Below are positions 1 to 64,000 of a DNA stretch of 64,000 nucleotides, in pieces. The notes under the pieces are model-generated. The model was not told where the DNA came from and made no database searches. It was given only the letters and a program-made list of their open reading frames with translations. Each line of letters begins with the position of its first letter. The first letter of the stretch is position 1. Source of the stretch: Solidesulfovibrio sp. Its GTDB lineage: Bacteria > Desulfobacterota > Desulfovibrionia > Desulfovibrionales > Desulfovibrionaceae. The position numbers and the translations under genes were made by a program. Location: contig NZ_JBCFBA010000011.1 of the NCBI RefSeq assembly GCF_038562415.1, positions 1 through 64,000 of the forward strand. The letters run 5' to 3'.

Positions 1-102
1 AAACTCAAGCACTTTCGGAGAATTGCGACTCGCTACGACAAGCTTGCGGCCACCTATCTCGGTTTTGTGTTGGTTGCAGCCATTTGGCTTTGGCTGAAGT
101 GA
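1..102 (+). CDS. IS5-like transposase, C-terminal end (partial)
   Basis: The window opens inside a reading frame that ends at TGA 100-102. The 33 visible residues contain FRRIATRYDKLAATYLGF followed by a hydrophobic tail, which is the usual C-terminal end of IS5-family DDE transposases. The catalytic part lies left of the window, so activity cannot be judged. It indicates an insertion sequence abutting the left edge of the mobile region. I could not define the terminal inverted repeat with confidence. Confidence 0.75.
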   Translation, partial: KLKHFRRIATRYDKLAATYLGFVLVAAIWLWLK

Positions 103-265
103 ATGTCGACACAGCCTAGCCCGTGTGTCGCAGATTCTGCTCCGAAGAGGGCTATTTCACTGCCCAATCCGCTTAAGATCAATAAATAGAGCAGATCACT
201 CCTAACCTATGCAATTACATAGTTTTGTGGTATTGAACTTCAAAAAATCTAAGCAGCAGGTGCAA

Positions 266-1159
266 TCAGGCAAGCATTAACAACTCCTCAATATCCCTAC
301 CAGCGAATTCACAGTGACCGAGCCAACCCAGTTTAATTTCTTTTGTATCTGGATGCTTATACCAAGTCTCACCAACTGCAACGGCAAGATTCCATTCAAG
401 TGAAACTTCCTGTCCTATTCTATATTGTCTTGTTGTCGGGAATACTCCATAAAACTTTTTCTTATTTACTCTATCGATATACTCAATCATCACACCAACA
501 ACATTCTCCCGGAGCGTTTTACAGTCTGCAGTAGAGAACAGCTCAAGCGAAGGGTTATATACCCTGTGGATAATGTAAGGGATGGACTTGAGCCCTTCAA
601 TAATATTGTTTCCAATATCTACCAGCTTGACAATTTCACCCTCTATATTTCTATTCGAGAAGTTCTCGTGCAATATTCTATTCTTTATATTAATAAAACT
701 TTTGATCGTTAGCATCAATTGATCTGACAGGACACTCTTCTTAGCTAATAACTCAACGATGTTATCAAACAATGCCGCCTTTCCTGACTCAAGCATACCT
801 TCAGTCGCTGCAATATACTTCACTAAAGATTCCATTTCCAAAGAAACACGCAACAATGTCGCTTTTTGCAATTGCACCCCCTCCAACGTTATATGCTTTG
901 TTTTATACGGCTGCGAACCACAAATTTCACCACTACTTTCGACAACAGAAGGAACCCCTTCGGAAATCGCTGAAGACACAACTTCTACAGACTCACCCAA
1001 GCTGACTATCGCTTCATTCAATTCAACCTCCGCACCGAACGCCCTGCCTTTTTTTAACCTTTTTAAAATATCTTTCAATTCATTTCGAAAATACCAAAAA
1101 GTAGCAAATACTCCGATAGGCCACATAATCGAAGCGATTGCCTTTATAAACTCAGTCAT
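266..1159 (-). CDS. Membrane-anchored hypothetical protein
   Basis: This 297-residue protein has one N-terminal membrane segment (about residues 4-22, rich in Ile, Trp and Phe), then a charged region (KDILKRLKKGRAFGAEVELN) and a long soluble part. The middle, around INIKNRILHENFS, resembles the helical R-N-x-x-x-H stretch seen in HEPN/DUF4145-like proteins, but this is only a visual resemblance. I chose ATG at 1159 because a GGGGGT stretch lies just upstream on the minus strand; an upstream in-frame start at 1171 is possible. It stands alone between the IS5-like end and the GC-rich repeat. I do not recognise a function. Confidence 0.7.
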   Translation of the reverse strand: MTEFIKAIASIMWPIGVFATFWYFRNELKDILKRLKKGRAFGAEVELNEAIVSLGESVEVVSSAISEGVPSVVESSGEICGSQPYKTKHITLEGVQLQKATLLRVSLEMESLVKYIAATEGMLESGKAALFDNIVELLAKKSVLSDQLMLTIKSFINIKNRILHENFSNRNIEGEIVKLVDIGNNIIEGLKSIPYIIHRVYNPSLELFSTADCKTLRENVVGVMIEYIDRVNKKKFYGVFPTTRQYRIGQEVSLEWNLAVAVGETWYKHPDTKEIKLGWLGHCEFAGRDIEELLMLA

Positions 1160-1360
1160 ATCTACCCCCAACTATTTGGTAAAATCAAAAATGCGACATT
1201 ATGAGGTGGCAAAAAAACAACACTTAAAACGCAAAAAATTACTCAGCATCCCATGGCAACATCTTGTCAAGCTCTTAGATAAATTCCTTACCTAACAATC
1301 TTGACTAAATCTACCTCAATTTTGACAACACCTCTTCACTAGCTCATAGATTTCACTGCC

Positions 1361-1693
1361 CTATCTGCTATAAATCCGAAAATGCAGCTTCCTGCATCCC
1401 AAAACTAGCTAAAATAGCAATACTTTCTTCGAGAAAACAGACGAAACCCTCCCCAGGAGATATTTGGGTTTGGTCTTTTCCCCCGGACATCCCTCTCCTG
1501 CTCTCTACCGGGCCCTTCCTGGGACTTTTCCCCAGAGCTCCCCCATTGGACTCCCCCTGGGCCAAAATCCCAGGAAATCACAGTCTCCGCCCAACGTCCT
1601 TTTTCCATAGGGCTGTTTCCAAAACCCCACAAGTCCCCGTGACCATCTCTCCTGCTCCAGGGTATCCTTGGTTCTAAACAGCAAAAGGATACC
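1361..1693 (+). repeat. GC-rich dispersed repeat, copy 1 (full length)
   Basis: This noncoding stretch starts with a small palindrome (ATGCAG-CTTC-CTGCAT), passes a GAGAAAACAG box near 1431, and continues into a C-rich body with CCCGGACATCCCTC (from about 1482), CTCTCTACCGGGCCC, GGGCCAAAATCCCAGGAAAT and CCATAGGGCT. The same ordered blocks recur near 39.4, 26.5/26.9, 28.3 and 30.9 kb. It fills the space between the 297-aa gene and the small DUF6573 operon and ends in that operon's leader hairpin. Open frames across it are GC-driven artefacts. Confidence 0.75.
1661..1693 (+). promoter_or_regulatory. Leader hairpin covering the ribosome binding site
   Basis: GGTATCCTT (1661-1669) is the exact complement of AAGGATACC (1685-1693), which contains the AAGGA ribosome binding site of the gene starting at 1696. 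The same pair of arms occurs at 39676-39724 with an unrelated, longer loop, so the arms are conserved while the loop is not. This suggests the RNA can hide its own ribosome binding site. The trigger for opening it is unknown. Confidence 0.55.
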
Positions 1694-1695
1694 AC

Positions 1696-1917
1696 ATGGA
1701 CCAAAACAAGCCCGATATACTCACGCTGAAGGACAAAATAATTACCGCATTTCGTCCTATCGAGCAGCTCTTCCAGATTATGGATTCCACTTCCGTCGAT
1801 CTTTATGGGGAGTTAACGCGCTCATACTCGGAAGTTGGCATCACACTGTGTAAAAACTTCCGTCAACATCTCGATGCTCTTTTAGACATGCAAAACGGAG
1901 GTAGCTCAGATGAGTAA
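1696..1917 (+). CDS. Small conserved element protein (73 aa)
   Basis: This 73-residue helical protein has a clear paralogue at 39727: both share FRPIEQLF-IMD, a ...RSYSE-G block and NFRQ near the C-terminus. AAGGA precedes ATG 1696, within the leader hairpin arm. Its last codons overlap the DUF6573 gene by 8 bases, so the two are probably translationally coupled. Its role is unknown; a small regulator or partner of the DUF6573 protein is a guess from the coupling. Confidence 0.75.
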   Translation: MDQNKPDILTLKDKIITAFRPIEQLFQIMDSTSVDLYGELTRSYSEVGITLCKNFRQHLDALLDMQNGGSSDE

Positions 1918-2302
1918 CGACAAAGCTTTTGGAAACCTCATCTACAGCTACACCAGGGCACAGGCCATCGCTGACGGCGTACTTATCGACATCACTGATG
2001 AGGCCAAAGCCCACGGTTTCAAAGTTCCTGTCGCCATTACCGATCATCTCTTCCATGGCTATGTCGCTTTTGTTCCTGAAGAATTAAAATCTCAAGGTCA
2101 AAGCGCGACTGGCCGGCTCCATGATCTCCTGACACTGGCGATGATCGCTGCCCGCACCAGCAAAGGGACCGACCGAGTGTACTTCAAAGTCGCGTTCCTG
2201 ATGGCACCAAGCAGGACAGAAACCGTCCAAGTCATTGCCCACATCGGTCCCGGTGACACCGCTGAACCTGTCCTGACCATCATGCTGCCCGAGGATGACT
2301 GA
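1910..2302 (+). CDS. DUF6573 family protein
   Basis: This 130-residue protein begins with DKAFGNLIYSYTRAQAI and contains GRLHDLLTLA and VYFKVAFLM, the pattern I associate with DUF6573, a family common on plasmids and integrative elements and without a known function. The C-terminus has IGPGD and VLTIMLPEDD. GGAGG lies 9-13 bases upstream of ATG 1910. The paralogue at 39941 is closely similar throughout. It forms a two-gene unit with the upstream 73-aa gene and converges with an XRE-family gene. Confidence 0.8.
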   Translation: MSNDKAFGNLIYSYTRAQAIADGVLIDITDEAKAHGFKVPVAITDHLFHGYVAFVPEELKSQGQSATGRLHDLLTLAMIAARTSKGTDRVYFKVAFLMAPSRTETVQVIAHIGPGDTAEPVLTIMLPEDD

Positions 2303-2307
2303 TCCCG

Positions 2308-2631
2308 CTACCGGAACAGGGTCTGGGCCATGCTGAAAAAGGTGCGCAACCGATCTTCATCCGCAGTCTCAATCTGCCGGATCAGGATCGCCCGTAGCTC
2401 CTCCGGTGCCAACCGGAACTCCTCCAGACTGAACAGTTCCGCCATGGGAATGTCCAACGCCTTGGACAGCTGCTCGATGCTGGTCAGGGACGGATTACGC
2501 CGGCCACGTTCGATCTCTCCAATGTACTGGAGGGATAGACCGGACAGGTCCGCCAGCTTTTCCTGGGTAATGTCCCGGGCTCGACGTATCGATTTGATTT
2601 TCTTCCCGAAAAGGTCTTGTACGCTGTCCAT
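2308..2631 (-). CDS. XRE-family HTH transcriptional regulator
   Basis: This 107-residue protein has a canonical N-terminal helix-turn-helix of the Cro/CI type (about residues 10-65): TQEKLADLSGLSLQYIGEIE then RGRRNPSL. The C-terminal 40 residues are helical and may dimerise. GGAGG on the minus strand sits about 7 bases before ATG 2631. It is convergent with the DUF6573 gene, only 5 bases apart, and a paralogue sits in the same place at 40354-40680. Phage-like and element-borne XRE proteins of this size commonly repress the element's own promoters; that role is inferred. Confidence 0.88.
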   Translation of the reverse strand: MDSVQDLFGKKIKSIRRARDITQEKLADLSGLSLQYIGEIERGRRNPSLTSIEQLSKALDIPMAELFSLEEFRLAPEELRAILIRQIETADEDRLRTFFSMAQTLFR

Positions 2632-2778
2632 GCCATTCCTCCGCTAGTGTAGAGGATATGGCAATGATTCTGGTTACATAACAAATTATCGGCTGGTTAA
2701 TTTGCAAATTATAGCAACTAAAGTTATTAATAGCTCCAACCGAAAACAACCTTAACCAGAAAAAGCATGAGGTTTGCC

Positions 2779-3081
2779 ATGAAAACCAGGTTGATCGGTG
2801 CCGTCGTTGTCGCGCTTGCACTCCTCTCCCCCGCTCCGGGACTGACTGACGACAACATCAAATACAGCCAGTGCCTGAATACGTTCAAGGAAAAGGATGG
2901 GATACAGACTGGAACGATCGTCAAAATGGCGACCGGAGAAGTCTTTGAAACTCTGGGAAGCGCTTTCAGCTACGACAAGGATTTAAATAGCCCGCTGTGT
3001 ACGATCATCAAGGACAGACGGCACTACTACTTACTCGTCAGCGGTGTCGGAAAGAAGATTCTGGTTCGGAGGATGAACTAA
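2779..3081 (+). CDS. Small secreted hypothetical protein
   Basis: This 100-residue protein starts with a signal peptide (MKTRLIGAVVVALALL, probably cleaved after about residue 21), so it should act in the envelope or outside. The mature part is about 80 residues with two cysteines that could form a disulfide. ATG 2779 is preferred because GAGG lies 7 bases upstream; a start at 2767 is also open. It lies one base before another secreted protein gene and is probably co-transcribed with it. Function unknown. Confidence 0.7.
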   Translation: MKTRLIGAVVVALALLSPAPGLTDDNIKYSQCLNTFKEKDGIQTGTIVKMATGEVFETLGSAFSYDKDLNSPLCTIIKDRRHYYLLVSGVGKKILVRRMN

Positions 3082-3082
3082 A

Positions 3083-3592
3083 ATGAACAGAGTTGTTGTT
3101 TTGTTGCTTTTCCTACTGGTGTTGCCGTTACCCTGCTTTGCTCAAAGAAGTACGGAACCACTGAACTTTCGGGGTATCGAATGGGACACCTACTACTCTG
3201 CGATCCCAGGAATGACCAAACAATATTCAAGGGATGAGAAGATCGACGTTTTCAAGAAAGCCGGTGACGAGATGGCTATCGGTGACTGCAAACTCGACAC
3301 TTTGACTTACGAAGGCTTTAACGGAAGGATTTACAAAGTAAACATGACTTTTTCTTCCTGCAATCCTGGACAAGTTTTTAATATGTTTAAGCAAAAGTAT
3401 GGGGAATGTACCTCTGTAGAAGATTCTTTGGAGCAATACATAGGGACTTGGAATTGGAAACGCGTAAAATTGGTTTTCTTTATTGACGTGGATTCTTCTG
3501 CTTCTGAGATTACGTATACGTATAAGATAACGGAGAGAGAATACGAGACGTATCTGAAAGAGAAAGCTGGAGCGAAGAAGGATCAGTTTTAA
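3083..3592 (+). CDS. Secreted hypothetical protein
   Basis: This 169-residue protein has a clear signal peptide (VVVLLLFLLVLPLPCFAQ, cleavage likely after CFA). The mature part begins near LNFRGIEWDTYYS, a motif I have seen at the start of small periplasmic proteins of unknown function. Two central cysteines (GDCKL and SSCNPG) and CTSVED could form a disulfide. It ends in a Lys-rich tail. It starts directly after the preceding secreted protein's stop codon, so the two form one unit. The pair takes the position occupied by flagellin in the second unit. Confidence 0.72.
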   Translation: MNRVVVLLLFLLVLPLPCFAQRSTEPLNFRGIEWDTYYSAIPGMTKQYSRDEKIDVFKKAGDEMAIGDCKLDTLTYEGFNGRIYKVNMTFSSCNPGQVFNMFKQKYGECTSVEDSLEQYIGTWNWKRVKLVFFIDVDSSASEITYTYKITEREYETYLKEKAGAKKDQF

Positions 3593-3892
3593 CGGCAAAT
3601 TGCGTCAGACGGGTTCGACATGCCACGCGGCAATTCTATACGATTTCCAGATGAAATAGCTGCGATGCGCTTTGAAGCCAATGTGGTGAAAAATTGTTTG
3701 AAAATAGCTGTTTTTGCCAGTTAGTGGTAAACAAAAAAGTCATACCCCAGGATTTTGAGCACTCAATTCCTGAAATCTGGGCTGAAGTGGGAAATGCCTA
3801 AAATTGCTACTACCCTGCCCTCAAAAAACGTGATTTCTTTCGTATTTGGACTTATCCTTGATTTCGGCAAACCTATCCCTGTCCACTCTTTT
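3593..3892. other. Intergenic, no gene seen
   Basis: These 300 bases contain A/T-rich stretches and fragments resembling the dispersed palindromes found elsewhere (for example TTTTTGCCAGTTAGTGGTAA). I see no reading frame with a ribosome binding site, and no clear terminator. Confidence 0.4.
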
Positions 3893-4873
3893 CTAATCTT
3901 CATAATCCTCACTGATAGAGAAATCATCTTGCAATCCTGAGTAACTATCTCGAAAAATAGATTCTTTTCCCTTTCCTTCATTAGCAAAACCAATCTCTCG
4001 AGCATGAACTAATATCATTTCCATCACTTTTTGAACACTTGCCACCTTCCCCCGCGTAAGCTTACTTAATTCAGAATTGTAATATTTTTTTTCTTTATAA
4101 TCGAAATCTTTATTGCTATATTTCTTACAAAGAACTTCTCTATACGGCTTCATAATTGGATCATTGATTTCAGAGACAATATCTCTTGCAATTTCATCAT
4201 GCAGCCTTTTATCGCCATTCGCCCATGCTTTGTATATTAAATTTACGGCTTTTTGATTCAACTGACGAGTTGTTTCCCATCTTTTATTTTGCCCTCTTGC
4301 TGAAATATCACTATGTATCAACTTTAATGAGCTTTCAGACTCTATAAAATCTAAAATCAGTTGGAATTGAAAAAAGATAGAATTAAAAAGCTGTAAAAAA
4401 TTCCACGACACGTCTTCTTTACGAGGAAAATTATTACGAAATAAAATAATTGTAGTCAAATCTAGCAGTCCAATATACATAAAAGAATGAGACTTCAAAA
4501 AATCTACAGCTTCTTTATTATGCGACTTTCGATAATTATCTATATTTTTTAGACAAATAAGCTCAGTAGCTTGGCCAATAAATGATTCAACATCAGCTTT
4601 GGAAGCATTCCTTAAATCTATTTTACCAGTTCCTGTTGCACCAAGAACAAAGTTATGCACATCAGCATAAGGTCCATTTTCGAGCATAGAAAGAAAAGAT
4701 TCCAAACAAATATTAATACAGTCAAGAACTACTTCTGACGCATCAATCACCTGTTCATTTTCGAGATTATTTTTTAAGTAAACCATAATTTTATCAAAAG
4801 AAACATGATCTTTAAACCATTTATCATACAGCTTATTCAACTCTAAGCATCCATCCTGAAAACCGATCTTCAC
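3893..4873 (-). CDS. Cassette protein 1, unit A (326 aa, unknown)
   Basis: This 326-residue, mostly helical protein has no family I recognise. Its C-terminal half is closely similar to the protein at 43625-44578: shared blocks are ISARGQNKRW, TT-x-x-LN-x-KAV, GDKRLHD and SKLTRGK. The start appears to be GTG 4873, after a G-rich stretch. It is divergent from the 502-aa gene at 5173, and the same divergent arrangement is found in the second unit, so the two probably share a control region and a process. The A/T-rich N-terminal half diverges faster than the C-terminal half, which suggests a variable recognition part and a conserved working part; that is inference. Confidence 0.75.
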   Translation of the reverse strand: MKIGFQDGCLELNKLYDKWFKDHVSFDKIMVYLKNNLENEQVIDASEVVLDCINICLESFLSMLENGPYADVHNFVLGATGTGKIDLRNASKADVESFIGQATELICLKNIDNYRKSHNKEAVDFLKSHSFMYIGLLDLTTIILFRNNFPRKEDVSWNFLQLFNSIFFQFQLILDFIESESSLKLIHSDISARGQNKRWETTRQLNQKAVNLIYKAWANGDKRLHDEIARDIVSEINDPIMKPYREVLCKKYSNKDFDYKEKKYYNSELSKLTRGKVASVQKVMEMILVHAREIGFANEGKGKESIFRDSYSGLQDDFSISEDYED

Positions 4874-5172
4874 AATTCGCCCCCCTAATTATCCATCTTC
4901 ACGTAAAAATATAATACCGTTTGCGTTGTCGTGACATAGATCAATTTAACAAGACAACCCCATAACGAGAAAATTTTCACTAACCTTCCACACTACACTG
5001 TCTACACCTTCAAAAATCCATGATGCATAAGATGAATACCATGTCAAGTACCACACATAGGCTATAGCTTCCAGCCATACCCTAAATGTCCACCGCATAG
5101 TCTACGATCATAAATCGACGGGATAACAGGGGATTTGCTACACCCTCCCCATTCAAAAAGGAGGGTCACCAG
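4874..5172. promoter_or_regulatory. Divergent control region of the cassette
   Basis: These roughly 300 bases separate the divergent 326-aa and 502-aa genes and must hold both promoters. An inverted repeat CCCTCC...GGAGGG at about 5142-5166 overlaps the ribosome binding site of the 502-aa gene (AGGAGG). I could not identify -35/-10 boxes with confidence. Confidence 0.4.
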
Positions 5173-6681
5173 ATGACTGACACCCCTGCGTCGGGCAAGC
5201 CCCGACAAAAGAACCAGGCGAGAATAATCCACCGCCCCGGCGCGGTCCAGATGAATCCCGCTTGGCCGGTTGAGGAACCCGATCCGCAGTTCGACCCTGG
5301 CACGGTCCGTCCGGTCGAAATGTCGGAGATGGACAATGCCTCCGACAAACCCACCAACGACATCGCTGAAGAAATGGTTACTGCCCCGGTGGCTACCCTG
5401 AACACCGCGCCGGCGGATGACGCCACCGTGTCCAAGGATGCGGCTCCGTTGACCGCGTATGAAGTGGAAGATCAACCGGAAAAGACCAAGTCGAGCACGC
5501 CGGAAACCCAGGATGTGGTGCGGGAAAACATTCCCGCCGAACCGACCACTTTTAATGATGCGGGTGCCGGCGCGGCGGAGAACACCTCCGCTACGAGCCA
5601 GGATATGTCGGATGGTGCCACGGAAGTGAACGAAACGCAGACCGTCCCCAATACCAACCATGTCACGGAAGGAAAGAAGGAGACGGGCTCCGAGTTGACG
5701 AAGGAGATTGCCAGGCAGACGGCGCCCAAAACACCGCAAGCGTACGGACAGGAATGGTTATCGCTGTTTCGGGTGTTGACGGAAGATGGCCCTGCTGAAG
5801 TCAAGAATCAGGCGCTCTCTCAGTTCAACACTCGGATCGACGACTTCAAGAACTCGATGATCGGTAAGTCCGTTGATGAAAAATCGCAGATTGTTTCTGC
5901 GACTGTTGGCATAATCAGCCCTGTTATGATGAAAGCCGATGCCTTCCGGTGTCTCTGCTTTCTTATGATCGGTGAATTGGGCAACCATTTCAAACCGACC
6001 ATTCCCCACGGTGAGTGGGCGGAAACGTCCCGGAAGCTGTTTCCCGGAACTGAGTCGCGTGATCTTCAACAGGCTATGCGTCTCGCAAAGGTCAGAAAGG
6101 CTGCGCTTTACTGCCACTTGGGCAAAACACGGTTAAGTCATCTGGCCGCCATCGCTTCAAAGGCTCCGTTCAGTAGCGCCGACGATCCCATCGGGATGGT
6201 GCTCAGCCAGGTCCAGGGACATTTGGGTATTATCCCGGAGGAATATGATGTTCTGGCTAAAGCCGCGATTGCTGATAGCAATCTGAAAAAGCGGGGATTA
6301 TTTATCGACCAGCATGTCCTTCGGGAATTTTACGAGTACGGTGAGGAAATCATCAAGGATGACATCGACGAATTGCTTGCCTGGAAAATGCGGTCCGAGA
6401 ACGGTGAAAGCGAACTCACGCCGACGGACTTCCTCCGGGCCGCTCTCAAAAACGACGGAAAACGCGTTTTTGAACTGACCGATCCTAACGGGAAAAGCCG
6501 CAAGGGAAAGGGCAAGTTGCCGACCATCCCTAACATCAATTCCATGCTCGAAAAAACGCGCGAAACGATCCAGTTGGCGCTCGATAATCTCGATCCCAAA
6601 AATCTTAAGGTGGATCAGGAGTTGTACCACACGCTTATGACCACCCTGAAAAACTTTGGCGAAACCGTATTCCCGTCTTAA
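5173..6681 (+). CDS. Cassette protein 2, unit A (502 aa, unknown)
   Basis: This 502-residue protein has three parts. Residues 1-55 carry a basic segment (QARIIHRPG) and DPGTVRPVE, both kept in the paralogue at 44766. Residues 55-185 are acidic, Thr/Ala/Glu-rich and poorly conserved, probably a disordered linker. Residues 190-502 form a conserved helical domain with SPVMMKAD, PHGEWAET, RDLQQAMRLA, CHLGKTRLSHLA, ADDPIGMVL, DVLAKAAIAD and IPNINSMLEKTRETI. No enzyme motif is evident. AGGAGG precedes ATG 5173. The next gene is the TGT-like protein, separated only by a hairpin, in both units. I do not recognise the family; a scaffold or nucleic-acid-binding partner of the TGT-like protein is a guess. 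Confidence 0.82.
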   Translation: MTDTPASGKPRQKNQARIIHRPGAVQMNPAWPVEEPDPQFDPGTVRPVEMSEMDNASDKPTNDIAEEMVTAPVATLNTAPADDATVSKDAAPLTAYEVEDQPEKTKSSTPETQDVVRENIPAEPTTFNDAGAGAAENTSATSQDMSDGATEVNETQTVPNTNHVTEGKKETGSELTKEIARQTAPKTPQAYGQEWLSLFRVLTEDGPAEVKNQALSQFNTRIDDFKNSMIGKSVDEKSQIVSATVGIISPVMMKADAFRCLCFLMIGELGNHFKPTIPHGEWAETSRKLFPGTESRDLQQAMRLAKVRKAALYCHLGKTRLSHLAAIASKAPFSSADDPIGMVLSQVQGHLGIIPEEYDVLAKAAIADSNLKKRGLFIDQHVLREFYEYGEEIIKDDIDELLAWKMRSENGESELTPTDFLRAALKNDGKRVFELTDPNGKSRKGKGKLPTIPNINSMLEKTRETIQLALDNLDPKNLKVDQELYHTLMTTLKNFGETVFPS

Positions 6682-6701
6682 CCAACAACCTTCAACTGCG
6701 G

Positions 6702-6727
6702 CTCCCCTGGTACATCGCCAGGGGGGT
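6702..6727 (+). terminator. Intra-cassette hairpin
   Basis: CCCCTGG and CCAGGGG form a stem around TACATCG between the 502-aa gene and the TGT-like gene. There is no T-run, so it may tune expression or mRNA decay rather than stop transcription. A comparable hairpin stands in the same place at 46302-46331. Confidence 0.5.
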
Positions 6728-6743
6728 CGCCATTGGAGTCCAT

Positions 6744-7634
6744 ATGGACGTTTATCTGTCGTCACCTCTTGAACTCGCATTGGACGAGGTGCTTCAACGT
6801 TGTCCGGGCATGAAGCTGAATATCTTGCTCACCATCGCCAAGATGCCTTCTGACTACGAGGCATATTTAAATAAATACGGTGGTATCATCAACAAGATGG
6901 CGCTTGACTGCGGAATGTTCAGCAAACACAACTCAAAGATTGATATAACTACGCAACAATTGCTTGCAAAACATTCAACCCATGCCAAGTACAATCGAGA
7001 GAATTATGAATTAGTGTTCAGCTTTGACGAAAGTTTCGAACCGGATGGGTTTGAAATCAATCAGATTCATTTGGGAGTACTCGAAGAGCTTGGCATTGAA
7101 AATATCACCCCCATCATTCACAACTTAAGGAGCTTCGAAGTCAATACTTTTATCAGGAAGGGCTATAGTTCTGTTGCCATTGGCAAACAAGAACGTAAGA
7201 CTGACCCAGAATTGCTTTTCCCTAAAGTTTTCCAGTTAAGGCGCTATGGCGTCGATGTCCATCTCTTCGGCATCACGGATTTCAATCTGCTCGTTGGCTG
7301 CCCTGCGACATCGTGCGATTCTAAATCCTGGTTAGATGACGCCAATACCGGCGTTGTACGATTCTGGAATCCTGCAAATCCGGGAGAAAACAAAACGGAT
7401 ATCCTTTACTACCCGGACAAACAGGGCAAGACTAAGCAGGGAACGCACGTTGTATGGGAATACAAACATCTTGACGAGTTTGAACGCTTCCTTCGCAGCT
7501 ACGGTTTGACCGTCGCTAATTTGGATGGATTAAAAGGGTATATCTACCGTGAATTCGCAGGAATGCTTTACTACCGCACCCTGGAGGATGTGGTGACCGA
7601 ACTGCACCGGAAGAATCCGTTCTTCCACATGTAA
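6744..7634 (+). CDS. TGT/DpdA-like TIM-barrel protein, unit A
   Basis: This 296-residue protein has the layout of tRNA-guanine transglycosylase-like TIM barrels of the DpdA type known from phages and dpd islands, which insert deazaguanine bases into nucleic acid. Visible motifs: ALDCGMFS (about residue 54; usually LDSGAFS), FSFDESFEPDGF, PIIHNL, VAIGKQE, and HLFGITDF followed by TSCDSKSWLDDA, where the DSxSW aspartate is a plausible catalytic residue. The Zn-binding Cys/His cluster of bacterial Tgt is not seen. GGAG lies 7 bases before ATG 6744. It follows the 502-aa gene, and a close paralogue is at 46350. The family call is by motif only. No preQ0 synthesis genes are visible, so a substrate would come from the host. 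Confidence 0.7.
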   Translation: MDVYLSSPLELALDEVLQRCPGMKLNILLTIAKMPSDYEAYLNKYGGIINKMALDCGMFSKHNSKIDITTQQLLAKHSTHAKYNRENYELVFSFDESFEPDGFEINQIHLGVLEELGIENITPIIHNLRSFEVNTFIRKGYSSVAIGKQERKTDPELLFPKVFQLRRYGVDVHLFGITDFNLLVGCPATSCDSKSWLDDANTGVVRFWNPANPGENKTDILYYPDKQGKTKQGTHVVWEYKHLDEFERFLRSYGLTVANLDGLKGYIYREFAGMLYYRTLEDVVTELHRKNPFFHM

Positions 7635-7660
7635 ATTCAACAAGTTAGCGTTTTCCCATC

Positions 7661-7696
7661 AGGGTGGTCGGTAACGGCCACCCTTCATTTTTAAAA
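7661..7696 (+). terminator. Terminator after the TGT-like gene
   Basis: GGGTGG and CCACCC form a stem around CGGTAACGG, followed by TTCATTTTT. The position right after the stop codon at 7634, and a comparable hairpin after the paralogue at 47262-47298, support a rho-independent terminator that closes the cassette. Confidence 0.7.
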
Positions 7697-8745
7697 AAGT
7701 AAATAAAATCAGCATATTAAAAATACGACTTTTTTTTCGTTTTTGGAAGACCATAACTACGAAGATTCCAGAGAATGCACAACCATCTGGGCCAGGGACT
7801 TTCGACACCCCGATCGAGAAATTATCTCAGGATAACGGAGCGATTTAAGCAGATTGGCATAAGCACCCCACTTTCTACCCGACGGCATCGTCACCAGCAG
7901 TCATCGACACGGGCTTCCCATAGACTGGCTCAGACATCATCCCCATCTGCGTGGCCAGCTGTTACCGCCAATGCGCTCCCCCTGGATCGTCCACGAAACA
8001 GCTCTGCTCCTATCCGGTCAGCATACGTCATCAGCTGCGACAGAGAAAAAGAGAATAAACAGAAAAGGCTTGCCTACCCCTCTTCCCTCGCATTTGATAT
8101 AAAAAACAGTGTGCAAATAATATCTATAACATCTCCATCGATAGGAAAAGCTCTATCAAGAGACGTCGCCAACCACAGCAAATAGATCGGTTACAGATTT
8201 TATAATCAAGGAGTAATTTACATAGCTTGAAAAGTTTTTAAAAACAAGTTCCTGCATACTATAGGATTCCGATATAGTTGCAGCAGATACGCAAACATCA
8301 ATGGCAATTGTCTGCCCTGTCTCACTCGCAAGCGAAAGCATTTTACACAGATTTTTGCAAACCAAATAGACTAATCAAATTTAAGATCTTAAAAAATATT
8401 CTTTTCAAATTGGAGAAAGATTAGCAAAGTTTGTTTCAAAAGTTGCTGAAAGTTTCTTTCGTTCCTTTAGCAGGAAAAGTTTCTTCTCCTTCAACATTGC
8501 TAAACTATTGTGAGACAGGAGGGGGTGCGATAGCAACCCCCCTCTAATATATAACCAAATTTTTGCAGTTGAACCTGAAAGATTTTAACGGGTTACAGTT
8601 GCAAACCCCGAACTTGCAGTTACAGCTGAAAAATAGCAGTAACAAATTAAAATCTTTTGATTTTTTGCTGCACGTTGAAATTTTGTCGAAAGTTGCAACC
8701 GTTGCAACCTAACAAATCTTGCAGGTGGGTTGTCAGTATAATCGG
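7697..8745. other. Long intergenic region with iteron-like repeats
   Basis: I see no supported gene in these 1.05 kb. An imperfect palindrome (AAAATACGACTTTTTTTTCG) lies near 7722. A strong hairpin, GGAGGGGG...CCCCCCTC at about 8518-8544, may terminate the minus-strand primase gene. Between 8560 and 8710 the GTTGCA core recurs: TTTGCAGTTGAACC, GTTACAGTTGCAAACC, CTTGCAGTTACAGC and the tandem GTTGCAACCGTTGCAACC at 8692-8709. Such a cluster beside a primase-helicase gene resembles a replication origin or a repressor-binding array. Confidence 0.5.
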
Positions 8746-10746
8746 TTAAAGATGATAGGATATTGCCCCTTTTGCACCAGGGATGGTCTTAACAGCATTT
8801 TTGCTAACGGCATTATCGATGTACTTTACAGCCGTCACAGCACTAATACTCTGAGTAGGATTTTCTGCCTTGTAAACATTAACGACTTCATTCTTCAGCA
8901 CCGTTTGAGTCTGCGCAACGCCATTCAAATTTTGCAAAGCTTTTATGACATAGTAAGTGGTATCATTTTTTGCACTAGATTGCTGAAGATTAGCCGTAAA
9001 CCTCAAACTTTTTAATTCCAACATAAGATCGTCGTTCAACATAAAATTTCGAGCTTTTTTATGGATGAATTTGAATTTCTTGTCTTTTTCTTTATACTCG
9101 AGTTCCCAGGTGTTAGGAGACCAATCACCGATAGCACTTGCACCTCGCCCACCACCAACGCCTCTTTCTTGCTTAAATTTCCCATGGTGGTGTATAATTA
9201 ACGGCGAGACCTTGAGGCTTTCACAGAATTCTGAAAAATTGTCTAAAAGCCTACGCATCTCGTCATTTGAATTTTCATCCTTATTGTGAAAACTTATAAG
9301 CGGGTCTACGATGAGGATGTCGAATCCTATCACGCCATGCTGTTTTTTGATTATATCTTGAAATTGTTTACTATCGATATCACCAGAAGCCCTAATGTCA
9401 TTTCTTCTACCGAGAAAGAAAAGCTTCTGTTGAATAACATCATCTGGGATAGCATAAGCGCCGCGTATAAGTTCGAGTCTTCGCCTCATCCCAACTAAAG
9501 AATTTTCGGATTGCACAAAAAGAACACGATGTCCGCCATGAAGCACTTTAAATTTGTCCAAGAACCCATTGGCTGGGGGGAAAACCAGATCCATTGCTAT
9601 TTGTAAGGTCAGGACTGACTTGCCAGCCCCACCATACCCAGTGATCAGCAATGGTTCATCTTTTGGCCAAAAATTGTCTATAAGAAACTCAAAGCTTGTT
9701 TGCGCCGTTAGCACATCATACGCATTGACAATCCCATACTCAGAATCAGGAGAAGAAGGATTCGCTCCAGAAGAAAAACCGAGTTGCATATCAACCCCTA
9801 TAGGATTTTGGGCAATAGTTTGCTTCGCTCGTTGAATTTCACGTTCAAACCACTTAGGATTTTCTCTTGCCTTTTCTCCAATGGGATAGCTTTGATAAAT
9901 TGCGCGAATAGTTTGCTCATCAACATTGGCATTGAGCAATCCCAAAAGAACGGACCAGGATGGTTCAGACCTTTGCCCTTGAGGAAATGTGGTAAGGATT
10001 TTCTGTTTCGTATCATCTGATAAATTCAAATTCGACAAAAAATGGTCTAAAGGAGCAATCTCCAGAATCTGTTTCTCGCTTATCCTGTCGGGAGGCCTTT
10101 GTTCGTCGTCATCTTTCTTACCGCCATCGGACTTTTTGCTCATCTCTAAAAGCCATAACGGCGCAGGGGCAATCGGTATTATTTCAGCAAAGACATAGGG
10201 CTTTCGTGTCTCTGGATGCAACGAACCGGGACAGAGGACTTGGCCACCGATGCCGCGTATGTCGAATATGCCCTCTACCGAACGGCAAAAATATTGTTCA
10301 CCCCCGGATGGATACTGGAAATAGTAATGAAATCGCTCACCGTGGCCGCCAGTTCTCACCTTCAAGGTCACAGGCAGCGACTCATCTGGATGCTTCTCTT
10401 GTATCCATGCTTCAAATAGATGGGAATTATCGACATCGAGAACCAGAACACCACTGGCAGGGCCACAGGCTACACCCGCGCGGTCGGTGCTGAAATCCGT
10501 TCGGTCAAAGGGCCGCTTCTCGTGACACCACCGATTCCAACCTTTCTCGGCCGGAGCTTTGTACTTCTTGGCCGCTTTGGCCAGCGAACCGTGCTCCTCG
10601 ATCTCTGCCGGGGTCGGAAAACCGTTACGCAGGGGGATGAGGGAAAGTGTCTGGGCCAGAACCGCAAAAATCGTGAGGCGACCGTCAGCGTCAAGCTGAT
10701 CGGCCTGCTGGACCAGTCGGTAAATTTCGTTCCAGGTGGAGTCCAT
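8746..10746 (-). CDS. Primase-polymerase / RepA-like helicase
   Basis: This 666-residue protein fuses two replication activities. The N-terminal half (about residues 30-200) is a primase-polymerase-like domain: GVACGPASGVLVLDVDN holds the metal-binding aspartates, followed by FHYYFQ and FDIRGIGGQVLCPGS. The second half is a RecA-like ATPase: Walker A GYGGAGKSVLTLQ (about residue 370), Walker B ILIVDPL, and LIIHHHGK as in RepA/DnaB-type helicases. The extreme C-terminus is helical and may bind DNA. It probably starts replication of the mobile unit. ATG 10746 has only a weak GGA upstream. In the second unit a DUF927 ATPase takes this slot. Confidence 0.85.
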   Translation of the reverse strand: MDSTWNEIYRLVQQADQLDADGRLTIFAVLAQTLSLIPLRNGFPTPAEIEEHGSLAKAAKKYKAPAEKGWNRWCHEKRPFDRTDFSTDRAGVACGPASGVLVLDVDNSHLFEAWIQEKHPDESLPVTLKVRTGGHGERFHYYFQYPSGGEQYFCRSVEGIFDIRGIGGQVLCPGSLHPETRKPYVFAEIIPIAPAPLWLLEMSKKSDGGKKDDDEQRPPDRISEKQILEIAPLDHFLSNLNLSDDTKQKILTTFPQGQRSEPSWSVLLGLLNANVDEQTIRAIYQSYPIGEKARENPKWFEREIQRAKQTIAQNPIGVDMQLGFSSGANPSSPDSEYGIVNAYDVLTAQTSFEFLIDNFWPKDEPLLITGYGGAGKSVLTLQIAMDLVFPPANGFLDKFKVLHGGHRVLFVQSENSLVGMRRRLELIRGAYAIPDDVIQQKLFFLGRRNDIRASGDIDSKQFQDIIKKQHGVIGFDILIVDPLISFHNKDENSNDEMRRLLDNFSEFCESLKVSPLIIHHHGKFKQERGVGGGRGASAIGDWSPNTWELEYKEKDKKFKFIHKKARNFMLNDDLMLELKSLRFTANLQQSSAKNDTTYYVIKALQNLNGVAQTQTVLKNEVVNVYKAENPTQSISAVTAVKYIDNAVSKNAVKTIPGAKGAISYHL

Positions 10747-11339
10747 AGTGATTCCAGCAGGTTTTTAGCACAGCGAATTCCCGCCCTCAACCACTCCCCG
10801 GTTCGATTGCCGGCATGAGGGCAGACCAATCCGCTTCTTCGACTCCGTCACTATTGCTGCAACTCGTAGAGATATTAATACCTGGCAAATAAACTATAGA
10901 AAGTAACTTTGCAATTTACTCAACGCTATGGGCGCTTTGTAGATTTTAAATCCAATCCTAGCAAATTCGCTGGGAGATGTCTTATCTTGAAGAGACAGCA
11001 AGTCAAAAAAATAAACGTTTCTTGGGATATAATGGGATTGATCGCAGCGATGCTCCTCGAATCATATCTCCCCAAGAACGACCAACTTGTTATGGAACAA
11101 TCCAGACAAGGAAGAGGTTGCGACGGAAGCTAGCCCGTATGTATCAGAGATACAGAAGTCGTGGTGGCCCATATTGCCGGACGAGGTTCATGGCAAACCG
11201 AAGTCCGTTGATCAAAATATTGATCTTCGCACAGCATGATAGATCAAGTGGAATCATGCTTTGGAATATGGATGCGATTAGACATGGGATGGCTTCAACG
11301 GATTGAAATTGACCAAAGGAAACCCTTATGGGAAAATTC
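10747..11339. other. Upstream region of the primase gene, no gene seen
   Basis: The first 100 bases presumably hold the minus-strand promoter of the primase-helicase. From about 11030 the sequence resembles worn structured-RNA sequence leading into the intron remnant. No reading frame here has a convincing start site or conserved motif. Confidence 0.35.
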
Positions 11340-11640
11340 TTATGGAGACGGAGAGCTTGATTTCCATAAGGGCGACTGAAGTTTGTGAGAAACTATCGAT
11401 TGGTATTCGATGTATCAGGTAAATTGAAATTTGAAATGATCTATAGAAATATTGCCACCTATAAAAACTTAACCCCGCTGTTTCCGAGTAGCACAGCATC
11501 ATTCAAAGCTGCTTAAACTTTCTAGACAACCTTGATACATCGAATACCGATTGACGTAGCCGTATGTGGGAAAACCACTTGTACGGTTGCAACAGAGTGC
11601 TAGGGCCGGCGACGGTTCCTTTCGACTCTTAGAGCCATGT
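11340..11640 (+). ncRNA. Group II intron remnant (3' part, domains V-VI)
   Basis: At 11558-11588 AGCCGTA pairs with TACGGTT, enclosing GTGG-GAAA-ACCAC with a two-base TT bulge. This matches group II intron domain V, including the AGC catalytic triad and the GAAA tetraloop. The next hairpin (GAGT...ACTC, 11595-11628) fits domain VI. Upstream, 11395-11419 and 11531-11551 form a 20-bp inverted repeat that could be a domain III or IV stem. No reverse transcriptase frame is present, so it is either a small ORF-less copy or, more likely, a degraded remnant. I could not place the 5' end. Confidence 0.55.
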
Positions 11641-11779
11641 GTCCATCTGAAGGAATTCGGATGGATCGTGACCCTGTAAAATGCAAAGTAGATTCTTAAA
11701 CAAAGGTCTTCATTCGTGAAGGTTTTTTTCTTTTTATAACGGCAATATTGGTGCGTCAATTTGTGCAGTCCCATGGTCC

Positions 11780-11915
11780 GGTAAGGAATCTGTACCGGAG
11801 CCCCCCCCGTAAAATCCCCTCTCCTGGGTTTTCTGGGCCAGTCATGGGGTTTGGCATCCCCAGACAGCAAAAACCCCAGGAACAGCCCCCTAGGCCCAAA
11901 TTACGATTTTCACTC
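11780..11915 (+). repeat. GC-rich dispersed repeat, variant upstream of HTH/AbrB gene
   Basis: This noncoding stretch contains AAAATCCCCTCTCCTGGG, AAAAACCCCAGGAACAGC and CCTAGGCCCAAATTACGATT. Its closest match is at 51225-51400, which has AAAACCCCAGGAACTCG, CCTAGGGCCAAAG and ACGATTTT. Both lie about 120 bases upstream of HTH/AbrB-like genes, so they look like a second branch of the GC-rich repeat family tied to those genes. Confidence 0.5.
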
Positions 11916-12032
11916 CAGAAATACGAGAAATTTGATGCATTATGAACCCAGAAATGCGCGTTTTACCGCGTTTTTCAGCAATTCGTAGAGATATATACTG
12001 TAAAATAACATTTCCATGCAAAAGGAGCCGTT

Positions 12033-12413
12033 ATGGGAGTCAAAAATGGTAATTCAACTGACGTTTCGGACGGGAAGGCGAAGAAGAAGATCGAGTCGAA
12101 GTACGATCCGAAAACTCTTCGTAGCCTTGTCAAAGAAGGTCTGGATGCTCCTGCGATAATGGAGCGCATGAACATCAAGCACAAGCAGACGCTCAAGCAG
12201 TACCTCCTGAAACTCATCAGCACGGATCGCGTGCTCTACGACGTGAAGGGATTGTACCTGAAGGATTCGAAGCGGCCGAAGGTGAATCAACAGGGCATCT
12301 TGAAGATCAACCTCAAGGCCCACGATCTCGGTGATCTCGAAGTCAACGAAAACGACGAGTTTTCGGTCGAGGTCAGCGACTGGAAAATCATCTTGACCAA
12401 GATTCTCCCATAA
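12033..12413 (+). CDS. HTH plus AbrB-like small regulator, unit A
   Basis: This 126-residue protein has a basic N-terminus, a helix-turn-helix-like segment (TLRSLVKEGLDAPAIMERMN then KQTLKQYLLKL, about residues 35-70), and a C-terminal beta-rich part ending DLEVNENDEFSVEV..KIILTK. That end matches the swapped-hairpin AbrB/SpoVT pattern, in which a short beta barrel dimerises and binds DNA. GGAG is 6 bases before ATG 12033. Paralogues are at 51521, 38851 (minus) and 25814 (minus, broken). It is the first gene of the recombinase module and probably regulates it; that role is inferred from position. Confidence 0.7.
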   Translation: MGVKNGNSTDVSDGKAKKKIESKYDPKTLRSLVKEGLDAPAIMERMNIKHKQTLKQYLLKLISTDRVLYDVKGLYLKDSKRPKVNQQGILKINLKAHDLGDLEVNENDEFSVEVSDWKIILTKILP

Positions 12414-12422
12414 CACTCCAAC

Positions 12423-12468
12423 CGAAATGTCATGCGGATTCGTCTGCGTGGCATTTCTTCTTTTTTAA
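12423..12468 (+). terminator. Terminator after HTH/AbrB-like gene
   Basis: GAAATGTCATGC pairs with GCGTGGCATTTC, followed by TTCTTTTTT. It is a strong rho-independent terminator 10 bases after the stop codon. Confidence 0.8.
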
Positions 12469-12805
12469 CGCGTGAAACATTCAATGTACTTTTTTTGAAA
12501 CAAAAAGACTTCGCCTGTACTGACGTGATCTTAGACAAAATCGGTCAGATAGCCAGCGCACGATTCTTCGCAGGGGATTTGCGATTTTAGCCACAAAACT
12601 ACAGATATAATAATTCAGAAATACGTTTTAACGAAATAGAGGAACGAACGGTTTTACCCAATAACGTAAATTGGCCCGAGCAAAATCAAAAACTGCAAGA
12701 ATTATAAGCGGTTATCTTGCACTTTTCAAGGCCCAGTGTGAAGGGGGCAATTTTCAATGTTTCTTTCTAGCCTCCTAAAATTGAAAAACCCAATTGGAGG
12801 ATTTT
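12469..12805. promoter_or_regulatory. Intergenic region upstream of the short recombinase
   Basis: About 340 A/T-rich bases with no gene. It should hold the promoter of the short recombinase and could be a recombination site, since the corresponding stretch at 51951-52237 also separates the HTH/AbrB gene from its recombinase. I see no clear repeat. Confidence 0.35.
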
Positions 12806-13363
12806 ATGAAGGTCGAACCGATCATCAGTGCTAAAGATATCAAGAGCATCAAAAGGCTCTTGAGTAATCGTCCTCGTGACCTATTACTCTTTACCTGTGG
12901 GTGCAACTCAGGATTGCGTGTACAAGATCTCTTGGCTTTGAAAATTGGCGATGTAAAATATGCCAGTGTTGGTGATCGCATTGTCATCCGTGAAAAGAAG
13001 ACGGGCAAGGAAAACGTTTTCATGATCAACAAGGAAATCAAGGTGGCGCTTGACGAGTACTTGAAGACCATCGAGGCTAAGGACGAACACTTTCTGTTCA
13101 AGAGCCGAAAGGGCAAAAATGAACCTTTAACCACATATGCCGTAACAATGTATGTGCAGCAATGGTGCGACGCGATCAACCTTTCAGGGAATTACGGAGC
13201 GCATTCTCTTCGCAAAACCTGGTGTTACCACCAAAGAAAGACTTATGGGACATCGTGGGAGATCATAGCAAAAAGGCTTAATCATAGCAGCCCAAGCATC
13301 ACTCGCCGTTACATCGGTGTGAAGGAGGAAGAAGTCGAAGAAGTTTTGATGAAATCGATCTAA
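12806..13363 (+). CDS. Short tyrosine recombinase (catalytic domain only), unit A
   Basis: This 185-residue protein is a tyrosine recombinase reduced to its catalytic domain; full integrases have about 150 more N-terminal residues to grip DNA. All active-site residues are visible: Arg in GLRVQDLLALK, Lys in REKKTGKENV, H-x-x-R in AHSLRKTW, His in LNHSSPSI and the nucleophile Tyr in RRYIGV. ATG 12806 follows TTGGAGG with ideal spacing. A full integrase follows 106 bases later, and the pair recurs at 52238/52908. Like XerC/D pairs, the two may act together or on different sites. It could also resolve dimers of a circular form. Confidence 0.85.
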   Translation: MKVEPIISAKDIKSIKRLLSNRPRDLLLFTCGCNSGLRVQDLLALKIGDVKYASVGDRIVIREKKTGKENVFMINKEIKVALDEYLKTIEAKDEHFLFKSRKGKNEPLTTYAVTMYVQQWCDAINLSGNYGAHSLRKTWCYHQRKTYGTSWEIIAKRLNHSSPSITRRYIGVKEEEVEEVLMKSI

Positions 13364-13371
13364 ACTTTTAA

Positions 13372-13397
13372 CAAGGGGACTTACCTCCCCTTTATTT
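13372..13397 (+). terminator. Terminator between the two recombinases
   Basis: AAGGGGA and TCCCCTT form a stem around CTTACC, followed by TATTTG. A comparable hairpin lies at 52802-52830 in the second unit. Confidence 0.65.
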
Positions 13398-13469
13398 GAA
13401 TCCCTTCCCCTCCTGCATTTCTCTTAGGCATTCAATTCGAACATCAACCTGAAACAGAAGAGGTTTTTT

Positions 13470-14594
13470 ATGGGCGTCTATCAACGCGATAGCCGTTGGA
13501 TGGTCTATTGGCATGTCAACGGCAAAAGACACGACAAATCCTTCGGTCGTGGTGATCTTGCTCAAGCCAAAGCACAGGTCTTCGACAAAGCGGTTCAGGA
13601 TGCTATCGAGCATGGTTTACCGACTCCTGATCCCGAGACAGCGACGGCATCGGTCCAGGTGGTCAAAACCGTCAGCACGACGGATGCGCCCACGGGAGAA
13701 GTCCTCGGACAGAAACCTGCCGGGATCACCCTGCTCGAGCTTGGTCATCGGTATCTGGATCACATGCGTGCGTCGGGACGGACGGATAAGCACATCCGCA
13801 ACATCGAGCGCCTGCTGACAAACAAGTTCATCCCGGTCCTCGGTGATAAATCTGTAAATTCCATGACCTACCAAGGAGATATGGTGCCGTTTATCCTGCA
13901 CTTCAAGGGGATAAGCGATTCGACGAAGAAGGAGCGCTCCCAGGTTACGGTCAATAAGTACTGTGATTATCTGAACTTTATCTTCAATTTCGGGATTGCC
14001 AACGATTTTACGAAGGTCAATCCCTTGAAGAACTGGAAGAAGGGTAAAACGCAACCACGGGAAATGCGTCTGACCCTTGAAGATGCCAAGAAGATCATGG
14101 CTTGTGCAGAACCTCATTTGAGATGGGCAATGGAGGTCTGTTTCAACATCGGTGCTCGACCAGGGGAATCGGAGCTCCTGGCGCTGAAATGGGAACACGT
14201 TGACTTCAGCGCCGGGACAGTCCGCATATATGCGACGAAAACCAAGACATATCGGATTGTTCCGATCAATCCGACCTTCCTGAAACGTATGGAGGATGTT
14301 CGGGCGACATCGCAATCAGGATACATCATTGAATATAACGGGAGACCAGTAGCGCGGATCGTCAAATCCTTTCGTAATGCCTGTCAGCGAGCCGGAATCA
14401 CCTACCCTACTCGCATGTACGATCTTCGGCACCTGTTTGCGACCACCCTGCTCAGCAAAGGTGCTGATCTGGCTGCCGTGTCCAAGATGATGGGGCACGC
14501 CACGGTCAAAATGACAGCAGACACCTATTACCACTACATGGAGGGAGAAAAGGAACGAGCAGTCAAACTGTTACCAACATTGGAAGTGGCTTGA
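13470..14594 (+). CDS. Tyrosine integrase, unit A
   Basis: This 374-residue phage-type integrase starts with a short beta-rich arm domain (GVYQRDSRWMVYWHVNGKR). It then has a core-binding domain (about residues 90-185, LELGHRYLDHMRASGR) and a catalytic domain with Arg in GARPGESELLALKW, DLRHLFATTLL, MGHATVKMTADTY and the terminal Tyr in YYHYMEG. AGAGG lies 8 bases before ATG 13470. The paralogue at 52908 is highly similar over its whole length. It should integrate and excise the element. The tRNA-Val-like half 3.6 kb downstream is a candidate part of its attachment site, though integrases usually lie closer to it. Confidence 0.93.
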   Translation: MGVYQRDSRWMVYWHVNGKRHDKSFGRGDLAQAKAQVFDKAVQDAIEHGLPTPDPETATASVQVVKTVSTTDAPTGEVLGQKPAGITLLELGHRYLDHMRASGRTDKHIRNIERLLTNKFIPVLGDKSVNSMTYQGDMVPFILHFKGISDSTKKERSQVTVNKYCDYLNFIFNFGIANDFTKVNPLKNWKKGKTQPREMRLTLEDAKKIMACAEPHLRWAMEVCFNIGARPGESELLALKWEHVDFSAGTVRIYATKTKTYRIVPINPTFLKRMEDVRATSQSGYIIEYNGRPVARIVKSFRNACQRAGITYPTRMYDLRHLFATTLLSKGADLAAVSKMMGHATVKMTADTYYHYMEGEKERAVKLLPTLEVA

Positions 14595-14601
14595 GCGTGA
14601 A

Positions 14602-14640
14602 GGACGAGGAACCTTACCAGAGATTCCTCGTCTTTCTTAT
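14602..14640 (+). terminator. Hairpin after the integrase gene
   Basis: GACGAGGAA (14603-14611) pairs with TTCCTCGTC (14624-14632), followed by TTTCTTATTTG. It is a strong terminator, and near-identical arms recur at 15164-15200 after the next gene. Confidence 0.8.
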
Positions 14641-14673
14641 TTGTCTAACCCAAACAAAAAAAAGAGGTATTCA

Positions 14674-15144
14674 ATGCTTACTAAGAAATGTTTGTGGGAT
14701 GAATCCCACTCATACGAAGTGAAGGAAAACGAAGAGTATAAAGTTCTTTGTCCAAATTGCTACTACGACATTTTTACAAAGACATACAGCAAAACCTACT
14801 CCTGGTACGACTTTGTGAAGAACATTAAGTTGTTTAAAATGCTGCACCAGCTGAACGGCATGATTGACGACAATTCGGAGTTCAAAGTCCAGTACGATTT
14901 AATATCCAAACAGATTCAGGGTGTGGAGAAAACGTGCCTCATGTGCGAAGATACTTTCCACACGGGGAAAGATGAAGACTTTAGATATCTTTGCAGCGAC
15001 TGCTACAAGAAATTCTATTTGCCGTTGAAAGAATATTATAGCGTAAAAGAAATTGAAGCAATTCTTACCAATATAAAGAAAGAAGGTGGCGACATGGTCG
15101 CTTATTTAGAAACAGCAATACAAAAAGCAAAAGAAAAGAACTAA
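14674..15144 (+). CDS. Cys-rich small element protein
   Basis: This 156-residue protein has two putative zinc knuckles: KKCLWDESH...LCPNCYYDIF near the N-terminus and KTCLMCEDTFH...LCSDCYKKFY in the second half. That suggests an internal duplication of one C-x-x-C...C-x-x-C module. The second module resembles the protein at 54451 (YKKFYLPLKEYY against YKKYYLPVKDLY), which sits in the same slot after the second integrase. ATG 14674 has AAAGAGG 7 bases upstream. It is flanked by terminator-like hairpins, so it is probably expressed on its own. Function unknown. Confidence 0.65.
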   Translation: MLTKKCLWDESHSYEVKENEEYKVLCPNCYYDIFTKTYSKTYSWYDFVKNIKLFKMLHQLNGMIDDNSEFKVQYDLISKQIQGVEKTCLMCEDTFHTGKDEDFRYLCSDCYKKFYLPLKEYYSVKEIEAILTNIKKEGGDMVAYLETAIQKAKEKN

Positions 15145-15163
15145 GTCAAAACAAGCAACAAGG

Positions 15164-15208
15164 AAAGACGAGGGAGCTCTAGCACAGATTCCTCGTCTTT
15201 CATTTTTA
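15164..15208 (+). terminator. Hairpin after the Cys-rich gene
   Basis: AAAGACGAGG (15164-15173) pairs with CCTCGTCTTT (15191-15200), followed by CATTTTT. The CGAGG core is the same as in the hairpin at 14602, so two near-identical hairpins bracket the 156-aa gene. Confidence 0.8.
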
Positions 15209-15231
15209 AAAGACAAAATAAGGATAGTACC

Positions 15232-15507
15232 ATGCAAAAACAATGCTTATGGGATAAAACACATTTATTTTATCCAAACTACAGATGTCACTGCAATTTC
15301 TTATGTGAAAAATGCAACAAAGAAATCTATGAGCATTATCGTGTCTTATACAGTCCAGAACAGTTCAAAGAAAACATTGACATGATCAAAAAGCAAAGAA
15401 AGCTCGCCATGGAACGAGATTGGACTGTAGGTGAAACAAGGATTGTCAAGATCTTCGGGTTGGATATGCTTGTAAAGATTGCTTTATTTGATAACAATCT
15501 CGTGTAA
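15232..15507 (+). CDS. Small Cys-containing protein
   Basis: This 91-residue protein begins QKQCLWDKTHLF and has CHCNFLCEKCNKEIYEHY, a likely zinc-binding cluster. Its start resembles the N-terminus of the 156-aa protein just upstream (KKCLWDESHSY), so the two are relatives in a small gene array. AAGGATAG precedes ATG 15232. Hairpins lie on both sides. Function unknown. Confidence 0.6.
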   Translation: MQKQCLWDKTHLFYPNYRCHCNFLCEKCNKEIYEHYRVLYSPEQFKENIDMIKKQRKLAMERDWTVGETRIVKIFGLDMLVKIALFDNNLV

Positions 15508-15530
15508 AATCTTGGTTTAGTTTATAGCTT

Positions 15531-15569
15531 GAAGGTGGACTGCCCTGCCCCGGAGGTCCACCATTTTTT
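15531..15569 (+). terminator. Hairpin after the small Cys-containing gene
   Basis: AGGTGGAC (15533-15540) pairs with GTCCACC (15556-15562) and is followed by ATTTTTTAAC, a strong rho-independent terminator. Confidence 0.8.
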
Positions 15570-16076
15570 AACAGGAGTGTGCATGTTCAACGTCAGCGCA
15601 CGGGACCGGAGCCAGTGACGCTGCTGTCCCGTTGAAGCGTAAGTTATCCCTTTGGAGACACGTCCGGAAGAACTCTGGCATTGCCGTTATCGAAAAAAAA
15701 CCAATAAGAACACAGTGATAAAAAATTGCAGGAAGCTGCACAGACCGAAAAAGAGCTTTTTACACGGTTTTTCGGAGGTCAAAACTCACAGGGTCCTGTG
15801 CTTTTCACGTCCTCATTGGCTAGTCAGGAGCAAAAATACCGGAGATTTCATCGAAAAATGTAATTTCCAGTCAATTTGACCAGTCCTGATAGCAGGAGTC
15901 TGCGAATTTTGACCTAGCGGGAAGGTCAAATACGCGGTTTCCCACGTTTTCGACCAGCACAGTCCGATAGTAAATTGGAGAGAAATTTTAACGAATCAAC
16001 TCGAACTTAAATACAAAACAATTGATAAGCACCCTTAAAGCGACAATAAACAGACCATCACCTACAATTCACAAGT
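15570..16076. other. Intergenic region with palindrome fragments
   Basis: About 500 bases without a supported gene. The segment 15910-15965 (GGTCAAATACGCGGTTTCCC and flanks) is one form of the dispersed CAAATACG palindrome family. The GATAGCAGGAGTCTGC stretch near 15890 resembles the GCAGGATCCTGC family. Confidence 0.4.
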
Positions 16077-17813
16077 TTAATTTTTTACCAATTGCAATGC
16101 AAATCTAGCGTATATTTCTGTATTTGCTGCCTTAGTTGCAGTCATAAGCTGTTTAAAAGTTGTAACAGCAGACGAAACATCATCTTTATTTTTTAGTTTC
16201 AAAGCATTACTCTCCATCAAAGTCTGAACAAATGCCAACGCGGCATCAACTATTGACCTCCAAATGGCAACCGCCGACTCCAAGGCTGTTCCATCAGTAA
16301 AAAAAAGCTTAAACTTGTCCGGTATCGGCTTGTTCAGTATTATTTCCATACATCCAGAAATAGCGGTAAGAAGCAAAAAATGAGACCCTCTATTTCTAAA
16401 AAAAGATAAATAAACTACATCGTTTTCTGTCATCGAATCTTGGCTTTTTGCTTGCACATCTAATTTCACTTCTAGTATGCATTTCAACAAAGAATAACAA
16501 AACAAAATATGCTGCGCGGTGGTTTTTTCTGAAAAATACAGTGAGTAAACAGCATTATTTTCCCAGATGTTTGACTTTTCATTGTATGCAATAACAGGAT
16601 CCCCATGGAATGCAGCAAGAACCTGTCCTGCCGTATCTGAAGGCAATAAATTTACAGGTCTTTTAATTTTATCTTCAAAGCCCCCGCGCCTCCCGCCCAA
16701 GTAAGTTATATTCGGTATCTGACAAAATTCAGTTCGCAATCTTTTTTGCGTAACGTCGTTACTTCTAAAATCCGAAGCTTCAATTTTGTTCTGACTATTA
16801 TTAAAAAAAATAATATTTTTAATAATCTCTTGATCACTACAGCAAACAAAACGACATTGGACCTTTAAGTCAGAACTGGGCTCTCTTCCCAACGAACCTA
16901 ACGCCCCTGTTGTTTGAGCACCATTTACTATTGAGATTCCTTCAATCTGCAACTGCTTGGTCGATTCATCATAACTAAAAGCATTCGTCAAAATAGTCAA
17001 TCCGTTGTTGTAAACACAAAACAAATCCGGACTGTTTGCCGCAGTTTCTTTTATTCCATTATTTATATTTTGATCCGACTTCCTACTCCCCAAATAACCT
17101 CTAATATTTGCCGAAAATATATCATCTTGATGCTGCAAAAAAATATTATACAACCACTGGCCAGAAACTGATGTTATAAAAGCCCTCCACTTTTCACCAA
17201 CAATTTCATATCCATCAACAACATGAAAGCCAAAAGGTTCAGTGACTAATATCGCCATAGATTGACTATGATACCAAGAGTCTAAAGTCTCAACACCTAC
17301 CTCTTTGACAGTAACCTGTACTTCTCGTTCATATGCGCTAAAATAAGTTTTAAGTGCAGAATGAACAGTCGCTGAAACAGCATTCAACTCTGCTTCAACA
17401 CCAACTGACTCATTACAATTATGTACATACCAAAACACTACATCCGTAATCAAACCGCTCTCAATTGAATCTCTTAATTTTGTAATTGCCGGCAAAAGTT
17501 TTGAAGGGATGTTGTGGAGCTCTGAAGAAAGAAGCCATGCAGCAGCAGTATTCAAATCAGAGGCCTTATTTGCAGGCGCTTGTGACTTTGATGTCTTACT
17601 AAAATATGACTGCGCTACAACTGCTCTTTGTGAATCAATATCAATATAAATCAGATCGCATTTTTTATCATCTGGACCATCCGTCAAGCTTTCAACAGCG
17701 ACTGTATGTATATCTTCAATTCCATATTTTAACTCAAGAGCAAACAAAAGCAAAGCGTTGTTACCATAACGCTCAAGGTCAGCACGCCCCTGTAGAACTT
17801 CTGCAAACCCCAT
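16077..17813 (-). CDS. AIPR family abortive-infection protein
   Basis: This 578-residue protein matches the AIPR (abortive phage infection) family. NIRGYLGSRKSDQNIN is followed by CVYNNGLTILTNAF and GISIVNGAQTTGALGSL, the hallmark N-N-G and V-N-G-A-Q-T blocks. It also has FFNNSQNKIEASDFRSND. AIPR proteins are linked to abortive phage defence and often accompany restriction-type genes; no such partner is next to it here. GGAG lies 8 bases before ATG 17813. It is more A/T-rich than the integrase module and faces the other way, between that module and the tRNA-like half, a typical slot for recently acquired cargo. Confidence 0.85.
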   Translation of the reverse strand: MGFAEVLQGRADLERYGNNALLLFALELKYGIEDIHTVAVESLTDGPDDKKCDLIYIDIDSQRAVVAQSYFSKTSKSQAPANKASDLNTAAAWLLSSELHNIPSKLLPAITKLRDSIESGLITDVVFWYVHNCNESVGVEAELNAVSATVHSALKTYFSAYEREVQVTVKEVGVETLDSWYHSQSMAILVTEPFGFHVVDGYEIVGEKWRAFITSVSGQWLYNIFLQHQDDIFSANIRGYLGSRKSDQNINNGIKETAANSPDLFCVYNNGLTILTNAFSYDESTKQLQIEGISIVNGAQTTGALGSLGREPSSDLKVQCRFVCCSDQEIIKNIIFFNNSQNKIEASDFRSNDVTQKRLRTEFCQIPNITYLGGRRGGFEDKIKRPVNLLPSDTAGQVLAAFHGDPVIAYNEKSNIWENNAVYSLYFSEKTTAQHILFCYSLLKCILEVKLDVQAKSQDSMTENDVVYLSFFRNRGSHFLLLTAISGCMEIILNKPIPDKFKLFFTDGTALESAVAIWRSIVDAALAFVQTLMESNALKLKNKDDVSSAVTTFKQLMTATKAANTEIYARFALQLVKN

Positions 17814-18163
17814 ACCTCATCTCCTACATCAATTGAGCATCTAGGACTAATTTTTATTATTATCATCTATACAGTCTATAATTGTCAACTGAACAAAACT
17901 CACCAAGGACCCTCGATAACTCCTTATAATTACAGAAAATTTATATTCCCATACAAAACAATTCCTAACCGTATCACCGGGAGTTCAGTGATTGTGCCCA
18001 AAAACCAGGTTCAAGACCGCGGTTATTTTTCGTATTTGACGGAAATCCGTGCAGCTGGATATGTACATAACCGAGAATTCCCGCAGAATCAAAGGAAACG
18101 GACCAGTTGACAGCCACCGCCACAGTCGCGCCAACTACTGACCAAAGTCCGATATTCTGGCCC
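17814..18163. other. Intergenic region upstream of AIPR
   Basis: These 350 bases should contain the AIPR promoter. A palindrome-family fragment (TTTTTCGTATTTGACGGAAA) lies near 18023. No gene is supported. Confidence 0.35.
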
Positions 18164-18204
18164 CAAAAAAGAAGAAGACCCCGTCGGCTACTCGCCAACG
18201 AGAT
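18164..18204 (-). terminator. Terminator of the tRNA-like unit, copy 1
   Basis: On the minus strand CGTTGGC and GCCGACG form a stem around GAGTA, followed by GGGGTCTTCTTCTTTTTT. It lies downstream of the tRNA-Val-like half in the same orientation and is matched by the terminator at 62560-62600. Confidence 0.75.
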
Positions 18205-18475
18205 CACTTTTTCACAGGGGCTTTTGGAAGGATTTTAGGGGGTTAGGTCACGCTTTTGGCGTGTCAAGCAAGTGCTCTCCCCCTGAGCTACGCTCCTAGA
18301 TTCAAAATCAGGGAAGGGTTTATCTACTCAGAACTCTTCCCCAAGTCAACCCCAAATTTTCCGTTTCCCAGATTTTTTCGGGGACCAACCCGTTGGCGCT
18401 TGTTGGCACCGTGTTGGCGAGGTGGGTAAGTACGGTTTCTGGGTGGGGAGGTCAAGGGGAAAGTTTGAGAAAAGT
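18174..18475. repeat. Direct repeat around the tRNA-like half, copy 1 (candidate att site)
   Basis: The tRNA-like half and its terminator, plus about 170 bases to the right, are repeated at 62568-62880 in the same orientation. The tRNA/hairpin/terminator part is nearly identical. The outer part is diverged but keeps blocks such as GTAAGTACGG and GGGGAGGTCAAGGGG. Two such repeats 44 kb apart are what serial insertion into one tRNA locus would leave. Confidence 0.55.
18205..18298 (-). ncRNA. tRNA-Val-like 5' half with hairpin, copy 1
   Basis: On the minus strand, 18298-18259 reads as the 5' half of a tRNA: acceptor strand, the D-arm (TAGCTCAGGGGGAGAGCA) and an anticodon region TTGACAC that would give GAC (Val). 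The 3' half is not tRNA. CACGC-CAAAA-GCGTG (18249-18263) forms a hairpin, no T-arm follows, and an independent terminator comes next. A near-identical unit lies at 62601-62692. It is either a tRNA gene cut at the anticodon by integration and duplicated, or a tRNA-derived small RNA. Confidence 0.6.
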
Positions 18476-18679
18476 GCAGCTGACTCTTATGTTAAATTTG
18501 ATACCAGTCAAATTTGATCTAACGAACAATGCATGAAATATTTCATTGCTCCTTTCCCTTATGGTGAATTCGGTTGACACACTCTCGCAAATGCAACAAT
18601 CATAACTTTACCCATATACTATTTTTAACAGTGGAAGATCTTGCAACTTCAAGCAACCCCACAAGACAAAGGAAAAGTC

Positions 18680-18742
18680 ATGAAATTCAGCGACATGCGC
18701 ATCTGGACAAAGCTCTTGAAGCGCCGGTTCTGGTTGGTTTAG
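18680..18742 (+). other. 20-codon frame with strong RBS: leader or broken MCP start
   Basis: AAAGGAAAAGTC leads into ATG 18680, which encodes MKFSDMRIWTKLLKRRFWLV and then stops. The sequence looks like the first residues of a chemoreceptor before its membrane segment, but the frame ends at once. The true receptor begins 280 bases later with MKFMRLNIF and lacks a good ribosome binding site. It could be the remnant of a replaced receptor or a leader peptide. Confidence 0.4.
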
Positions 18743-18961
18743 CGGCAGATTATCTCAATGCAACAGCTTTCCTAGCAGATTGTAGATGGACCGTCCACAA
18801 CCGGAACCCGATCAGGCCACCCTCAAGAATTGATTGGTCCGAAAAAACCCGGCAGGTCAAAGCTGAAAATTTTCATATACAAAACCGGATTGCTGTCACA
18901 TGTGAGATGGAGTCCAGGTGGACGACCCTAAAATACGAACTCACATCAGCGAGTGAAATTC

Positions 18962-21322
18962 ATGAGATTAAATATCTTTGCCCGAATTCTTATTGTGATG
19001 ATAGCCGTTGCAATTGTTACGAGTACTGCTATTTTTTTTGTATCAAACTATTATTCTTTTAAAAATTTCAACATTGAAGCAAATGCAGAAGTAGAGCGGG
19101 GGAAAAATATCGTAGAAAGCAAAATAGAATCAGATAAAAAATCCTTATATCACAAAGTAGAGATTGCAGCAACTGACACACGTCTTGTAGAATCATTGGC
19201 CAGTAAAGACGCCGTGGCGAGCAAAGAAATACTTACTCGCTATATGAAAACAATGGGTTTAGACAACGCTGTGATCTGCAATGCGAGTGGGGTTGTTATT
19301 GCCCGTGGTCACGATGACAAGACCGGTGACAACATAAGTAAACGCGTAGAAATAGACGACGCTCTGAATGGTCGCCAAAGCTACGGAATTGTACGTGGAT
19401 CGCTTGTAAAATTTGCAAATCGAGCAACGTACCCTCTCAAGCAAAATGGAATAATTATTGGGGCGATATCCATGGGCAACGCCCTTGCCAGTGACAAGTA
19501 TGTAGACCTCATCAAAGAAATTACAGGTCTCGAGGTTACCGTTTTTGACGGTGACACTCGAGTGGCAACCACAGTTGTCAATGAGGGCAAACGTGCCATT
19601 GGCACAAAGATGGAAAATCCTGCTATTCTGAAAGCAGTCCTAGAAAATGGGGAAGTTTTTGTTTCACAGAACACTATAATGGGAACGAAATATACGACCG
19701 CATATTGGCCACTCAGAGGTGTCAACGGGAAAATAGATGGGATGCTGTTCGTTGGCAAGAATCGAGTAAACTTCGACAGTCTCCAGAGCAGTATACAAAA
19801 GTCAATCTTGTTCACTGCTATAGTTGTGTTGCTGCTTGTGATTGTATTATCAATACTTTTTGCAAAGTCTCTTGCCGATCCACTTCGACAGACAGCAGAG
19901 TTTACCAAAAAAGTGTCGGAAGGAAAATTTGATGAACAATTGCAAGTGTTTCGTAAAGATGAATTAGGTGTTCTCGCGGACGGAATGCGTTCAATGGTAT
20001 ACAACTTGCGCAAAGAGTTAGCATTTTCTACAGGTGTCATGCGCGGCGTCGCTGCACCATTTTCTGTTTTTTCTCCTCACGACACAACCATTTATACAAA
20101 TCAGGCAATGCTTGATTTAATTGATATCCCAGGTAATCCAAATGATTATTTAGGGACTCAATCTGGAGAATTTATATTTGGCGTCAAGGGGAAAGATACT
20201 TTGTCGTCTCGTAGTCTTCGTGAAAAACAAATTCTATTTGAAGACTCAACGATACAGTCGCGAGCAGGTAAAACCAAGCATGTGACTATCTCCTCTGCCC
20301 CGTTTTTCGATGCGAATGGAGAACTCCTTGGCACGGTGTCAGTTTGGCTTGACAAGACAGAATTTGTAGAAGCCAAAGAACAGGCTGACAAAGCTAAAGC
20401 AGAGGGCATACTTCAAGCAGCACGACAACTTGAAGCTGTCGTGGAGATTGTCACTTCTGCTTCTGAACAACTTTCTGCTCAAATTGAACAATCGAGTCAC
20501 GGGTCAGAAGAACAAGCTCGAAGCATAGCTGAAACTGCAACTGCAATGGAAGAAATGAACGCAACGGTTCTCGAGGTTGCTAAAAATGCTTCTAATGCTG
20601 CTGGCACCGCTGATGAGGCAAAAATTAAAGCTGAAGAAGGCGCTAAGATGGTCGGGCAGGTAATCCATGGGATTGAACAGGTTCAACTCCAATCCCAAGC
20701 GATGAAAACGGATATGGGCAACCTTGGGAAACAAGCTGAAGGAATCGGTCAGATTTTAAACGTCATCTCCGATATCGCTGACCAGACCAACCTTCTGGCC
20801 CTGAATGCCGCCATTGAAGCTGCTCGTGCTGGTGACGCCGGACGAGGATTTGCGGTTGTTGCTGACGAGGTCCGGAAACTTGCTGAGAAGACCATGACCG
20901 CCACCAAGGAAGTCGGCAACGCGATCCGGGACATCCAAGCTGGAACAAAGACGAACATTGAAAACGTTGAGCGCACCGGGAAAAACATTGAAGAGGTTAC
21001 CCACCTTGCCACTGATTCTGGCGAAGCTTTAAAGCAAATCGTCACATTATCAGACAAGACCACTGATCAAGTTCGTTCAATTGCAACGGCTTCTGAACAG
21101 CAATCTGCTACGAGTGAAGAAATTAATCGCAGCATTGAATCAGTGAATCGGATTTCTTCCGAAACGGCTGATGGCATGAGACAATCTGCGCAGGCAGTAA
21201 CTGAGTTAGCTGACCAAGCTCAAGTCCTTAAGCGACTCATTGACGAGATGAAATCTGACAGTGGTTCTGGTGCTAAAGAACTTCCTGCGGGTAAGAAGCC
21301 ACTGGCATTAGGAAGAGGGTAA
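18962..21322 (+). CDS. Methyl-accepting chemotaxis protein with Cache and PAS domains
   Basis: This 786-residue chemoreceptor has a first membrane segment at about residues 6-28 and a periplasmic Cache-type sensor domain to about 275 ([27 protein letters not shown]). A second membrane segment lies near 285-305, followed by HAMP, a PAS domain (about 365-480), and a signalling domain with the conserved hairpin tip [18 protein letters not shown]. It should pass a periplasmic and perhaps a cytoplasmic signal to CheA/CheW at the cell pole. The start is uncertain: ATG 18962 or GTG 18953, both with weak ribosome binding sites. It lies just beyond the tRNA-like repeat. Confidence 0.92.
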
Positions 21323-21404
21323 TTGGAAATAATTCTCAATAATGCCGAGCTACGGTCCAATCCGTTAGTGCACATCGTCAGCAGAAGCGTATTCTAAGAT
21401 TAAC

Positions 21405-21448
21405 TGGGGTGAGTTCATATTGCCTGAAATATATTTGAGCTCACCCCA
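21405..21448 (+). terminator. Terminator after the chemoreceptor
   Basis: TGGGGTGAG (21405-21413) is the exact complement of CTCACCCCA (21440-21448). The loop is long (26 bases) and there is no T-run directly after it, so its strength is unclear. Confidence 0.5.
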
Positions 21449-21464
21449 CAACCAGCACAAAAAA

Positions 21465-21803
21465 ATGCCCTACAAAGATCTTAGATTTATATCAAACAGT
21501 ATTCTCGGTGAAATATCTACAACAACCTATAACAAGAAAGTTTTACTTATTATGTACTATTCCGAATTATTAGCACTTACTTTCATAGAAATTGATGACC
21601 TATTAAAGACCCATGGAAGAATCAAGTTACATAGAATATTTTATTTAGATGTAAACTTTGTCGAATATATTTACTCTCTTTTTTTGGAGTCAGGAATTGA
21701 CACCATCTTAAGACAACTTTTCGAAAGACTTATGAAGATACAGGATTTACTCAACCAAAGGAAACTTCTTAAATCTTGCAAAATAGCAAAGTTTATCCAA
21801 TGA
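21465..21803 (+). CDS. Small hypothetical helical protein
   Basis: This possible 112-residue A/T-rich protein is mostly helical (for example LRQLFERLMKIQDLL). The ribosome binding site is poor, and an alternative TTG start at 21420 falls inside the terminator hairpin. The frame is long for such A/T-rich DNA, and a similar-sized helical protein also follows the second chemoreceptor (33955). I do not recognise it, and it may not be expressed. Confidence 0.4.
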   Translation: MPYKDLRFISNSILGEISTTTYNKKVLLIMYYSELLALTFIEIDDLLKTHGRIKLHRIFYLDVNFVEYIYSLFLESGIDTILRQLFERLMKIQDLLNQRKLLKSCKIAKFIQ

Positions 21804-22312
21804 AATTACTTGAAAAGTTAAAACGAAAGAAATTTTCCATTTGTATAAAATAGGCGATCACTAGGTGTTAATTTGACTAAGCCATCCTCCCCCACTCAAA
21901 GACCAGAAACACGGGCAGCTTCAGTCACGTCACTGTGGCGGAATTATGCAGTGAAAATTCACAGGATCCCGCGATCCGACACCCTCGTTTCTGGTCCGAA
22001 CTCATTGCCTGGCTTAAGAATTCTGTATTTTAACCATCAACAGAAAATCTACAGTTCCAGTAAACTGGACTTTTTAACAATCCCCTTTCCTAGCTTTTTC
22101 CCAGCAAACAGTTGTCCCGTCCATGGGAATCTGGGGACTGGGTTCCTCCTTGGGCGCTTGTACTATCCAAGTGGACTGAGGCGTGCCAAACTCAACATAT
22201 GTCAAAACTGACTAATGATTTCGGATTGTTCAAAGCTAGACTCTACTTGCCCTTGGAATAAAAAAGGTGTTAACGTCTTTCCAGACTAAGAGTATCTCGC
22301 TTAGCCAAAAAA
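21804..22312. repeat. Intergenic region with palindromes and a repeat start
   Basis: No gene is supported. AGTTCCAGTAAACTGGACT (22053-22071) is a near-perfect palindrome, repeated at 30752-30770 and in part at 57954-57972. It is followed by TTTTTAACAA and a C-rich stretch with GTCCCGTCC, the same order as at 30.75-30.83 kb, so this is a truncated copy of the GC-rich repeat. Confidence 0.5.
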
Positions 22313-22753
22313 TCACCGTAAGCGCAAATATATATCAGAAGTTCCCCAATCAACTTCGGCTTCTGATGCGATATTTTTCTCGCATGGGATGAAAGCCTTG
22401 CATGCATTTAAACCAATCCGAATTTTTGCTTCACGGACATATCGCCTGACAGATGTCTCACTGCCTTTGAAATCGAACTCGTCAGTAAGACGATGATATA
22501 TCCTTACCGCCGTGTGTCTTTGTTTAGGATTAACTTCCTTGTCTGCGGCTAGCCAGTTGTCAATCTTATCGATGAAAGGTCCTAGAACCGGATAAGGCTG
22601 CGTTTCCCTGACTGTGTAGGAGAGATTCTTCCCTCGCAGAATCTTCTTGATGGTCTTTCTATCATGGCCTGTTTCGCGAGCAATTTCACGGATACTTTTA
22701 TCGTACACCCTTTTGGCAGTTCGAATGTATTCATACTGGTCCATTGTGAGCAT
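22313..22753 (-). pseudogene. istA: IS21-family IstA transposase fragment
   Basis: These 146 residues are the N-terminal third of an IS21-type IstA transposase. They hold the helix-turn-helix (YDKSIREIARETGHDRKTIKK), the spacer, and the first catalytic-domain motif EVDWG with its aspartate. Full IstA is about 350-500 residues; here the frame runs out soon after EVDWG, and no IstB ATPase gene follows, so the element is truncated and cannot move by itself. Upstream, repeated GGGGGA-TTTTTC/TTTTCA blocks at about 22825-22865 look like the internal terminal repeats of IS21 ends. Confidence 0.8.
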
Positions 22754-22923
22754 CCCTCCAGTCCTCCGGTAGTAACCGGATAGCCTGTCGCTTCCGACCC
22801 TACCAGAGCCGTTTGGGTGGGGGATTTTTCGGCGCTCGTTCCTGCTCTAGACGGGGGAATTTTCAGTTAGCGAAATCATACCCCCATACCGCCCAATCTT
22901 CTCTACCTGTGCGCATTGAGGAT

Positions 22924-25746
22924 TCATTTGATTCTCAACAATCTCTCGATGACTTCTTTGAGGGCAGCCATGTCCACCGGCTTCGAAAGGTAATCATTCA
23001 TGCCAGCTTCCAGAAACTTTTCCTTGTCACCTGTCATCGCGTACGCAGTCATTGCGATGATCGGGATGTTCGCATTGTGTTCGCCTGCCCTACCCTCGCG
23101 AATCGCTCTTGTGGCTTTAACACCGTCCATAACGGGCATTTGCACGTCCATGAGGATCAGATCGAATTCTTGGGCCGCAAGCCGCGTGAGGGCCTCCTGG
23201 CCATTCTCCGCTATGACTACGGCGTACCCCAACTTCTCAAGCAACCGCTTGCCGGTAATCAAGCTCATCTCGTCATCTTCAGCATAAAGTACAGTTCGAA
23301 CAACACTGCTTCGACATGAAGTCTCCACAGCTTTTTCCTTTAATGTTTTTGGAGAGACAGGGAGTTTGAATGGCAACGAGAGATAGAACGTCGTCCCGCC
23401 TCCGTCGGTATCGCCGATAGCGAGTTCCCCATGCATTAATACAACCAGTCGGCGGACAATTGAAAGACCTAGGCCTGCACCCTGGAAACGCCTAGTATAA
23501 TCACCTTCTACCTGAGTAAACGGTTCGAAGATGTCCTCTAGTCGGTCATCAGGAATTCCGATGCCGGAGTCACTCACTATGAAAAGCACACGGAACAGAA
23601 CATTATTCTTTAAAAGTGGATATGCTTCGATAGTAACATGACCTTTGTCAGTAAATTTTATAGCATTGCCAACGAGGTTGAAGAGAATCTGCCGCAACCT
23701 GGCTTCGTCGCCAATAATTCGGCGAGGCATGTCGTCATCGATTGTGAAATCTAAGAGCAATCCTTTTTCTTTTGAAGCCAATTTAAAAGTGTCCATGACG
23801 GAATCTTTCTGTAAGCAAATATCGAATTCCTCTGCCCGAATGGTGACCTTTCCAGCCTCAATTCTAGATATATCAAGGACATCAGAGAGTAGAAGCGTCA
23901 ATCGTTTTGAAGACTTTAGCGCTCCTAAAATGTATTCTTTTTGCTCACCATCCAGTGAAGTGCTTTCCATAAGTTGGAGCATTCCCAGGATGCCATTGAG
24001 TGGGGTCCGTATTTCATGACTCATGTTTGCAAGAAATTCTGTCTTTGCTTGGTTTGCTCGCCGGATTTCATGTTCAATTTGTTTACGATCGGATATATCT
24101 TCGAAAACCGTAGCGAACCGATCATGCCCAATTGAGAATGCGGAGATGGATAAATCTTTTCCGAGCGGTGCAAAAAAGATTTCGAACCGGATTGGCTTGC
24201 CACTAGTTACCACTGCCGCGTAAGTCTCGAGAAAAGGCGGCTCCCCTGTGCCGTAGAGCCTCGAAGCAAGTTCTCCAACTGCTGCGGCTGGTTGAATACC
24301 AGTGTAAAAAGCAAAGCTAGGATTTACATCAAGTATTCGATAATCCGTTGGGTGACCAGCGTCGTCGCGTACGATCTCGTGTACAGCCACTCCTTCAGTC
24401 ATTTCATGGTACAGGGAGCGAAATTTATCTTCACTTTCACGGAGGGCTGACTCCGTACGCTTGCGCTCAGCTATATCCAGACCGATACCCATGAGGTATG
24501 TTTTGCCCAGTGCATTAAAACGCACCCCAGTGAGCAAAAAGGGGATTGCCTTGCCCTCCTTGCTGAGAAGAGTGGCCTCGATTGAAACGAACCCTTCTTT
24601 CATTACGGTATCAACCGCTTGTCGTACCAAATCCATATTTTCGGGCGGGTGCCAGTCCATGATGTGGCGACCTTCGATTTCACCAGGAGCGTATCCGAGC
24701 AGACTCTCGTGATTAACATTCCACTTCGTCAAGCGTAGCTCAGGGTAAGTGTAGACGTAGAATATCCCGGGGAGATTCTCAATCACAGTATTGACAAATT
24801 GCTGCTCGTTCTGAAGTGTCCGCTCAACTCTCTCACGTTCTGTTTCAGTTCGTGCACGTTCTTCATATGCCTGCAGTAGATTCTTTCTTGTTTCTTGGAG
24901 CCAACCCATGACACTGTCTTTTCGCTTTGGAGTAGAAGCGTTTACCGACGAAAAATCTCCGCTTCCAAGGGCCATGATCTGCTGATAAACTTCATCAACC
25001 CGAGCACCAAGAGTTGCCTCTATTGTTAAATATGTTTTCAAAATATAATATACAGTAAACAACGCCAATCCAGAGAATAGAAGACGTAGAGCTAATGCTA
25101 TCCCCTCAGCATCGTGAACAACGGCGGTGGTGCGAGCGTCCATCATTCTAAACGTTCGCTCAATTGGGTGCATAATATCTTTTTTAGCAATGTGGTATTT
25201 ATCGTCATACAACGAGGCCATAGCGCGTGCTTGATTCTCTTTGGCATCACCTGCATCAGACTCGAGTAGATTCATCGCCGCCAATTCTGTTGCAGTAAGG
25301 ACATCCGAATTAGCTTTCGCTTGAGCAAGTTGGTCAAATTCGTCCGATGTACATCCACTTCGTCGCATCAATTCGAGCAAAGCGATCTTTTCGGACCCAC
25401 TATCTTCCGCCTTTTCTTCGTCTGGAAGGAGAAGCGACCAATAAAAATTTGAATAATCTTCCGGCCGAGACTGCGTTCCGTTGCGTATACTTAATATCTC
25501 GTAATAGCGTTTTTTGTAGACTGGGTTCTTTGTCGCTACGTAAGTTCTCACCATCCTGGTCAACTCATCTGAAGAAACGCGGAGTTCATCAGCAAGAAGC
25601 AATGATGCGTGCCGAGTTTCATTGGCGGCATCTATCTTTTTTTCGGCTTGTACATAGATATAAAAACTTAGAGCCAACACAAAAAGGAGTGTTATACATA
25701 AATATATGTGAAATTTTGCGCGTCTAATGTCGAACCTTACAGACAT
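22924..25746 (-). CDS. Hybrid sensor histidine kinase with receiver domain
   Basis: This 940-residue membrane kinase has membrane segment 1 at about residues 12-32, an outer helical sensor region to about 215, segment 2 near 220-245, and a HAMP-like linker with coiled coil. Two PAS domains follow (first around ENLPGIFYVYTYPEL). Then come HisKA with the phospho-acceptor His in [13 protein letters not shown], an ATPase domain (LRQILFNLVGNAIKFTDKG) and a C-terminal receiver with Asp in LILMDVQMPVMDG. I chose ATG 25746 because GAGG lies about 6 bases upstream and the membrane segment follows at once; an upstream start at 25857 would overlap the broken regulator gene. The output partner is not adjacent. 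Confidence 0.92.
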   Translation of the reverse strand: MSVRFDIRRAKFHIYLCITLLFVLALSFYIYVQAEKKIDAANETRHASLLLADELRVSSDELTRMVRTYVATKNPVYKKRYYEILSIRNGTQSRPEDYSNFYWSLLLPDEEKAEDSGSEKIALLELMRRSGCTSDEFDQLAQAKANSDVLTATELAAMNLLESDAGDAKENQARAMASLYDDKYHIAKKDIMHPIERTFRMMDARTTAVVHDAEGIALALRLLFSGLALFTVYYILKTYLTIEATLGARVDEVYQQIMALGSGDFSSVNASTPKRKDSVMGWLQETRKNLLQAYEERARTETERERVERTLQNEQQFVNTVIENLPGIFYVYTYPELRLTKWNVNHESLLGYAPGEIEGRHIMDWHPPENMDLVRQAVDTVMKEGFVSIEATLLSKEGKAIPFLLTGVRFNALGKTYLMGIGLDIAERKRTESALRESEDKFRSLYHEMTEGVAVHEIVRDDAGHPTDYRILDVNPSFAFYTGIQPAAAVGELASRLYGTGEPPFLETYAAVVTSGKPIRFEIFFAPLGKDLSISAFSIGHDRFATVFEDISDRKQIEHEIRRANQAKTEFLANMSHEIRTPLNGILGMLQLMESTSLDGEQKEYILGALKSSKRLTLLLSDVLDISRIEAGKVTIRAEEFDICLQKDSVMDTFKLASKEKGLLLDFTIDDDMPRRIIGDEARLRQILFNLVGNAIKFTDKGHVTIEAYPLLKNNVLFRVLFIVSDSGIGIPDDRLEDIFEPFTQVEGDYTRRFQGAGLGLSIVRRLVVLMHGELAIGDTDGGGTTFYLSLPFKLPVSPKTLKEKAVETSCRSSVVRTVLYAEDDEMSLITGKRLLEKLGYAVVIAENGQEALTRLAAQEFDLILMDVQMPVMDGVKATRAIREGRAGEHNANIPIIAMTAYAMTGDKEKFLEAGMNDYLSKPVDMAALKEVIERLLRIK

Positions 25747-25813
25747 GATCAACCTCAACAACGGATAACAGCCCGTTGAAAATTTCATTTTGTTCAGAAC
25801 ACCCGAACCAGCC

Positions 25814-26206
25814 TCATGCAGCCAACTCGTGATCCATGATCCTGTCTTCGCATACAACGACCAGAATAATGGCTACGATGCCGTTGATCCGCATCAAAAT
25901 ACACCAATATCCACGGGCGGCCGCCTCCCTGGGGGTGCCCACGCCGAACCGAGCGCGCATGAGTAACCCGAGATTGAATCCTGTCACATGAATCAGGTAG
26001 CGCTTCTCAACATTCTCATCCCCACGGAGCCACGCCCGGCGCATACCTTCAATCTTATAAAACTTCTCGTCCATCTGCATCAACTTTAGGAGATGATTTT
26101 TCAAAGTCACCTTATCAATCCCGAAAGCATCCATGATTTGCTGAGCAGTCTTTCCCAGGGGGGTCAAATACTTCCGGCCCCGACCAAAGGTCGGCTTTAC
26201 TGCCAA
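25814..26206 (-). pseudogene. Broken HTH/AbrB-like regulator
   Basis: The first 55 residues (GKTAQQIMDAFGIDKVTLKN, HLLKLMQMDEKFYKIEGM) match the intact protein at 38851-39171 almost residue for residue. After IEGM the frame shifts out: fragments of the C-terminal AbrB-like part (FNLGLLMRARFGVGTP) are still recognisable, but the remainder is unrelated and the KVS..GRIVLEKK end is lost. At least one frameshift is needed. It is a decayed member of the four-copy family. Confidence 0.65.
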
Positions 26207-26218
26207 AACGTCAAATTT

Positions 26219-26260
26219 CGTCCAGTCAAAAACGAAGGAAATTTCGTATTTAAAAAATTG
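26219..26260. repeat. CAAAAACGAA palindrome, one copy
   Basis: CAAAAACGAAGGAAATTTCG followed by TATTT is an imperfect palindrome around a TTTC/GAAA centre. Close copies are at 58141, 60766 and 62401. It lies upstream of the broken regulator. Confidence 0.55.
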
Positions 26261-26429
26261 AGCTATTACTAGGTTTTAACGTCACGATTCAGCGTACTCA
26301 ATGCTCAAGGACAAGGAACACGCCCGTTTTAGTGTCCTTGGTCGTTACCAGGGTCGGAAAATGGCAGAATTATGCCATCGAAAACCATCGTTTTTGGTTC
26401 GTAATGGCATTCAGCCCCAAATAGCCGAA

Positions 26430-26600
26430 CTTCCTACCCAATCTGCTGAAAAATAAAAAATGCAGCAACCTGCAAAATAGAACAACGTAAAATAGCAGCA
26501 TTTTCTCGGAGAAAACAGCCCAAGCACCCCTTGGGGAAATCTGGGATTGGGCTTTTTCAATCGCCGGGGTCTTGGGGTTCCCCCTAGGTCAAAATCTTAG
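26430..26600. repeat. GC-rich dispersed repeat, copy 3, first part
   Basis: The copy begins with CTGCTGAAAAATAAAAAATG, a GCAG/CTGC palindrome and GAGAAAACAGCCCAAGC, then CCTTGGGG and CCCCTAGGTCAAAATC. The part with CCGGACACCCC is missing here and appears 300 bases on (26897-26985), so this copy looks split around a small A/T-rich gene. Confidence 0.55.
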
Positions 26601-26656
26601 AAAACATCAACCTACACTAAATGTTCTACACAAACACGTGCCACAAAGATATTCTT

Positions 26657-26896
26657 CTACATCGTTAACGCATCAAAAATGCTCCTGTAATTTAATTTTC
26701 CTAGACTTCGTCTACATTGAAGTATTTGCAACAAGTCAATTGGGCTTAGAACCAGTCCTTCAAGGAAAAAATATGCACTCCTAGCATCATCTATAGAAAC
26801 TTCACTAGGATCAGTGACAATATCAGTTCGACCATGTTTAATCAAACTTCTCAATAGTGCAATATCATCTTCAGTCGCCAAAGCTTGAGATTTCAT
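26657..26896 (-). CDS. Possible small protein inside a split repeat
   Basis: A 79-residue acidic frame (MKSQALATEDDIALLRSLIK...) starts at ATG 26896 with only a G-rich stretch upstream. It reads like a real helical protein (SIDDARSAYFFLEGLVLSPI), and its base composition differs from the GC-rich repeat on both sides. It may belong with the EAL-HDOD gene just upstream on the same strand. No family recognised. Confidence 0.35.
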   Translation of the reverse strand: MKSQALATEDDIALLRSLIKHGRTDIVTDPSEVSIDDARSAYFFLEGLVLSPIDLLQILQCRRSLGKLNYRSIFDALTM

Positions 26897-26986
26897 CCGT
26901 GCCCCCCCCTTGGCCTGCCCACCCGGACACCCCTCTCCAACCCTCTCTACGCCCCCTTCCTGGTTTTTTTCGACTGGCCCGACTCC
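26897..26986. repeat. GC-rich dispersed repeat, copy 3, second part
   Basis: CACCCGGACACCCCTCTCC, then CCTCTCTACGCCCCCTTCCT, matches the central body of copies at 1482, 28287, 30855 and 39498. Confidence 0.55.
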
Positions 26987-26988
26987 GA

Positions 26989-28233
26989 TCAATTGGTAAC
27001 AGACTTCATAATAGCCAAAGTTTTCGCGAATGATTTGTTGTATATTGCGTCAGTAGCATCAATATCTAATGAAAGAAAAGATACTAGCGCTTTTATTACC
27101 CCGATGTCCCATCTTTCATAAGCACGGACAAGCTCGATAAATGGAGTCAACCCCGTACCAGTATTAAGTATGATATTTTTTATTTTATTATCCAAGGCCA
27201 ATGGTTTCAATATATCACTTAGAGAGATTTCCATTATAGAATCAATTAGGGTAAGCATCCCAATTAAAAACATTGTCTCCGGCTGAAACCCACAACAACT
27301 AACAATATTCGACAAGGCTTCTAAGAAAAAACCACGGTTAACAGCCATAAATGAAAGTTCATTAGCTTTCATCGAAGAACTCATATCTGAGAGGATTACC
27401 GCTCGAAGCCATTGGACCAACTGGCGTCGTCCCAAGACTGTAATTGCCCTTTCAACTGAATCAATACGACACCCGGTATTTTTCCCAGCCATATTAATAT
27501 ATTTCAGCAATCTAAAACTAATGGAAGGATCGGATTTAACTATTTCTGACAGACGGACAACATTTAAATCATCTCTCCCCAATTCGTTTAATAGATTGAT
27601 TTTTGAAACTTCTTGAGCAGAAACTTTCTTCCCTGGAACAACTTCAGGCCGCGCAAAAAAATACCCTTGGAATAAAACAAACCCCAGATCAACCAGCTTT
27701 TCATATGTAACGATGTCTTCTACTTTCTCTGCCAAAAGAATCGCACCATTACCCTTGAGACTTTTCACAATTCCATTTACCTGATCAAGATTATCCAATC
27801 CAAGGATATCAATTTTTACAATGTTCACAAGTGGCAAGAATGGTTCTAGCTCTTCTTGACCAATGTAGTCGTCGAGGGCCAATGTATAATTATGTTTCAA
27901 CAGCACACGCAGCGCATCCAAAACATCTTTGCTTGGACAAACATTTTCCAGTATTTCTATTACGCATGTTTCAGCGGGGAGGGCAAAAGCGGCTTCGGAT
28001 ATCAACAAATCACAAGGGAAATTTACCAATAATTTTTGATTTACTTTTAAATCTTCACACACCAATGAAAATCCATCAGAAATAACTTTTACTGTGGCCA
28101 AATTTTCATCATTGACTTGTGCACTAACCGCGGAAGCTGAGGAGCGGTATAATAACTCGTATCCCCACACATTCCCTGAGGTGTCAAATATAGGTTGTCG
28201 TGCAACAACGATCTCTTCACAACTACTTTCCAT
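26989..28233 (-). CDS. EAL-HDOD signalling protein
   Basis: This 414-residue protein combines a degenerate EAL domain (about residues 8-200) with an HDOD domain (about 205-400). The usual E-A-L is changed: ARQPIFDTSGNVWGYELLYR, so cyclic-di-GMP hydrolysis is unlikely and a binding or scaffold role is expected. The later EAL blocks TLALDDYIG and LLAEKVE are partly kept. HDOD starts at LSEIVKSDPSISFRLLKYIN. Proteins of this build act in motility and virulence signalling. A GGDEF protein lies 700 bases upstream on the same strand, separated by a repeat and a small plus-strand gene. Confidence 0.88.
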   Translation of the reverse strand: MESSCEEIVVARQPIFDTSGNVWGYELLYRSSASAVSAQVNDENLATVKVISDGFSLVCEDLKVNQKLLVNFPCDLLISEAAFALPAETCVIEILENVCPSKDVLDALRVLLKHNYTLALDDYIGQEELEPFLPLVNIVKIDILGLDNLDQVNGIVKSLKGNGAILLAEKVEDIVTYEKLVDLGFVLFQGYFFARPEVVPGKKVSAQEVSKINLLNELGRDDLNVVRLSEIVKSDPSISFRLLKYINMAGKNTGCRIDSVERAITVLGRRQLVQWLRAVILSDMSSSMKANELSFMAVNRGFFLEALSNIVSCCGFQPETMFLIGMLTLIDSIMEISLSDILKPLALDNKIKNIILNTGTGLTPFIELVRAYERWDIGVIKALVSFLSLDIDATDAIYNKSFAKTLAIMKSVTN

Positions 28234-28279
28234 TACAAGACCTTTGATCCTACTCCAAGCCGATGCCAGGTTAATGTTT

Positions 28280-28430
28280 ACCCTACACCCCGGACACCCC
28301 TCCCCCGCTCTCTACCAGCCCCGTACTGGGGTTTTCCCGCTTGTCCCCTTGGTTGGGCTTCCCGCTGGGCCAAAAACCTCAGGGAATCCCAGCCTCGGCT
28401 CAACGTCCGATTTCCATAGGGGTTGTCGAA
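28280..28430. repeat. GC-rich dispersed repeat, copy 4
   Basis: CCCCGGACACCCCTCCCCCG, CTCTCTACCAGCCCCGTACT, GGGGTTTTCCC, GCTGGGCCAAAAACCTCAGG and CAACGTCCGATTTCCATAGG follow in the same order as in copies 1 and 2. It lies directly upstream of the EAL-HDOD gene. Confidence 0.7.
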
Positions 28431-28573
28431 CAACATATCAGTTCGTTCTCGTATAAATCCTGTGCAGACAACGATAAATTACAATTTCGATCAGAGTCAG
28501 ATTTTCCCCGGAACAACTTGGCATAACGGGATCAGTGGCGTAGAAAAAAATATCCATCCCAAGGAGATCCACC

Positions 28574-28852
28574 ATGGAAGACCATTTCGACCCTCTGAGA
28601 CATCTCCGAGAACAATGCAACTGCCAAGTTTACCTAGACAATTCCCAAAACATTTGTCTCCGATTTGGGCCGAGGTGTGGATTGGAAAGCATTATGTCTG
28701 CACACTCGATCGTCAAGAAATACGATAAGCAGCTACAACTGAGGCTTAAGAATCAATGCATCATAAGCCATGCGAATTTTTCAAATTCAAACGCATCGAA
28801 ACATCATGCGCTCCAGTTTGACAACAAGACAAAGAATAACTTTGCAGCTTAA
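28574..28852 (+). CDS. Possible small protein (92 aa)
   Basis: ATG 28574 has an ideal ribosome binding site (AAGGAGATCCACC). The 92-residue frame contains EQCNCQVYLDNSQNICLRFG followed by a helical stretch (SIVKKYDKQLQLRLK). The pattern of a short beta hairpin and then a helix is loosely like small docking (TubC-type) domains, but this is weak. It is the only plus-strand gene among minus-strand signalling genes. Confidence 0.5.
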   Translation: MEDHFDPLRHLREQCNCQVYLDNSQNICLRFGPRCGLESIMSAHSIVKKYDKQLQLRLKNQCIISHANFSNSNASKHHALQFDNKTKNNFAA

Positions 28853-28920
28853 CAAATTATTCCACTGAACTACAGCCAACACACACTGTTTCTCCGCAAA
28901 CTGACCACGCAGCAAAGACA

Positions 28921-29991
28921 TTACGAGATATTTTCAGCTGGTTCGAATTTAGCTACATCATTTTTCCCAGTCACTTTAACCTTATACATAGCTTTGTCTG
29001 CAGCATCTACCAAATCATCAGAAGTCATTCCCTGGACATATTCACCAACACCAATTGAAACCGTAAACTTAACGCTATTCCCCTGAACTTTCCCATCTTT
29101 TCTCGGATAAAAATCATAATTTTGCGCAGCGATTCTAATTGCATCTGCATGGAGTAGAACTTCATCTGCTGAAGAATTACAAACGATTACAAGCTCATCC
29201 CCCCCGTAACGAGCCGCATACCATCCATACATTGAAGCATGACTATGAACTATCTTTGCCAAAGTCCTAAGGATATCGTCGCCGACCTGATGACCACATC
29301 TGTCATTGATTTCTTTAAAATCATCAATATCTATCATCATAATAGACAGCTTACAGCCAGTGGACTGACAATTTGCAATTTCGGTCCTTAGATACTTTTC
29401 TAGAGCTCCTCGGTTATGTAGCGGCGCAAGTAATGAATCTACATTGACAACTTGCTCCAAATTTTTGGCCTTATACTCCCACTCATCAGCTTCTCGCCGA
29501 TACTCAGCTAACATTTCTGTAACCATGACTTTCATTTTCTTCACAATCAACGCCGGGTCATCATCTTTGTTCAGGAATTCAAGCGACTCATTGCTATATT
29601 TTGCAATTATATTAGCCCGACTAGACTCTGAAAAGAACAATTCACGCAAAAAATCATCAATAGCACCGTTTACGGAACCCATGATTTCATTCTGACGAAC
29701 AAACTGGCTCTTTAAATCCTTTGACTTCTTATTCTCTTCAAAGAAATTCTCAAGACGCTGAATTACAACACCCAAATGTTGCTCTGAGCTATCTTTCTTT
29801 TTTAATTCATAAAACACATAGCTCTTTAAAAGAGTCTTCTGAGATTCTGTAAAACAAGAAAATTTTGCCAGCAGATCCCTCACGATTAAGACTATCGCCA
29901 ACCATGCAGGATCATCTCCATATCCAATTTTATGGATTTCGGAACAGACATTCTGTATTTTGCACCTATCAAAAGGGCAAGATTCTGCCAT
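28921..29991 (-). CDS. GGDEF diguanylate cyclase
   Basis: This 356-residue soluble protein has a helical N-terminal half (about 1-190, with CPFDRCKIQNVC at the start) and a C-terminal GGDEF domain. The active site reads YGGDELVIVC, with D-D-F at the metal-binding site (IDIDDFKEIND); GGDEL is a functional variant in some cyclases. No RxxD inhibitory site lies five residues before GGDEL. It should make cyclic-di-GMP. It starts 33 bases after a stand-alone receiver gene on the same strand, so the two probably form an operon in which the receiver may control the cyclase. Confidence 0.9.
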   Translation of the reverse strand: MAESCPFDRCKIQNVCSEIHKIGYGDDPAWLAIVLIVRDLLAKFSCFTESQKTLLKSYVFYELKKKDSSEQHLGVVIQRLENFFEENKKSKDLKSQFVRQNEIMGSVNGAIDDFLRELFFSESSRANIIAKYSNESLEFLNKDDDPALIVKKMKVMVTEMLAEYRREADEWEYKAKNLEQVVNVDSLLAPLHNRGALEKYLRTEIANCQSTGCKLSIMMIDIDDFKEINDRCGHQVGDDILRTLAKIVHSHASMYGWYAARYGGDELVIVCNSSADEVLLHADAIRIAAQNYDFYPRKDGKVQGNSVKFTVSIGVGEYVQGMTSDDLVDAADKAMYKVKVTGKNDVAKFEPAENIS

Positions 29992-30024
29992 CAGAAAAGT
30001 CCTTTAAATTTTTATCCTACATCT

Positions 30025-30441
30025 TCAACGACACCGACTAAAACTTCGTAGCACTCCTAGATCGTTAACTATCTTCTCAATAACTTGCCTTGTAGCTGGC
30101 TTTGTTAAATAAAATGTGGCTTCACCGGAATGGTAAGCTTCGACCACACTCTTAGGGTCATCGAGAATCGTAAGCATCACAACTGCAGTCTCTTTTAGTT
30201 TGTCGATTTTGTTTTCTTTTTCTATTCTGCGAATATTTCTAAGCGCTTCTTGTCCATCCATTTCAGGCATTATAATATCCATGAAAATCAGATCATAGGG
30301 TCTTTTGTCATCCAACGACTGGACGAAGAACTCAACAGCTTCTGAGCCATTAGACGCAACATCTACGCAGCAATGACTATTCAAAATACTTTTCATAATT
30401 ATTTGGCTCGCGACTTCATCATCGACCACCAACACCCTCAC
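30025..30441 (-). CDS. Stand-alone receiver (CheY-like) protein
   Basis: This 138-residue single-domain response regulator begins RVLVVDDEVASQ; the phospho-acceptor Asp lies in DLIFMDIIMPEMDG and the conserved Lys in LTKPATR. GTG 30441 is preferred because GGAGGAGG lies about 7 bases upstream; TTG 30462 is also open. It lies just before the GGDEF gene and is probably co-transcribed. Having no output domain, it should act by protein contact. Confidence 0.88.
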   Translation of the reverse strand: MRVLVVDDEVASQIIMKSILNSHCCVDVASNGSEAVEFFVQSLDDKRPYDLIFMDIIMPEMDGQEALRNIRRIEKENKIDKLKETAVVMLTILDDPKSVVEAYHSGEATFYLTKPATRQVIEKIVNDLGVLRSFSRCR

Positions 30442-30462
30442 TTGCGCCTCCTCCTGGGCCAA

Positions 30463-31326
30463 GAAATCAGTGTTCCCCAGTATAGTTCTAATATCCCATT
30501 TTCATAGAGCGTTGTCCAGACTCACTGGAACAGCGAGAGCTAAAACGAAAAGAAATGGAATTTAAAAAAACATCATCATTGCAAGATATTAGCGTCGTAA
30601 ACACTAAATTAGTAAGCTCCTGGACTAGGTACAGGCCAATTTCAGTTACGATAGCACAAATCATGGCTAAAAAATGGCAGGATCCTGCCATTGGAAACGT
30701 GTGATTTTGCTCCGAAATGTTATCACAGCCCGCCATCAGCTGAAAATCAAAAGTTCCAGCAAACTGGACTTTTTAACTAACTGTATTTTATTAGCTTTCA
30801 CCAAAGAGAACAGCTCAAGCCCGTCCCTTGGGAGCTTTTTGAAAAAGTTTTTTTCCACCGGACACCCCTCCCTCGCTCTCTACCGGGCCTGTCTTAGTTT
30901 ATCCTATCGTTCCCCTGGTTGGGATACCCCTGGACCAAAATCCCAGGAAATCGCGTCACCCCCAACGTCCGTTTTTCAAAGGGCTTGTCCATTCCGAAAT
31001 TACATCCAACTGGACATAAGTCAAAAAAGACATGTTCTCAATGCAGCAAGCTCAATTTTGTCATACTTAGGAAAATACCACGTTGGACTCATATGTGCAA
31101 CGCCTTTTACTAAAACATTTATCTTGAAAGAGTTTTGCAGCAGAGGTAAAAAGCAAAAAGAGTTCAAACTCCTAACAGCGCGCACCGATTGACATGCAAG
31201 AGCAAATATATAATTACCGCTAGTCAAATCATCTTTTCTCTAGCACAGCCACAAAGTCAAGCTACTTCCTCGAAAGAAATAGCACGATCACTCACCCTGA
31301 AACCCGGAAACCGACGGGGGAAATCG
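30463..31326. repeat. Intergenic region with palindromes and GC-rich repeat copy 5
   Basis: These 860 bases hold three elements. AATGGCAGGATCCTGCCATT (30673-30692) is a perfect 20-base palindrome. AAGTTCCAGCAAACTGGACT is at 30751-30770. The GC-rich repeat body runs from about 30855 to 30990 (CACCGGACACCCCTCCCTCG, then GGACCAAAATCCCAGGAAAT). The promoter of the CheW gene must lie after that. No gene is supported. Confidence 0.6.
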
Positions 31327-31836
31327 ATGAAAGAACCTACAGATAGCTGCGATGACCAGTACTTAACTTTTACCTTAGAAAAAGGGTTATACGCCTTAAG
31401 TATCAATCATGTAAGAGAAGTTCTTGAGTACGTGACCATTACCAGAATGCCGAGGACGCCGGACTATATCTGTGGAGTTATCAATTTAAGAGGCCACGCA
31501 GTACCAGTAGTCGACCTCAAAGTAAAGTTCGGCCTTGGGCAAACTGTAAAAACTATCAACACTTGCATTATAATAACGGAAGTTAATTTTGAAGGTGATC
31601 AAACTGTCTTCGGAATTCTTTCTGATTCTGTACGCGAAGTGTACGAGATGGATACGGGACAAATCGAACCACCTCCCAACATGGGCACTGCTATTCGAAA
31701 AGATTTTATAGTCGGGATGGGCCGGTCAGAGGACGTATTCATCATCATTTTAGACATCAACAAAGTCTTCAGCTCACAAGAGTTAGCCAGTGTTTTTGAT
31801 GCTATGGATGACAAACAGGCTGCCATAGCTCTTTAA
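31327..31836 (+). CDS. cheW: CheW-like chemotaxis coupling protein
   Basis: This 169-residue protein is a single CheW domain. YLTFTLEKGLYALSINHVRE is the first strand pair, MPRTPDYICGVINLRGHAVP is the hallmark block, and it continues into VVDLKVKFG. It links chemoreceptors to the CheA kinase; no CheA is in this window. ATG 31327 follows GACGGGGGAAATCG; a longer frame from 31189 lacks any similarity and a ribosome binding site. A chemoreceptor gene follows 67 bases later, so the two are probably co-expressed. Confidence 0.92.
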   Translation: MKEPTDSCDDQYLTFTLEKGLYALSINHVREVLEYVTITRMPRTPDYICGVINLRGHAVPVVDLKVKFGLGQTVKTINTCIIITEVNFEGDQTVFGILSDSVREVYEMDTGQIEPPPNMGTAIRKDFIVGMGRSEDVFIIILDINKVFSSQELASVFDAMDDKQAAIAL

Positions 31837-31903
31837 TTATTCTCCCCAAATGGACCGTTGCCACTTCATTTTGAACTGACCAATAACTAATCAGGAGGAT
31901 AAG

Positions 31904-33913
31904 ATGCGAAATCTTAAACTTGGAATAAAGATAGGCATTGGCTTTGGAATCCTAATATTAATTGCATGCTCCCTCGGGGGGATGGCTGTGTTTAACATGG
32001 CAAATGTTGAACATGATGCGAAAAAATTATCCGATCAATACGTACCAGAAGTGGCAATTGCTACGAATGTTGAACGTTCGTCATTTTTGACAATGTATGC
32101 ATGGCGCGGCTATAGTCTTTCAGAAGAAACTTCTTTTCTCGATGAGGGAAAAAAAGAGCTTAGCCAAGTTCAAAAATATTTATCTGATGCTAAAAATCAT
32201 GCAGACAAGTACATTGATTTAATTAAATTGCGTGAAAACGTAGCCTTAGCCCAAGGGAAAGTTAACGAATACTCAAAACTTGCCGATCAAACCGTTGCCC
32301 AAATTCAAGCACTAGATAAAGACAAAAAAATTCTCGACACATCTGCAACTGCCTATATCAAAAATGCCAACGAATTCTTGAAAAACCAAGAGGATGCACT
32401 AGCTAAAGATATTTCCAGCGGAGTTTCTCCAGACAAGTTGAAAGAAAGGTCAAGCAAGATATCAATGATCAACGACGTAATAGACCTCGGAAACGACACA
32501 CGAATTTCTGTTTGGAAAGCTCAGGCACTCAGAGAACCTAAAGTGCTTGAGGCAGCAATGAGCAATTTCCCAAAAATTGAAGACTTGCTGTCGAAAATAA
32601 AAACCATAACCTTTAACGAAATAAACATCAGGCAACTTGCCGCCATATCTGAATCTGCTCAAGCTTACAAAGCTGCCATGACAGGTCTCTTGATCAACTG
32701 GAATGAATTGCAAAAAATCAACGTTAAAAGGACAGAAATCGGCCAAGCAGTTTTAAGTGCAGCCGCTCAGACCTCCCTTGCAGGTATGGATCAAACTAGT
32801 GAAATTTCGAAAGAAGCAGTCACCAGCCTTGCAACTGCCTCTACTACCATGGTTGTAGGACTTTCTATCGCTCTTCTCCTAGGTATTATCGTTTCAGTCG
32901 TTTTAACAAAAGCAATTACGGGACCAGTTCAAAAGGGTGTTCAGTTCGCTGAAGCCATGTCCAACGGTGATTTCACCAAAACCCTTGACATAGACCAAAA
33001 AGATGAAATTGGCATTTTGGCAGCATCCCTTAACACGATGGTTGTAAAATTGCGTGAAGTTGTTGCTGAAATTCAATCTGCCTCAGAAAATGTAGCCTCT
33101 GGTTCAGAAGAATTATCCGCTTCAGCTCAAAGTATGTCCCAAGGTGCTACTGAACAGGCTGCCAGCGTTGAAGAGATCTCTTCATCCATGGAGCAAATGT
33201 CTTCAAACATCAAGCAAAACGCTGAAAATGCTCAGCAAACTCAATCAATCGCTGTAAAAGCAGCTCAAGACGCTCAAGAAGGTGGAAAAGCTGTCATTTC
33301 AGCTGTGACCGCCATGAAAAATATTGCTGAAAAAATTTCGATCATTGAAGAAATAGCACGGCAGACCAATCTGTTAGCCCTAAACGCCGCTATTGAAGCA
33401 GCTAGAGCAGGTGAACACGGTAAAGGATTCGCAGTCGTCGCCGCAGAAGTCAGGAAACTGGCCGAACGGAGTGGCAGTGCTGCATCCGAAATTTCTGACC
33501 TTTCGACCTCGAGTGTTCGAATTGCTGAGCAAGCTGGGGAAATGTTGACCAAGATGGTCCCAGACATCCAGCGGACAGCTGACCTTGTCCAGGAAATCGC
33601 TGCATCCAGTATGGAACAAAACTCTGGTGCAGACCAGATCAATAAAGCCATCACTCAACTTGATCAGGTTGTTCAGCAGAACGCATCTGCTTCCGAGGAA
33701 ATGGCTTCGACATCCGAAGAGCTCTCAAGTCAAGCTGAACAACTCCAAAGCACAATTGAATTCTTCCAAGTTGGGAACACAGGTAACAGACGGCGTTCAA
33801 TACCCAAAGCCTTACCTACTGGTCGTCAACGGGTCGTTCACACTGCCAGAAAACAAACATCTACCGCAAAGATTGATCTGGATATGGAAGATTCCGACTT
33901 CGAAAAATTTTAG
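31904..33913 (+). CDS. Methyl-accepting chemotaxis protein
   Basis: This 669-residue chemoreceptor has a membrane segment at about residues 8-30 and a helical four-helix-bundle-type periplasmic sensor to about 300. A second membrane segment lies near 308-330, followed by HAMP and a signalling domain with the tip [18 protein letters not shown]. The C-terminus is charged and ends DSDFEKF, with no CheR-binding pentapeptide. TCAGGAGGATAAG precedes ATG 31904. It follows CheW and precedes CheV, forming a receptor-adaptor set. Confidence 0.93.
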
Positions 33914-33923
33914 CAGGTTACGC

Positions 33924-33952
33924 AAGGAGGTGGGGACTGCCCCACCTCCTTG
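33924..33952 (+). terminator. Inverted repeat after the second chemoreceptor
   Basis: AAGGAGGTGGGG and CCCCACCTCCTT form a perfect 12-bp stem around ACTG. No T-run follows. It may stop transcription with Rho or protect the mRNA end. Confidence 0.6.
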
Positions 33953-33954
33953 TA

Positions 33955-34314
33955 ATGAGCACACGGATGAATCTTTGCCAAGCCATAGATACAAATAAAC
34001 AACTTTTTGAAATGATTCAAATGGTTGGGAATAAACTTTTAGGAGAAACCAAAGACAGACCCCAGATCAACAAAAGTTTTTTAGCTATATATTTTATCAA
34101 CTTAATAGTTCTTGAAAACAAAAGATTTCTTGAAGTATATAACAACGCTGGCAAAGAAAACATACTAATCTCATTATACAATTCAGAAATTATACTCGAA
34201 GAGGTGGAGAAAAATTTCCACGAAAACGATTTCTGTCAAATCGTACGCCTACTTTCAAACTTTCTTATAAACATGTCGGCCAACACAATGAACTCAAAAT
34301 CAAGCCCATCATAG
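33955..34314 (+). CDS. Small hypothetical protein between MCP and CheV
   Basis: This possible helical protein of up to 119 residues ends 24 bases before the CheV gene. ATG 33955 touches the preceding hairpin; ATG 33967 is the other candidate. Neither has a clear ribosome binding site. It is similar in size, helical character and position to the frame at 21465, which also follows a chemoreceptor. No family recognised. Confidence 0.5.
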   Translation: MSTRMNLCQAIDTNKQLFEMIQMVGNKLLGETKDRPQINKSFLAIYFINLIVLENKRFLEVYNNAGKENILISLYNSEIILEEVEKNFHENDFCQIVRLLSNFLINMSANTMNSKSSPS

Positions 34315-34338
34315 CATACTTTTAAAAGAGGGAACTTT

Positions 34339-35283
34339 ATGTCACAAGAAATTCTTCTCGAAACCGGAACTAACGAGTTCGAAATTTTAGAGTTTTTTAT
34401 TACGTCACAAAAAAACGAAAACTCACCAAGCGAAGCTAACTCGTTCGGGATTAACGTTGCCAAAGTCGTAGAAGTAATTGAGAATCCAGGGCTTGAAATT
34501 ACCTACGACAATGTCAATCCCTGTTTCATGGGAGTTATTCCTCTACGGGGTGAAATTTTACCTGTGCTGGACCTTTCAAGATGGCTTAAAATACCCAGAA
34601 AAAAGTCTAAGAATGAAATAATAATTGTCACTGAATTCAGCAAACAAACAGCCGGTTTCTTAGTCTCAGGAGTGGTTGAAATCCATCGGCTTGACTGGAC
34701 TCAAGTCGAATCCCCTGACAAGCTAGTCGCATCTAGCAAAGAAAACTGCGTAGTTGGCATAGTTCAAATCGAAGAAAAAATTATTCAACTTCTTGACTTA
34801 GAATACATGATTTCCGATTTGACAGGTCTCAAGATAGAAGCAAAAAGCAACTCTTTTGTTTCTGACTATACATACCGAGCCTTAATAGCTGACGATTCGA
34901 AACTTATACGCGAAATGCTGAGGAATTCTTTGGAAGAAGCAAATTTCGAAGTACGTGAGTTTACCAATGGTTTAGACTGTTGGAATTATTTAAACCAGAT
35001 GGCCAGTGACTCTGAAGACGACACAATCAAGAAAGACACTGGTTACGACATCATCATAACAGACATTGAAATGCCTCAAATGGATGGATTCACTCTCACA
35101 AAAAATATTAAACAACACGCGGTTTTAAAAAATATCCCTGTTTTGCTTTATTCATCAATAATCACTGAAGAACTTTACCACAAGGGCCAATCAGTTGGCG
35201 CAGACGAGCAAATGTCAAAACCAGACCTACACAAAGTTCCTCAGGTTTCTGTAAAAATGATCGAACAATACCGCTCAAAGTGA
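34339..35283 (+). CDS. cheV: CheV-like protein (CheW domain plus receiver)
   Basis: This 314-residue protein fuses a CheW domain (about residues 10-170; NPCFMGVIPLRGEILPVLDL is the hallmark) to a receiver domain (about 185-312; phospho-Asp in IIITDIEMPQMDGF, Lys in MSKPDLH). CheV proteins couple receptors to CheA and help adaptation when phosphorylated. A GAGGGAAC stretch precedes ATG 34339. It continues the CheW-MCP order, and a large hybrid kinase follows 138 bases downstream. Confidence 0.92.
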   Translation: MSQEILLETGTNEFEILEFFITSQKNENSPSEANSFGINVAKVVEVIENPGLEITYDNVNPCFMGVIPLRGEILPVLDLSRWLKIPRKKSKNEIIIVTEFSKQTAGFLVSGVVEIHRLDWTQVESPDKLVASSKENCVVGIVQIEEKIIQLLDLEYMISDLTGLKIEAKSNSFVSDYTYRALIADDSKLIREMLRNSLEEANFEVREFTNGLDCWNYLNQMASDSEDDTIKKDTGYDIIITDIEMPQMDGFTLTKNIKQHAVLKNIPVLLYSSIITEELYHKGQSVGADEQMSKPDLHKVPQVSVKMIEQYRSK

Positions 35284-35421
35284 TTATATTGAGGCTAGCC
35301 AAAAAGCTCAATACTCCAAAAAATGTATTGATGTTGAACCTAAAAAAATAACTTATGCACAAAAAAAACACCCAGCAACCCACAACGCGATGCGATCACC
35401 ACAAAGCATCTAAGGTATACA

Positions 35422-38358
35422 ATGTCACATTCTAAAAAATCCAACCACACTATATCTAAAGAGATTGAGACTCTTAGCAAGACCGCGATGCACGACAAAA
35501 GTTTGTTCAACACTGTTTTGAATCGTCTTCCAATGCCTTACTTCCTCGTCGATATTTCAGAGCGTATCATTCAAACGAATTCAGCATCTCTAGAGATGCT
35601 CAAACTTGCTGGACCTATTGAAGAAACTTATGGGAAAACTTTGGCTGAAGTTTTTTACAACGACCCAAAGCATATAACCTTCATGAGCCAAACTCTTTGT
35701 CAGGGAACTGTTTATCGCGACCTTGAAGTTCCCACCAGGGATAGACTCGGGAACGACCTCCATATCATAGCTAACATTTTCCCGCTTTATGATACAAATA
35801 ATAACTGCATAGGAGGAATGAGCATTTACGTCAACCACACAGAACGCAAACTGACACAAATAGCTTTACAAGAAAGTGAAAAGAAAAATCATGATCTCAT
35901 CCAGAATATTCATGCAGGAGTAGTTGTACACGCTCCAGATTCCAAAATTATTGTCGCTAATGACCGAGCTTCTCAGTTACTTGGGCTTTCAATACCTCAA
36001 CTTAAAGGTAAAAAGGCGATAGACCCAGAGTGGTGTTTTATTCATGAAGATGGAACAAAAATGTCTTTCGCAGAATACCCAGTATCTCAGGTTATCGCAA
36101 CTTGTTCTCCAGTACGAAATTTAATTTTGGGAATAAATCGCCCTCTTCACAAAGATTTAGTTTGGGCTTTAGTCAATGCTTTCCCTGAATTTGACCAAAA
36201 CAATCGACTACTTCAAGTTATTGTAACCTTTGTCAATATAACTGACCGAAAAAAATACGAAGAACAAATTCTTCGAAACGAGACAAGACTACTTTCTATT
36301 GTAAATATTCTCCAACATCAATTCACTTCTGCACAAGATTTTTTGGACTTTGCGCTCGATGAAGCCATAAAAATCACTGAAAGTAAAATAGGATATATAT
36401 ATCATTACAATGAGGATAAACGTGTTTTCATTTTAAATACTTGGTCAAAAGACGTTATGCATGAGTGCAGCATCACTTCTCCGCAGATTTGTTATGAATT
36501 AGATAAAACAGGCATCTGGGGAGAGGCTGTCCGACAACGCAAGCCCATAATCCTCAATAATTTCCAAGAAGAGCACCCTTTAAAAAAAGGGTTGCCTCCT
36601 GGCCATGCATTTTTAAAATCATTTATGACAATTCCAGTATTCAAAGAAAATAAGATTGTTCTCGTCGTCGGCATGGGAAACAAAGAATCTGATTACTCTA
36701 GCACTGATGTTTACCAATTAACACTATTAATGGACTCTGTTTCCAAGATTCTCGACCAAAAAAAAGCCGAGCAAGCTCTTATCAAAAGCGAAGAGACGCT
36801 ACGATCTATCATACAGGAGACACCGATAGGCATACATATTTACGAGCTCTTTGAAGGCAAACTTGTACTCACTGGAGCAAATCAAGCTGCAGATTTAATA
36901 CTTGGCATAAATCATTCACAATTGATTGGAAAAAAACTTAACGACGCTTTTCCAATGCTAGAAGAAACCAATATCTCGGATAAATATTTAGAAGTATTGA
37001 GAACGGGAAAGACTTGGCATACAGAGCAAATCGGATATGAAGACGTCAACATCTCAGGTACTTATGAAATTCTTTGTTTTAGAATTTTTTCAAACCAGAT
37101 TGCAGTAATGTTCATGGACATATCATCTCGAAAGCAAGAAGAGTTTGAACTTGCAAATGCAAAAAGAGCCGCTGAATCTTCAAATAAAGCAAAATCTGAA
37201 TTTCTCGCAAACATGAGTCACGAAATAAGAACTCCACTAAACGGAATTATGGGAATGCTACAATTGCTTGAGTCAACAGAGACGGATCATGAACAAAGCG
37301 AATATATAGACATTGCGTTAAGTTCTTGCAGAAACTTAACACGTTTAATTTCCGACATTCTGGACTTATCTAGGATTGAGCACGGAAATATCACTTTAGA
37401 AAACCACGGATTCAACATCATCCACCTCACCGAAGAAGTTATCAACACTTTCATAACAGAATTATCTTCGAAAGAAATCGAGCTATCAACATCGATAGAA
37501 AAAAATATCCCAGAAATTATTTATGGCGATTCTGGTCGATTGAGACAAATTATCTTCAATATTTTTGGCAATTCAATTAAATTCACCTCAAGCGGACGTA
37601 TATCTATCAACATTGCTTCTTTAATTCGGGGCCAGATTATATATCTATTTATAGAGGTATTAGATACTGGCATAGGCATCCCAGAAGACAAACTAGATGA
37701 AATTTTTGTCCCATTTACACAGGCTGATGGTTCATTGACTCGTAAATATGGAGGAGTTGGCTTGGGACTTTCAATCGTTAAAAAGTTACTTATTGCCATG
37801 GGAGGGACAATAACTGTAGAAAGCAACATTGACAAAGGGACTACTACTTGCATTGCCATTCCGTTTCAAACTAGCGAACCACCTATTTTAGACAACACCA
37901 ATAATAACCATGTGTTACCGGAAATAAATTTAACAAAATTAAAGATACTTATCGCAGAGGATGACCCTATAAATCAATTAGCAACATCGAACTTTATCAA
38001 AAAAATTGGCCATTTTTCAAAATGCGTAAACGACGGGAAAGAAGCCATTGAAATTTTAAAATCTGAACACTTCGACTTAATACTAATGGACATACAAATG
38101 CCTAATCTAGATGGGGTTGAAACTACTTTAGCGATAAGAAGTTCTAATGAAAATTTTTCTAAAATTCCAATCATCGCCATAACAGCTCACGCAATGGCTG
38201 GTGATCGTGAATATTTTTTACGGAGCGGAATGAATGGCTATTTATCAAAACCATTAATAATCGAAGACCTCAACAATGTCATCAACCAGACTATCGCGAA
38301 CGCAAACCGCCAAAGAGCAGACGAGGCATTGATCTATCCGCACAACGAAAAAAATTAA
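35422..38358 (+). CDS. Cytoplasmic PAS/GAF hybrid histidine kinase
   Basis: This 978-residue protein has no membrane segment. In order it has PAS (about 25-140), PAS (150-270), GAF (285-450; [17 protein letters not shown] is typical of this GAF type), PAS (455-575), HisKA with the phospho-His in [13 protein letters not shown], an ATPase domain ([25 protein letters not shown]), and a receiver with Asp in [13 protein letters not shown]. It should sense an internal signal and pass phosphate on. The stand-alone receiver gene 27 bases downstream is its likely partner. Confidence 0.93.
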
Positions 38359-38385
38359 CAAGCATTTCAGACTACACTAAAAAAA

Positions 38386-38784
38386 ATGGAAAGCACAAGA
38401 ACAATTCTTATCGTCGAAGACGACGTCATCAACAGAGTTGCACTTTGCCGTTTTCTCAGCAAACAAGGCTATGTTGTTCATCCAACAAAGGACGGCGACG
38501 AAGCCCTGGAAATATATGCCAAAAATAAATTCGACCTGATAATAATGGACCTTGTTATGCCAGGGATCGATGGCGCTGAAACAGCAAGGAAAATGCGGTT
38601 TATATCCAATAGCACGGATGGTGACTACCCACCGATCATTATAGTCACTGCCGTTGATCACCGCGCACAAAATTTAGAAAAGATATTCAGAGCAGGCGTC
38701 GACAGAGTTGTTCAAAAACCAATCGAACATGCCCAACTACTGGAGTGCATAGACGAACTGCTGTTGCCCCAAAAGCGCAACTAA
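38386..38784 (+). CDS. Stand-alone receiver protein
   Basis: This 132-residue CheY-like protein begins TILIVEDDVINRVALC. The phospho-Asp lies in DLIIMDLVMPGIDG and the Lys in VVQKPIE. It starts 27 bases after the hybrid kinase and is almost certainly in its operon. It has no output domain. The ribosome binding site is weak, which fits coupling to the upstream gene. Confidence 0.9.
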   Translation: MESTRTILIVEDDVINRVALCRFLSKQGYVVHPTKDGDEALEIYAKNKFDLIIMDLVMPGIDGAETARKMRFISNSTDGDYPPIIIVTAVDHRAQNLEKIFRAGVDRVVQKPIEHAQLLECIDELLLPQKRN

Positions 38785-38789
38785 AAATA

Positions 38790-38830
38790 ACAAGCCCCTC
38801 CCCACGGACAAGAACGAGAAGGGGCTTCTA
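38790..38830. terminator. Bidirectional terminator
   Basis: AAGCCCCT (38791-38798) pairs with AGGGGCTT (38820-38827) between the convergent receiver and HTH/AbrB-like genes. A-rich and T-containing flanks allow it to work both ways. Confidence 0.65.
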
Positions 38831-38850
38831 CAATGAAACTAGCTAGTTTA

Positions 38851-39171
38851 CTACTTCTTTTCCAAAACGATCCGCCCTTCTTCCAGGCACGACACCTTGA
38901 ACTCGTCGCCCACGGTGAAGCCATAGTTCACCATAAGGGTCGGGGACAGACGGAGTCCCATAGTCCCAAACTTGACGTTCCCAGAGACTGCCCGGTCCCC
39001 CATCCCTTCGATGGAGTAAAACTTCTCATCCATCTGCATCAGCTTCAAAAGATGGGCTTTCAAAGTAGTTTTGTTGATTCCAAACGCATCGATGATTTGC
39101 TGGGCAGTCTTCCCTTCGGTGATCATGGTGCGAAGTTTCACAGCTTCGAATTTCGATTCTTTTCCAGGCAT
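38851..39171 (-). CDS. HTH plus AbrB-like small regulator (intact, minus strand)
   Basis: This 106-residue member of the family has an HTH-like N-terminal part (GKTAQQIIDAFGINKTTLKA then HLLKLMQMDEKFY) and an AbrB-like C-terminal part (VGDEFKVSCLEEGRIVLEKK). AAGGAG lies 9 bases before ATG 39171. It is nearest to the broken copy at 25814 and more distant from the copies at 12033 and 51521. It ends the signalling block and reads toward it. Local regulation is plausible but not shown. Confidence 0.72.
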   Translation of the reverse strand: MPGKESKFEAVKLRTMITEGKTAQQIIDAFGINKTTLKAHLLKLMQMDEKFYSIEGMGDRAVSGNVKFGTMGLRLSPTLMVNYGFTVGDEFKVSCLEEGRIVLEKK

Positions 39172-39359
39172 GGGGATAGCTCCTTCGTTTTGATGTCGCA
39201 GTTTCGGATCAGAGCTTATAGCAAAAACAAAGGATGTCAACAGCACTATCCTCAAAGTCACGAACGATCGTTTTTAGCAAACGTTCATTTTGATCCTGAG
39301 AAGACGAATTTTTCGTTCCAGTAAAAACGAAGGAAAACACGCTTTTCTAAAAAGAATAC

Positions 39360-39726
39360 CAGCGCCACTTTCTCTGGCGAATGCGCTATAAATCAAAAAA
39401 TGCAGCTTCCTGCATCGCATAACGTCCTGGGATATCGATAGTTTCTCTCAGAACACATTCCAGCCCCGTCTCCCCTGCCCCGGGCCAGCCCATCCCCCCG
39501 GACACCCCTCCCCTGCTCTCTACCGGCCCCGTCCTGGGGTTTTCCCATCTGGGCCTTCCCCTTTGGCCCGGCAGTCCCGAAACCTCAGGAAATCCCAGCC
39601 TCGGCCCAATGTCCGATTTCCATAGGGCTATTCCCAAATTCCCTCAAGCTCCCGTGACCGCCTCCCCTGCTCCAGGGTATCCTTCCCCAAAACTGCCTCT
39701 GTAGTGCAGCCCCAGAAGGATACCAT
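39360..39726 (+). repeat. GC-rich dispersed repeat, copy 2 (full length)
   Basis: From AATGCAGCTTCCTGCAT at about 39400, through CCCCGGACACCCCTCCCCTG and CTCTCTACCGGCCCCGTCCT (from 39498), GGGGTTTTCCC, CCTCAGGAAATCCCAGCC and GATTTCCATAGGGCT, to the leader of the gene at 39727. It is collinear with copy 1 (1361-1693), and both lead into the same two-gene operon. Confidence 0.75.
39676..39724 (+). promoter_or_regulatory. Leader hairpin covering the ribosome binding site, unit B
   Basis: GGTATCCTT (39676-39684) is complementary to AAGGATACC (39716-39724), which contains the ribosome binding site for ATG 39727. The arms match those at 1661/1685, but the loop is 31 bases and unrelated. Confidence 0.55.
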
Positions 39727-39954
39727 ATGGAACCACAAGACCTCGAAAGACTGGATCTGAAATCAGCAATCATCAGCGCATTCCGACCAATTGAGCAGCT
39801 TTTCAAGATTATGGACACCACCGCAATTGAAGTCGATGGAGCGATACTCCGTTCTTATAGCGAAATCGGACTCGAACTTACAAGGAACTTTCGCCAGAAA
39901 CTTGAAAACTTGCTGAACTCAAACCAGGATGGTGCTGAAAATGCCGACCGATAA
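39727..39954 (+). CDS. Small conserved element protein (75 aa)
   Basis: This 75-residue protein is the counterpart of the 73-aa protein at 1696: FRPIEQLFKIMDTT, RSYSEIG and NFRQKLE are shared. The N-terminal 15 residues differ. It overlaps the DUF6573 gene by 14 bases, indicating coupled translation. Function unknown. Confidence 0.75.
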   Translation: MEPQDLERLDLKSAIISAFRPIEQLFKIMDTTAIEVDGAILRSYSEIGLELTRNFRQKLENLLNSNQDGAENADR

Positions 39955-40330
39955 GGCTTTTGGAAACGTCATCTACTCCTACTCCAGGGCACAAGCTATC
40001 GAAGACGGAGTCCTTGTCGATGTCACCGAGCAGGCGAAAGCCACCGGGTTCAAACTACCCACGGTGGTCACCGAGAACCTGTATCATCATTATATAGAAC
40101 CACCAGCCGGGCTGGCTGGCGAGGGCCAGTCCGTGACAGGCAGGCTTCATGATCTGCTGACGCTGGCGCTGTTCGCAGCCAAGAGGGCGGTCAACTCGGA
40201 CAGGGTCTATTTCAAGGTGAGCTTCCTGATGTCCCCAGGACGATCAGAATCCGTCGAGGTCATTGCCCATATCGGCCCTGGCGACAGCGTGGAACCTGTC
40301 CTGACGATCATGCTCCCTGAGGATGACTGA
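39941..40330 (+). CDS. DUF6573 family protein, unit B
   Basis: This 129-residue protein is closely similar to that at 1910: DKAFGNVIYSYSRAQAIEDG, GRLHDLLTLALFAAK, VYFKVSFLM, IGPGDSVEPVLTIMLPEDD. ATG 39941 is chosen by alignment with the paralogue; an in-frame ATG at 39929 is 12 bases upstream. It is convergent with an XRE gene as in unit A. Confidence 0.8.
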   Translation: MPTDKAFGNVIYSYSRAQAIEDGVLVDVTEQAKATGFKLPTVVTENLYHHYIEPPAGLAGEGQSVTGRLHDLLTLALFAAKRAVNSDRVYFKVSFLMSPGRSESVEVIAHIGPGDSVEPVLTIMLPEDD

Positions 40331-40353
40331 AAGGTGACGCGGGAAAGCCCAGG

Positions 40354-40680
40354 TCACTTCTGGATCAGCACCCGGGCCATGGTCAGGATCGCTCGCACTT
40401 GCTCTTCACTGGCCCCGGCCAGCAACTCCAGAAGTTCTTTCTGCACCTGTTCCCGCGTCATGCCGACATCCCCGAGGTCAAAGAGGGATGCCAAATCTTC
40501 CTCGAGTGCGGCGGATAATCTTTCGATATTCACCAAGGTCGGATTCCCCCTGCCCCGTTCGATCTCCCCAACGCTTTGGAGGGACAGCCCCGCCCGCTCC
40601 GCAAGCTGCTCCTGGGTCATGTCCTTTGCCCGCCGCAATGACCGGACACGTTTTCCAAAAACCTTAAGAATCTCGCCCAT
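40354..40680 (-). CDS. XRE-family HTH regulator, unit B
   Basis: This 108-residue protein has the Cro/CI helix-turn-helix (TQEQLAERAGLSLQSVGEIE, RGRGNPTL). The C-terminal part (REQVQKELLELLAGASEEQV) is helical. AAGGACGG precedes ATG 40680. It is divergent from the flagellin gene, so it may also influence flagellin transcription; that is inference from position only. Confidence 0.88.
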   Translation of the reverse strand: MGEILKVFGKRVRSLRRAKDMTQEQLAERAGLSLQSVGEIERGRGNPTLVNIERLSAALEEDLASLFDLGDVGMTREQVQKELLELLAGASEEQVRAILTMARVLIQK

Positions 40681-40828
40681 GGAACCGTCCTTTTCGGACA
40701 GTTTAGGGCTAGCGTGTCGTTCTTATAAGAAAGTTAGGTATGCAAATTGCTAGATATTAACAAGTAAACTTTATTTTTTGTTAATTTTTCCGTCTGAGCC
40801 TTGATTCCTGGCGGTTCAGGCCCCGGGC

Positions 40829-40849
40829 CACCGGAAAATAATTCCGGTG
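40829..40849 (+). promoter_or_regulatory. Hairpin in the flagellin leader
   Basis: CACCGGAA and TTCCGGTG form a perfect 8-bp stem around AATAA, about 45 bases before the flagellin start. AAGGAAGGAG lies between it and ATG. GGA motifs near a hairpin recall CsrA targets in other flagellin leaders, but this is only suggestive. Confidence 0.45.
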
Positions 40850-40894
40850 ATTTGCCGGGAAATGCCCGCTGAATAAGGAAGGAGATGCCTCCCC

Positions 40895-42748
40895 ATGGCA
40901 TTGGTCATAAACCACAACCTCATGGCGATGAACTCCGCCAGAAATTTGTCAGACCACTATGGGGCGCTGAGCACGTCGACCCAGCGGCTGTCGTCTGGGC
41001 TGCGGATCAATTCCGCCGCCGACGACGCTGCCGGACTCGCTGTCCGGGAGTTGATGCGATCCGATGTCAGCACCATGAACCAGGGGATCAGGAACGCTAA
41101 CGATGCCATCTCCATGATCCAGACAGCGGATGGGGCATTACAAGTGATCGATGAAAAGTTGATTCGGATGAAGGAACTGGCCGAGCAAGCTGCAACTGGA
41201 ACTTACACGAGTGATCAAAGAATAATTATTGACAGCGAATTTCAAGCGATGTCCAGCGAAATAAATAGGATAGCAAACGCCACCAATTTCAACGGGATAA
41301 CGATGATAAATTCTATAAATCCAGACACTAACCCTATGTCCGTTCAAAACTGGGAACAGTTGAATTCATCTTCATTCAACAGCCCGGACAATATCACTAC
41401 GAATGCCTTCGAAAATTACAATGGAAATTTAATAGCAGGGACTGGCAACGCCAACGGTGGGGAGATATGGTCTTATGATGGGGCGCAATGGTCCCAGATA
41501 AATACTGCCGGATTCGGTGACCCTAACAATAGAACTGTATATAACACAAAAACATACAATGGTTCCTTGTATGCCAGTGTATACAATACCGTCTCAGGAG
41601 TTCAAATTTGGAAATATGATGGATCAAACTGGTCAAAAGTTAACACGAACGGATTTGGCAATGCAAATAATATATATGCCGAAACAATGAAAGTTTACGA
41701 TGACAAGCTCTATGTGGCCACAAGAAATGATGCAACGGGAAGTGAAGTTTATTCTTATAACGGAAGTAGCTGGTCCCAAGTTTCAACTGGGGGTTTTGGT
41801 GATTCAGACAACTTTGTCACACTGTCGTTAGAAGAATTTAGAGGCGAGCTATACGCTGGCACAGCGAATAATGTCGACGGGTCGCAAGTTTATAAACTTA
41901 GTGGATCATCTTGGATCCAAGTAAACCAATCAGGATATGGAAATATTGACAATGTCCAAACGCAGTCTTTAACAGCGTACAACAACAAACTTTATTCTGG
42001 AACAGCAAATTTTTCTGATGGAGGTTCGGTTTATGTTTACGACGGACAGTCGTGGACTCAAATAAGTGAATCTGGATTTGGCGATTTAAATAATAATTAT
42101 ATCGAAAACGTGTCTATGTTTAACAATAGAATTTATGCCTCAACAAATAATTCTGCAGAAGGGACACAAGTCTGGGCTTATGACGGAACTACTTGGGCTC
42201 AAATAAACACTAATGGTTTTGGGACAAGCGACAATGTTTATGCAAACGGCTTGTTTGTCTACAACCACCAACTAGTAGCTGGAACATTCAATCCATCCTC
42301 AGGGACTCAAATATGGGCTCTCGATAAGATTAAAAATGAAAGCATAAAAATTCATTTCGGAACAGGGAATAGCTCTTCCGAAGACTATTATTATATTATG
42401 CGATCAAATATGACATCAGGCGTTGACGGATTGAACATTCAATATCTGGACGTCAAGACCCAATATGGCGCGCAATACTCGCTGGACGAACTTTCAGCGG
42501 CAATGATTAAAACGAATACTGTCCGAGCAAATCTTGGAGCAACACAAAACCGCCTTGAAAATACAATTTCAAACCTACAAATCCAAGCAGAGAATCTTCA
42601 GACTGCTGAATCGCAAATATCAGATACAGACGTTGCCCAGGAAATGACCTCATTCGTGAAAGAACAAATATTATCACAAGCATCTGTCGCCATGCTTGCC
42701 CAAGCAAACTCGCTGCCGAAGATGGCATTGCAAATAATCACCGGTTAA
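40895..42748 (+). CDS. Flagellin with a seven-repeat beta-propeller insertion
   Basis: This 617-residue flagellin has normal ends. Residues 1-145 carry the D0/D1 start (MALVINHNLMAMNSARNL, STQRLSSGLRINSAADDAAG), and residues 545-617 carry the D1/D0 end (NLGATQNRLENTISNLQIQA, FVKEQILSQASVAMLAQAN). Between them, about residues 150-480, are seven repeats of 46-47 residues, each starting with W-x-Q/K-hydrophobic and carrying GFG, NGxLY/L, a Thr-x-Asn turn, G-x-Q/E-V/I-W/Y and YDG. Seven such units predict a closed seven-bladed beta-propeller displayed on the filament. It could bind a ligand, sugar or surface. GGAG is 10 bases before ATG 40895. Export chaperones and a cap gene are not nearby, so it must use the host flagellar system. 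Confidence 0.93.
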   Translation: MALVINHNLMAMNSARNLSDHYGALSTSTQRLSSGLRINSAADDAAGLAVRELMRSDVSTMNQGIRNANDAISMIQTADGALQVIDEKLIRMKELAEQAATGTYTSDQRIIIDSEFQAMSSEINRIANATNFNGITMINSINPDTNPMSVQNWEQLNSSSFNSPDNITTNAFENYNGNLIAGTGNANGGEIWSYDGAQWSQINTAGFGDPNNRTVYNTKTYNGSLYASVYNTVSGVQIWKYDGSNWSKVNTNGFGNANNIYAETMKVYDDKLYVATRNDATGSEVYSYNGSSWSQVSTGGFGDSDNFVTLSLEEFRGELYAGTANNVDGSQVYKLSGSSWIQVNQSGYGNIDNVQTQSLTAYNNKLYSGTANFSDGGSVYVYDGQSWTQISESGFGDLNNNYIENVSMFNNRIYASTNNSAEGTQVWAYDGTTWAQINTNGFGTSDNVYANGLFVYNHQLVAGTFNPSSGTQIWALDKIKNESIKIHFGTGNSSSEDYYYIMRSNMTSGVDGLNIQYLDVKTQYGAQYSLDELSAAMIKTNTVRANLGATQNRLENTISNLQIQAENLQTAESQISDTDVAQEMTSFVKEQILSQASVAMLAQANSLPKMALQIITG

Positions 42749-42799
42749 TCCCGATAAAACATCGCCTGTTCAACACTCAAAACAACCAGGAGCAGAATC

Positions 42800-43039
42800 A
42801 TGAATCCTAATGCGCTTAAACCTCAAGCTTTCGAAATCACCGCGATAAGGCCCATTCTTTCCGATGACATTTCGAAGAATAAGATCGACAGGATCATGAT
42901 GGCGCTTCGCGGGAACGATCCTGACAGGACATCCATTGACCTGACAGAAATCAGACCCTTGCTTATTGAGGACTTTTCTGACGGCGACATCAACAGGATC
43001 ATGATGGCGTTGAAGCTCTCCCAGGCGAATCCCAATTAG
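42800..43039 (+). CDS. Small protein with tandem internal duplication
   Basis: This 79-residue protein consists of two copies of one unit of about 35 residues: AIRPILSDDISKNKIDRIMM and EIRPLLIEDFSDGDINRIMM, each followed by ALR/ALK. AGGAG lies 7 bases before ATG 42800, 52 bases after the flagellin stop, so it is probably in the flagellin transcript. No signal peptide. It could assist flagellin (chaperone or regulator), but nothing shows this directly, and I do not recognise the family. Confidence 0.7.
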   Translation: MNPNALKPQAFEITAIRPILSDDISKNKIDRIMMALRGNDPDRTSIDLTEIRPLLIEDFSDGDINRIMMALKLSQANPN

Positions 43040-43624
43040 CCGAGCAAGTGGAGTTCATCGCGGCACGGCACCTATTTCTCATGCCCGGTGACATCTTGCC
43101 TGATCCCAGTCCCAGGATAGACGCTGTCGCTGGCTGAGGGTGATGGTGTGGGTCGGGAATTTACCCTGGCCCGCTTGTCACCTTGGGTGATCCTGTGTCA
43201 CTGGCCCGCCGCCAGCGCTGGTTACGCCTCCATCTCCCTTTATTGCTGACTTTATTCGCCCCGATGGCTGGCCCATGCGCCGCCTGGTTTCGTTTTGCCA
43301 CGCACTGATTCTATACGAAATCACGATGAAATTGCTGCTTTTCATCTCGAACCAAAGTGGTGACACATGGAGAGCAGGAGGCGACATAAGGGGACAAGGT
43401 GGGAAACTGAAAAGTCAGAAGCCGCGTTTTCGAGCACTGGATATTGAAAAATGGCGGTGAAGTGGGAAATAGCCTGTCCTTGGGCATTTTCTTCTCGGGC
43501 TGACAACCGTTGACGCAGCTAAGTCACTCCAACCTCAAAAGCGTGTTTTTTTTCGTATTTGACCCAGTGAACAAAGCCGAAACCTACTACCCAAGATATT
43601 TCAAACTAAACAAAAGCAGTGCAT
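43040..43624. other. Intergenic region with inverted repeats, no gene seen
   Basis: The first 200 bases are GC-rich with several short inverted repeats (GGTGATCC..., CCGCCAGCGC) and may hold the end of the flagellin transcript. From 43480 the sequence turns A/T-rich. GTTTTTTTTCGTATTTGACC (about 43547) is one arm of the CAAAAACGAA palindrome family. Confidence 0.4.
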
Positions 43625-44578
43625 CTATTTCTTGACTTCTCGCTTCCATTTTCTTGCACTCTTTTGTGGATCATTTGCCTTCTTTTTATCAAGAGCATGC
43701 TCAAAAACCATCCTCATTACTGTCCTCGAGTTAGCGAGCTTCCCTCGCGACAAATAACTCAATTCTTGTTTATAATTTTCCATAACTTCTGAATCTAAAT
43801 CTTTATTAGGATATTTTTTCAGCAATTTTTTCTTGATTGGCAATAAAATTTTATCGTTCATCTTCCCAACAACATCTTTAGAAATTTTATCGTGAAGACG
43901 CTTGTCACCTTTCTCCCATAATTCATAAATAATCTCAACAGCTTTAGAATTTAATTCTTTTGTCGTCTTCCACCTCTTGTTCTGCCCTCTTGCAGAAATA
44001 GCACTATGAATCAGCTTTGTGACTTCGTCTGTCTGAAAAAAATAACCATAAAGATCTAAATCAGTAAATGACAAATACATCAAAACATACAACGACTTAA
44101 TAAAGCTCGGAGCTATAGATGATGACTCCCCCACCTTAACCATATTTATTGCACTCAAAATTTCTAAATATCTGTTCAAATTCTCCTTGACATACTCAAC
44201 ACTTTTTGCATCTCCCCCTGACTCAAACTCCTTACTTACTAAACCATAAAAATAACTCCATGCTTTTGTTGAAAAATCACTACATGTCTCAATTGATTCA
44301 TCTCTGAAATCAAACTTTTTTTCAATATTACGTTCCAACGCCAAACCATGAATTTTCTTGTATGGTCCACTCTGAATAAGGTTCATAAAATGATCACGAT
44401 AAAACTCGATACAAGATCGAACCAAAAGCAATGCACCATTAAAGTCCGATGGATCCCCTTTTTCTTTTTTATATGCCCTCAAATACTCTAAAATTTTATT
44501 ACGACTCAAATGTTCTTCATGAAAGTCGGCATCTTTATCACGCAAACTCTCAGCCTTATTCGAATCTTTCTTTACCAT
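43625..44578 (-). CDS. Cassette protein 1, unit B (317 aa, unknown)
   Basis: This 317-residue protein is the counterpart of that at 3893-4873: ISARGQNKRWKTTKELNSKA, GDKRLHDKISKDVVG, YLSRGKLANS. The C-terminus is very basic (WKREVKK). ATG 44578 follows GGAGG with about 10 bases spacing; a longer frame from 44623 lacks support. It is divergent from the 505-aa gene, as in unit A. Together the two copies show a conserved C-terminal half and a more variable N-terminal half. Function unknown. Confidence 0.75.
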   Translation of the reverse strand: MVKKDSNKAESLRDKDADFHEEHLSRNKILEYLRAYKKEKGDPSDFNGALLLVRSCIEFYRDHFMNLIQSGPYKKIHGLALERNIEKKFDFRDESIETCSDFSTKAWSYFYGLVSKEFESGGDAKSVEYVKENLNRYLEILSAINMVKVGESSSIAPSFIKSLYVLMYLSFTDLDLYGYFFQTDEVTKLIHSAISARGQNKRWKTTKELNSKAVEIIYELWEKGDKRLHDKISKDVVGKMNDKILLPIKKKLLKKYPNKDLDSEVMENYKQELSYLSRGKLANSRTVMRMVFEHALDKKKANDPQKSARKWKREVKK

Positions 44579-44765
44579 AAAATAACCCTCCGTTGCCTCC
44601 GATTGCCAGTGCCAGCCGCACATACCCGGTGCTCATATCGCTGACCTAAGAGATGTCAAGTCCCCCATATAGACTACTCCTCCACCCAATACACTATCGC
44701 CATAAGTTGCTGAAATCCCACGGGTTCCTGTAGAGACACGCTCATCTCAACCAAAGGAGGCCCAC

Positions 44766-46283
44766 ATGGGCACAAAGTTCGGACCGGGCGAACCTCGCCA
44801 GCAGATACCAGCCAGAATCATAAAGCGCCCCGAAACACCTATCACGCCGGCACCAGGATCGGCCGCAGCGACAGCCACGCAGTTAGACCCTGGCACGACG
44901 CGCCCGGTCGAAATCCAGGAGAAGGAGAACGACATGAACACCCCCACCAGCATGACCGAAGAAGCAGTTGCTGCCCCAGCGGCGGGTTTGGACACCGAGC
45001 CGGTGGATGACGCCACAGTATCTGAAGAAGATTCGGCTTCGCTGGCCGCAAATAATGCCGAAGGGCACCAGGAAGAACCCCAGGCGGGCACTACCACGGA
45101 CGACGATGCCGCTGTTGTCGGCTCGGACCAAACGTCTGAGAATGATCACGAGGCTCTCCCGCCTGCGCCACAGGATGACAGCGAGGCTGCGGTGGAAACA
45201 AAGGATGCGGCCATGCCGGAGTCCGATTCCTGCCGCACGGATTCTAACATTGAGAGCAAGGAAGCGGCCGCCGATCACCCCACTCCGTGCAAAGCTGTTC
45301 CGAAGCAAAGCTCGGCAGAAAAGGTTGAGCATTACGCAGCGCAGTTCAAGTTCATTTTTGAAAGCTTGTCAGCGGGTGGCGATATGACCAAAACCAAAAA
45401 GGACGGGCTCCAAAAATTTGACAAAATGCGTGGCCATTTCAAATCCATGATCATGAAGAACGCCACGCTTCCCGAAAAGCTTAATATTGTTTCGTCGATT
45501 AACACAGCAATATCCCCGGTTATGGTAAAAGCAGACACTCTCAGAGCGATCTGTCTCATCATTAATGGCGATATGGCCAACACCATAAAAATCGATGTTC
45601 CGCACGGCGACTGGATAAAAACGTCTGCGCAAGTCTTCCCGCACCTTGAATTGCGCCAACTGCAAAACGCCATGAAGCTTGCTGACATCGGAAAATCAGC
45701 AATGTACTGTCACCTTGGAGTTACCAAACTCCTTAAACTCGCAAATATTGCGTGCAGATCTCCGTTTAATAGCGCAGATGACCCTATCGGCATGGTCCTA
45801 GAAAGTGCCGGCGGAAAATCTTCGTTCCTGGAAGAAGATTACGACATGCTGGCTAAGATTGCCATCGCAGATTATAAGTTGAAAGACAAGGGCTTACACA
45901 TTGAGCTTAAGGCTCTTCGCAACTTTGTTGAGATCGGTCAAGAGATTACCGGCGCGGATATTGCGGAGATGCTTGCGATGCAGAAGCTCTTGGAAAAGAA
46001 TCCCGACGCCCCTACGCCGACGGACTTTATCCGGGCCAATAGCAAAAACGAAAGAAAACGCGTTTATGCCCTGACCGGTAAAGACGGAAAGAAGCGCGAC
46101 ACACAAAAGGGGAGTAATTCCCCGTCTATCCCAGACATTAATAGCATGTTCACGAAGACGCGGGAAACGATCACTTTGGCGACTGCCAATTTCGATCTCA
46201 AAGAGGCAAAAGTGGACCGGGAATTATACGACGGACTCATGGCTGATCTCGCCGCCTTCGGCAAAAAAGCTTTCCCATCTTAA
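44766..46283 (+). CDS. Cassette protein 2, unit B (505 aa, unknown)
   Basis: This 505-residue protein has the same three-part build as that at 5173: a short N-terminal block (ARIIKRPE, DPGTTRPVE), an acidic Ala/Glu/Asp-rich linker (about 60-185), and a conserved helical domain with ISPVMVKADTLRA, PHGDWIKTSAQVFP, CHLGVTKLLKLA, ADDPIGMVLE, DFIRANSKNE and IPDINSMFTKTRETI. AAAGGAGG precedes ATG 44766. The linker is poorly conserved while both ends are kept, so the linker is probably a tether. It precedes the TGT-like gene as in unit A. Confidence 0.82.
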   Translation: MGTKFGPGEPRQQIPARIIKRPETPITPAPGSAAATATQLDPGTTRPVEIQEKENDMNTPTSMTEEAVAAPAAGLDTEPVDDATVSEEDSASLAANNAEGHQEEPQAGTTTDDDAAVVGSDQTSENDHEALPPAPQDDSEAAVETKDAAMPESDSCRTDSNIESKEAAADHPTPCKAVPKQSSAEKVEHYAAQFKFIFESLSAGGDMTKTKKDGLQKFDKMRGHFKSMIMKNATLPEKLNIVSSINTAISPVMVKADTLRAICLIINGDMANTIKIDVPHGDWIKTSAQVFPHLELRQLQNAMKLADIGKSAMYCHLGVTKLLKLANIACRSPFNSADDPIGMVLESAGGKSSFLEEDYDMLAKIAIADYKLKDKGLHIELKALRNFVEIGQEITGADIAEMLAMQKLLEKNPDAPTPTDFIRANSKNERKRVYALTGKDGKKRDTQKGSNSPSIPDINSMFTKTRETITLATANFDLKEAKVDRELYDGLMADLAAFGKKAFPS

Positions 46284-46301
46284 AGACAAACTTTAGTAAG
46301 A

Positions 46302-46331
46302 CGCCCCCCTGGCCTTACACTGGGGGGGCGT
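46302..46331 (+). terminator. Intra-cassette hairpin, unit B
   Basis: CGCCCCCCTGG-type arms pair with the CTGGGGGGGCG-type arm around CCTTACA between the 505-aa and TGT-like genes. It is the counterpart of 6702-6727. No T-run. Confidence 0.5.
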
Positions 46332-46349
46332 CCAGAGGAGTCTTCATTC

Positions 46350-47234
46350 ATGGACTTATATCTTTCTTCGCCGTCACCTACAGCACTGAATCTTGTTCAA
46401 GAACGGTCCCCGGAAAGCAAACTAGACATTCTGCTCACGAGCGCCAGGATGCCTTCAGATGTTGCGGCACATATGACCCAATTTGACGGGATAACCCGAA
46501 AATGGGCATTAGACAGCGGGGCATTTAGCGACAACAACTCAAAACTTAATATTAGCAGACGAGAACTATTCTCTCGTCATGTTAATTACGCAAAAGAATA
46601 TGGCGACAAGTTCGACGTAATTTTTAACTTTGACGTCGATTTTGAGCCTGATGGCTTTCACACAAACAACGCGTATCTCCAGGAACTCAAAGAAAACGGG
46701 ATTAACGCTGTGCCGGTGATCCACAATTTAAAAAATCACGAAATCGATACGTTTATTGAAGGCGGCTACGATTATGTAGCCATCGGACAGCAAGAGGACA
46801 AAGCTAAACCTGACACACTGTTTCCTGGGGTGTTTAAGCTGCACAGTCATGGCGTAAAAACGCACCTTTTCGGCATTACGGACTTTGGATTAATTGCCGG
46901 GTGTCCTGCCACGTCATGCGATTCCAAATCCTGGCTAGACGACGCGCTCACGGGTGTAGTTCGCTTCTGGAACCCAGAAAAGCCGGGTGAAAACAAAACG
47001 GATGTAATCTATTTTCCAAATGAACTTGGCAAGAGAAAAACCGGCACGTTCCTGTGCACCGAATACAGCCACATTGACCAGTTCAAGCGTTTCATTGGCA
47101 AGTATGGCCTGACAATTGACGACTTGCGTGGCTTAAATGGGAACGTAAACAAAGAGTTCCTTGGAATAATCTATTACGAAACCGTGGCGAAGGTCGTTAC
47201 AGCAACACATGCGACCACACCCCTATTCCTTTAG
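46350..47234 (+). CDS. TGT/DpdA-like TIM-barrel protein, unit B
   Basis: This 294-residue protein is similar along its length to that at 6744. Here the key block reads ALDSGAFS, the normal form in this superfamily, with FNFDVDFEPDGF, PVIHNL, VAIGQQED, HLFGITDF and TSCDSKSWLDDALTG. Family members of the DpdA type exchange a guanine for a 7-deazaguanine in DNA or act on RNA; which applies here cannot be told from sequence. AGAGGAG lies before ATG 46350. This copy looks catalytically more canonical than the unit A copy. Confidence 0.72.
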   Translation: MDLYLSSPSPTALNLVQERSPESKLDILLTSARMPSDVAAHMTQFDGITRKWALDSGAFSDNNSKLNISRRELFSRHVNYAKEYGDKFDVIFNFDVDFEPDGFHTNNAYLQELKENGINAVPVIHNLKNHEIDTFIEGGYDYVAIGQQEDKAKPDTLFPGVFKLHSHGVKTHLFGITDFGLIAGCPATSCDSKSWLDDALTGVVRFWNPEKPGENKTDVIYFPNELGKRKTGTFLCTEYSHIDQFKRFIGKYGLTIDDLRGLNGNVNKEFLGIIYYETVAKVVTATHATTPLFL

Positions 47235-47261
47235 ACTATAACCCCATAAACATAATCACAG

Positions 47262-47298
47262 ACAAGGGTGGTCAGCGATGACCGCCCTTTTTTATTGC
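47262..47298 (+). terminator. Terminator after the unit B TGT-like gene
   Basis: AAGGGTGGTCA pairs with TGACCGCCCTT around GCGA and is followed by TTTTATTG. It is a strong rho-independent terminator at the place corresponding to 7661-7696. Confidence 0.75.
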
Positions 47299-47346
47299 GA
47301 CAAAAGCAACGTCAAAACATCCTATTACAAAGTTGTGGACAACTAT

Positions 47347-47574
47347 CTATGCATCGCCCCCAAGAGATGAAACAAACAGCAAGCTAAGGCGTCCAACAGC
47401 AAATAAACAATAAGCGAGACGAGTAAATAATAAACAAAATAACCCATAAAAAAATCTGATAAAAACACCCAACAAAACAAAGGTCCGCAACCATCGCCAC
47501 CACTTCGTCTTCACCTGCCTTCCACCTCCAAGATCAGCTTCATTATCTCGAAGACTTTCTTTCTCACGAGACAT
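47347..47574 (-). CDS. Possible small membrane protein
   Basis: This 75-residue frame has a charged start (MSREKESLRDNEADLGGG), then two hydrophobic segments (TFVLLGVFIRFFYGLFCLLF and YCLFAVGRLSLLFVSSL). The start ESLRDNEADL resembles ESLRDKDADF near the N-terminus of the protein at 43625, which may point to a shared interaction segment or shared ancestry of the 5' end. The ribosome binding site is weak. Confidence 0.45.
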   Translation of the reverse strand: MSREKESLRDNEADLGGGRQVKTKWWRWLRTFVLLGVFIRFFYGLFCLLFTRLAYCLFAVGRLSLLFVSSLGGDA

Positions 47575-47706
47575 TCCATGAGAATCAAAGAAACACAGAT
47601 ATACGATGTACATAAACAATTTTTAAATAATCATTAGACACATTTTTCCATTCAACAATTGAAGCAAGCACAAAACAATCAAACAGAAGAAACGAAGGAG
47701 CTAAGC

Positions 47707-47997
47707 ATGGACAAAGACAAATTCAACCAACTGCCAGGAGTTCAACAAAACGCCTACCTTAAACGTCAATGGACTAAATCTCGAATTGAAGAAGCAATTT
47801 CTTATCTCAAAGAAAACAACCTGCCTGTGACTGCTATGGCAATTGTACACGAAACTGGACTCTCCAAAGCCACCGTCTACAGATACCGGGAACTTATTGG
47901 TAATGAGAATCTTCGAAACTACACAAAGTTTCAAAATACTTTTGCACCACAAATCAAACCACTAGACACAACAAGCACGGCACAGATTAGCTCATAG
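47707..47997 (+). CDS. Small HTH protein (Tn554 TnpC-like)
   Basis: This 96-residue protein has a helix-turn-helix segment VTAMAIVHETGLSKATVYRY typical of small proteins that accompany Tn554-like and other recombinases or that act as element regulators. GAAGGAGCTAAGC gives ATG 47707 an ideal start. It is upstream of the DUF927 gene on the same strand with a 75-base gap and may control it. Confidence 0.65.
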   Translation: MDKDKFNQLPGVQQNAYLKRQWTKSRIEEAISYLKENNLPVTAMAIVHETGLSKATVYRYRELIGNENLRNYTKFQNTFAPQIKPLDTTSTAQISS

Positions 47998-48072
47998 TTC
48001 ATTCGCACAAACACTATCTCGACTGGCCATCAAGAAAAACTTGGTGGCCAAAAAAATTCAAAAGAGACTGAA

Positions 48073-49938
48073 ATGTTAAAAAACTTCATCAAACAATCAC
48101 CGACTGAAAACGTCCCATCACCAACACCAGGAGCGCCGGCACCTATTCTCATTAAACAGCGCATCGCCGATGCTCCAGTAGCTATGGATACAGTCCTTCC
48201 ATGGCGTTATTTGTTAACCAAAAAATTGAGCATCGACAAACAAAGCGAATCCGGGGGCCAGATCATATCGCGATACCCTCTTTTCATTTCCGAACTGTCC
48301 AAAAACAGAAGTACCGGGCTGCACTATGTCACCCTGTCATGGAAAGCCGACGGGAGATGGCACGACTTGCAAGTTGAACGCTGTATGATCGCAACAAAAT
48401 CTAATATTGTAGCCTTATCTAACTACAACATTCCTGTCACAAGTTTGAATGCAAATTATCTCATTGAATATCTCCAGGAATACGAACAGGTAAATACCAG
48501 AAATATTCCCAGAGCATTTGTCGAAAATCGATTAGGCTGGACTGATGACATGTCGGGTTTTCTATGGGGGCATTCGTACTTAACTGGTCCTTCTGTGCAG
48601 CAATCATCCAGTCAACCCTCCGTCGTGCGTTTTAAAGGGGCCGACCAGGGAGATGAGCAGTTTGCGGATGGATTTAAACAAAACGGTGATTTTCCTACAT
48701 GGATTTTACTTGCAAACGAACTACTCGAATATCCTGACGTCGCATTTTCCATGTACACTTCGCTATCGGCACCACTCCTTCCAATCCTGGGAGTTGATAA
48801 TTTCACTTTGGAACTTTGCGCTCCTAGTTCTTCTGGTAAAACGTCTACGCTGAAGTTTGCAGCTTCTGCCTGGGGAAATCCATCGTTTGCTTCTGGATCA
48901 TTTATCAATACCTGGAATGGAACCGACAATCGTATTGGACGAATTGCAGGCCTGCTCAATGGTCTGCCACTTTTCTTAGACGAAACTAAATTTGCTGAAA
49001 AGTACAAAAACAAGAATAGATACGGGAGCGACCTTGTCACAGACACCATCTACATGATCGCATCTGGGCTGGACAAAGGTCGGGCGACAATCCATGGCTC
49101 TGATGGGTTGAAATCGTTCAGAACTATCCTCTTTTCTACTGGAGAAACCCCCAGCTTGGACCTGAGCAATGATGGCGGCTCACGGGGCAGGATTATTGAT
49201 CTTTGTGGAATACCTTTCCTGAAACAGGACTCAGAAAGCAATGAAGTTGTGAACAAGATAAAGCACACCATCGATGATCATTATGGTCATGCTGGACCTT
49301 GCCTAGTTCAATTCATCCTGAATCATCGAGATCAATGGCCATTATGGAAAAGTGCTTACAAAGAAACAAGACAGATGTTGACTCAATTTCAAAACATGTC
49401 TCCAATTGAAATGAGACTGACAGAATACTTTGCCGCAGTGGCAATCGCTATTCCGATTGTCCATGCTGCAATCCCAGGACTCAGAAGGGATAAACCTGTC
49501 GTTGAATTATTTAGACAGGTTTGGGAACGTGCTAAATATGAAGCATCTTCAGCTGACATTGGACTCAAAGCTATTCAATGCGTTGACGACTGGATCAAGA
49601 TCAATCCAGACAAAATATATTCTCCAGATAATGTTCGTAAAAATATACTTTGGTCAGGAGATAGATTCGGGGCTTATTGGGATAATCAAGGTGACGACAA
49701 CTGGACTTTCATTGGATTAACCAAGCCCTGCCTAGATGATCTACTCCGAAAGAATAATCTTAAAACCAATGAAATCGTCAGACTCTGGAAAAACAAAGGC
49801 TGGCTCTGGACTGATGGATCTTCAAAAGGATATCAACGACAAGTGGCAATTCCAGGAACAGTGAACGGAACTAGCACAATGAAACTAAACCTCTACTGTA
49901 TCAGTAAACAGAATTTAGTAAGTGCAGTGAAGAACTAG
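48073..49938 (+). CDS. DUF927 helicase-like ATPase
   Basis: This 621-residue protein belongs to the DUF927 family found on integrative elements, plasmids and SaPI-like islands. The central domain (about residues 200-470) has the P-loop LCAPSSSGKTSTLKFA, an acidic Walker B-like LPLFLDETK, and the sensor-like TILFSTGETPSLDLSN. The C-terminal part (about 500-621) probably contains a winged helix. Family members are thought to act in element replication. It takes the slot of the primase-helicase in unit A, so the units appear to use unrelated replication proteins. The ribosome binding site is not strong. Confidence 0.82.
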   Translation: MLKNFIKQSPTENVPSPTPGAPAPILIKQRIADAPVAMDTVLPWRYLLTKKLSIDKQSESGGQIISRYPLFISELSKNRSTGLHYVTLSWKADGRWHDLQVERCMIATKSNIVALSNYNIPVTSLNANYLIEYLQEYEQVNTRNIPRAFVENRLGWTDDMSGFLWGHSYLTGPSVQQSSSQPSVVRFKGADQGDEQFADGFKQNGDFPTWILLANELLEYPDVAFSMYTSLSAPLLPILGVDNFTLELCAPSSSGKTSTLKFAASAWGNPSFASGSFINTWNGTDNRIGRIAGLLNGLPLFLDETKFAEKYKNKNRYGSDLVTDTIYMIASGLDKGRATIHGSDGLKSFRTILFSTGETPSLDLSNDGGSRGRIIDLCGIPFLKQDSESNEVVNKIKHTIDDHYGHAGPCLVQFILNHRDQWPLWKSAYKETRQMLTQFQNMSPIEMRLTEYFAAVAIAIPIVHAAIPGLRRDKPVVELFRQVWERAKYEASSADIGLKAIQCVDDWIKINPDKIYSPDNVRKNILWSGDRFGAYWDNQGDDNWTFIGLTKPCLDDLLRKNNLKTNEIVRLWKNKGWLWTDGSSKGYQRQVAIPGTVNGTSTMKLNLYCISKQNLVSAVKN

Positions 49939-50214
49939 GTACTTATTTTTAGTGCTGACTAAATTTTTTCGTCTCCGTCTTCTGGTCCTTTGCTAGCTAA
50001 AGATAAACATGAACCTGTGACTCTTATTATACTTACTAAATTTATTAAAAAATTTTATTTATATATTATTATAATAATGAATCATAGATAATATATAAAA
50101 GGGGAGGTGGTGGGTCAAAAAAAATTTAGTAATTTAGTCAGACGAAGGTCCAGGCTGTTCCTGGATCAGCGTGGATGTGATGATTATCTAGAAACAGACG
50201 AAGGAGCTAGCGAC
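49939..50214. other. A/T-rich stretch after the DUF927 gene
   Basis: The segment 50030-50100 is almost only A and T (TTTATATATTATTATAATAA and similar). Next to an element replication gene this could be a DNA-unwinding region of an origin. A GTG frame from 50107 runs into the next gene, but its first 36 codons lack features and ATG 50215 has the better ribosome binding site. Confidence 0.4.
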
Positions 50215-50640
50215 ATGGTCTTCCTTGACTTCCTAAAAAGTTTTGACCTTGATCCAGCAGCATTCTGTCCATTCGACATTGCAGATCAAAATGATGATTC
50301 TGATTCTGTCATTTCTGAAACAAGTAATGAGTCAATGAATATTGATCCAGAGGTGATCAAGACAAATGGTTCTGTTAGTTCATCAACCACTTGGCCTTCA
50401 TCTTCTGAAACTGACACCAATGAAATCAATTCCGGTCCTGCTGAAACAGAGGCTTGTCATGCTGGATCAAAAAACATCAAATGTACTCAATGTGATTTCT
50501 GTGAGCCCCTAGAAGACATCGAAAATGGGTCAGGTAGTTATATTTGTTCTGCCAGTCACAGAGCCATCGATGACATTTACACCAGCGCCTCAGGTTGCAC
50601 CAGCTATTATTCTTCTGAACAGATTGCTTTTGAGGATTAG
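50215..50640 (+). CDS. Acidic protein with C-terminal Cys cluster
   Basis: This 141-residue protein has a strongly acidic Ser/Asp/Glu-rich first half (about residues 25-85, likely disordered) and a C-terminal zinc-finger-like part KCTQCDFCEPL...YICSASHRAI. GAAGGAG lies 8 bases before ATG 50215. It lies between the DUF927 gene and the GC-rich repeat. Small Cys-cluster proteins next to element primases often act in replication or regulation, but I do not recognise this one. Confidence 0.6.
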   Translation: MVFLDFLKSFDLDPAAFCPFDIADQNDDSDSVISETSNESMNIDPEVIKTNGSVSSSTTWPSSSETDTNEINSGPAETEACHAGSKNIKCTQCDFCEPLEDIENGSGSYICSASHRAIDDIYTSASGCTSYYSSEQIAFED

Positions 50641-51190
50641 TTTAGTTTTGTCATTGGTCCTGTGATTTGACTTCGGGAGTCCTGCAACATTTGAAATCAA
50701 AATGAGTCATGCGAGACAATAGGAACTTTGATGTCAATGACTAAAATACCACTGGACATCAACACCTACTAACCCTAGCCATGTCATCAGCCAATGTTTT
50801 CAAATATCATTGGTCTGCAACCCACAAGATCATGAAGAAAACAATATTATCCCAGTTGCTGTTCGTATATCTATTTACTATTGAAACTTCCAGCATGTCC
50901 GTGTCAATGTTATTTTAAAAGTTACAGATAGATATTGAACTTCACTGTACGGTGTCTGAGCAAGGCCCTTGGCTTATCCGAGCTGAGGGCTTTGTTCTTT
51001 ATGGGATGCAAAGCTGAAACTCAATCAGCAAAGGAGGATGGACTATGATATTTAGGGTCATCACATTTCTCATAGCTTCGAAAATGGCTCGGGAGATACT
51101 GAAGCAAACACTAATAGTAGTCATAAAGAGATCCATTTGAACCTGTTAACACCGGGGGAGAATTGTCTTCCCCGTCTTCTTGCGATTTTG
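50641..51190. other. Intergenic region, nothing firm seen
   Basis: About 550 bases with no reading frame that has both a ribosome binding site and protein-like composition. A hairpin GCCCTTGGCTTATCC...GGGC lies near 50970. Confidence 0.35.
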
Positions 51191-51400
51191 TTTGTCGAAA
51201 GCGAGTCTCCTGGAAATAGATCCTCAGTCATGTGCTTGCCAGCAGTCCCGATGTCCCGGGGGATTTACTGGCCTGCCCTCCCCTGGAAACACCCCTTTCA
51301 AATCTCCCGTCTCCTGCGCTTTCGGGGTCCTCCCCATAGTTGACCCTACATCGGACCTGAAAACCCCAGGAACTCGATCCTAGGGCCAAAGAACGATTTT
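51190..51400 (+). repeat. GC-rich dispersed repeat, variant upstream of the second HTH/AbrB gene
   Basis: Blocks GGCCTGCCCTCCCCTGG, CGGGGTCCTCCCC, GAAAACCCCAGGAACTCG and CCTAGGGCCAAAG-ACGATTTT match the stretch at 11780-11915, which has the same relation to the HTH/AbrB gene of unit A. Confidence 0.5.
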
Positions 51401-51520
51401 GCCATGAGCTTGTTGAAGTTTTCATCTTCAGGATCGGCACTGAACATCGCAGTATGTTCTTATCCTTCGATGATATAGATATTGTAATGGTATCCTGAAC
51501 TTAAAATCAAAGGAGCAACC

Positions 51521-51904
51521 ATGTCATCCAAGAAGGATCAAGCACTGGAGTCGTCTTCTGCGGATATCGCTGACAAGAAAAAGCGTCCTGAGTCCAGATA
51601 CAATGCTTCGGTTCTCCGGGAGCTTATCAAGGAAGGCCTCGATGCGAAGTCCATCATGGAAAGAATGAATATCACGCATAAGCCCACGCTTAAGCACTTC
51701 ATTCTCAAGCTCACCAGTGACGATAGGAAATTCTACGACGTCAAGGGACTTTATCTGAAAAGCTCCAGTCGTCCCTACGTCAACAAGAAGGGTGTCGTCT
51801 GCTTCAACATCCACAAGGTGGACCTGGGCGACCTGGAGGTCAAGGAAGGTGATGAGTTCGCCATTACTGCCGAAGATGGCAAGATCATCTTGACGGTGAT
51901 CTAA
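51521..51904 (+). CDS. HTH plus AbrB-like small regulator, unit B
   Basis: This 127-residue protein is the counterpart of that at 12033: basic N-terminus, VLRELIKEGLDAKSIMERMN, KPTLKHFILKL, YDVKGLYLKSS, and the AbrB-like end GDLEVKEGDEFAITAEDGKI. AAAGGAGC is about 6 bases before ATG 51521. It again precedes the recombinase pair, which supports a linked role such as timing of integration or excision. Confidence 0.7.
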   Translation: MSSKKDQALESSSADIADKKKRPESRYNASVLRELIKEGLDAKSIMERMNITHKPTLKHFILKLTSDDRKFYDVKGLYLKSSSRPYVNKKGVVCFNIHKVDLGDLEVKEGDEFAITAEDGKIILTVI

Positions 51905-51915
51905 CTGCAACATGT

Positions 51916-51952
51916 AACCAATGCCACGCCTTAAGGAGGTGGCATTTTATTG
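51916..51952 (+). terminator. Terminator after HTH/AbrB-like gene, unit B
   Basis: AATGCCAC (51921-51928) pairs with GTGGCATT (51940-51947), followed by TTATTG. It corresponds to the terminator at 12423. Confidence 0.75.
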
Positions 51953-52237
51953 TTTCACGAAAAAGCTTTCTAGCTACTGCGACAGAAATAACCAGATTCG
52001 CAGCTTGAAAATTACGAACTCCTGATCCAGGCATTTGAATCAATTCATACAGATATGGAATAACTATCGGAAAGAACGGTAATAGGTAGAATCGTACATT
52101 GGAGTGCTTTTCTATGGGAAGCTATTGGACTTCAACGAGTTACAGCCAGCCCCCAAAAGTCTGCCCCGCTACCCTAGCTTTTGAAAGTACGGTTTCACCA
52201 TCCTGGAACTAGAAACTTTCATTCAAAGGAGTTGTTC
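51953..52237. promoter_or_regulatory. Intergenic region upstream of the second short recombinase
   Basis: About 285 bases without a gene. It must carry the recombinase promoter and is in the place equivalent to 12469-12805. No repeat or box recognised with confidence. Confidence 0.3.
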
Positions 52238-52792
52238 ATGAAAGTGGAGCCGATCATCAACATGAAAGACATCAAGAGCATCAAGAAACTCTTGGTGGAT
52301 CGTCCGAGGGACAGGCTACTATTCGTGCTAGGTATTAATTCTGGACTGAGAGTACAGGACCTTTTGGCCCTTAAAATCTCAGACGTTAGAACCTGTAGCA
52401 TCGGCGACAGGGTTAGTATCAAAGAAAAGAAAACTGGCAAAGAAAACGTCTTCATTATGAACAAGGAGATCAAAACAGCTTTGGATGAGTACTTGCGATG
52501 CGCTAAACGCCAAGATGACCACTACCTTTTCAAAAGCCGAAAAGGCCAGAACTATCCATTAACTACCTATGCCGTAACCATGATGGTTCAAAGGTGGTGC
52601 GACGAGATCAATCTCAAGATCAATGCGGGTGCACACACTCTACGCAAGACATGGTGCTATCAACAAAGGCAAATGGGTTCATCGTGGGAACTACTTGCGA
52701 AGCGGTTGAACCACAGCACACCTTCAATAACAAGGAGATACCTTGGAGTTCAGGAGGAAGAGGTTGAAGAAATATTGATGAAATCCATTTAA
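52238..52792 (+). CDS. Short tyrosine recombinase (catalytic domain only), unit B
   Basis: This 184-residue protein is highly similar to that at 12806. Active-site residues are intact: Arg in SGLRVQDLLALK, Lys in KEKKTGKENVF, H-x-x-R in AHTLRKTW, His in LNHSTPSI, Tyr in RRYLGV. ATG 52238 follows AAAGGAG; a longer frame from 52181 is not conserved in unit A. It forms a fixed pair with the integrase 115 bases downstream. Confidence 0.86.
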   Translation: MKVEPIINMKDIKSIKKLLVDRPRDRLLFVLGINSGLRVQDLLALKISDVRTCSIGDRVSIKEKKTGKENVFIMNKEIKTALDEYLRCAKRQDDHYLFKSRKGQNYPLTTYAVTMMVQRWCDEINLKINAGAHTLRKTWCYQQRQMGSSWELLAKRLNHSTPSITRRYLGVQEEEVEEILMKSI

Positions 52793-52801
52793 CACTTTTA
52801 C

Positions 52802-52830
52802 AAAGGAGCGCAAAGCTCCTTTCTTTAGTT
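52802..52830 (+). terminator. Terminator between the recombinases, unit B
   Basis: AAAGGAGC and GCTCCTTT form a stem around GCAAA, followed by CTTTAG. Same place as 13372-13397. Confidence 0.7.
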
Positions 52831-52907
52831 CCTCTTGCTACACTAGTTCCGCTATCAATTCCTTTCTTCTCATTGATCCTAACATAAATTTGCACTTGGA
52901 GGTGCTT

Positions 52908-54032
52908 ATGGGCGTTTACCAGCGAAGTGAACGATGGATGGTCTATTATCATGTGAATGGCAAGCGACACGACAAGTCCTTTGGGCGCGGCGAACTCGCA
53001 CAGGCCAAAGCTCAAGTTTTCGACAAAGCTGTTCGGGAAGCCCTCGAGCATGGGCAACCGATTCCTGATCCGGCATTAGTGACCGCGCCTGTCCAGGTGG
53101 TGAAAACTGTCAGCCTGAACAATGAGCCAAGTAGCCAGGTCCTGGGCCAGCAACCAACAGGGATGACGTTGTCCGATCTTGGGGCCAGATACCTGGATCA
53201 TATGCGAGCATCAGGGCGCACGGATAACCACATCCGCAACATTGAGCGCCTGCTAGCGAACAAGTTCATTCCGGTCCTTGGAGACAAACCGGTGAACTCG
53301 ATGACCTACCAGGGGGATATGGTTCCGTTTATCCTGCATTTCCAAGGGATAAGCGACAAAACCAAGAAGGAACGGTCCCAGGTAACGATCAATAAGTACT
53401 GCGATTACCTGAACTTCATGTTCCACTTCGGGATTGCCAACGATTTCACCAAGGTCAATCCCTTGAAAAACTGGAAAAAAGCAAAGACTCAACCCAGGGA
53501 AATGAAGCTGACCCTGGACGATGCCAAGAAGATTATGGCCTGTGCTGAACCCCATCTCAAATGGGCCATGGAGGTCTGCTTCAACATCGGCGCACGTCCT
53601 GGAGAATCGGAACTCCTGGCGCTGAAATGGGAGCATGTTGATTTCAATGCAGCAACGGTCCGCATCTATGCGACGAAAACCAAGACCTATCGGATTGTTC
53701 CCATTAATCCGATTTTCCTGAAGCGCATGGAGCAAGTTCGTGCGACTTCACAGTCTGGATTCATCATCGAGTACAATGGGAAGCCTGTCTCTCGGATTGT
53801 CAAATCCTTTAGAAATGCCTGCACTCGTGCTGGAATTAGCTACCCAACTCGAATGTACGATCTGCGTCATTTGTTCGCTACAACTCTGCTTAGAAAAGGT
53901 GCTGACCTTGCGGCTGTGTCTAAGATGATGGGTCACAGCACGGTCAAGCTCACAGCCGACACTTATTACCACTATATGGAAGGCGAGAAGGAAAGAGCAG
54001 TTCGCTTGCTACCTGAGTTGTTGGCAAGCTAG
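52908..54032 (+). CDS. Tyrosine integrase, unit B
   Basis: This 374-residue integrase is nearly collinear with that at 13470. It has the arm domain GVYQRSERWMVYYHVNGKR, the core-binding domain (LSDLGARYLDHMRASGR), and a catalytic domain with GARPGESELLALKW, DLRHLFATTLL, MGHSTVKLTADTY and YYHYMEG. TTGGAGG lies 7 bases before ATG 52908; the in-frame start at 52890 is less likely. The two integrases are alike enough that they could recognise the same site, which fits serial insertion at one tRNA-like locus. Confidence 0.93.
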   Translation: MGVYQRSERWMVYYHVNGKRHDKSFGRGELAQAKAQVFDKAVREALEHGQPIPDPALVTAPVQVVKTVSLNNEPSSQVLGQQPTGMTLSDLGARYLDHMRASGRTDNHIRNIERLLANKFIPVLGDKPVNSMTYQGDMVPFILHFQGISDKTKKERSQVTINKYCDYLNFMFHFGIANDFTKVNPLKNWKKAKTQPREMKLTLDDAKKIMACAEPHLKWAMEVCFNIGARPGESELLALKWEHVDFNAATVRIYATKTKTYRIVPINPIFLKRMEQVRATSQSGFIIEYNGKPVSRIVKSFRNACTRAGISYPTRMYDLRHLFATTLLRKGADLAAVSKMMGHSTVKLTADTYYHYMEGEKERAVRLLPELLAS

Positions 54033-54040
54033 TGTTTGGA

Positions 54041-54080
54041 GGTGGGATATCTTGGCAGAGGTATCCCACCACCCTTTTTA
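54041..54080 (+). terminator. Hairpin after the second integrase
   Basis: GGTGGGATAT (54041-54050) pairs with GTATCCCACC (54061-54070), followed by ACCCTTTTTATG. It is the first of three hairpins bracketing small genes. Confidence 0.78.
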
Positions 54081-54123
54081 TGATTCGGTCAAAATACAAC
54101 CGTATAACAAAACAGGAATGACC

Positions 54124-54315
54124 ATGGACGACACATACAGCGCTTACAGTGACAAGTTACGCCGAAAGAACCGCATTTGGAAAACAATGAACGGAGGGTA
54201 TCCTGGGAAATATTGCCCCATAGTAGCGAAGGGCCGACCTTACAGAGAGCTTGGCACTGTCATTGATCTTATTGAATCACTGAATCTTCGACCTCTCAAC
54301 GAACACAAAAGCTAA
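54124..54315 (+). CDS. Small basic protein
   Basis: This 63-residue basic protein (DDTYSAYSDKLRRKNRIWKT...) has CAGGA about 8 bases before ATG 54124; an ATG two codons earlier is also in frame. It sits between two hairpins in the post-integrase array. No family recognised. A DNA-binding accessory protein (for example an excision factor) would fit size, charge and position, but no motif proves it. Confidence 0.5.
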   Translation: MDDTYSAYSDKLRRKNRIWKTMNGGYPGKYCPIVAKGRPYRELGTVIDLIESLNLRPLNEHKS

Positions 54316-54370
54316 CTGAGGGAATGACCATTCGCAAGGACGACGATCAACATTGAGCACAACACACTTG

Positions 54371-54410
54371 AAGAAGGCGAGTCTTCTGGCGAGTACCCGC
54401 CTTCTTCGAT
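54371..54410 (+). terminator. Hairpin after the small basic gene
   Basis: AAGAAGGCG (54371-54379) pairs with CGCCTTCTT (54398-54406). There is no long T-run. Confidence 0.65.
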
Positions 54411-54450
54411 AGATTGTCAAAGAACAAATAAATATCAAAAGGAAATGATC

Positions 54451-54660
54451 ATGCAAGAAAGAACTTGCCTACTCACTGAGAAGACTTTTAGATGTCCAAA
54501 CGGTAGCAACTGGGCAATTTCTCCCGAAGCCTATAAGAAATATTATTTACCAGTCAAAGATTTATACACTTCATTTTCGCACTTCTTGCAGGACAACGAA
54601 TCAATCAAGCGCAAGATAAAAAAAGCCGATGATGACTTCTGGAATAGTTTAGGTCTTTAG
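54451..54660 (+). CDS. Small relative of the unit A Cys-rich protein
   Basis: This 69-residue protein reads ERTCLLTEKTFRCPNGS followed by YKKYYLPVKDLYTSF, which lines up with KTCLMCEDTFH and YKKFYLPLKEYY in the protein at 14674. Two of the four knuckle cysteines are missing, so zinc binding may be lost. AAAAGGAA precedes ATG 54451 by about 7 bases. It occupies the same post-integrase position, between hairpins. Confidence 0.55.
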   Translation: MQERTCLLTEKTFRCPNGSNWAISPEAYKKYYLPVKDLYTSFSHFLQDNESIKRKIKKADDDFWNSLGL

Positions 54661-54684
54661 TTTTCACAGTTAAATATGCGATGT

Positions 54685-54726
54685 ACAAGGTGAACTTCCA
54701 TGGCACGGATGTTCACCTTGTTTTTA
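54685..54726 (+). terminator. Hairpin closing the post-integrase array, unit B
   Basis: ACAAGGTGAAC (54685-54695) pairs perfectly with GTTCACCTTGT (54711-54721), followed by TTTTAAC. A strong terminator. Confidence 0.82.
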
Positions 54727-55331
54727 ACAGGAAACGAAGGACAAGCCCCATGGGCCAGGGGCAGCCGAGACGGGGACTGTAGCCGGGATGGAGTCTAGCA
54801 AATCAGCGGCTGGCGACAACTAAAACCAAAAACGCAGGAACCTGCACTGGCAGAAATGGTTGAGATGATGGGAAAATTCGATTGTTCTGCCCGCCCCAGG
54901 AACCTGCTGTCGCCTGAAGACAAAAGCGCGTTTTTGGAACCAAGGGGAAGCATGTGTTGTCGAAACCATTGAATCCGATCCCCCTGTAATGAAAGATTTA
55001 TTTGAGAAAAATCTCGCGTAAGCCCCGGACATGCACGCCTCCAGAAGATGGACTGCCCTGCTCCGGTGATTCCCCTTTTGTTAACGGCGTGGTATCTTGG
55101 GCCAGGATCAGTCCCGGGGCGTCCCAGTGTTGCTCAGCTGGACCTGGACCGGGTCAGAGATTACTCCATCGGTCGCGGCTTGGGAAGTTTACTTGGTGTT
55201 ACCTTAAACTGAAAAACGAAATTCCATGCGTTTTTGATCAGCTAGCGAACTAATTTTTTACAAAAGTATGCAAAGCATAGCATGTTGAGAGCTGTATTGT
55301 TTTTGAACAAAACATCCCCAAGGACACGAAC
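54727..55331. other. Intergenic region with palindrome fragments
   Basis: About 600 bases without a supported gene. The GCAGGAACCTGC stretch near 54835 and GAAATTCCATGCGTTTTTGA near 55218 are diverged members of the short palindrome families. The stretch around 55170 (CATCGGTCGCGGCTTGGGAAG) recurs near 60680 as CATCGGCCGCCGCTTGGGAA, so a small noncoding repeat links both ends of this cargo block. Confidence 0.45.
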
Positions 55332-56474
55332 TTGAGCAGCGAACAGTTACATACAAAATGCGCCCCACCTGAACGTTTAAGCATCAATGAAGTGCAGGAA
55401 GAAAGAGAAAAGCTTTCTGGGCACATATGCTCTAGCTACTTTGACTTCTTTCCTCTTCCGCTGATTGTTTTAAACAGTCACCGGCAAATAGTTTTCAGTA
55501 ACAGAGCTTTTTTAGACATCCTTGGCATCAACGACCTAGGAAATTTCCTTGGGCTTCGCCCCGGTGAAGCAATGGGTTGTAGCTACGCCCACGTGGAAGA
55601 AGCTGGATGTGGAACTTCTATATTTTGCCGTGAATGCGGTGCACTTCGCGCAGTCCTAGAAAGCATGATTAATGATGCAAAATCTCAACATGACTGCCAA
55701 CTACTCATTAAACATGACGACGAGAACTCGGCAAAAGACCTCAGAGTATTTGTTTCTCCTTGGGATGTTGAAAACGCAAAGTATTATGTTGTTTCAATCG
55801 TAGATATAGAAGACGAAAAACGTAGAAAAATACTGGAACGAATCTTTTTTCACGACATTCTTAATGCAGCCGGAGGAGCAAAAGCTCTACTTGACACCTT
55901 GTTCGACGAAGTTCCAGAAGAAAGCAAAGAGTTAATGAGCCTTGTTCAAGCGTCACTATTTGGCCTTGTCGAAGAAATTAAAAAACAAAAACAACTACTA
56001 GCTCTAGAAAACAAAGAATACAAGCTCTCCATGATTACACTCCAAGGACTGGAGCTTGTAAACTTGGCAGCAAAGGAATACAAAACTCATCCCAAAGCAT
56101 ATGGAAAAACAATAATTGTTTCGCCAAGCAGCGTCAACGTTCAAATTTTATCCGACTACACTTTACTCATGCGCGTTATCATAAATATGGTCATCAATGC
56201 ACTTGAAGCGACATCGGAAGGAGGAAGTATCACAATAGGACTAGACGATGACGGTGATTTTGCAAAATTTTGGGTTGCCAGCAGAAGAGTCATACCCGAC
56301 CATGTCAAAGTACAGATTTTCAAACGGTCATTCTCGACAAAAGGGATAGACCGTGGTCTTGGAACATACTCCATAAAGCTACTCACAGAAAACTATCTTG
56401 GTGGAAAAGTAGGCTTCAGTTCAGAGGAACCTGACGGAACCGTGTTCTGGGTAAAAATAGGAAAAAGCAATTAG
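55332..56474 (+). CDS. PAS histidine kinase with Cys-rich sensor motif
   Basis: This 380-residue soluble kinase starts at TTG 55332 (AAGGA about 9 bases upstream). The PAS domain (about 35-165) contains a cysteine group, GCSYAHVEEAGCGTSIFCREC, that may bind metal or sense redox. The phospho-His lies in ERIFFHDILNAAGG, followed by a GHKL ATPase domain with the N-box MVINALEATSEGG and the G-box GIDRGLGTYSIKL. There is no receiver. The next gene is a PAS-GGDEF-hemerythrin protein, 65 bases on, which suggests a joint redox/oxygen response. Confidence 0.87.
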   Translation: MSSEQLHTKCAPPERLSINEVQEEREKLSGHICSSYFDFFPLPLIVLNSHRQIVFSNRAFLDILGINDLGNFLGLRPGEAMGCSYAHVEEAGCGTSIFCRECGALRAVLESMINDAKSQHDCQLLIKHDDENSAKDLRVFVSPWDVENAKYYVVSIVDIEDEKRRKILERIFFHDILNAAGGAKALLDTLFDEVPEESKELMSLVQASLFGLVEEIKKQKQLLALENKEYKLSMITLQGLELVNLAAKEYKTHPKAYGKTIIVSPSSVNVQILSDYTLLMRVIINMVINALEATSEGGSITIGLDDDGDFAKFWVASRRVIPDHVKVQIFKRSFSTKGIDRGLGTYSIKLLTENYLGGKVGFSSEEPDGTVFWVKIGKSN

Positions 56475-56539
56475 TATATTTAAATTTCGTTCACAAGCGT
56501 AGCTGTATTTTTTAAATTATAATCAAGGAGTAGAAAATT

Positions 56540-57877
56540 TTGGTAGAACGTTTTTGCAATCACAGTGAACTGGAATTGTTTACCAGCGCATTCACTCACG
56601 CAGCCATCGGCATGGCCATTGTTGACTTGTCAGGCAAATGGATAAGAGTCAACAAGTCTCTGTGTGGAATGGTAGGATATTCAGAAAGTGAAATGTCGGA
56701 CCTTACATTTCAGGACATAACCCACCCTGACGATCTTGAAATCGATCTTGAAAATGTCCAGCGCCTTCTTCGGAAAGAAATCCCTTCTTACCAGCTCGAG
56801 AAAAGATATTTCAAAAAAACAGGCGATATATTGCACATTCTTTTAAGCGTTTCTTTAATTTGTGATATTTCTGGAAACCCTCAATTCTTCATTTCTCAGA
56901 TTCAAGACTTTACGAAAGTAAAGACCTACGAAGAAGAACTTTTGAAGCTTGCCTCCGAAGACTATTTGACACGAATTGGAAATCGGAGGTTTTTCTATGA
57001 ACAATCCGCAAGAGAAATTACGAGGGCTGCTCGTTCTGAAGAACCACTTACTCTTTTAATGCTCGACATTGATCACTTCAAGAGCACCAACGACACCTAT
57101 GGTCATGAGGTTGGCGATGTTGTTTTACAAAAAATTGCAAACATCTGCAAAGAATCAGTAAGATCCATTGACATTGTGGGACGAATAGGCGGGGAAGAAT
57201 TTGCGATATTACTTCTAGATACCGATCACGAAGGAAGTCACATCGCTGCTGAAAGGCTTCGTAAAAATGTTGCAGATACAGACATTGAGTCTCATGGCAA
57301 TATACTTCGGACAACAGTCAGCATAGGGGCTGTCACATTCTGGGGAGATTCAAAAACTATTGATTTTCGTTTACATCACGCAGACGAAGCACTATATCGT
57401 GCAAAAAATCTTGGGAGAAATAGAGTTGAATTTTATATCGATCCTGAAGATATCTACTTCTCTCCAAGCAAACTTTACCAGACAGGGCTTATCCATTTAC
57501 AATGGAGCAAACGCTACGAGTCTGGAAACCAAATAATTGACACTCAACACATTCATCTTTTCCAATTATCCAATAGACTGCTTTCAGCCATAATTTCTGG
57601 AGAATCAAAAGAACACTGCTCAAACCTGATAAGCTCCCTGATAGAGCACGTTAAAGAACACTTTAAAGACGAATCTGAAATTTTTTTATCGGCACACTAC
57701 GAAGATTCAGAACATCATTGCGAGATACATGACAAGCTATTAAGTCAGTGCACCGAACTTGCAGAAAAATACAGAAATGATTCACTATCACTAGGGGAAA
57801 TTTTAGTATTTCTCGCTAGCGAAGTCATACACAATCATATGATCATGGAAGACAAAAAATTCTTCAAATGTATTTGA
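56540..57877 (+). CDS. PAS-GGDEF-hemerythrin diguanylate cyclase
   Basis: This 445-residue protein starts at TTG 56540 (AAGGAG 9 bases upstream). It has a PAS domain (about 15-130), a GGDEF domain (135-300; IGGEEFAILL, an active-type GGEEF) and a C-terminal bacteriohemerythrin domain (about 315-445). That domain's di-iron ligand pattern is IDTQHIHLF, HVKEHFKDESE, EHHCEIH and HNHMIMED. Hemerythrin binds oxygen, so cyclic-di-GMP output is likely tuned by oxygen, which suits an anaerobe that must swim from air. It follows the Cys-rich PAS kinase. Confidence 0.9.
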   Translation: MVERFCNHSELELFTSAFTHAAIGMAIVDLSGKWIRVNKSLCGMVGYSESEMSDLTFQDITHPDDLEIDLENVQRLLRKEIPSYQLEKRYFKKTGDILHILLSVSLICDISGNPQFFISQIQDFTKVKTYEEELLKLASEDYLTRIGNRRFFYEQSAREITRAARSEEPLTLLMLDIDHFKSTNDTYGHEVGDVVLQKIANICKESVRSIDIVGRIGGEEFAILLLDTDHEGSHIAAERLRKNVADTDIESHGNILRTTVSIGAVTFWGDSKTIDFRLHHADEALYRAKNLGRNRVEFYIDPEDIYFSPSKLYQTGLIHLQWSKRYESGNQIIDTQHIHLFQLSNRLLSAIISGESKEHCSNLISSLIEHVKEHFKDESEIFLSAHYEDSEHHCEIHDKLLSQCTELAEKYRNDSLSLGEILVFLASEVIHNHMIMEDKKFFKCI

Positions 57878-57904
57878 ACGTTTCGACTCAGACATATCGC
57901 AAAC

Positions 57905-58326
57905 AAGAAAACGTAGGAAGCTACATTATTGTTCAAACAGCTAAGACTACAGGATTCCAGTTCACTGGACTGTTGAAAATCCAGAATTTAGCGATTTGTC
58001 GGCGTTAAAAATCACAGGATCCTGCGAGTTCAGACCGTCATAAGGACTGAACTAGCTGAAAATACACAGAGAATACTAATTTTGATCCAAAAAAGGCTTG
58101 TCCGATGGCAGAATCCTGCCATCCAGTCCCATAGTCTACTTCAAAAACGAAAGAAATATCGTTTTTGACCAACTGGATATGGGATGGACCAGAAGGACTA
58201 TAGGGAAAAGGCTGCCCTTCGGTCACTTTAAGTCCTCTGGTGGACTTGCCGCTGGTGTCTGCGCTTGCCTCTTCCCTATGTCTTCGCTATAGATATTTCC
58301 TATCGCAACTGCCAGGAGGCATCAAA
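57905..58326. repeat. Palindrome cluster upstream of the DsrE-like gene
   Basis: Four palindromes occur in 270 bases: GTAGGAAGCTAC (57913), ATTCCAGTTCACTGGACT (about 57954), GATGGCAGAATCCTGCCATC (58104-58123) and CAAAAACGAAAGAAATATCG with its TTTTTG arm (58142-58168). Each family has other members in the window. The promoter of the DsrE-like gene must be after 58180. Confidence 0.6.
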
Positions 58327-58647
58327 ATGCAAATCTTAATCATCTTGTCAAGCAATTCACCTGAAATCAAATGGAATGCCGTTCGTTTCGGAAATTTTCT
58401 TTTAAACGCTGGTGAAGAAGTCACCATCTTCTTGAATGGTCCCGGAGTAAATCTCTATGATGGAGATTCCGAACAATTTCCCATTTCTGGAGAAACAAAA
58501 CTATTCGCACTGAGTGAAGGATTACTCGCCGCTTGAGGGAAGTGCATGACCATCCACGGTGTGGATGAAAGTGAATACGTGAAGCTGTCGAATATGAAGA
58601 GTCTTTACGAACAGATCAAGCTCGCTGATAAAATCATTAGTTACTAA
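58327..58647 (+). CDS. DsrE-like protein with predicted selenocysteine (TGA at codon 70)
   Basis: Reading through the in-frame TGA at 58534-58536 gives a 106-residue DsrE/YchN-like protein. Before it: QILIILSSNSPEIKWNAVRF, GEEVTIFLNGPGV. After it: GKCMTIHGVDESEY, then MKSLYEQIKLADKIIS and a TAA stop. Relatives have a redox C-G-x-C at this point, so the TGA replaces the first Cys and reads U-G-K-C. Similarity on both sides stays in frame, with no frameshift, and a hairpin with a GGT loop begins 14 bases after TGA. AGGAGG precedes ATG 58327. DsrE proteins carry sulfur or act in redox reactions. The alternative is a nonsense pseudogene; frame conservation and the hairpin argue against it. Confidence 0.78.
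58534..58567 (+). promoter_or_regulatory. Predicted bacterial SECIS element
   Basis: After TGA (58534-58536) and 14 bases comes CATCCAC-GGT-GTGGATG (58551-58567), a perfect 7-bp stem with a three-base GGT loop. In bacterial SECIS elements a hairpin shortly after UGA presents G residues in its apical loop to SelB; the distance here (loop about 22 bases after UGA) is in the usual range. Confidence 0.7.
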
Positions 58648-58872
58648 ATAGTCAAGAGACCAGACTGTCAACAAAGATGGCCTGGGCTTAATTCAACAGG
58701 AACGCATAGACATGTAACCTTTGACATATTTCATGGCACACGTAACCACCCAACCACTTGCGCCAATTCTTCAGTTAAAATTCAGCGCTGGATGCATTGG
58801 AATATTTATTACACGACAAAAGTCCATTTACCAGCATCAGGACAATGCATATTTTGAACAGGAGAAAATGAT

Positions 58873-59490
58873 ATGCAGACTAACATACACACCTCCGAAA
58901 CAGAAATTTCACAAGATGACATACTTGAGGCCATGAAGTCTGGAGGTGGCTATATTGACATATCTCCTACCGATTTTTTGACAATTTATCGAATGGCCTA
59001 CAAGCACGCTGCGGAACGGCTATCTCAAGATATTCCAGTTTCAAGGATCATGTCTAAACCCGTTACTGTTATCCCAGATGAAACTACCGCTTTAAATGCT
59101 GCCAAAATTCTTTCTTCAGCTTGCATAAGTGGTGCCCCTGTGGTGAACAACAATGTGGTTATTGGGATCCTTTCTTTGCGAGACTTATTGCGTTTACTTG
59201 GTTTACCAGATGATGTTGGAGCCGCAAGCTTGGTAACTCATTTGTTTGATCCAGTAACTTGCGCTCTTCCAGATCACTCAGGAGCTAGCGAAATATCGGT
59301 CAATACGATCATGTCTGTACCGGCAATCGTCATTCCTCCTGACACCCCTCGGTCAAAAGCGGCAGGGATCATGACCGCACGAAGCATTAATCGTCTACCT
59401 GTCTGTGATGGGGATCGACTTTGTGGCATCGTTACCAGGGGAGATATAACCAGGTCTTGTTTAGGAATCCAAGGTAGTTGTGGCATATGA
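58873..59490 (+). CDS. Tandem CBS domain protein
   Basis: This 205-residue protein has an N-terminal helical part (about 1-50) and two CBS domains: VSRIMSKPVTVIPDETT...VVIGILSLRDLLRL and VNTIMSVPAIVIPPDTP...LCGIVTRGDITRS. CBS pairs bind adenine nucleotides and regulate partners. AGGAGA precedes ATG 58873. Its stop overlaps the start of the HPP transporter gene (ATGA), so the CBS protein probably regulates that transporter. Confidence 0.9.
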   Translation: MQTNIHTSETEISQDDILEAMKSGGGYIDISPTDFLTIYRMAYKHAAERLSQDIPVSRIMSKPVTVIPDETTALNAAKILSSACISGAPVVNNNVVIGILSLRDLLRLLGLPDDVGAASLVTHLFDPVTCALPDHSGASEISVNTIMSVPAIVIPPDTPRSKAAGIMTARSINRLPVCDGDRLCGIVTRGDITRSCLGIQGSCGI

Positions 59491-60023
59491 ATTTTTTCAG
59501 TAAAATGAAGGGGGGTGGTGTAAGTCCACCAGCGGTAAGTCATTCCGAAGTGGTTTGGTCTTTTATCGGAGCAATGAGCGGTATCGGCCTTGTCGCTTGG
59601 CTGCATCAACACATAGCCGATCCCGCAGGACTTAGCATGCTTATTGGCTCTTTCGGGGCTTCTGCAGTACTGCTTTACGGAGCTCCCCAAAGCCCTTTGG
59701 CCCAACCGCGAAATCTACTAGGTGGACATTTTGTTTCTGCCCTTTGGGGTGTCACAATTCGTATGGCTTTGCCGGAACCAAGCTGGCTCGTTTGTGCACT
59801 TGCGGTAGCTGGTGCCATCGCTCTTATGCATATTACCAAAACACTCCATCCTCCAGGTGGAGCGACTGCCCTAATAGCGGTTACAGGAGGGCCGCAAATT
59901 GTGTCGATGGGCTACTTTTATGTTTTAGTGCCAGCACTTACGGGAGCTTTAGTTATGCTCGTTGTAGCCATCTTTACAAACAACTTACCTTCTAGTAGGC
60001 GCTACCCTAAATACTGGTATTGA
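59487..60023 (+). CDS. HPP family integral membrane protein
   Basis: This 178-residue protein has four or five membrane segments and the name-giving motif in KTLHPPGGATALIA, along with GSFGASAVLLYGAPQSP and QPRNLLGGHF. HPP proteins include nitrite/anion transporters and are often fused to CBS domains; here the CBS part is a separate, overlapping gene. ATG 59487 overlaps the CBS stop, with AAGGT upstream. The transported substrate cannot be told from sequence. Confidence 0.9.
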   Translation: MNFFSKMKGGGVSPPAVSHSEVVWSFIGAMSGIGLVAWLHQHIADPAGLSMLIGSFGASAVLLYGAPQSPLAQPRNLLGGHFVSALWGVTIRMALPEPSWLVCALAVAGAIALMHITKTLHPPGGATALIAVTGGPQIVSMGYFYVLVPALTGALVMLVVAIFTNNLPSSRRYPKYWY

Positions 60024-60302
60024 CATTAAGAAAAAACGCTAAATAAAAACACCTAGATCCATTTCCAATCTAACAACTTCAGACATTTAGCCCACTAGAA
60101 TTGATGCTTTTGACAGAAGAAACCAAAGCCACAGCATCATGATGAGCCTACTTTCGAAGACATTGAAACGCAACGACGACAAAGATCGCGATCTACTTGC
60201 TTCAACAACAACCTATAAATCCTTACATCTCCTAACACTTGACAGACAATCATAACCCCGAACAAAAAAAATTTCACAAAATAGTCTTGACTAAAAGTCG
60301 CA

Positions 60303-60521
60303 TCATTTTTCACCAGATTTTGAAAAAATAGCCTGAATTAGTTTTTCAACATCAACACGAAGTTTCACGTCTTTAAAAAACTCATCTGGCAACGACGTTA
60401 AAAGTATACCAAATTCATTCCGTGAAAGCTTGACCCTTGTCCAAAGCCTTAAACTATCATACTCCTTCCTCGAAATTCCGAGCAAAACCCAAGGCTTTTC
60501 TCTTCCAAACAAATTAGGCAT
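60303..60521 (-). CDS. Small hypothetical protein
   Basis: This 72-residue soluble frame (PNLFGREKPWVLLGISRKEY, LSRNEFGILLTSLPDEFF) has protein-like composition and a C-terminal helix. ATG 60521 has a GGACGG-like site upstream; a start at 60551 is also open. No family recognised. It stands alone on the minus strand. Confidence 0.5.
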   Translation of the reverse strand: MPNLFGREKPWVLLGISRKEYDSLRLWTRVKLSRNEFGILLTSLPDEFFKDVKLRVDVEKLIQAIFSKSGEK

Positions 60522-60551
60522 AGAATAAACCGTCCAAGAAAATAACAGCAC

Positions 60552-60857
60552 ACTTTCACAATGAAAAAAATGCCCTTAGGGCATCGAACAGGGAACTTAC
60601 CACAATCAACTTAAGATCAATCCCGGGTTGACCCCATGGTCTGCCACACAGCTGGGCCAGTAGTGGTGAGCATATCCCATCGGCCGCCGCTTGGGAAGTT
60701 TGCTTGGTGTTGCCGTTTTGGGTCTATCCGATAGGAAGACTCTGCGAATCAGGCCAGTGGCCTACTTCAAAAACGAAAGAAATTTCGTATTTGACCAATT
60801 GGTACTATGGGAAGCTAAAATAAGCAGCAAAATAAACGAAATGATCCACTGAACAAG
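60552..60857. repeat. Intergenic region with palindromes
   Basis: CAAAAACGAAAGAAATTTCG with TATTTGACC (60768-60796) is the best-formed copy of its palindrome family, preceded by GGCCAGTGGCC (60752-60762). CATCGGCCGCCGCTTGGGAA (about 60678) recurs near 55170. No gene seen. Confidence 0.55.
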
Positions 60858-61169
60858 CTAATCTGCTGACAATACTTGTTTTCTGTAAATTTCAACAAGC
60901 TCAAAAAGTGCTCCAGCACATTCTGCTACACTTGCAACCAATTCACCAAGCTTCGATCTTCCCGATTCAGTTAAAGAGTAAACACGTTTGGGTTTTTGCT
61001 TACCCTCGATAGTCCATTCAGACAATATCAATCCTTCTTCTTCCATTCTTCGAAGATATACATAAATACTAGCAGAACTATTTCCTGGCTCATTGAACAA
61101 TTTAAATCTTTTCAATGCTCCAGACAATTCATAGCCATGACTTGTTCCGCGACTTAGCAGGAGCAGCAC
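60858..61169 (-). CDS. PadR-like transcriptional regulator (start uncertain)
   Basis: This 103-residue or slightly longer winged-helix protein has the PadR pattern: LLLLSRGTSHGYELSGALK, SSASIYVYLRRMEEEGLI, RVYSLTESGRSKL. The N-terminal helix that PadR proteins usually have (LEICIRCSV...) continues upstream in frame to about 61199, but no ATG, GTG or TTG is there. The gene may start at GTG 61169, use a rare ATT/ATC start, or have lost its start. It follows the TauE gene on the same strand, probably co-transcribed, and may control it. Confidence 0.72.
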   Translation of the reverse strand: MLLLLSRGTSHGYELSGALKRFKLFNEPGNSSASIYVYLRRMEEEGLILSEWTIEGKQKPKRVYSLTESGRSKLGELVASVAECAGALFELVEIYRKQVLSAD

Positions 61170-61223
61170 AGAGCAACGGATACAAATTTCAAGACCGATT
61201 ACCTTAGATCACATTGGCGCTTC

Positions 61224-62138
61224 CTATGCCAAATAGTCGATTAAATACTTTAATGCAGTCCCGATGATAACCAAGGCCAACATCCACTTAATATACTTAG
61301 CAGGAACGTACTTTTGACATCGAGCACCACAATACATACCTGCCATTCCTCCCAAACCAAAAAGCAGCCCCAACATCCAATCCGGGGCCACCGACATGGT
61401 TGGAAAGAAAGGGGCTATAGCCTGATAAAATGTAACACCAGCAATAGAAGTGACAAACGTTCCCATCAATGCTGCGCCAGCAACCGTGAAAACAGGAAGT
61501 CCGAACACAGAAACAAAGAAAGGAGCAATGATGGCCCCACCACCTATTCCATAAACACCTCCAATGATACCTACGACGAAGCTCAACGTGAATATGCCCA
61601 AGTTTGAAACACAATACTTTTCGCCGTTAAATTCATATTCAAGCGTCTTCGCACTACAAACAATTATTTTTACTTGTGAATCTCCACACTTGTCCTTTGA
61701 GACTGCGTTATCCTTCCGAACTCCTTGGATATTCCCATTCTTCTTTTTGACCAAATCTCGAATAAGTCGGACACCGATGTATGCCAAAACTGACGCAACA
61801 AAAAGCTTGAAAGTTTTTGCGTCAGGCAGATACGCAACTCGGATGAGTGCTCCGATAAACACCCCAGGAAGGGTTCCCACAATCACAGCCCAAGCCAAGG
61901 GCCAGACCATTCGGCCTTCTTTGACATACCGATAAACACCGCTCGGGATGGCCACTACGTTGAAAACTTGGTTTGTGGCGCTTACGGAGGGATTCACATA
62001 TCCCAGCACTGACATTTGGAATGGGAGCAGGAGAAAAGCCCCGGAAATCCCGCCCATTGAGGCAAAGAAAGAAACCCCAAATGCGACTAACGGTGGAACC
62101 AGTGGGGAGACTTCGATCCCGGCAGTAGCGAAGTACAT
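61224..62138 (-). CDS. TauE/SafE family anion exporter
   Basis: This 304-residue membrane protein has two homologous halves of about four membrane segments each (GGISGAFLLLPFQMSVLGYV in the first, GGVYGIGGGAIIAPFFVSVF in the second), linked by a charged segment (about 145-185). TauE/SafE proteins export sulfite, sulfoacetate or related anions. ATG 62138 is chosen because GAGGAGG lies 5-11 bases upstream; a longer frame from 62204 has no such site. A sulfur-related role matches the DsrE-like gene nearby. The PadR gene follows downstream. Confidence 0.9.
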   Translation of the reverse strand: MYFATAGIEVSPLVPPLVAFGVSFFASMGGISGAFLLLPFQMSVLGYVNPSVSATNQVFNVVAIPSGVYRYVKEGRMVWPLAWAVIVGTLPGVFIGALIRVAYLPDAKTFKLFVASVLAYIGVRLIRDLVKKKNGNIQGVRKDNAVSKDKCGDSQVKIIVCSAKTLEYEFNGEKYCVSNLGIFTLSFVVGIIGGVYGIGGGAIIAPFFVSVFGLPVFTVAGAALMGTFVTSIAGVTFYQAIAPFFPTMSVAPDWMLGLLFGLGGMAGMYCGARCQKYVPAKYIKWMLALVIIGTALKYLIDYLA

Positions 62139-62359
62139 GGGAACCTCCTCGAGGGGGACCACTTGCACGAAAAATATATTTCCCGTGTGTGTTAAGTTGA
62201 ACATATATGCTTAGGCAAACATGTCAACTCCCCAGCGCACTCACCGGAAATGTCTTATTTGACATCGGCAGGATCAAACATAGGACAATTTTGACTTATT
62301 CCAAATATAACATAGCAAAGGATTTAGCAGGTCGATTCGATAGATGAAGTGAATTCACC

Positions 62360-62445
62360 CCGTTTCAATGGCAGGACTCTGCCATCCGACCCATCGGCAA
62401 CCCCAAATACGAAGGAAACCGCGTATTTGACGAGCTGGACAAGGG
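62360..62445. repeat. Palindrome pair upstream of the tRNA-like repeat
   Basis: ATGGCAGGACTCTGCCAT (62368-62385) and CAAATACGAAGGAAACCGCG with its TATTTG arm (62404-62430) belong to the two commonest palindrome families and stand in the same order as at 58104/58142. Confidence 0.6.
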
Positions 62446-62559
62446 ATGAACCAGGAGAATCGGGACGGATCAGTGAAAGCAGGAAAGAAACAGAACCCGA
62501 GTTGGCAACCGCGCCACAGGCCGACCACAGATGCGCCAACCAGACCGAAAACAGACCTA

Positions 62560-62600
62560 AAAAAACAAAAAATCCCGTTGGCTACTCGCCAACGAGATCA
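62560..62600 (-). terminator. Terminator of the tRNA-like unit, copy 2
   Basis: On the minus strand CGTTGGC and GCCAACG form a perfect stem around GAGTA, followed by GGGATTTTTTGTTTTTT. It is a strong rho-independent terminator matching that at 18164-18204. Confidence 0.82.
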
Positions 62601-62880
62601 CTTTTTGAAAGGGGCTTCTTTAAAGATTTTAGGGGGTTAAATCACGCTTTTGGCGTGTCAAGCAAGTGCTCTCCCCCTGAGCTACGGTCCTATAAACAGA
62701 ATCAGGGAACAGGCTAAATGCCCCAAACTCGTCCCGAAGTCAATCCCAAATCTTTCGTTCCCAAGAAAAAGTTTGGGGCCAAAACCGTTGGCTTCGTTGG
62801 CGCGTCGTTGGCTCGGGGTAAGTACGGATTTGGTATGGGGAGGTCAAGGGGTTTTTACTCGGGGGAGGAGAAATTCGGAC
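62568..62880. repeat. Direct repeat around the tRNA-like half, copy 2 (candidate att site)
   Basis: This matches 18174-18475 in the same orientation. Beyond the tRNA-like part the shared blocks include AATCAGGGAA, AAGTCAA-CCCAAAT, GTAAGTACGG and GGGGAGGTCAAGGGG. The segment between the copies contains the signalling block and unit B. Confidence 0.55.
62601..62692 (-). ncRNA. tRNA-Val-like 5' half with hairpin, copy 2
   Basis: On the minus strand from 62692 it reads TAGGACCG, then the D-arm TAGCTCAGGGGGAGAGCA, the GAC-type anticodon region, and the CACGC-CAAAA-GCGTG hairpin (62643-62657). The TAACCCCCTAAAATC stretch follows as in copy 1. No T-arm is present. It is near-identical to 18205-18298 through its terminator. 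An intact tRNA-Val is not in the window. Confidence 0.6.
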
Positions 62881-62984
62881 GTTCGTGCGATCAGGTTAAT
62901 AAAAATAAACAATAAAATCAATATGTTGTTATGCAACTAGCCTCTATATCCATACAGACTAGTCAACTAACGCATTGACAAAGC

Positions 62985-64000
62985 ATGACTATTGATCCAA
63001 GTGCAATAAAATTTTTTAAAATGAGCTCACAGATGAAATCAAAACTGATGTTAGGTGCAGTTGAAGCTGGTGGAACAAAATTTGTGTGCACTGTTGGAGA
63101 TATAGCAGACTGTAAGCCAATAATCTATAAACAGACAACAATAACAACATCCGATGACCCTGGTAAAACTTTAAAATTAGTAATTGATTGGTTCCAGTTA
63201 CAACAAAAAATAAAATCAAAAAAACTATTAGGTATTGGAATTGCTTCTTTTGGCCCTCTTTGCCTCAATACAGACTCTGAACATTATGGTTCGATTATGT
63301 CGACACCCAAAAAAAATTGGTCAAATTTCAACATTTTAAATGAATTTAACAAAAATTTTCCAGATACTAAAATATATATTGATACAGATGTAAATGGTTC
63401 AGCGCTAGGTGAATTCTATTTTGGCGCAGCAAAAGGATTGTGTAATTTTATTTATATTACAATAGGAACTGGTATTGGAGCAGGGGGCATGGTTAATGGT
63501 AAACTTATTCATGGTCTCACACACCCCGAAATGGGCCACATTAAAATTAAAAGAATTGAAGGAGATACTTTTACCGGCAACTGTCAGTACCATGGAGATT
63601 GCTGGGAAGGATTATGTTCCGGCCCAGCTTTTTATGCAAGAGCTAATATTGGTGCGGAATATTTACCAATCACTACTAATGCATGGGACTTAGAAATTCA
63701 ATACACAGCGGCAGCGGTAACGAATATCATATACTGTTTTTCACCTGAAAAAATTATTATCGGAGGAGGTATTAGTAAAGGAGGAACCACTGGCTCTGAA
63801 GAATTTCTCAAAAGAATTAGAGAAAAAGTTCTTTCAACAGTAAATAATTACATCGTCACCAAAGAACTCACTCAAGAAAATATTGGCAATTATATTGTCA
63901 CACCTGCTTTAGGCAATAATTCAGGTAGTTACGGGGCGTTGATGCTCGCGAACACAGCATTCTCTTTAGACACTCTCACAGCTGAAGATTCTAGAAAACG
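62985..64000 (+). CDS. ROK-family fructokinase-like kinase (partial, runs off the window)
   Basis: An open frame runs from ATG 62985 (or ATG 63021 or 63033) to the window end. It is a ROK sugar kinase: phosphate-binding GAVEAGGTKFVC, GIGIASFGPL, the catalytic Asp region DTDVNGSALGE, TIGTGIGAGG, and the zinc site HPEMGH...CQYHGDCWEGLCSGPA typical of fructokinases. It should phosphorylate fructose or a related sugar. The gene has clearly lower GC than the integrase modules and lies just outside the second tRNA-like repeat, so it may be flanking DNA or another acquired piece. The start is ambiguous and the C-terminus is missing. Confidence 0.85.
   Translation, partial: MTIDPSAIKFFKMSSQMKSKLMLGAVEAGGTKFVCTVGDIADCKPIIYKQTTITTSDDPGKTLKLVIDWFQLQQKIKSKKLLGIGIASFGPLCLNTDSEHYGSIMSTPKKNWSNFNILNEFNKNFPDTKIYIDTDVNGSALGEFYFGAAKGLCNFIYITIGTGIGAGGMVNGKLIHGLTHPEMGHIKIKRIEGDTFTGNCQYHGDCWEGLCSGPAFYARANIGAEYLPITTNAWDLEIQYTAAAVTNIIYCFSPEKIIIGGGISKGGTTGSEEFLKRIREKVLSTVNNYIVTKELTQENIGNYIVTPALGNNSGSYGALMLANTAFSLDTLTAEDSRK

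Follow-up and report, generated by a model that had tools for sequence, protein, structure and literature searches.

What is a flagellin with a large repetitive insert doing in a mobile stretch of DNA, and what might such an insert do for the cell that carries it? The question is raised by a 617-residue protein encoded at 40895–42748 on the forward strand of a 64,000-nucleotide stretch of Solidesulfovibrio sp., here called the window. On the basis of the observations set out below, we consider, with a probability of roughly 60%, that the host receives an alternative flagellin from a tRNA-targeting integrative element of Desulfovibrionaceae, and that this changes the filament surface, probably for adhesion.

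The gene is a complete open reading frame with an ATG start and no interruption. A Pfam search matched Flagellin_N to residues 5–141 (E 5.3e-36, profile positions 1–137 of 139) and Flagellin_C to residues 531–614 (E 9.9e-21, profile positions 2–85 of 86). Both profiles are matched over almost their full length, so the ends are normal on both sides, as the initial annotation had proposed, and the protein has the complete cores at both ends that mark a bacterial flagellin. The N core comprises residues 1–140 (40895–41314, forward strand) and the C core residues 531–617 (42485–42745, forward strand), the latter preceded by a hairpin, FGTGNSSSEDY, that starts at residue 488 on the same strand and lies between the insert and the C core. 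No peptidase family is listed for the protein up to E 10. The genome encodes five flagellins, namely three of 297 residues, in stretches with a GC content of 0.64–0.67, and two large ones of 617 and 688 residues, in stretches of GC 0.48–0.50. Compared with the three 297-residue host flagellins, the N part of the 617-residue protein is 83, 83 and 81% identical and the C part 59–61% identical.

Seven repeats of 46, 47, 47, 47, 47, 47 and 48 residues occupy about residues 153–481. The sequence has a self-similarity of 1.90 at lag 47, whereas 500 shuffles gave no value above 0.006 at lags of 5–199, and the back-to-back arrangement noted initially is clearly present. The motifs noted in each repeat are as described, except that GFG is replaced by FNS in repeat 1 and by GYG in repeat 5. 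An AlphaFold2 model of the whole protein, made from nine aligned sequences, has pLDDT values of 84–97 per ten-residue block over residues 161–470 and contains seven groups of four strands, 28 in all. Confidence is low for the flagellin core in this model, probably because it was covered by only two rows of the alignment. When the domain was modelled alone (8 sequences), 28 strands were again obtained, with a pLDDT of 93.0 and a pTM of 0.92. The outer domain (residues 153–480, 41351–42334 on the forward strand) is therefore predicted, from the models and from structure comparison, to be a seven-bladed β-propeller, with seven blades of four strands each arranged as a closed ring. That the ring closes is inferred from the way in which the whole domain superposes on solved propellers. 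The prediction fits the blade count and the range, residues 140–490, that had been suggested for modelling.

The superpositions are good, and the sequence similarity is very low. VIA-align gave Z 30.6 and 2.1 Å over 284 residues to 2z2p, and Z 30.7 and 2.2 Å over 286 residues to 2qc5, both of which are streptogramin B lyases. Foldseek placed the EPTP propeller of LGI1 at the top (E 9.6e-12, TMq 0.72), with PLL3 at rank 37. Streptogramin B lyases, the LGI1 EPTP domain and PLL lectins are all seven-bladed propellers. Sequence identity in the structural alignments to these proteins is 9–12%, and the nearest solved-structure match by sequence profile, again LGI1, is marginal (E 0.003). Among the Pfam propeller families none matched the domain above its gathering score, the top one being KIB1-4 at 16.2 against 27.4 bits, and the best such match with the whole 617-residue protein scored 13.9 bits, also under the cut-off. 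The profile search that had been proposed for the repeat thus shows that no curated Pfam family covers it above cut-off.

Relatives of the propeller module occur both inside and outside flagellins. A scan of genome contigs found six loci, consisting of a flagellin of S. alcoholivorans DSM 5433 (G002), which is 89% identical to that of the window and 90% identical in the propeller, and five proteins from metagenome-assembled genomes (MAGs). The latter come from Peregrinibacteria (41% identity), Patescibacteria (two, 38%), Gracilibacteria (32%) and Actinomycetota (30%). By eye, all five (L090–L094) are secreted multi-domain proteins with starts resembling signal peptides. The propeller stretches are 334–362 residues long in six of the seven that were delimited; that of L092 was cut at 293 by an end marker. 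The MAG proteins therefore have the repeat in common with the window flagellin, at 30–41% identity, and differ in that the module is part of a multi-domain protein rather than embedded in a flagellin. Within the class, 8 of 347 genomes have a propeller match at E 0.001 or better. In four of these (the window genome, G002, G004 and G218) the match lies inside a flagellin, and at the matching loci of the other four no flagellin was seen, 1.5-kb flanks included. The G218 protein belongs to another genus of the same family. The search for similar fusions elsewhere was therefore fruitful, yielding propeller flagellins in three further genomes, one of them of another genus.

An origin of the propeller from phages or plasmids was also considered and rejected. 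A search of 50,697 phage records gave no match at E 1e-3, and in IMG/VR no stretch fitted the flagellin patterns and none of the 88 stretches fitting the propeller pattern encodes a relative. Matches to the flagellin were found in 177 plasmid records, none of them over 80% of its length and none at 60% identity or above. The cassette DNA had a single match in plasmid records, of 144 bases.

The initial annotation placed the gene in an integrative unit, and this is well founded. Direct repeats of half of a tRNA-Val (GAC) gene, taken as attachment sites, lie at 18259–18297 (39 of 39 positions) and 62653–62691 (38 of 39), both on the forward strand; two tyrosine integrases are found at 52.2–54.0 kb; and the island has a GC content of 0.36–0.52 in 2-kb steps, compared with 0.62–0.73 beyond about 68.25 kb. 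The gene order is a DUF6573 protein (39929–40330, forward, E 2.9e-29), an XRE regulator on the reverse strand, the flagellin, two proteins of no family, one of 332 residues (43625–44623, reverse) and one of 505 residues (44766–46283, forward), a queuine tRNA-ribosyltransferase-like protein (46350–47234, forward, phrog_887, E 1.1e-20), a DUF927 primase/helicase (48073–49938, forward), and the small (52238–52792, forward, phrog_216, E 1.6e-43) and large (52908–54032, forward, phrog_1, E 3.8e-58) integrases. The PHROGs scan covered ten window proteins. In a comparison of 12 loci, several of which were fetched in part only, DUF6573 was present at all 12, relatives of the large integrase at nine, and relatives of the ribosyltransferase-like protein (30–54% identity) also at nine, the window included. 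The latter gene possibly has a role in nucleic-acid modification. The distance from the large integrase to the right repeat is 8.6 kb, which implies cargo or a nested insertion between them, and the right border is less certain here than in the related elements of G002 and of contig C8 of the window genome.

The window also holds, to the left of the flagellin element, a sister unit whose backbone is related (1910–14594, forward strand), with DUF6573 at 1910, an XRE regulator at 2314–2625 on the reverse strand, a ribosyltransferase-like copy at 6744–7634 and integrases at 12806–14594. The only relatives of the 332- and 505-residue proteins were found in this unit, at 33 and 42% identity respectively. 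Its flagellin slot is filled by another gene (3083–3592), which suggests that the flagellin is one cargo among several. An AbiU/Abi-alpha-like abortive infection protein is encoded on the reverse strand at 16080–17813, adjoining the left attachment repeat (phrog_1841, E 1.7e-136; PADLOC AbiU, E 8e-33). The segment 18953–38784 of the flagellin element encodes chemoreceptors, CheW, a CheW-receiver (CheV-like) protein, a hybrid kinase, a response regulator, and GGDEF and EAL/HDOD proteins, so that c-di-GMP and chemotaxis genes lie near the mobile flagellin.

Other genomes have elements of the same type. In S. alcoholivorans (G002) the element is 17.5 kb long (598782–616328); it has 44-bp tRNA-Glu repeats, and its integrases lie at the end. 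The second large flagellin of the window genome, of 688 residues (L032 6470–8533, reverse strand; also L035), lies on a 29.3-kb element (contig C8, 157159–186488) that has a tRNA-Glu repeat of 49 bp at each end. Both of these elements have what is expected of tRNA-integrating elements, namely tRNA-end repeats at both borders and a tyrosine integrase; the corresponding repeats in the window are 39 nt long. The C8 element also has a weak match to a type III restriction enzyme (E 1.2e-5). It aligns with contig C52 of G022, from a different genus (g10), over 29,336 bp at 99.3% identity. The match ends at the element borders, the flanks being different, which argues against contamination. Such similarity across two genera bears on excision or transfer indirectly only. 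Further examples come from nine genomes of a tRNA-Val comparison, which had been selected for enlarged flagellins. In G004 there is a tandem array, with an intact tRNA-Val at 1171618 and half-copies at 1122962, 1091823 and 1060227, and the array unit adjoining the intact gene contains two large flagellins. In G003 and G008 an intact tRNA-Val and a half-copy enclose an XRE-linked flagellin. A reverse-transcriptase-like reading frame (L149, G218:C10 144432–145826, reverse strand; YVDD by eye), flanked by integrase relatives, is found at a distance of about 3 kb from the G218 propeller flagellin. We therefore exclude the reading that the window gene is a chromosomal flagellin that happens to lie beside an island, because tRNA repeats enclose the gene and because it has a relative in a bounded element.

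The gene preceding the flagellin encodes an XRE/Cro-type regulator of 108 residues (40354–40680, reverse strand; HTH_3, E 3e-14), which is divergent from the flagellin and lies 215 bp upstream. In a search of 119 genomes, the window genome included, all nine full-length matches at 59% identity or above are divergent neighbours of a flagellin, and one of them (G035) is from another family of the order. No such match was found in 9 of the 13 genus relatives searched. More distant XRE proteins adjoin a flagellin in G003, G008, G011, G013 (C44:29402) and G044, and also in G218. The XRE-adjacent flagellins are enlarged in 13 of 13 cases, against 7 of 24 others (Fisher p 2.2e-5, relatedness ignored), in a set of 37 flagellins whose lengths were taken and which favours long ones. 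The truncated G013:C44:242 was excluded from this set; in the table of flagellins and their XRE neighbours, G015:C9:6228 was dropped for lack of a usable N-terminal match and the G004 propeller flagellin was entered twice; among the 13, G044 overruns its locus (at least 430 codons), and the genes of G008 and G011:C4, which are broken, were counted as enlarged. The regulator adjoins three of the four propeller flagellins (those of the window, G002 and G218). The fourth, in G004, sits behind another, XRE-linked flagellin, and is one of the seven enlarged ones without an adjacent XRE. The regulator is not exclusive to flagellins, since at 11 of the 12 loci L049–L060, where the XRE proteins are 35–50% identical in the aligned part, there is no flagellin within 1.5 kb. 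The same is true of L061, L063 and L062 (G005:C129, a partial 60% match over 48 residues), and of the XRE in the sister unit.

Two motifs lie between the regulator and the flagellin. One is GG-N8-TTGC, a σ54-like −24/−12 motif (40737–40750, forward strand), and the other is an operator-like 13-mer, AAGTAAACTTTAT (40762–40774, forward strand). Both were picked from an alignment and counted later, and many of the 15 cassettes compared are closely related. Twelve of the 15 cassettes, and 3 of 40 other flagellins, have the σ54-like motif within 215 bp upstream of the flagellin; within 300 bp the number of cassettes is unchanged, and that of the others is 4 of 40. Four of these 40 controls are enlarged flagellins that have no adjacent XRE. 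The motif is missing within 300 bp from three cassettes, of which that of G002 has a copy at −368. Over entire intergenic regions, therefore, 13 of 15 cassettes have the motif, against a mean of 1.2 and a maximum of 5 in 200 shuffles. Sites resembling a σ28 promoter show the opposite distribution, being found in none of the 15 cassettes and in 13 (within 215 bp) or 23 (within 300 bp) of the 40 others, and a σ28-like promoter at the cassettes was therefore rejected. The 13-mer AAGTAAACTTTAT has six exact copies in the five genomes searched, all about 120–135 bp upstream of cassette flagellins; the copy in G004 is at the second, tandem flagellin, and there is none in G002. A reversed control pattern gave one match in G007 and one in G022. 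We also considered whether the XRE protein might repress the host flagellins through this site. The exact site occurs at cassettes only and was not found at host flagellin genes in the genomes searched, and such repression is therefore unsupported.

The flagellins differ most in what they carry between their cores. In the 688-residue protein the repeat is of another kind, EFxVNT...DGGFVVSW, with matches to plasmid proteins whose annotations include Ig-like, calcium-binding and tandem-95. A flagellin of G005 (L011, G005:C52 532–2040, reverse strand) has a Laminin_G_3 or concanavalin-A-like (LamG-like) domain (E 3.7e-26). There are thus at least three types of outer domain, and the core hairpin FGTGN..EDY marks two insertion points for them among the flagellins compared. 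In the LamG flagellin and all four propeller flagellins the insert precedes the hairpin, and in all seven EFxVNT-type flagellins it follows. The window gene is 98% identical to the EFxVNT-type flagellin gene of G004 over 500 bp upstream and 97% over codons 1–60, falling to 63% over codons 120–140. Against G002, which has a propeller as well, the values are 75% upstream (286 aligned positions), 82% over codons 1–60 and 90.5% over codons 120–140. Near-identical cassettes, as aligned here, bear different outer domains. The last 90 codons of the window gene are nearest to G007 (80%) and G002 (78%), which looks like another sign of mosaicism. Between the window and G002, dS is 0.94 in the N core, 0.53 in the propeller and 2.1 (near saturation) in the C core, and dN/dS is 0.085 in the propeller and 0.077 over the entire gene (NG86, one pair). 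We read these values as suggesting that recombination inside the core swapped heads and that purifying selection acted afterwards.

The intact cores, the predicted head, the element borders, the cassette, the exchange of heads and the selection on them can all be read from the sequence comparisons. From these we propose the following mechanism. The XRE protein would keep the flagellin promoter off, or tune it, at the operator-like site, and once it is released σ54 RNA polymerase would transcribe the flagellin gene. The product would be exported by the flagellar secretion system of the host and would co-polymerise with, or follow, the 297-residue host flagellins, with propellers standing out from the filament. 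Adhesion to polysaccharide, cells or minerals is the most likely benefit of the altered surface; we rank it first on account of the heads, which are conserved and look like portions of secreted, adhesin-like proteins. Related mobile elements carry other, interchangeable heads, which implies that travelling DNA may change both the look of the filament and its adhesion. It is tempting to go further and see in the elements a family that distributes interchangeable flagellar heads horizontally among Desulfovibrionaceae. Each would bring a flagellin with its own regulation, propeller, lectin-like or other adhesin-like domains would be exchanged by recombination on the conserved stem, and the propeller would bind a specific environmental ligand; this is a tentative suggestion, for which the chances fall a little short of even.

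The benefit ranked second, after adhesion, is receptor masking against phages, where a re-coated filament escapes phages that bind flagella and the flagellin serves as a defence function beside the other defence genes of the elements. Diverse and swappable surfaces would suit an arms race, and there is an AbiU-like gene in the sister unit as well as the weak type III restriction match on the C8 element. We nevertheless consider this unlikely, because the low dN/dS of the propeller in the one pair analysed and its relatives in other phyla point to a surface that is kept rather than to plain escape. The authors of PMC13418256 also considered phage resistance an unlikely primary cause in their system, for which a screen had revealed no flagellotropic phage.

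The remaining alternatives question whether the protein is part of a filament, or does anything at all. It might be an adhesin that is secreted or shed using the flagellar export signal. This would suit a regulator and upstream motif unlike those of other flagellins, and the fact that the scan of window products revealed no further flagellar structural gene. Polymerisation requires the N and C cores, however, and both are complete and conserved with those of the host flagellins, which makes a shed protein improbable. More improbable still is that the gene is silent or decaying cargo, carried by the element without a function. The reading frame is broken in 2 of the 13 XRE-linked flagellins (G011:C4 8048 and G008:C1 3583958), so cassettes do also decay, and most of the genus relatives searched had no close full-length match to the regulator, as noted above. 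Against this, the dN/dS over the entire gene is low, and the regulator and upstream motifs are conserved. We therefore retain the proposal that the element adds a working filament subunit with a new, probably adhesive, surface.

Flagellins on mobile elements, such as the prophage TldR–FliCP, and flagellins with inserted domains are already known, and each ingredient of the system described here has a precedent. No propeller flagellin was found in the literature searched, and neither was an XRE cassette with a σ54-like motif spread by tRNA-targeting elements in Desulfovibrionaceae; most subscription papers were outside the scope of this search. A study from 2024 reportedly clustered AlphaFold models of flagellin outer domains, and may contain a propeller cluster. 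Repression and excision have been reported for the flkA, fllA, flmA and flnA loci of E. coli, and to our knowledge no propeller occurs in their flagellins. Sialidases have a six-bladed propeller fold. A ‘Sialidase’ domain is listed in ten flagellin hypervariable regions in Table 1 of Eckhard et al. (2017; PMC5595980), the main text of which does not use the word propeller. The statement in the initial annotation that no propeller flagellin had been described was therefore too strong. The same article reports 61 domains in flagellin hypervariable regions and filaments with active protease. Its flagellinolysins resemble the present case in having a functional domain in the hypervariable region, with the gene or the domain spread laterally, and differ in that the domain is a gluzincin metallopeptidase and the context contains flagellar genes, whereas the window flagellin has a propeller and no Pfam peptidase match, and is not a flagellinolysin.

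The closest parallel is the FRphi prophage of Enterobacter, which according to the sections of PMC13418256 consulted encodes TldR and FliCP and replaces the host flagellin. Here too a mobile element has its own regulator beside a flagellin with enlarged outer domains, and the host filament is probably changed. In FRphi the host flagellin promoter is repressed by an RNA-guided, TnpB-like regulator, the vehicle is a Siphoviridae-like prophage and the outer domains are D2–D4 (PMC13418256). In the window the neighbour of the flagellin is an HTH_3/XRE protein and not a TnpB-like repressor, there is a σ54-like motif and no sign that host flagellin is targeted, the vehicles are tRNA-targeting elements in another phylum, and the heads are a propeller and others. 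The four E. coli loci are similar in that they are extra flagellin genes outside fliC, described as imports in the portion of PMC7018530 consulted, which also reports exchange of hypervariable regions by recombination and imported flagellin loci, and counts flagellin outer domains among the most variable protein surfaces. A propeller is described in a biofilm adhesin of Pseudoalteromonas, according to the part of PMC12153261 consulted.

These results bear on where new flagellin outer domains come from and how they spread. Sequence comparison across genera reveals the vehicle (integrative elements), the unit (a regulator with its flagellin) and the places of exchange (two insertion sites within the core). 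Like the Enterobacter prophages, but independently of them, the system would be a case in which mobile DNA remodels the flagellum, and the filament would be a natural scaffold that could show a seven-bladed propeller thousands of times. If the more tentative suggestion made above is true, the surface of the Desulfovibrionaceae flagellum would be a modular trait that is shared horizontally.
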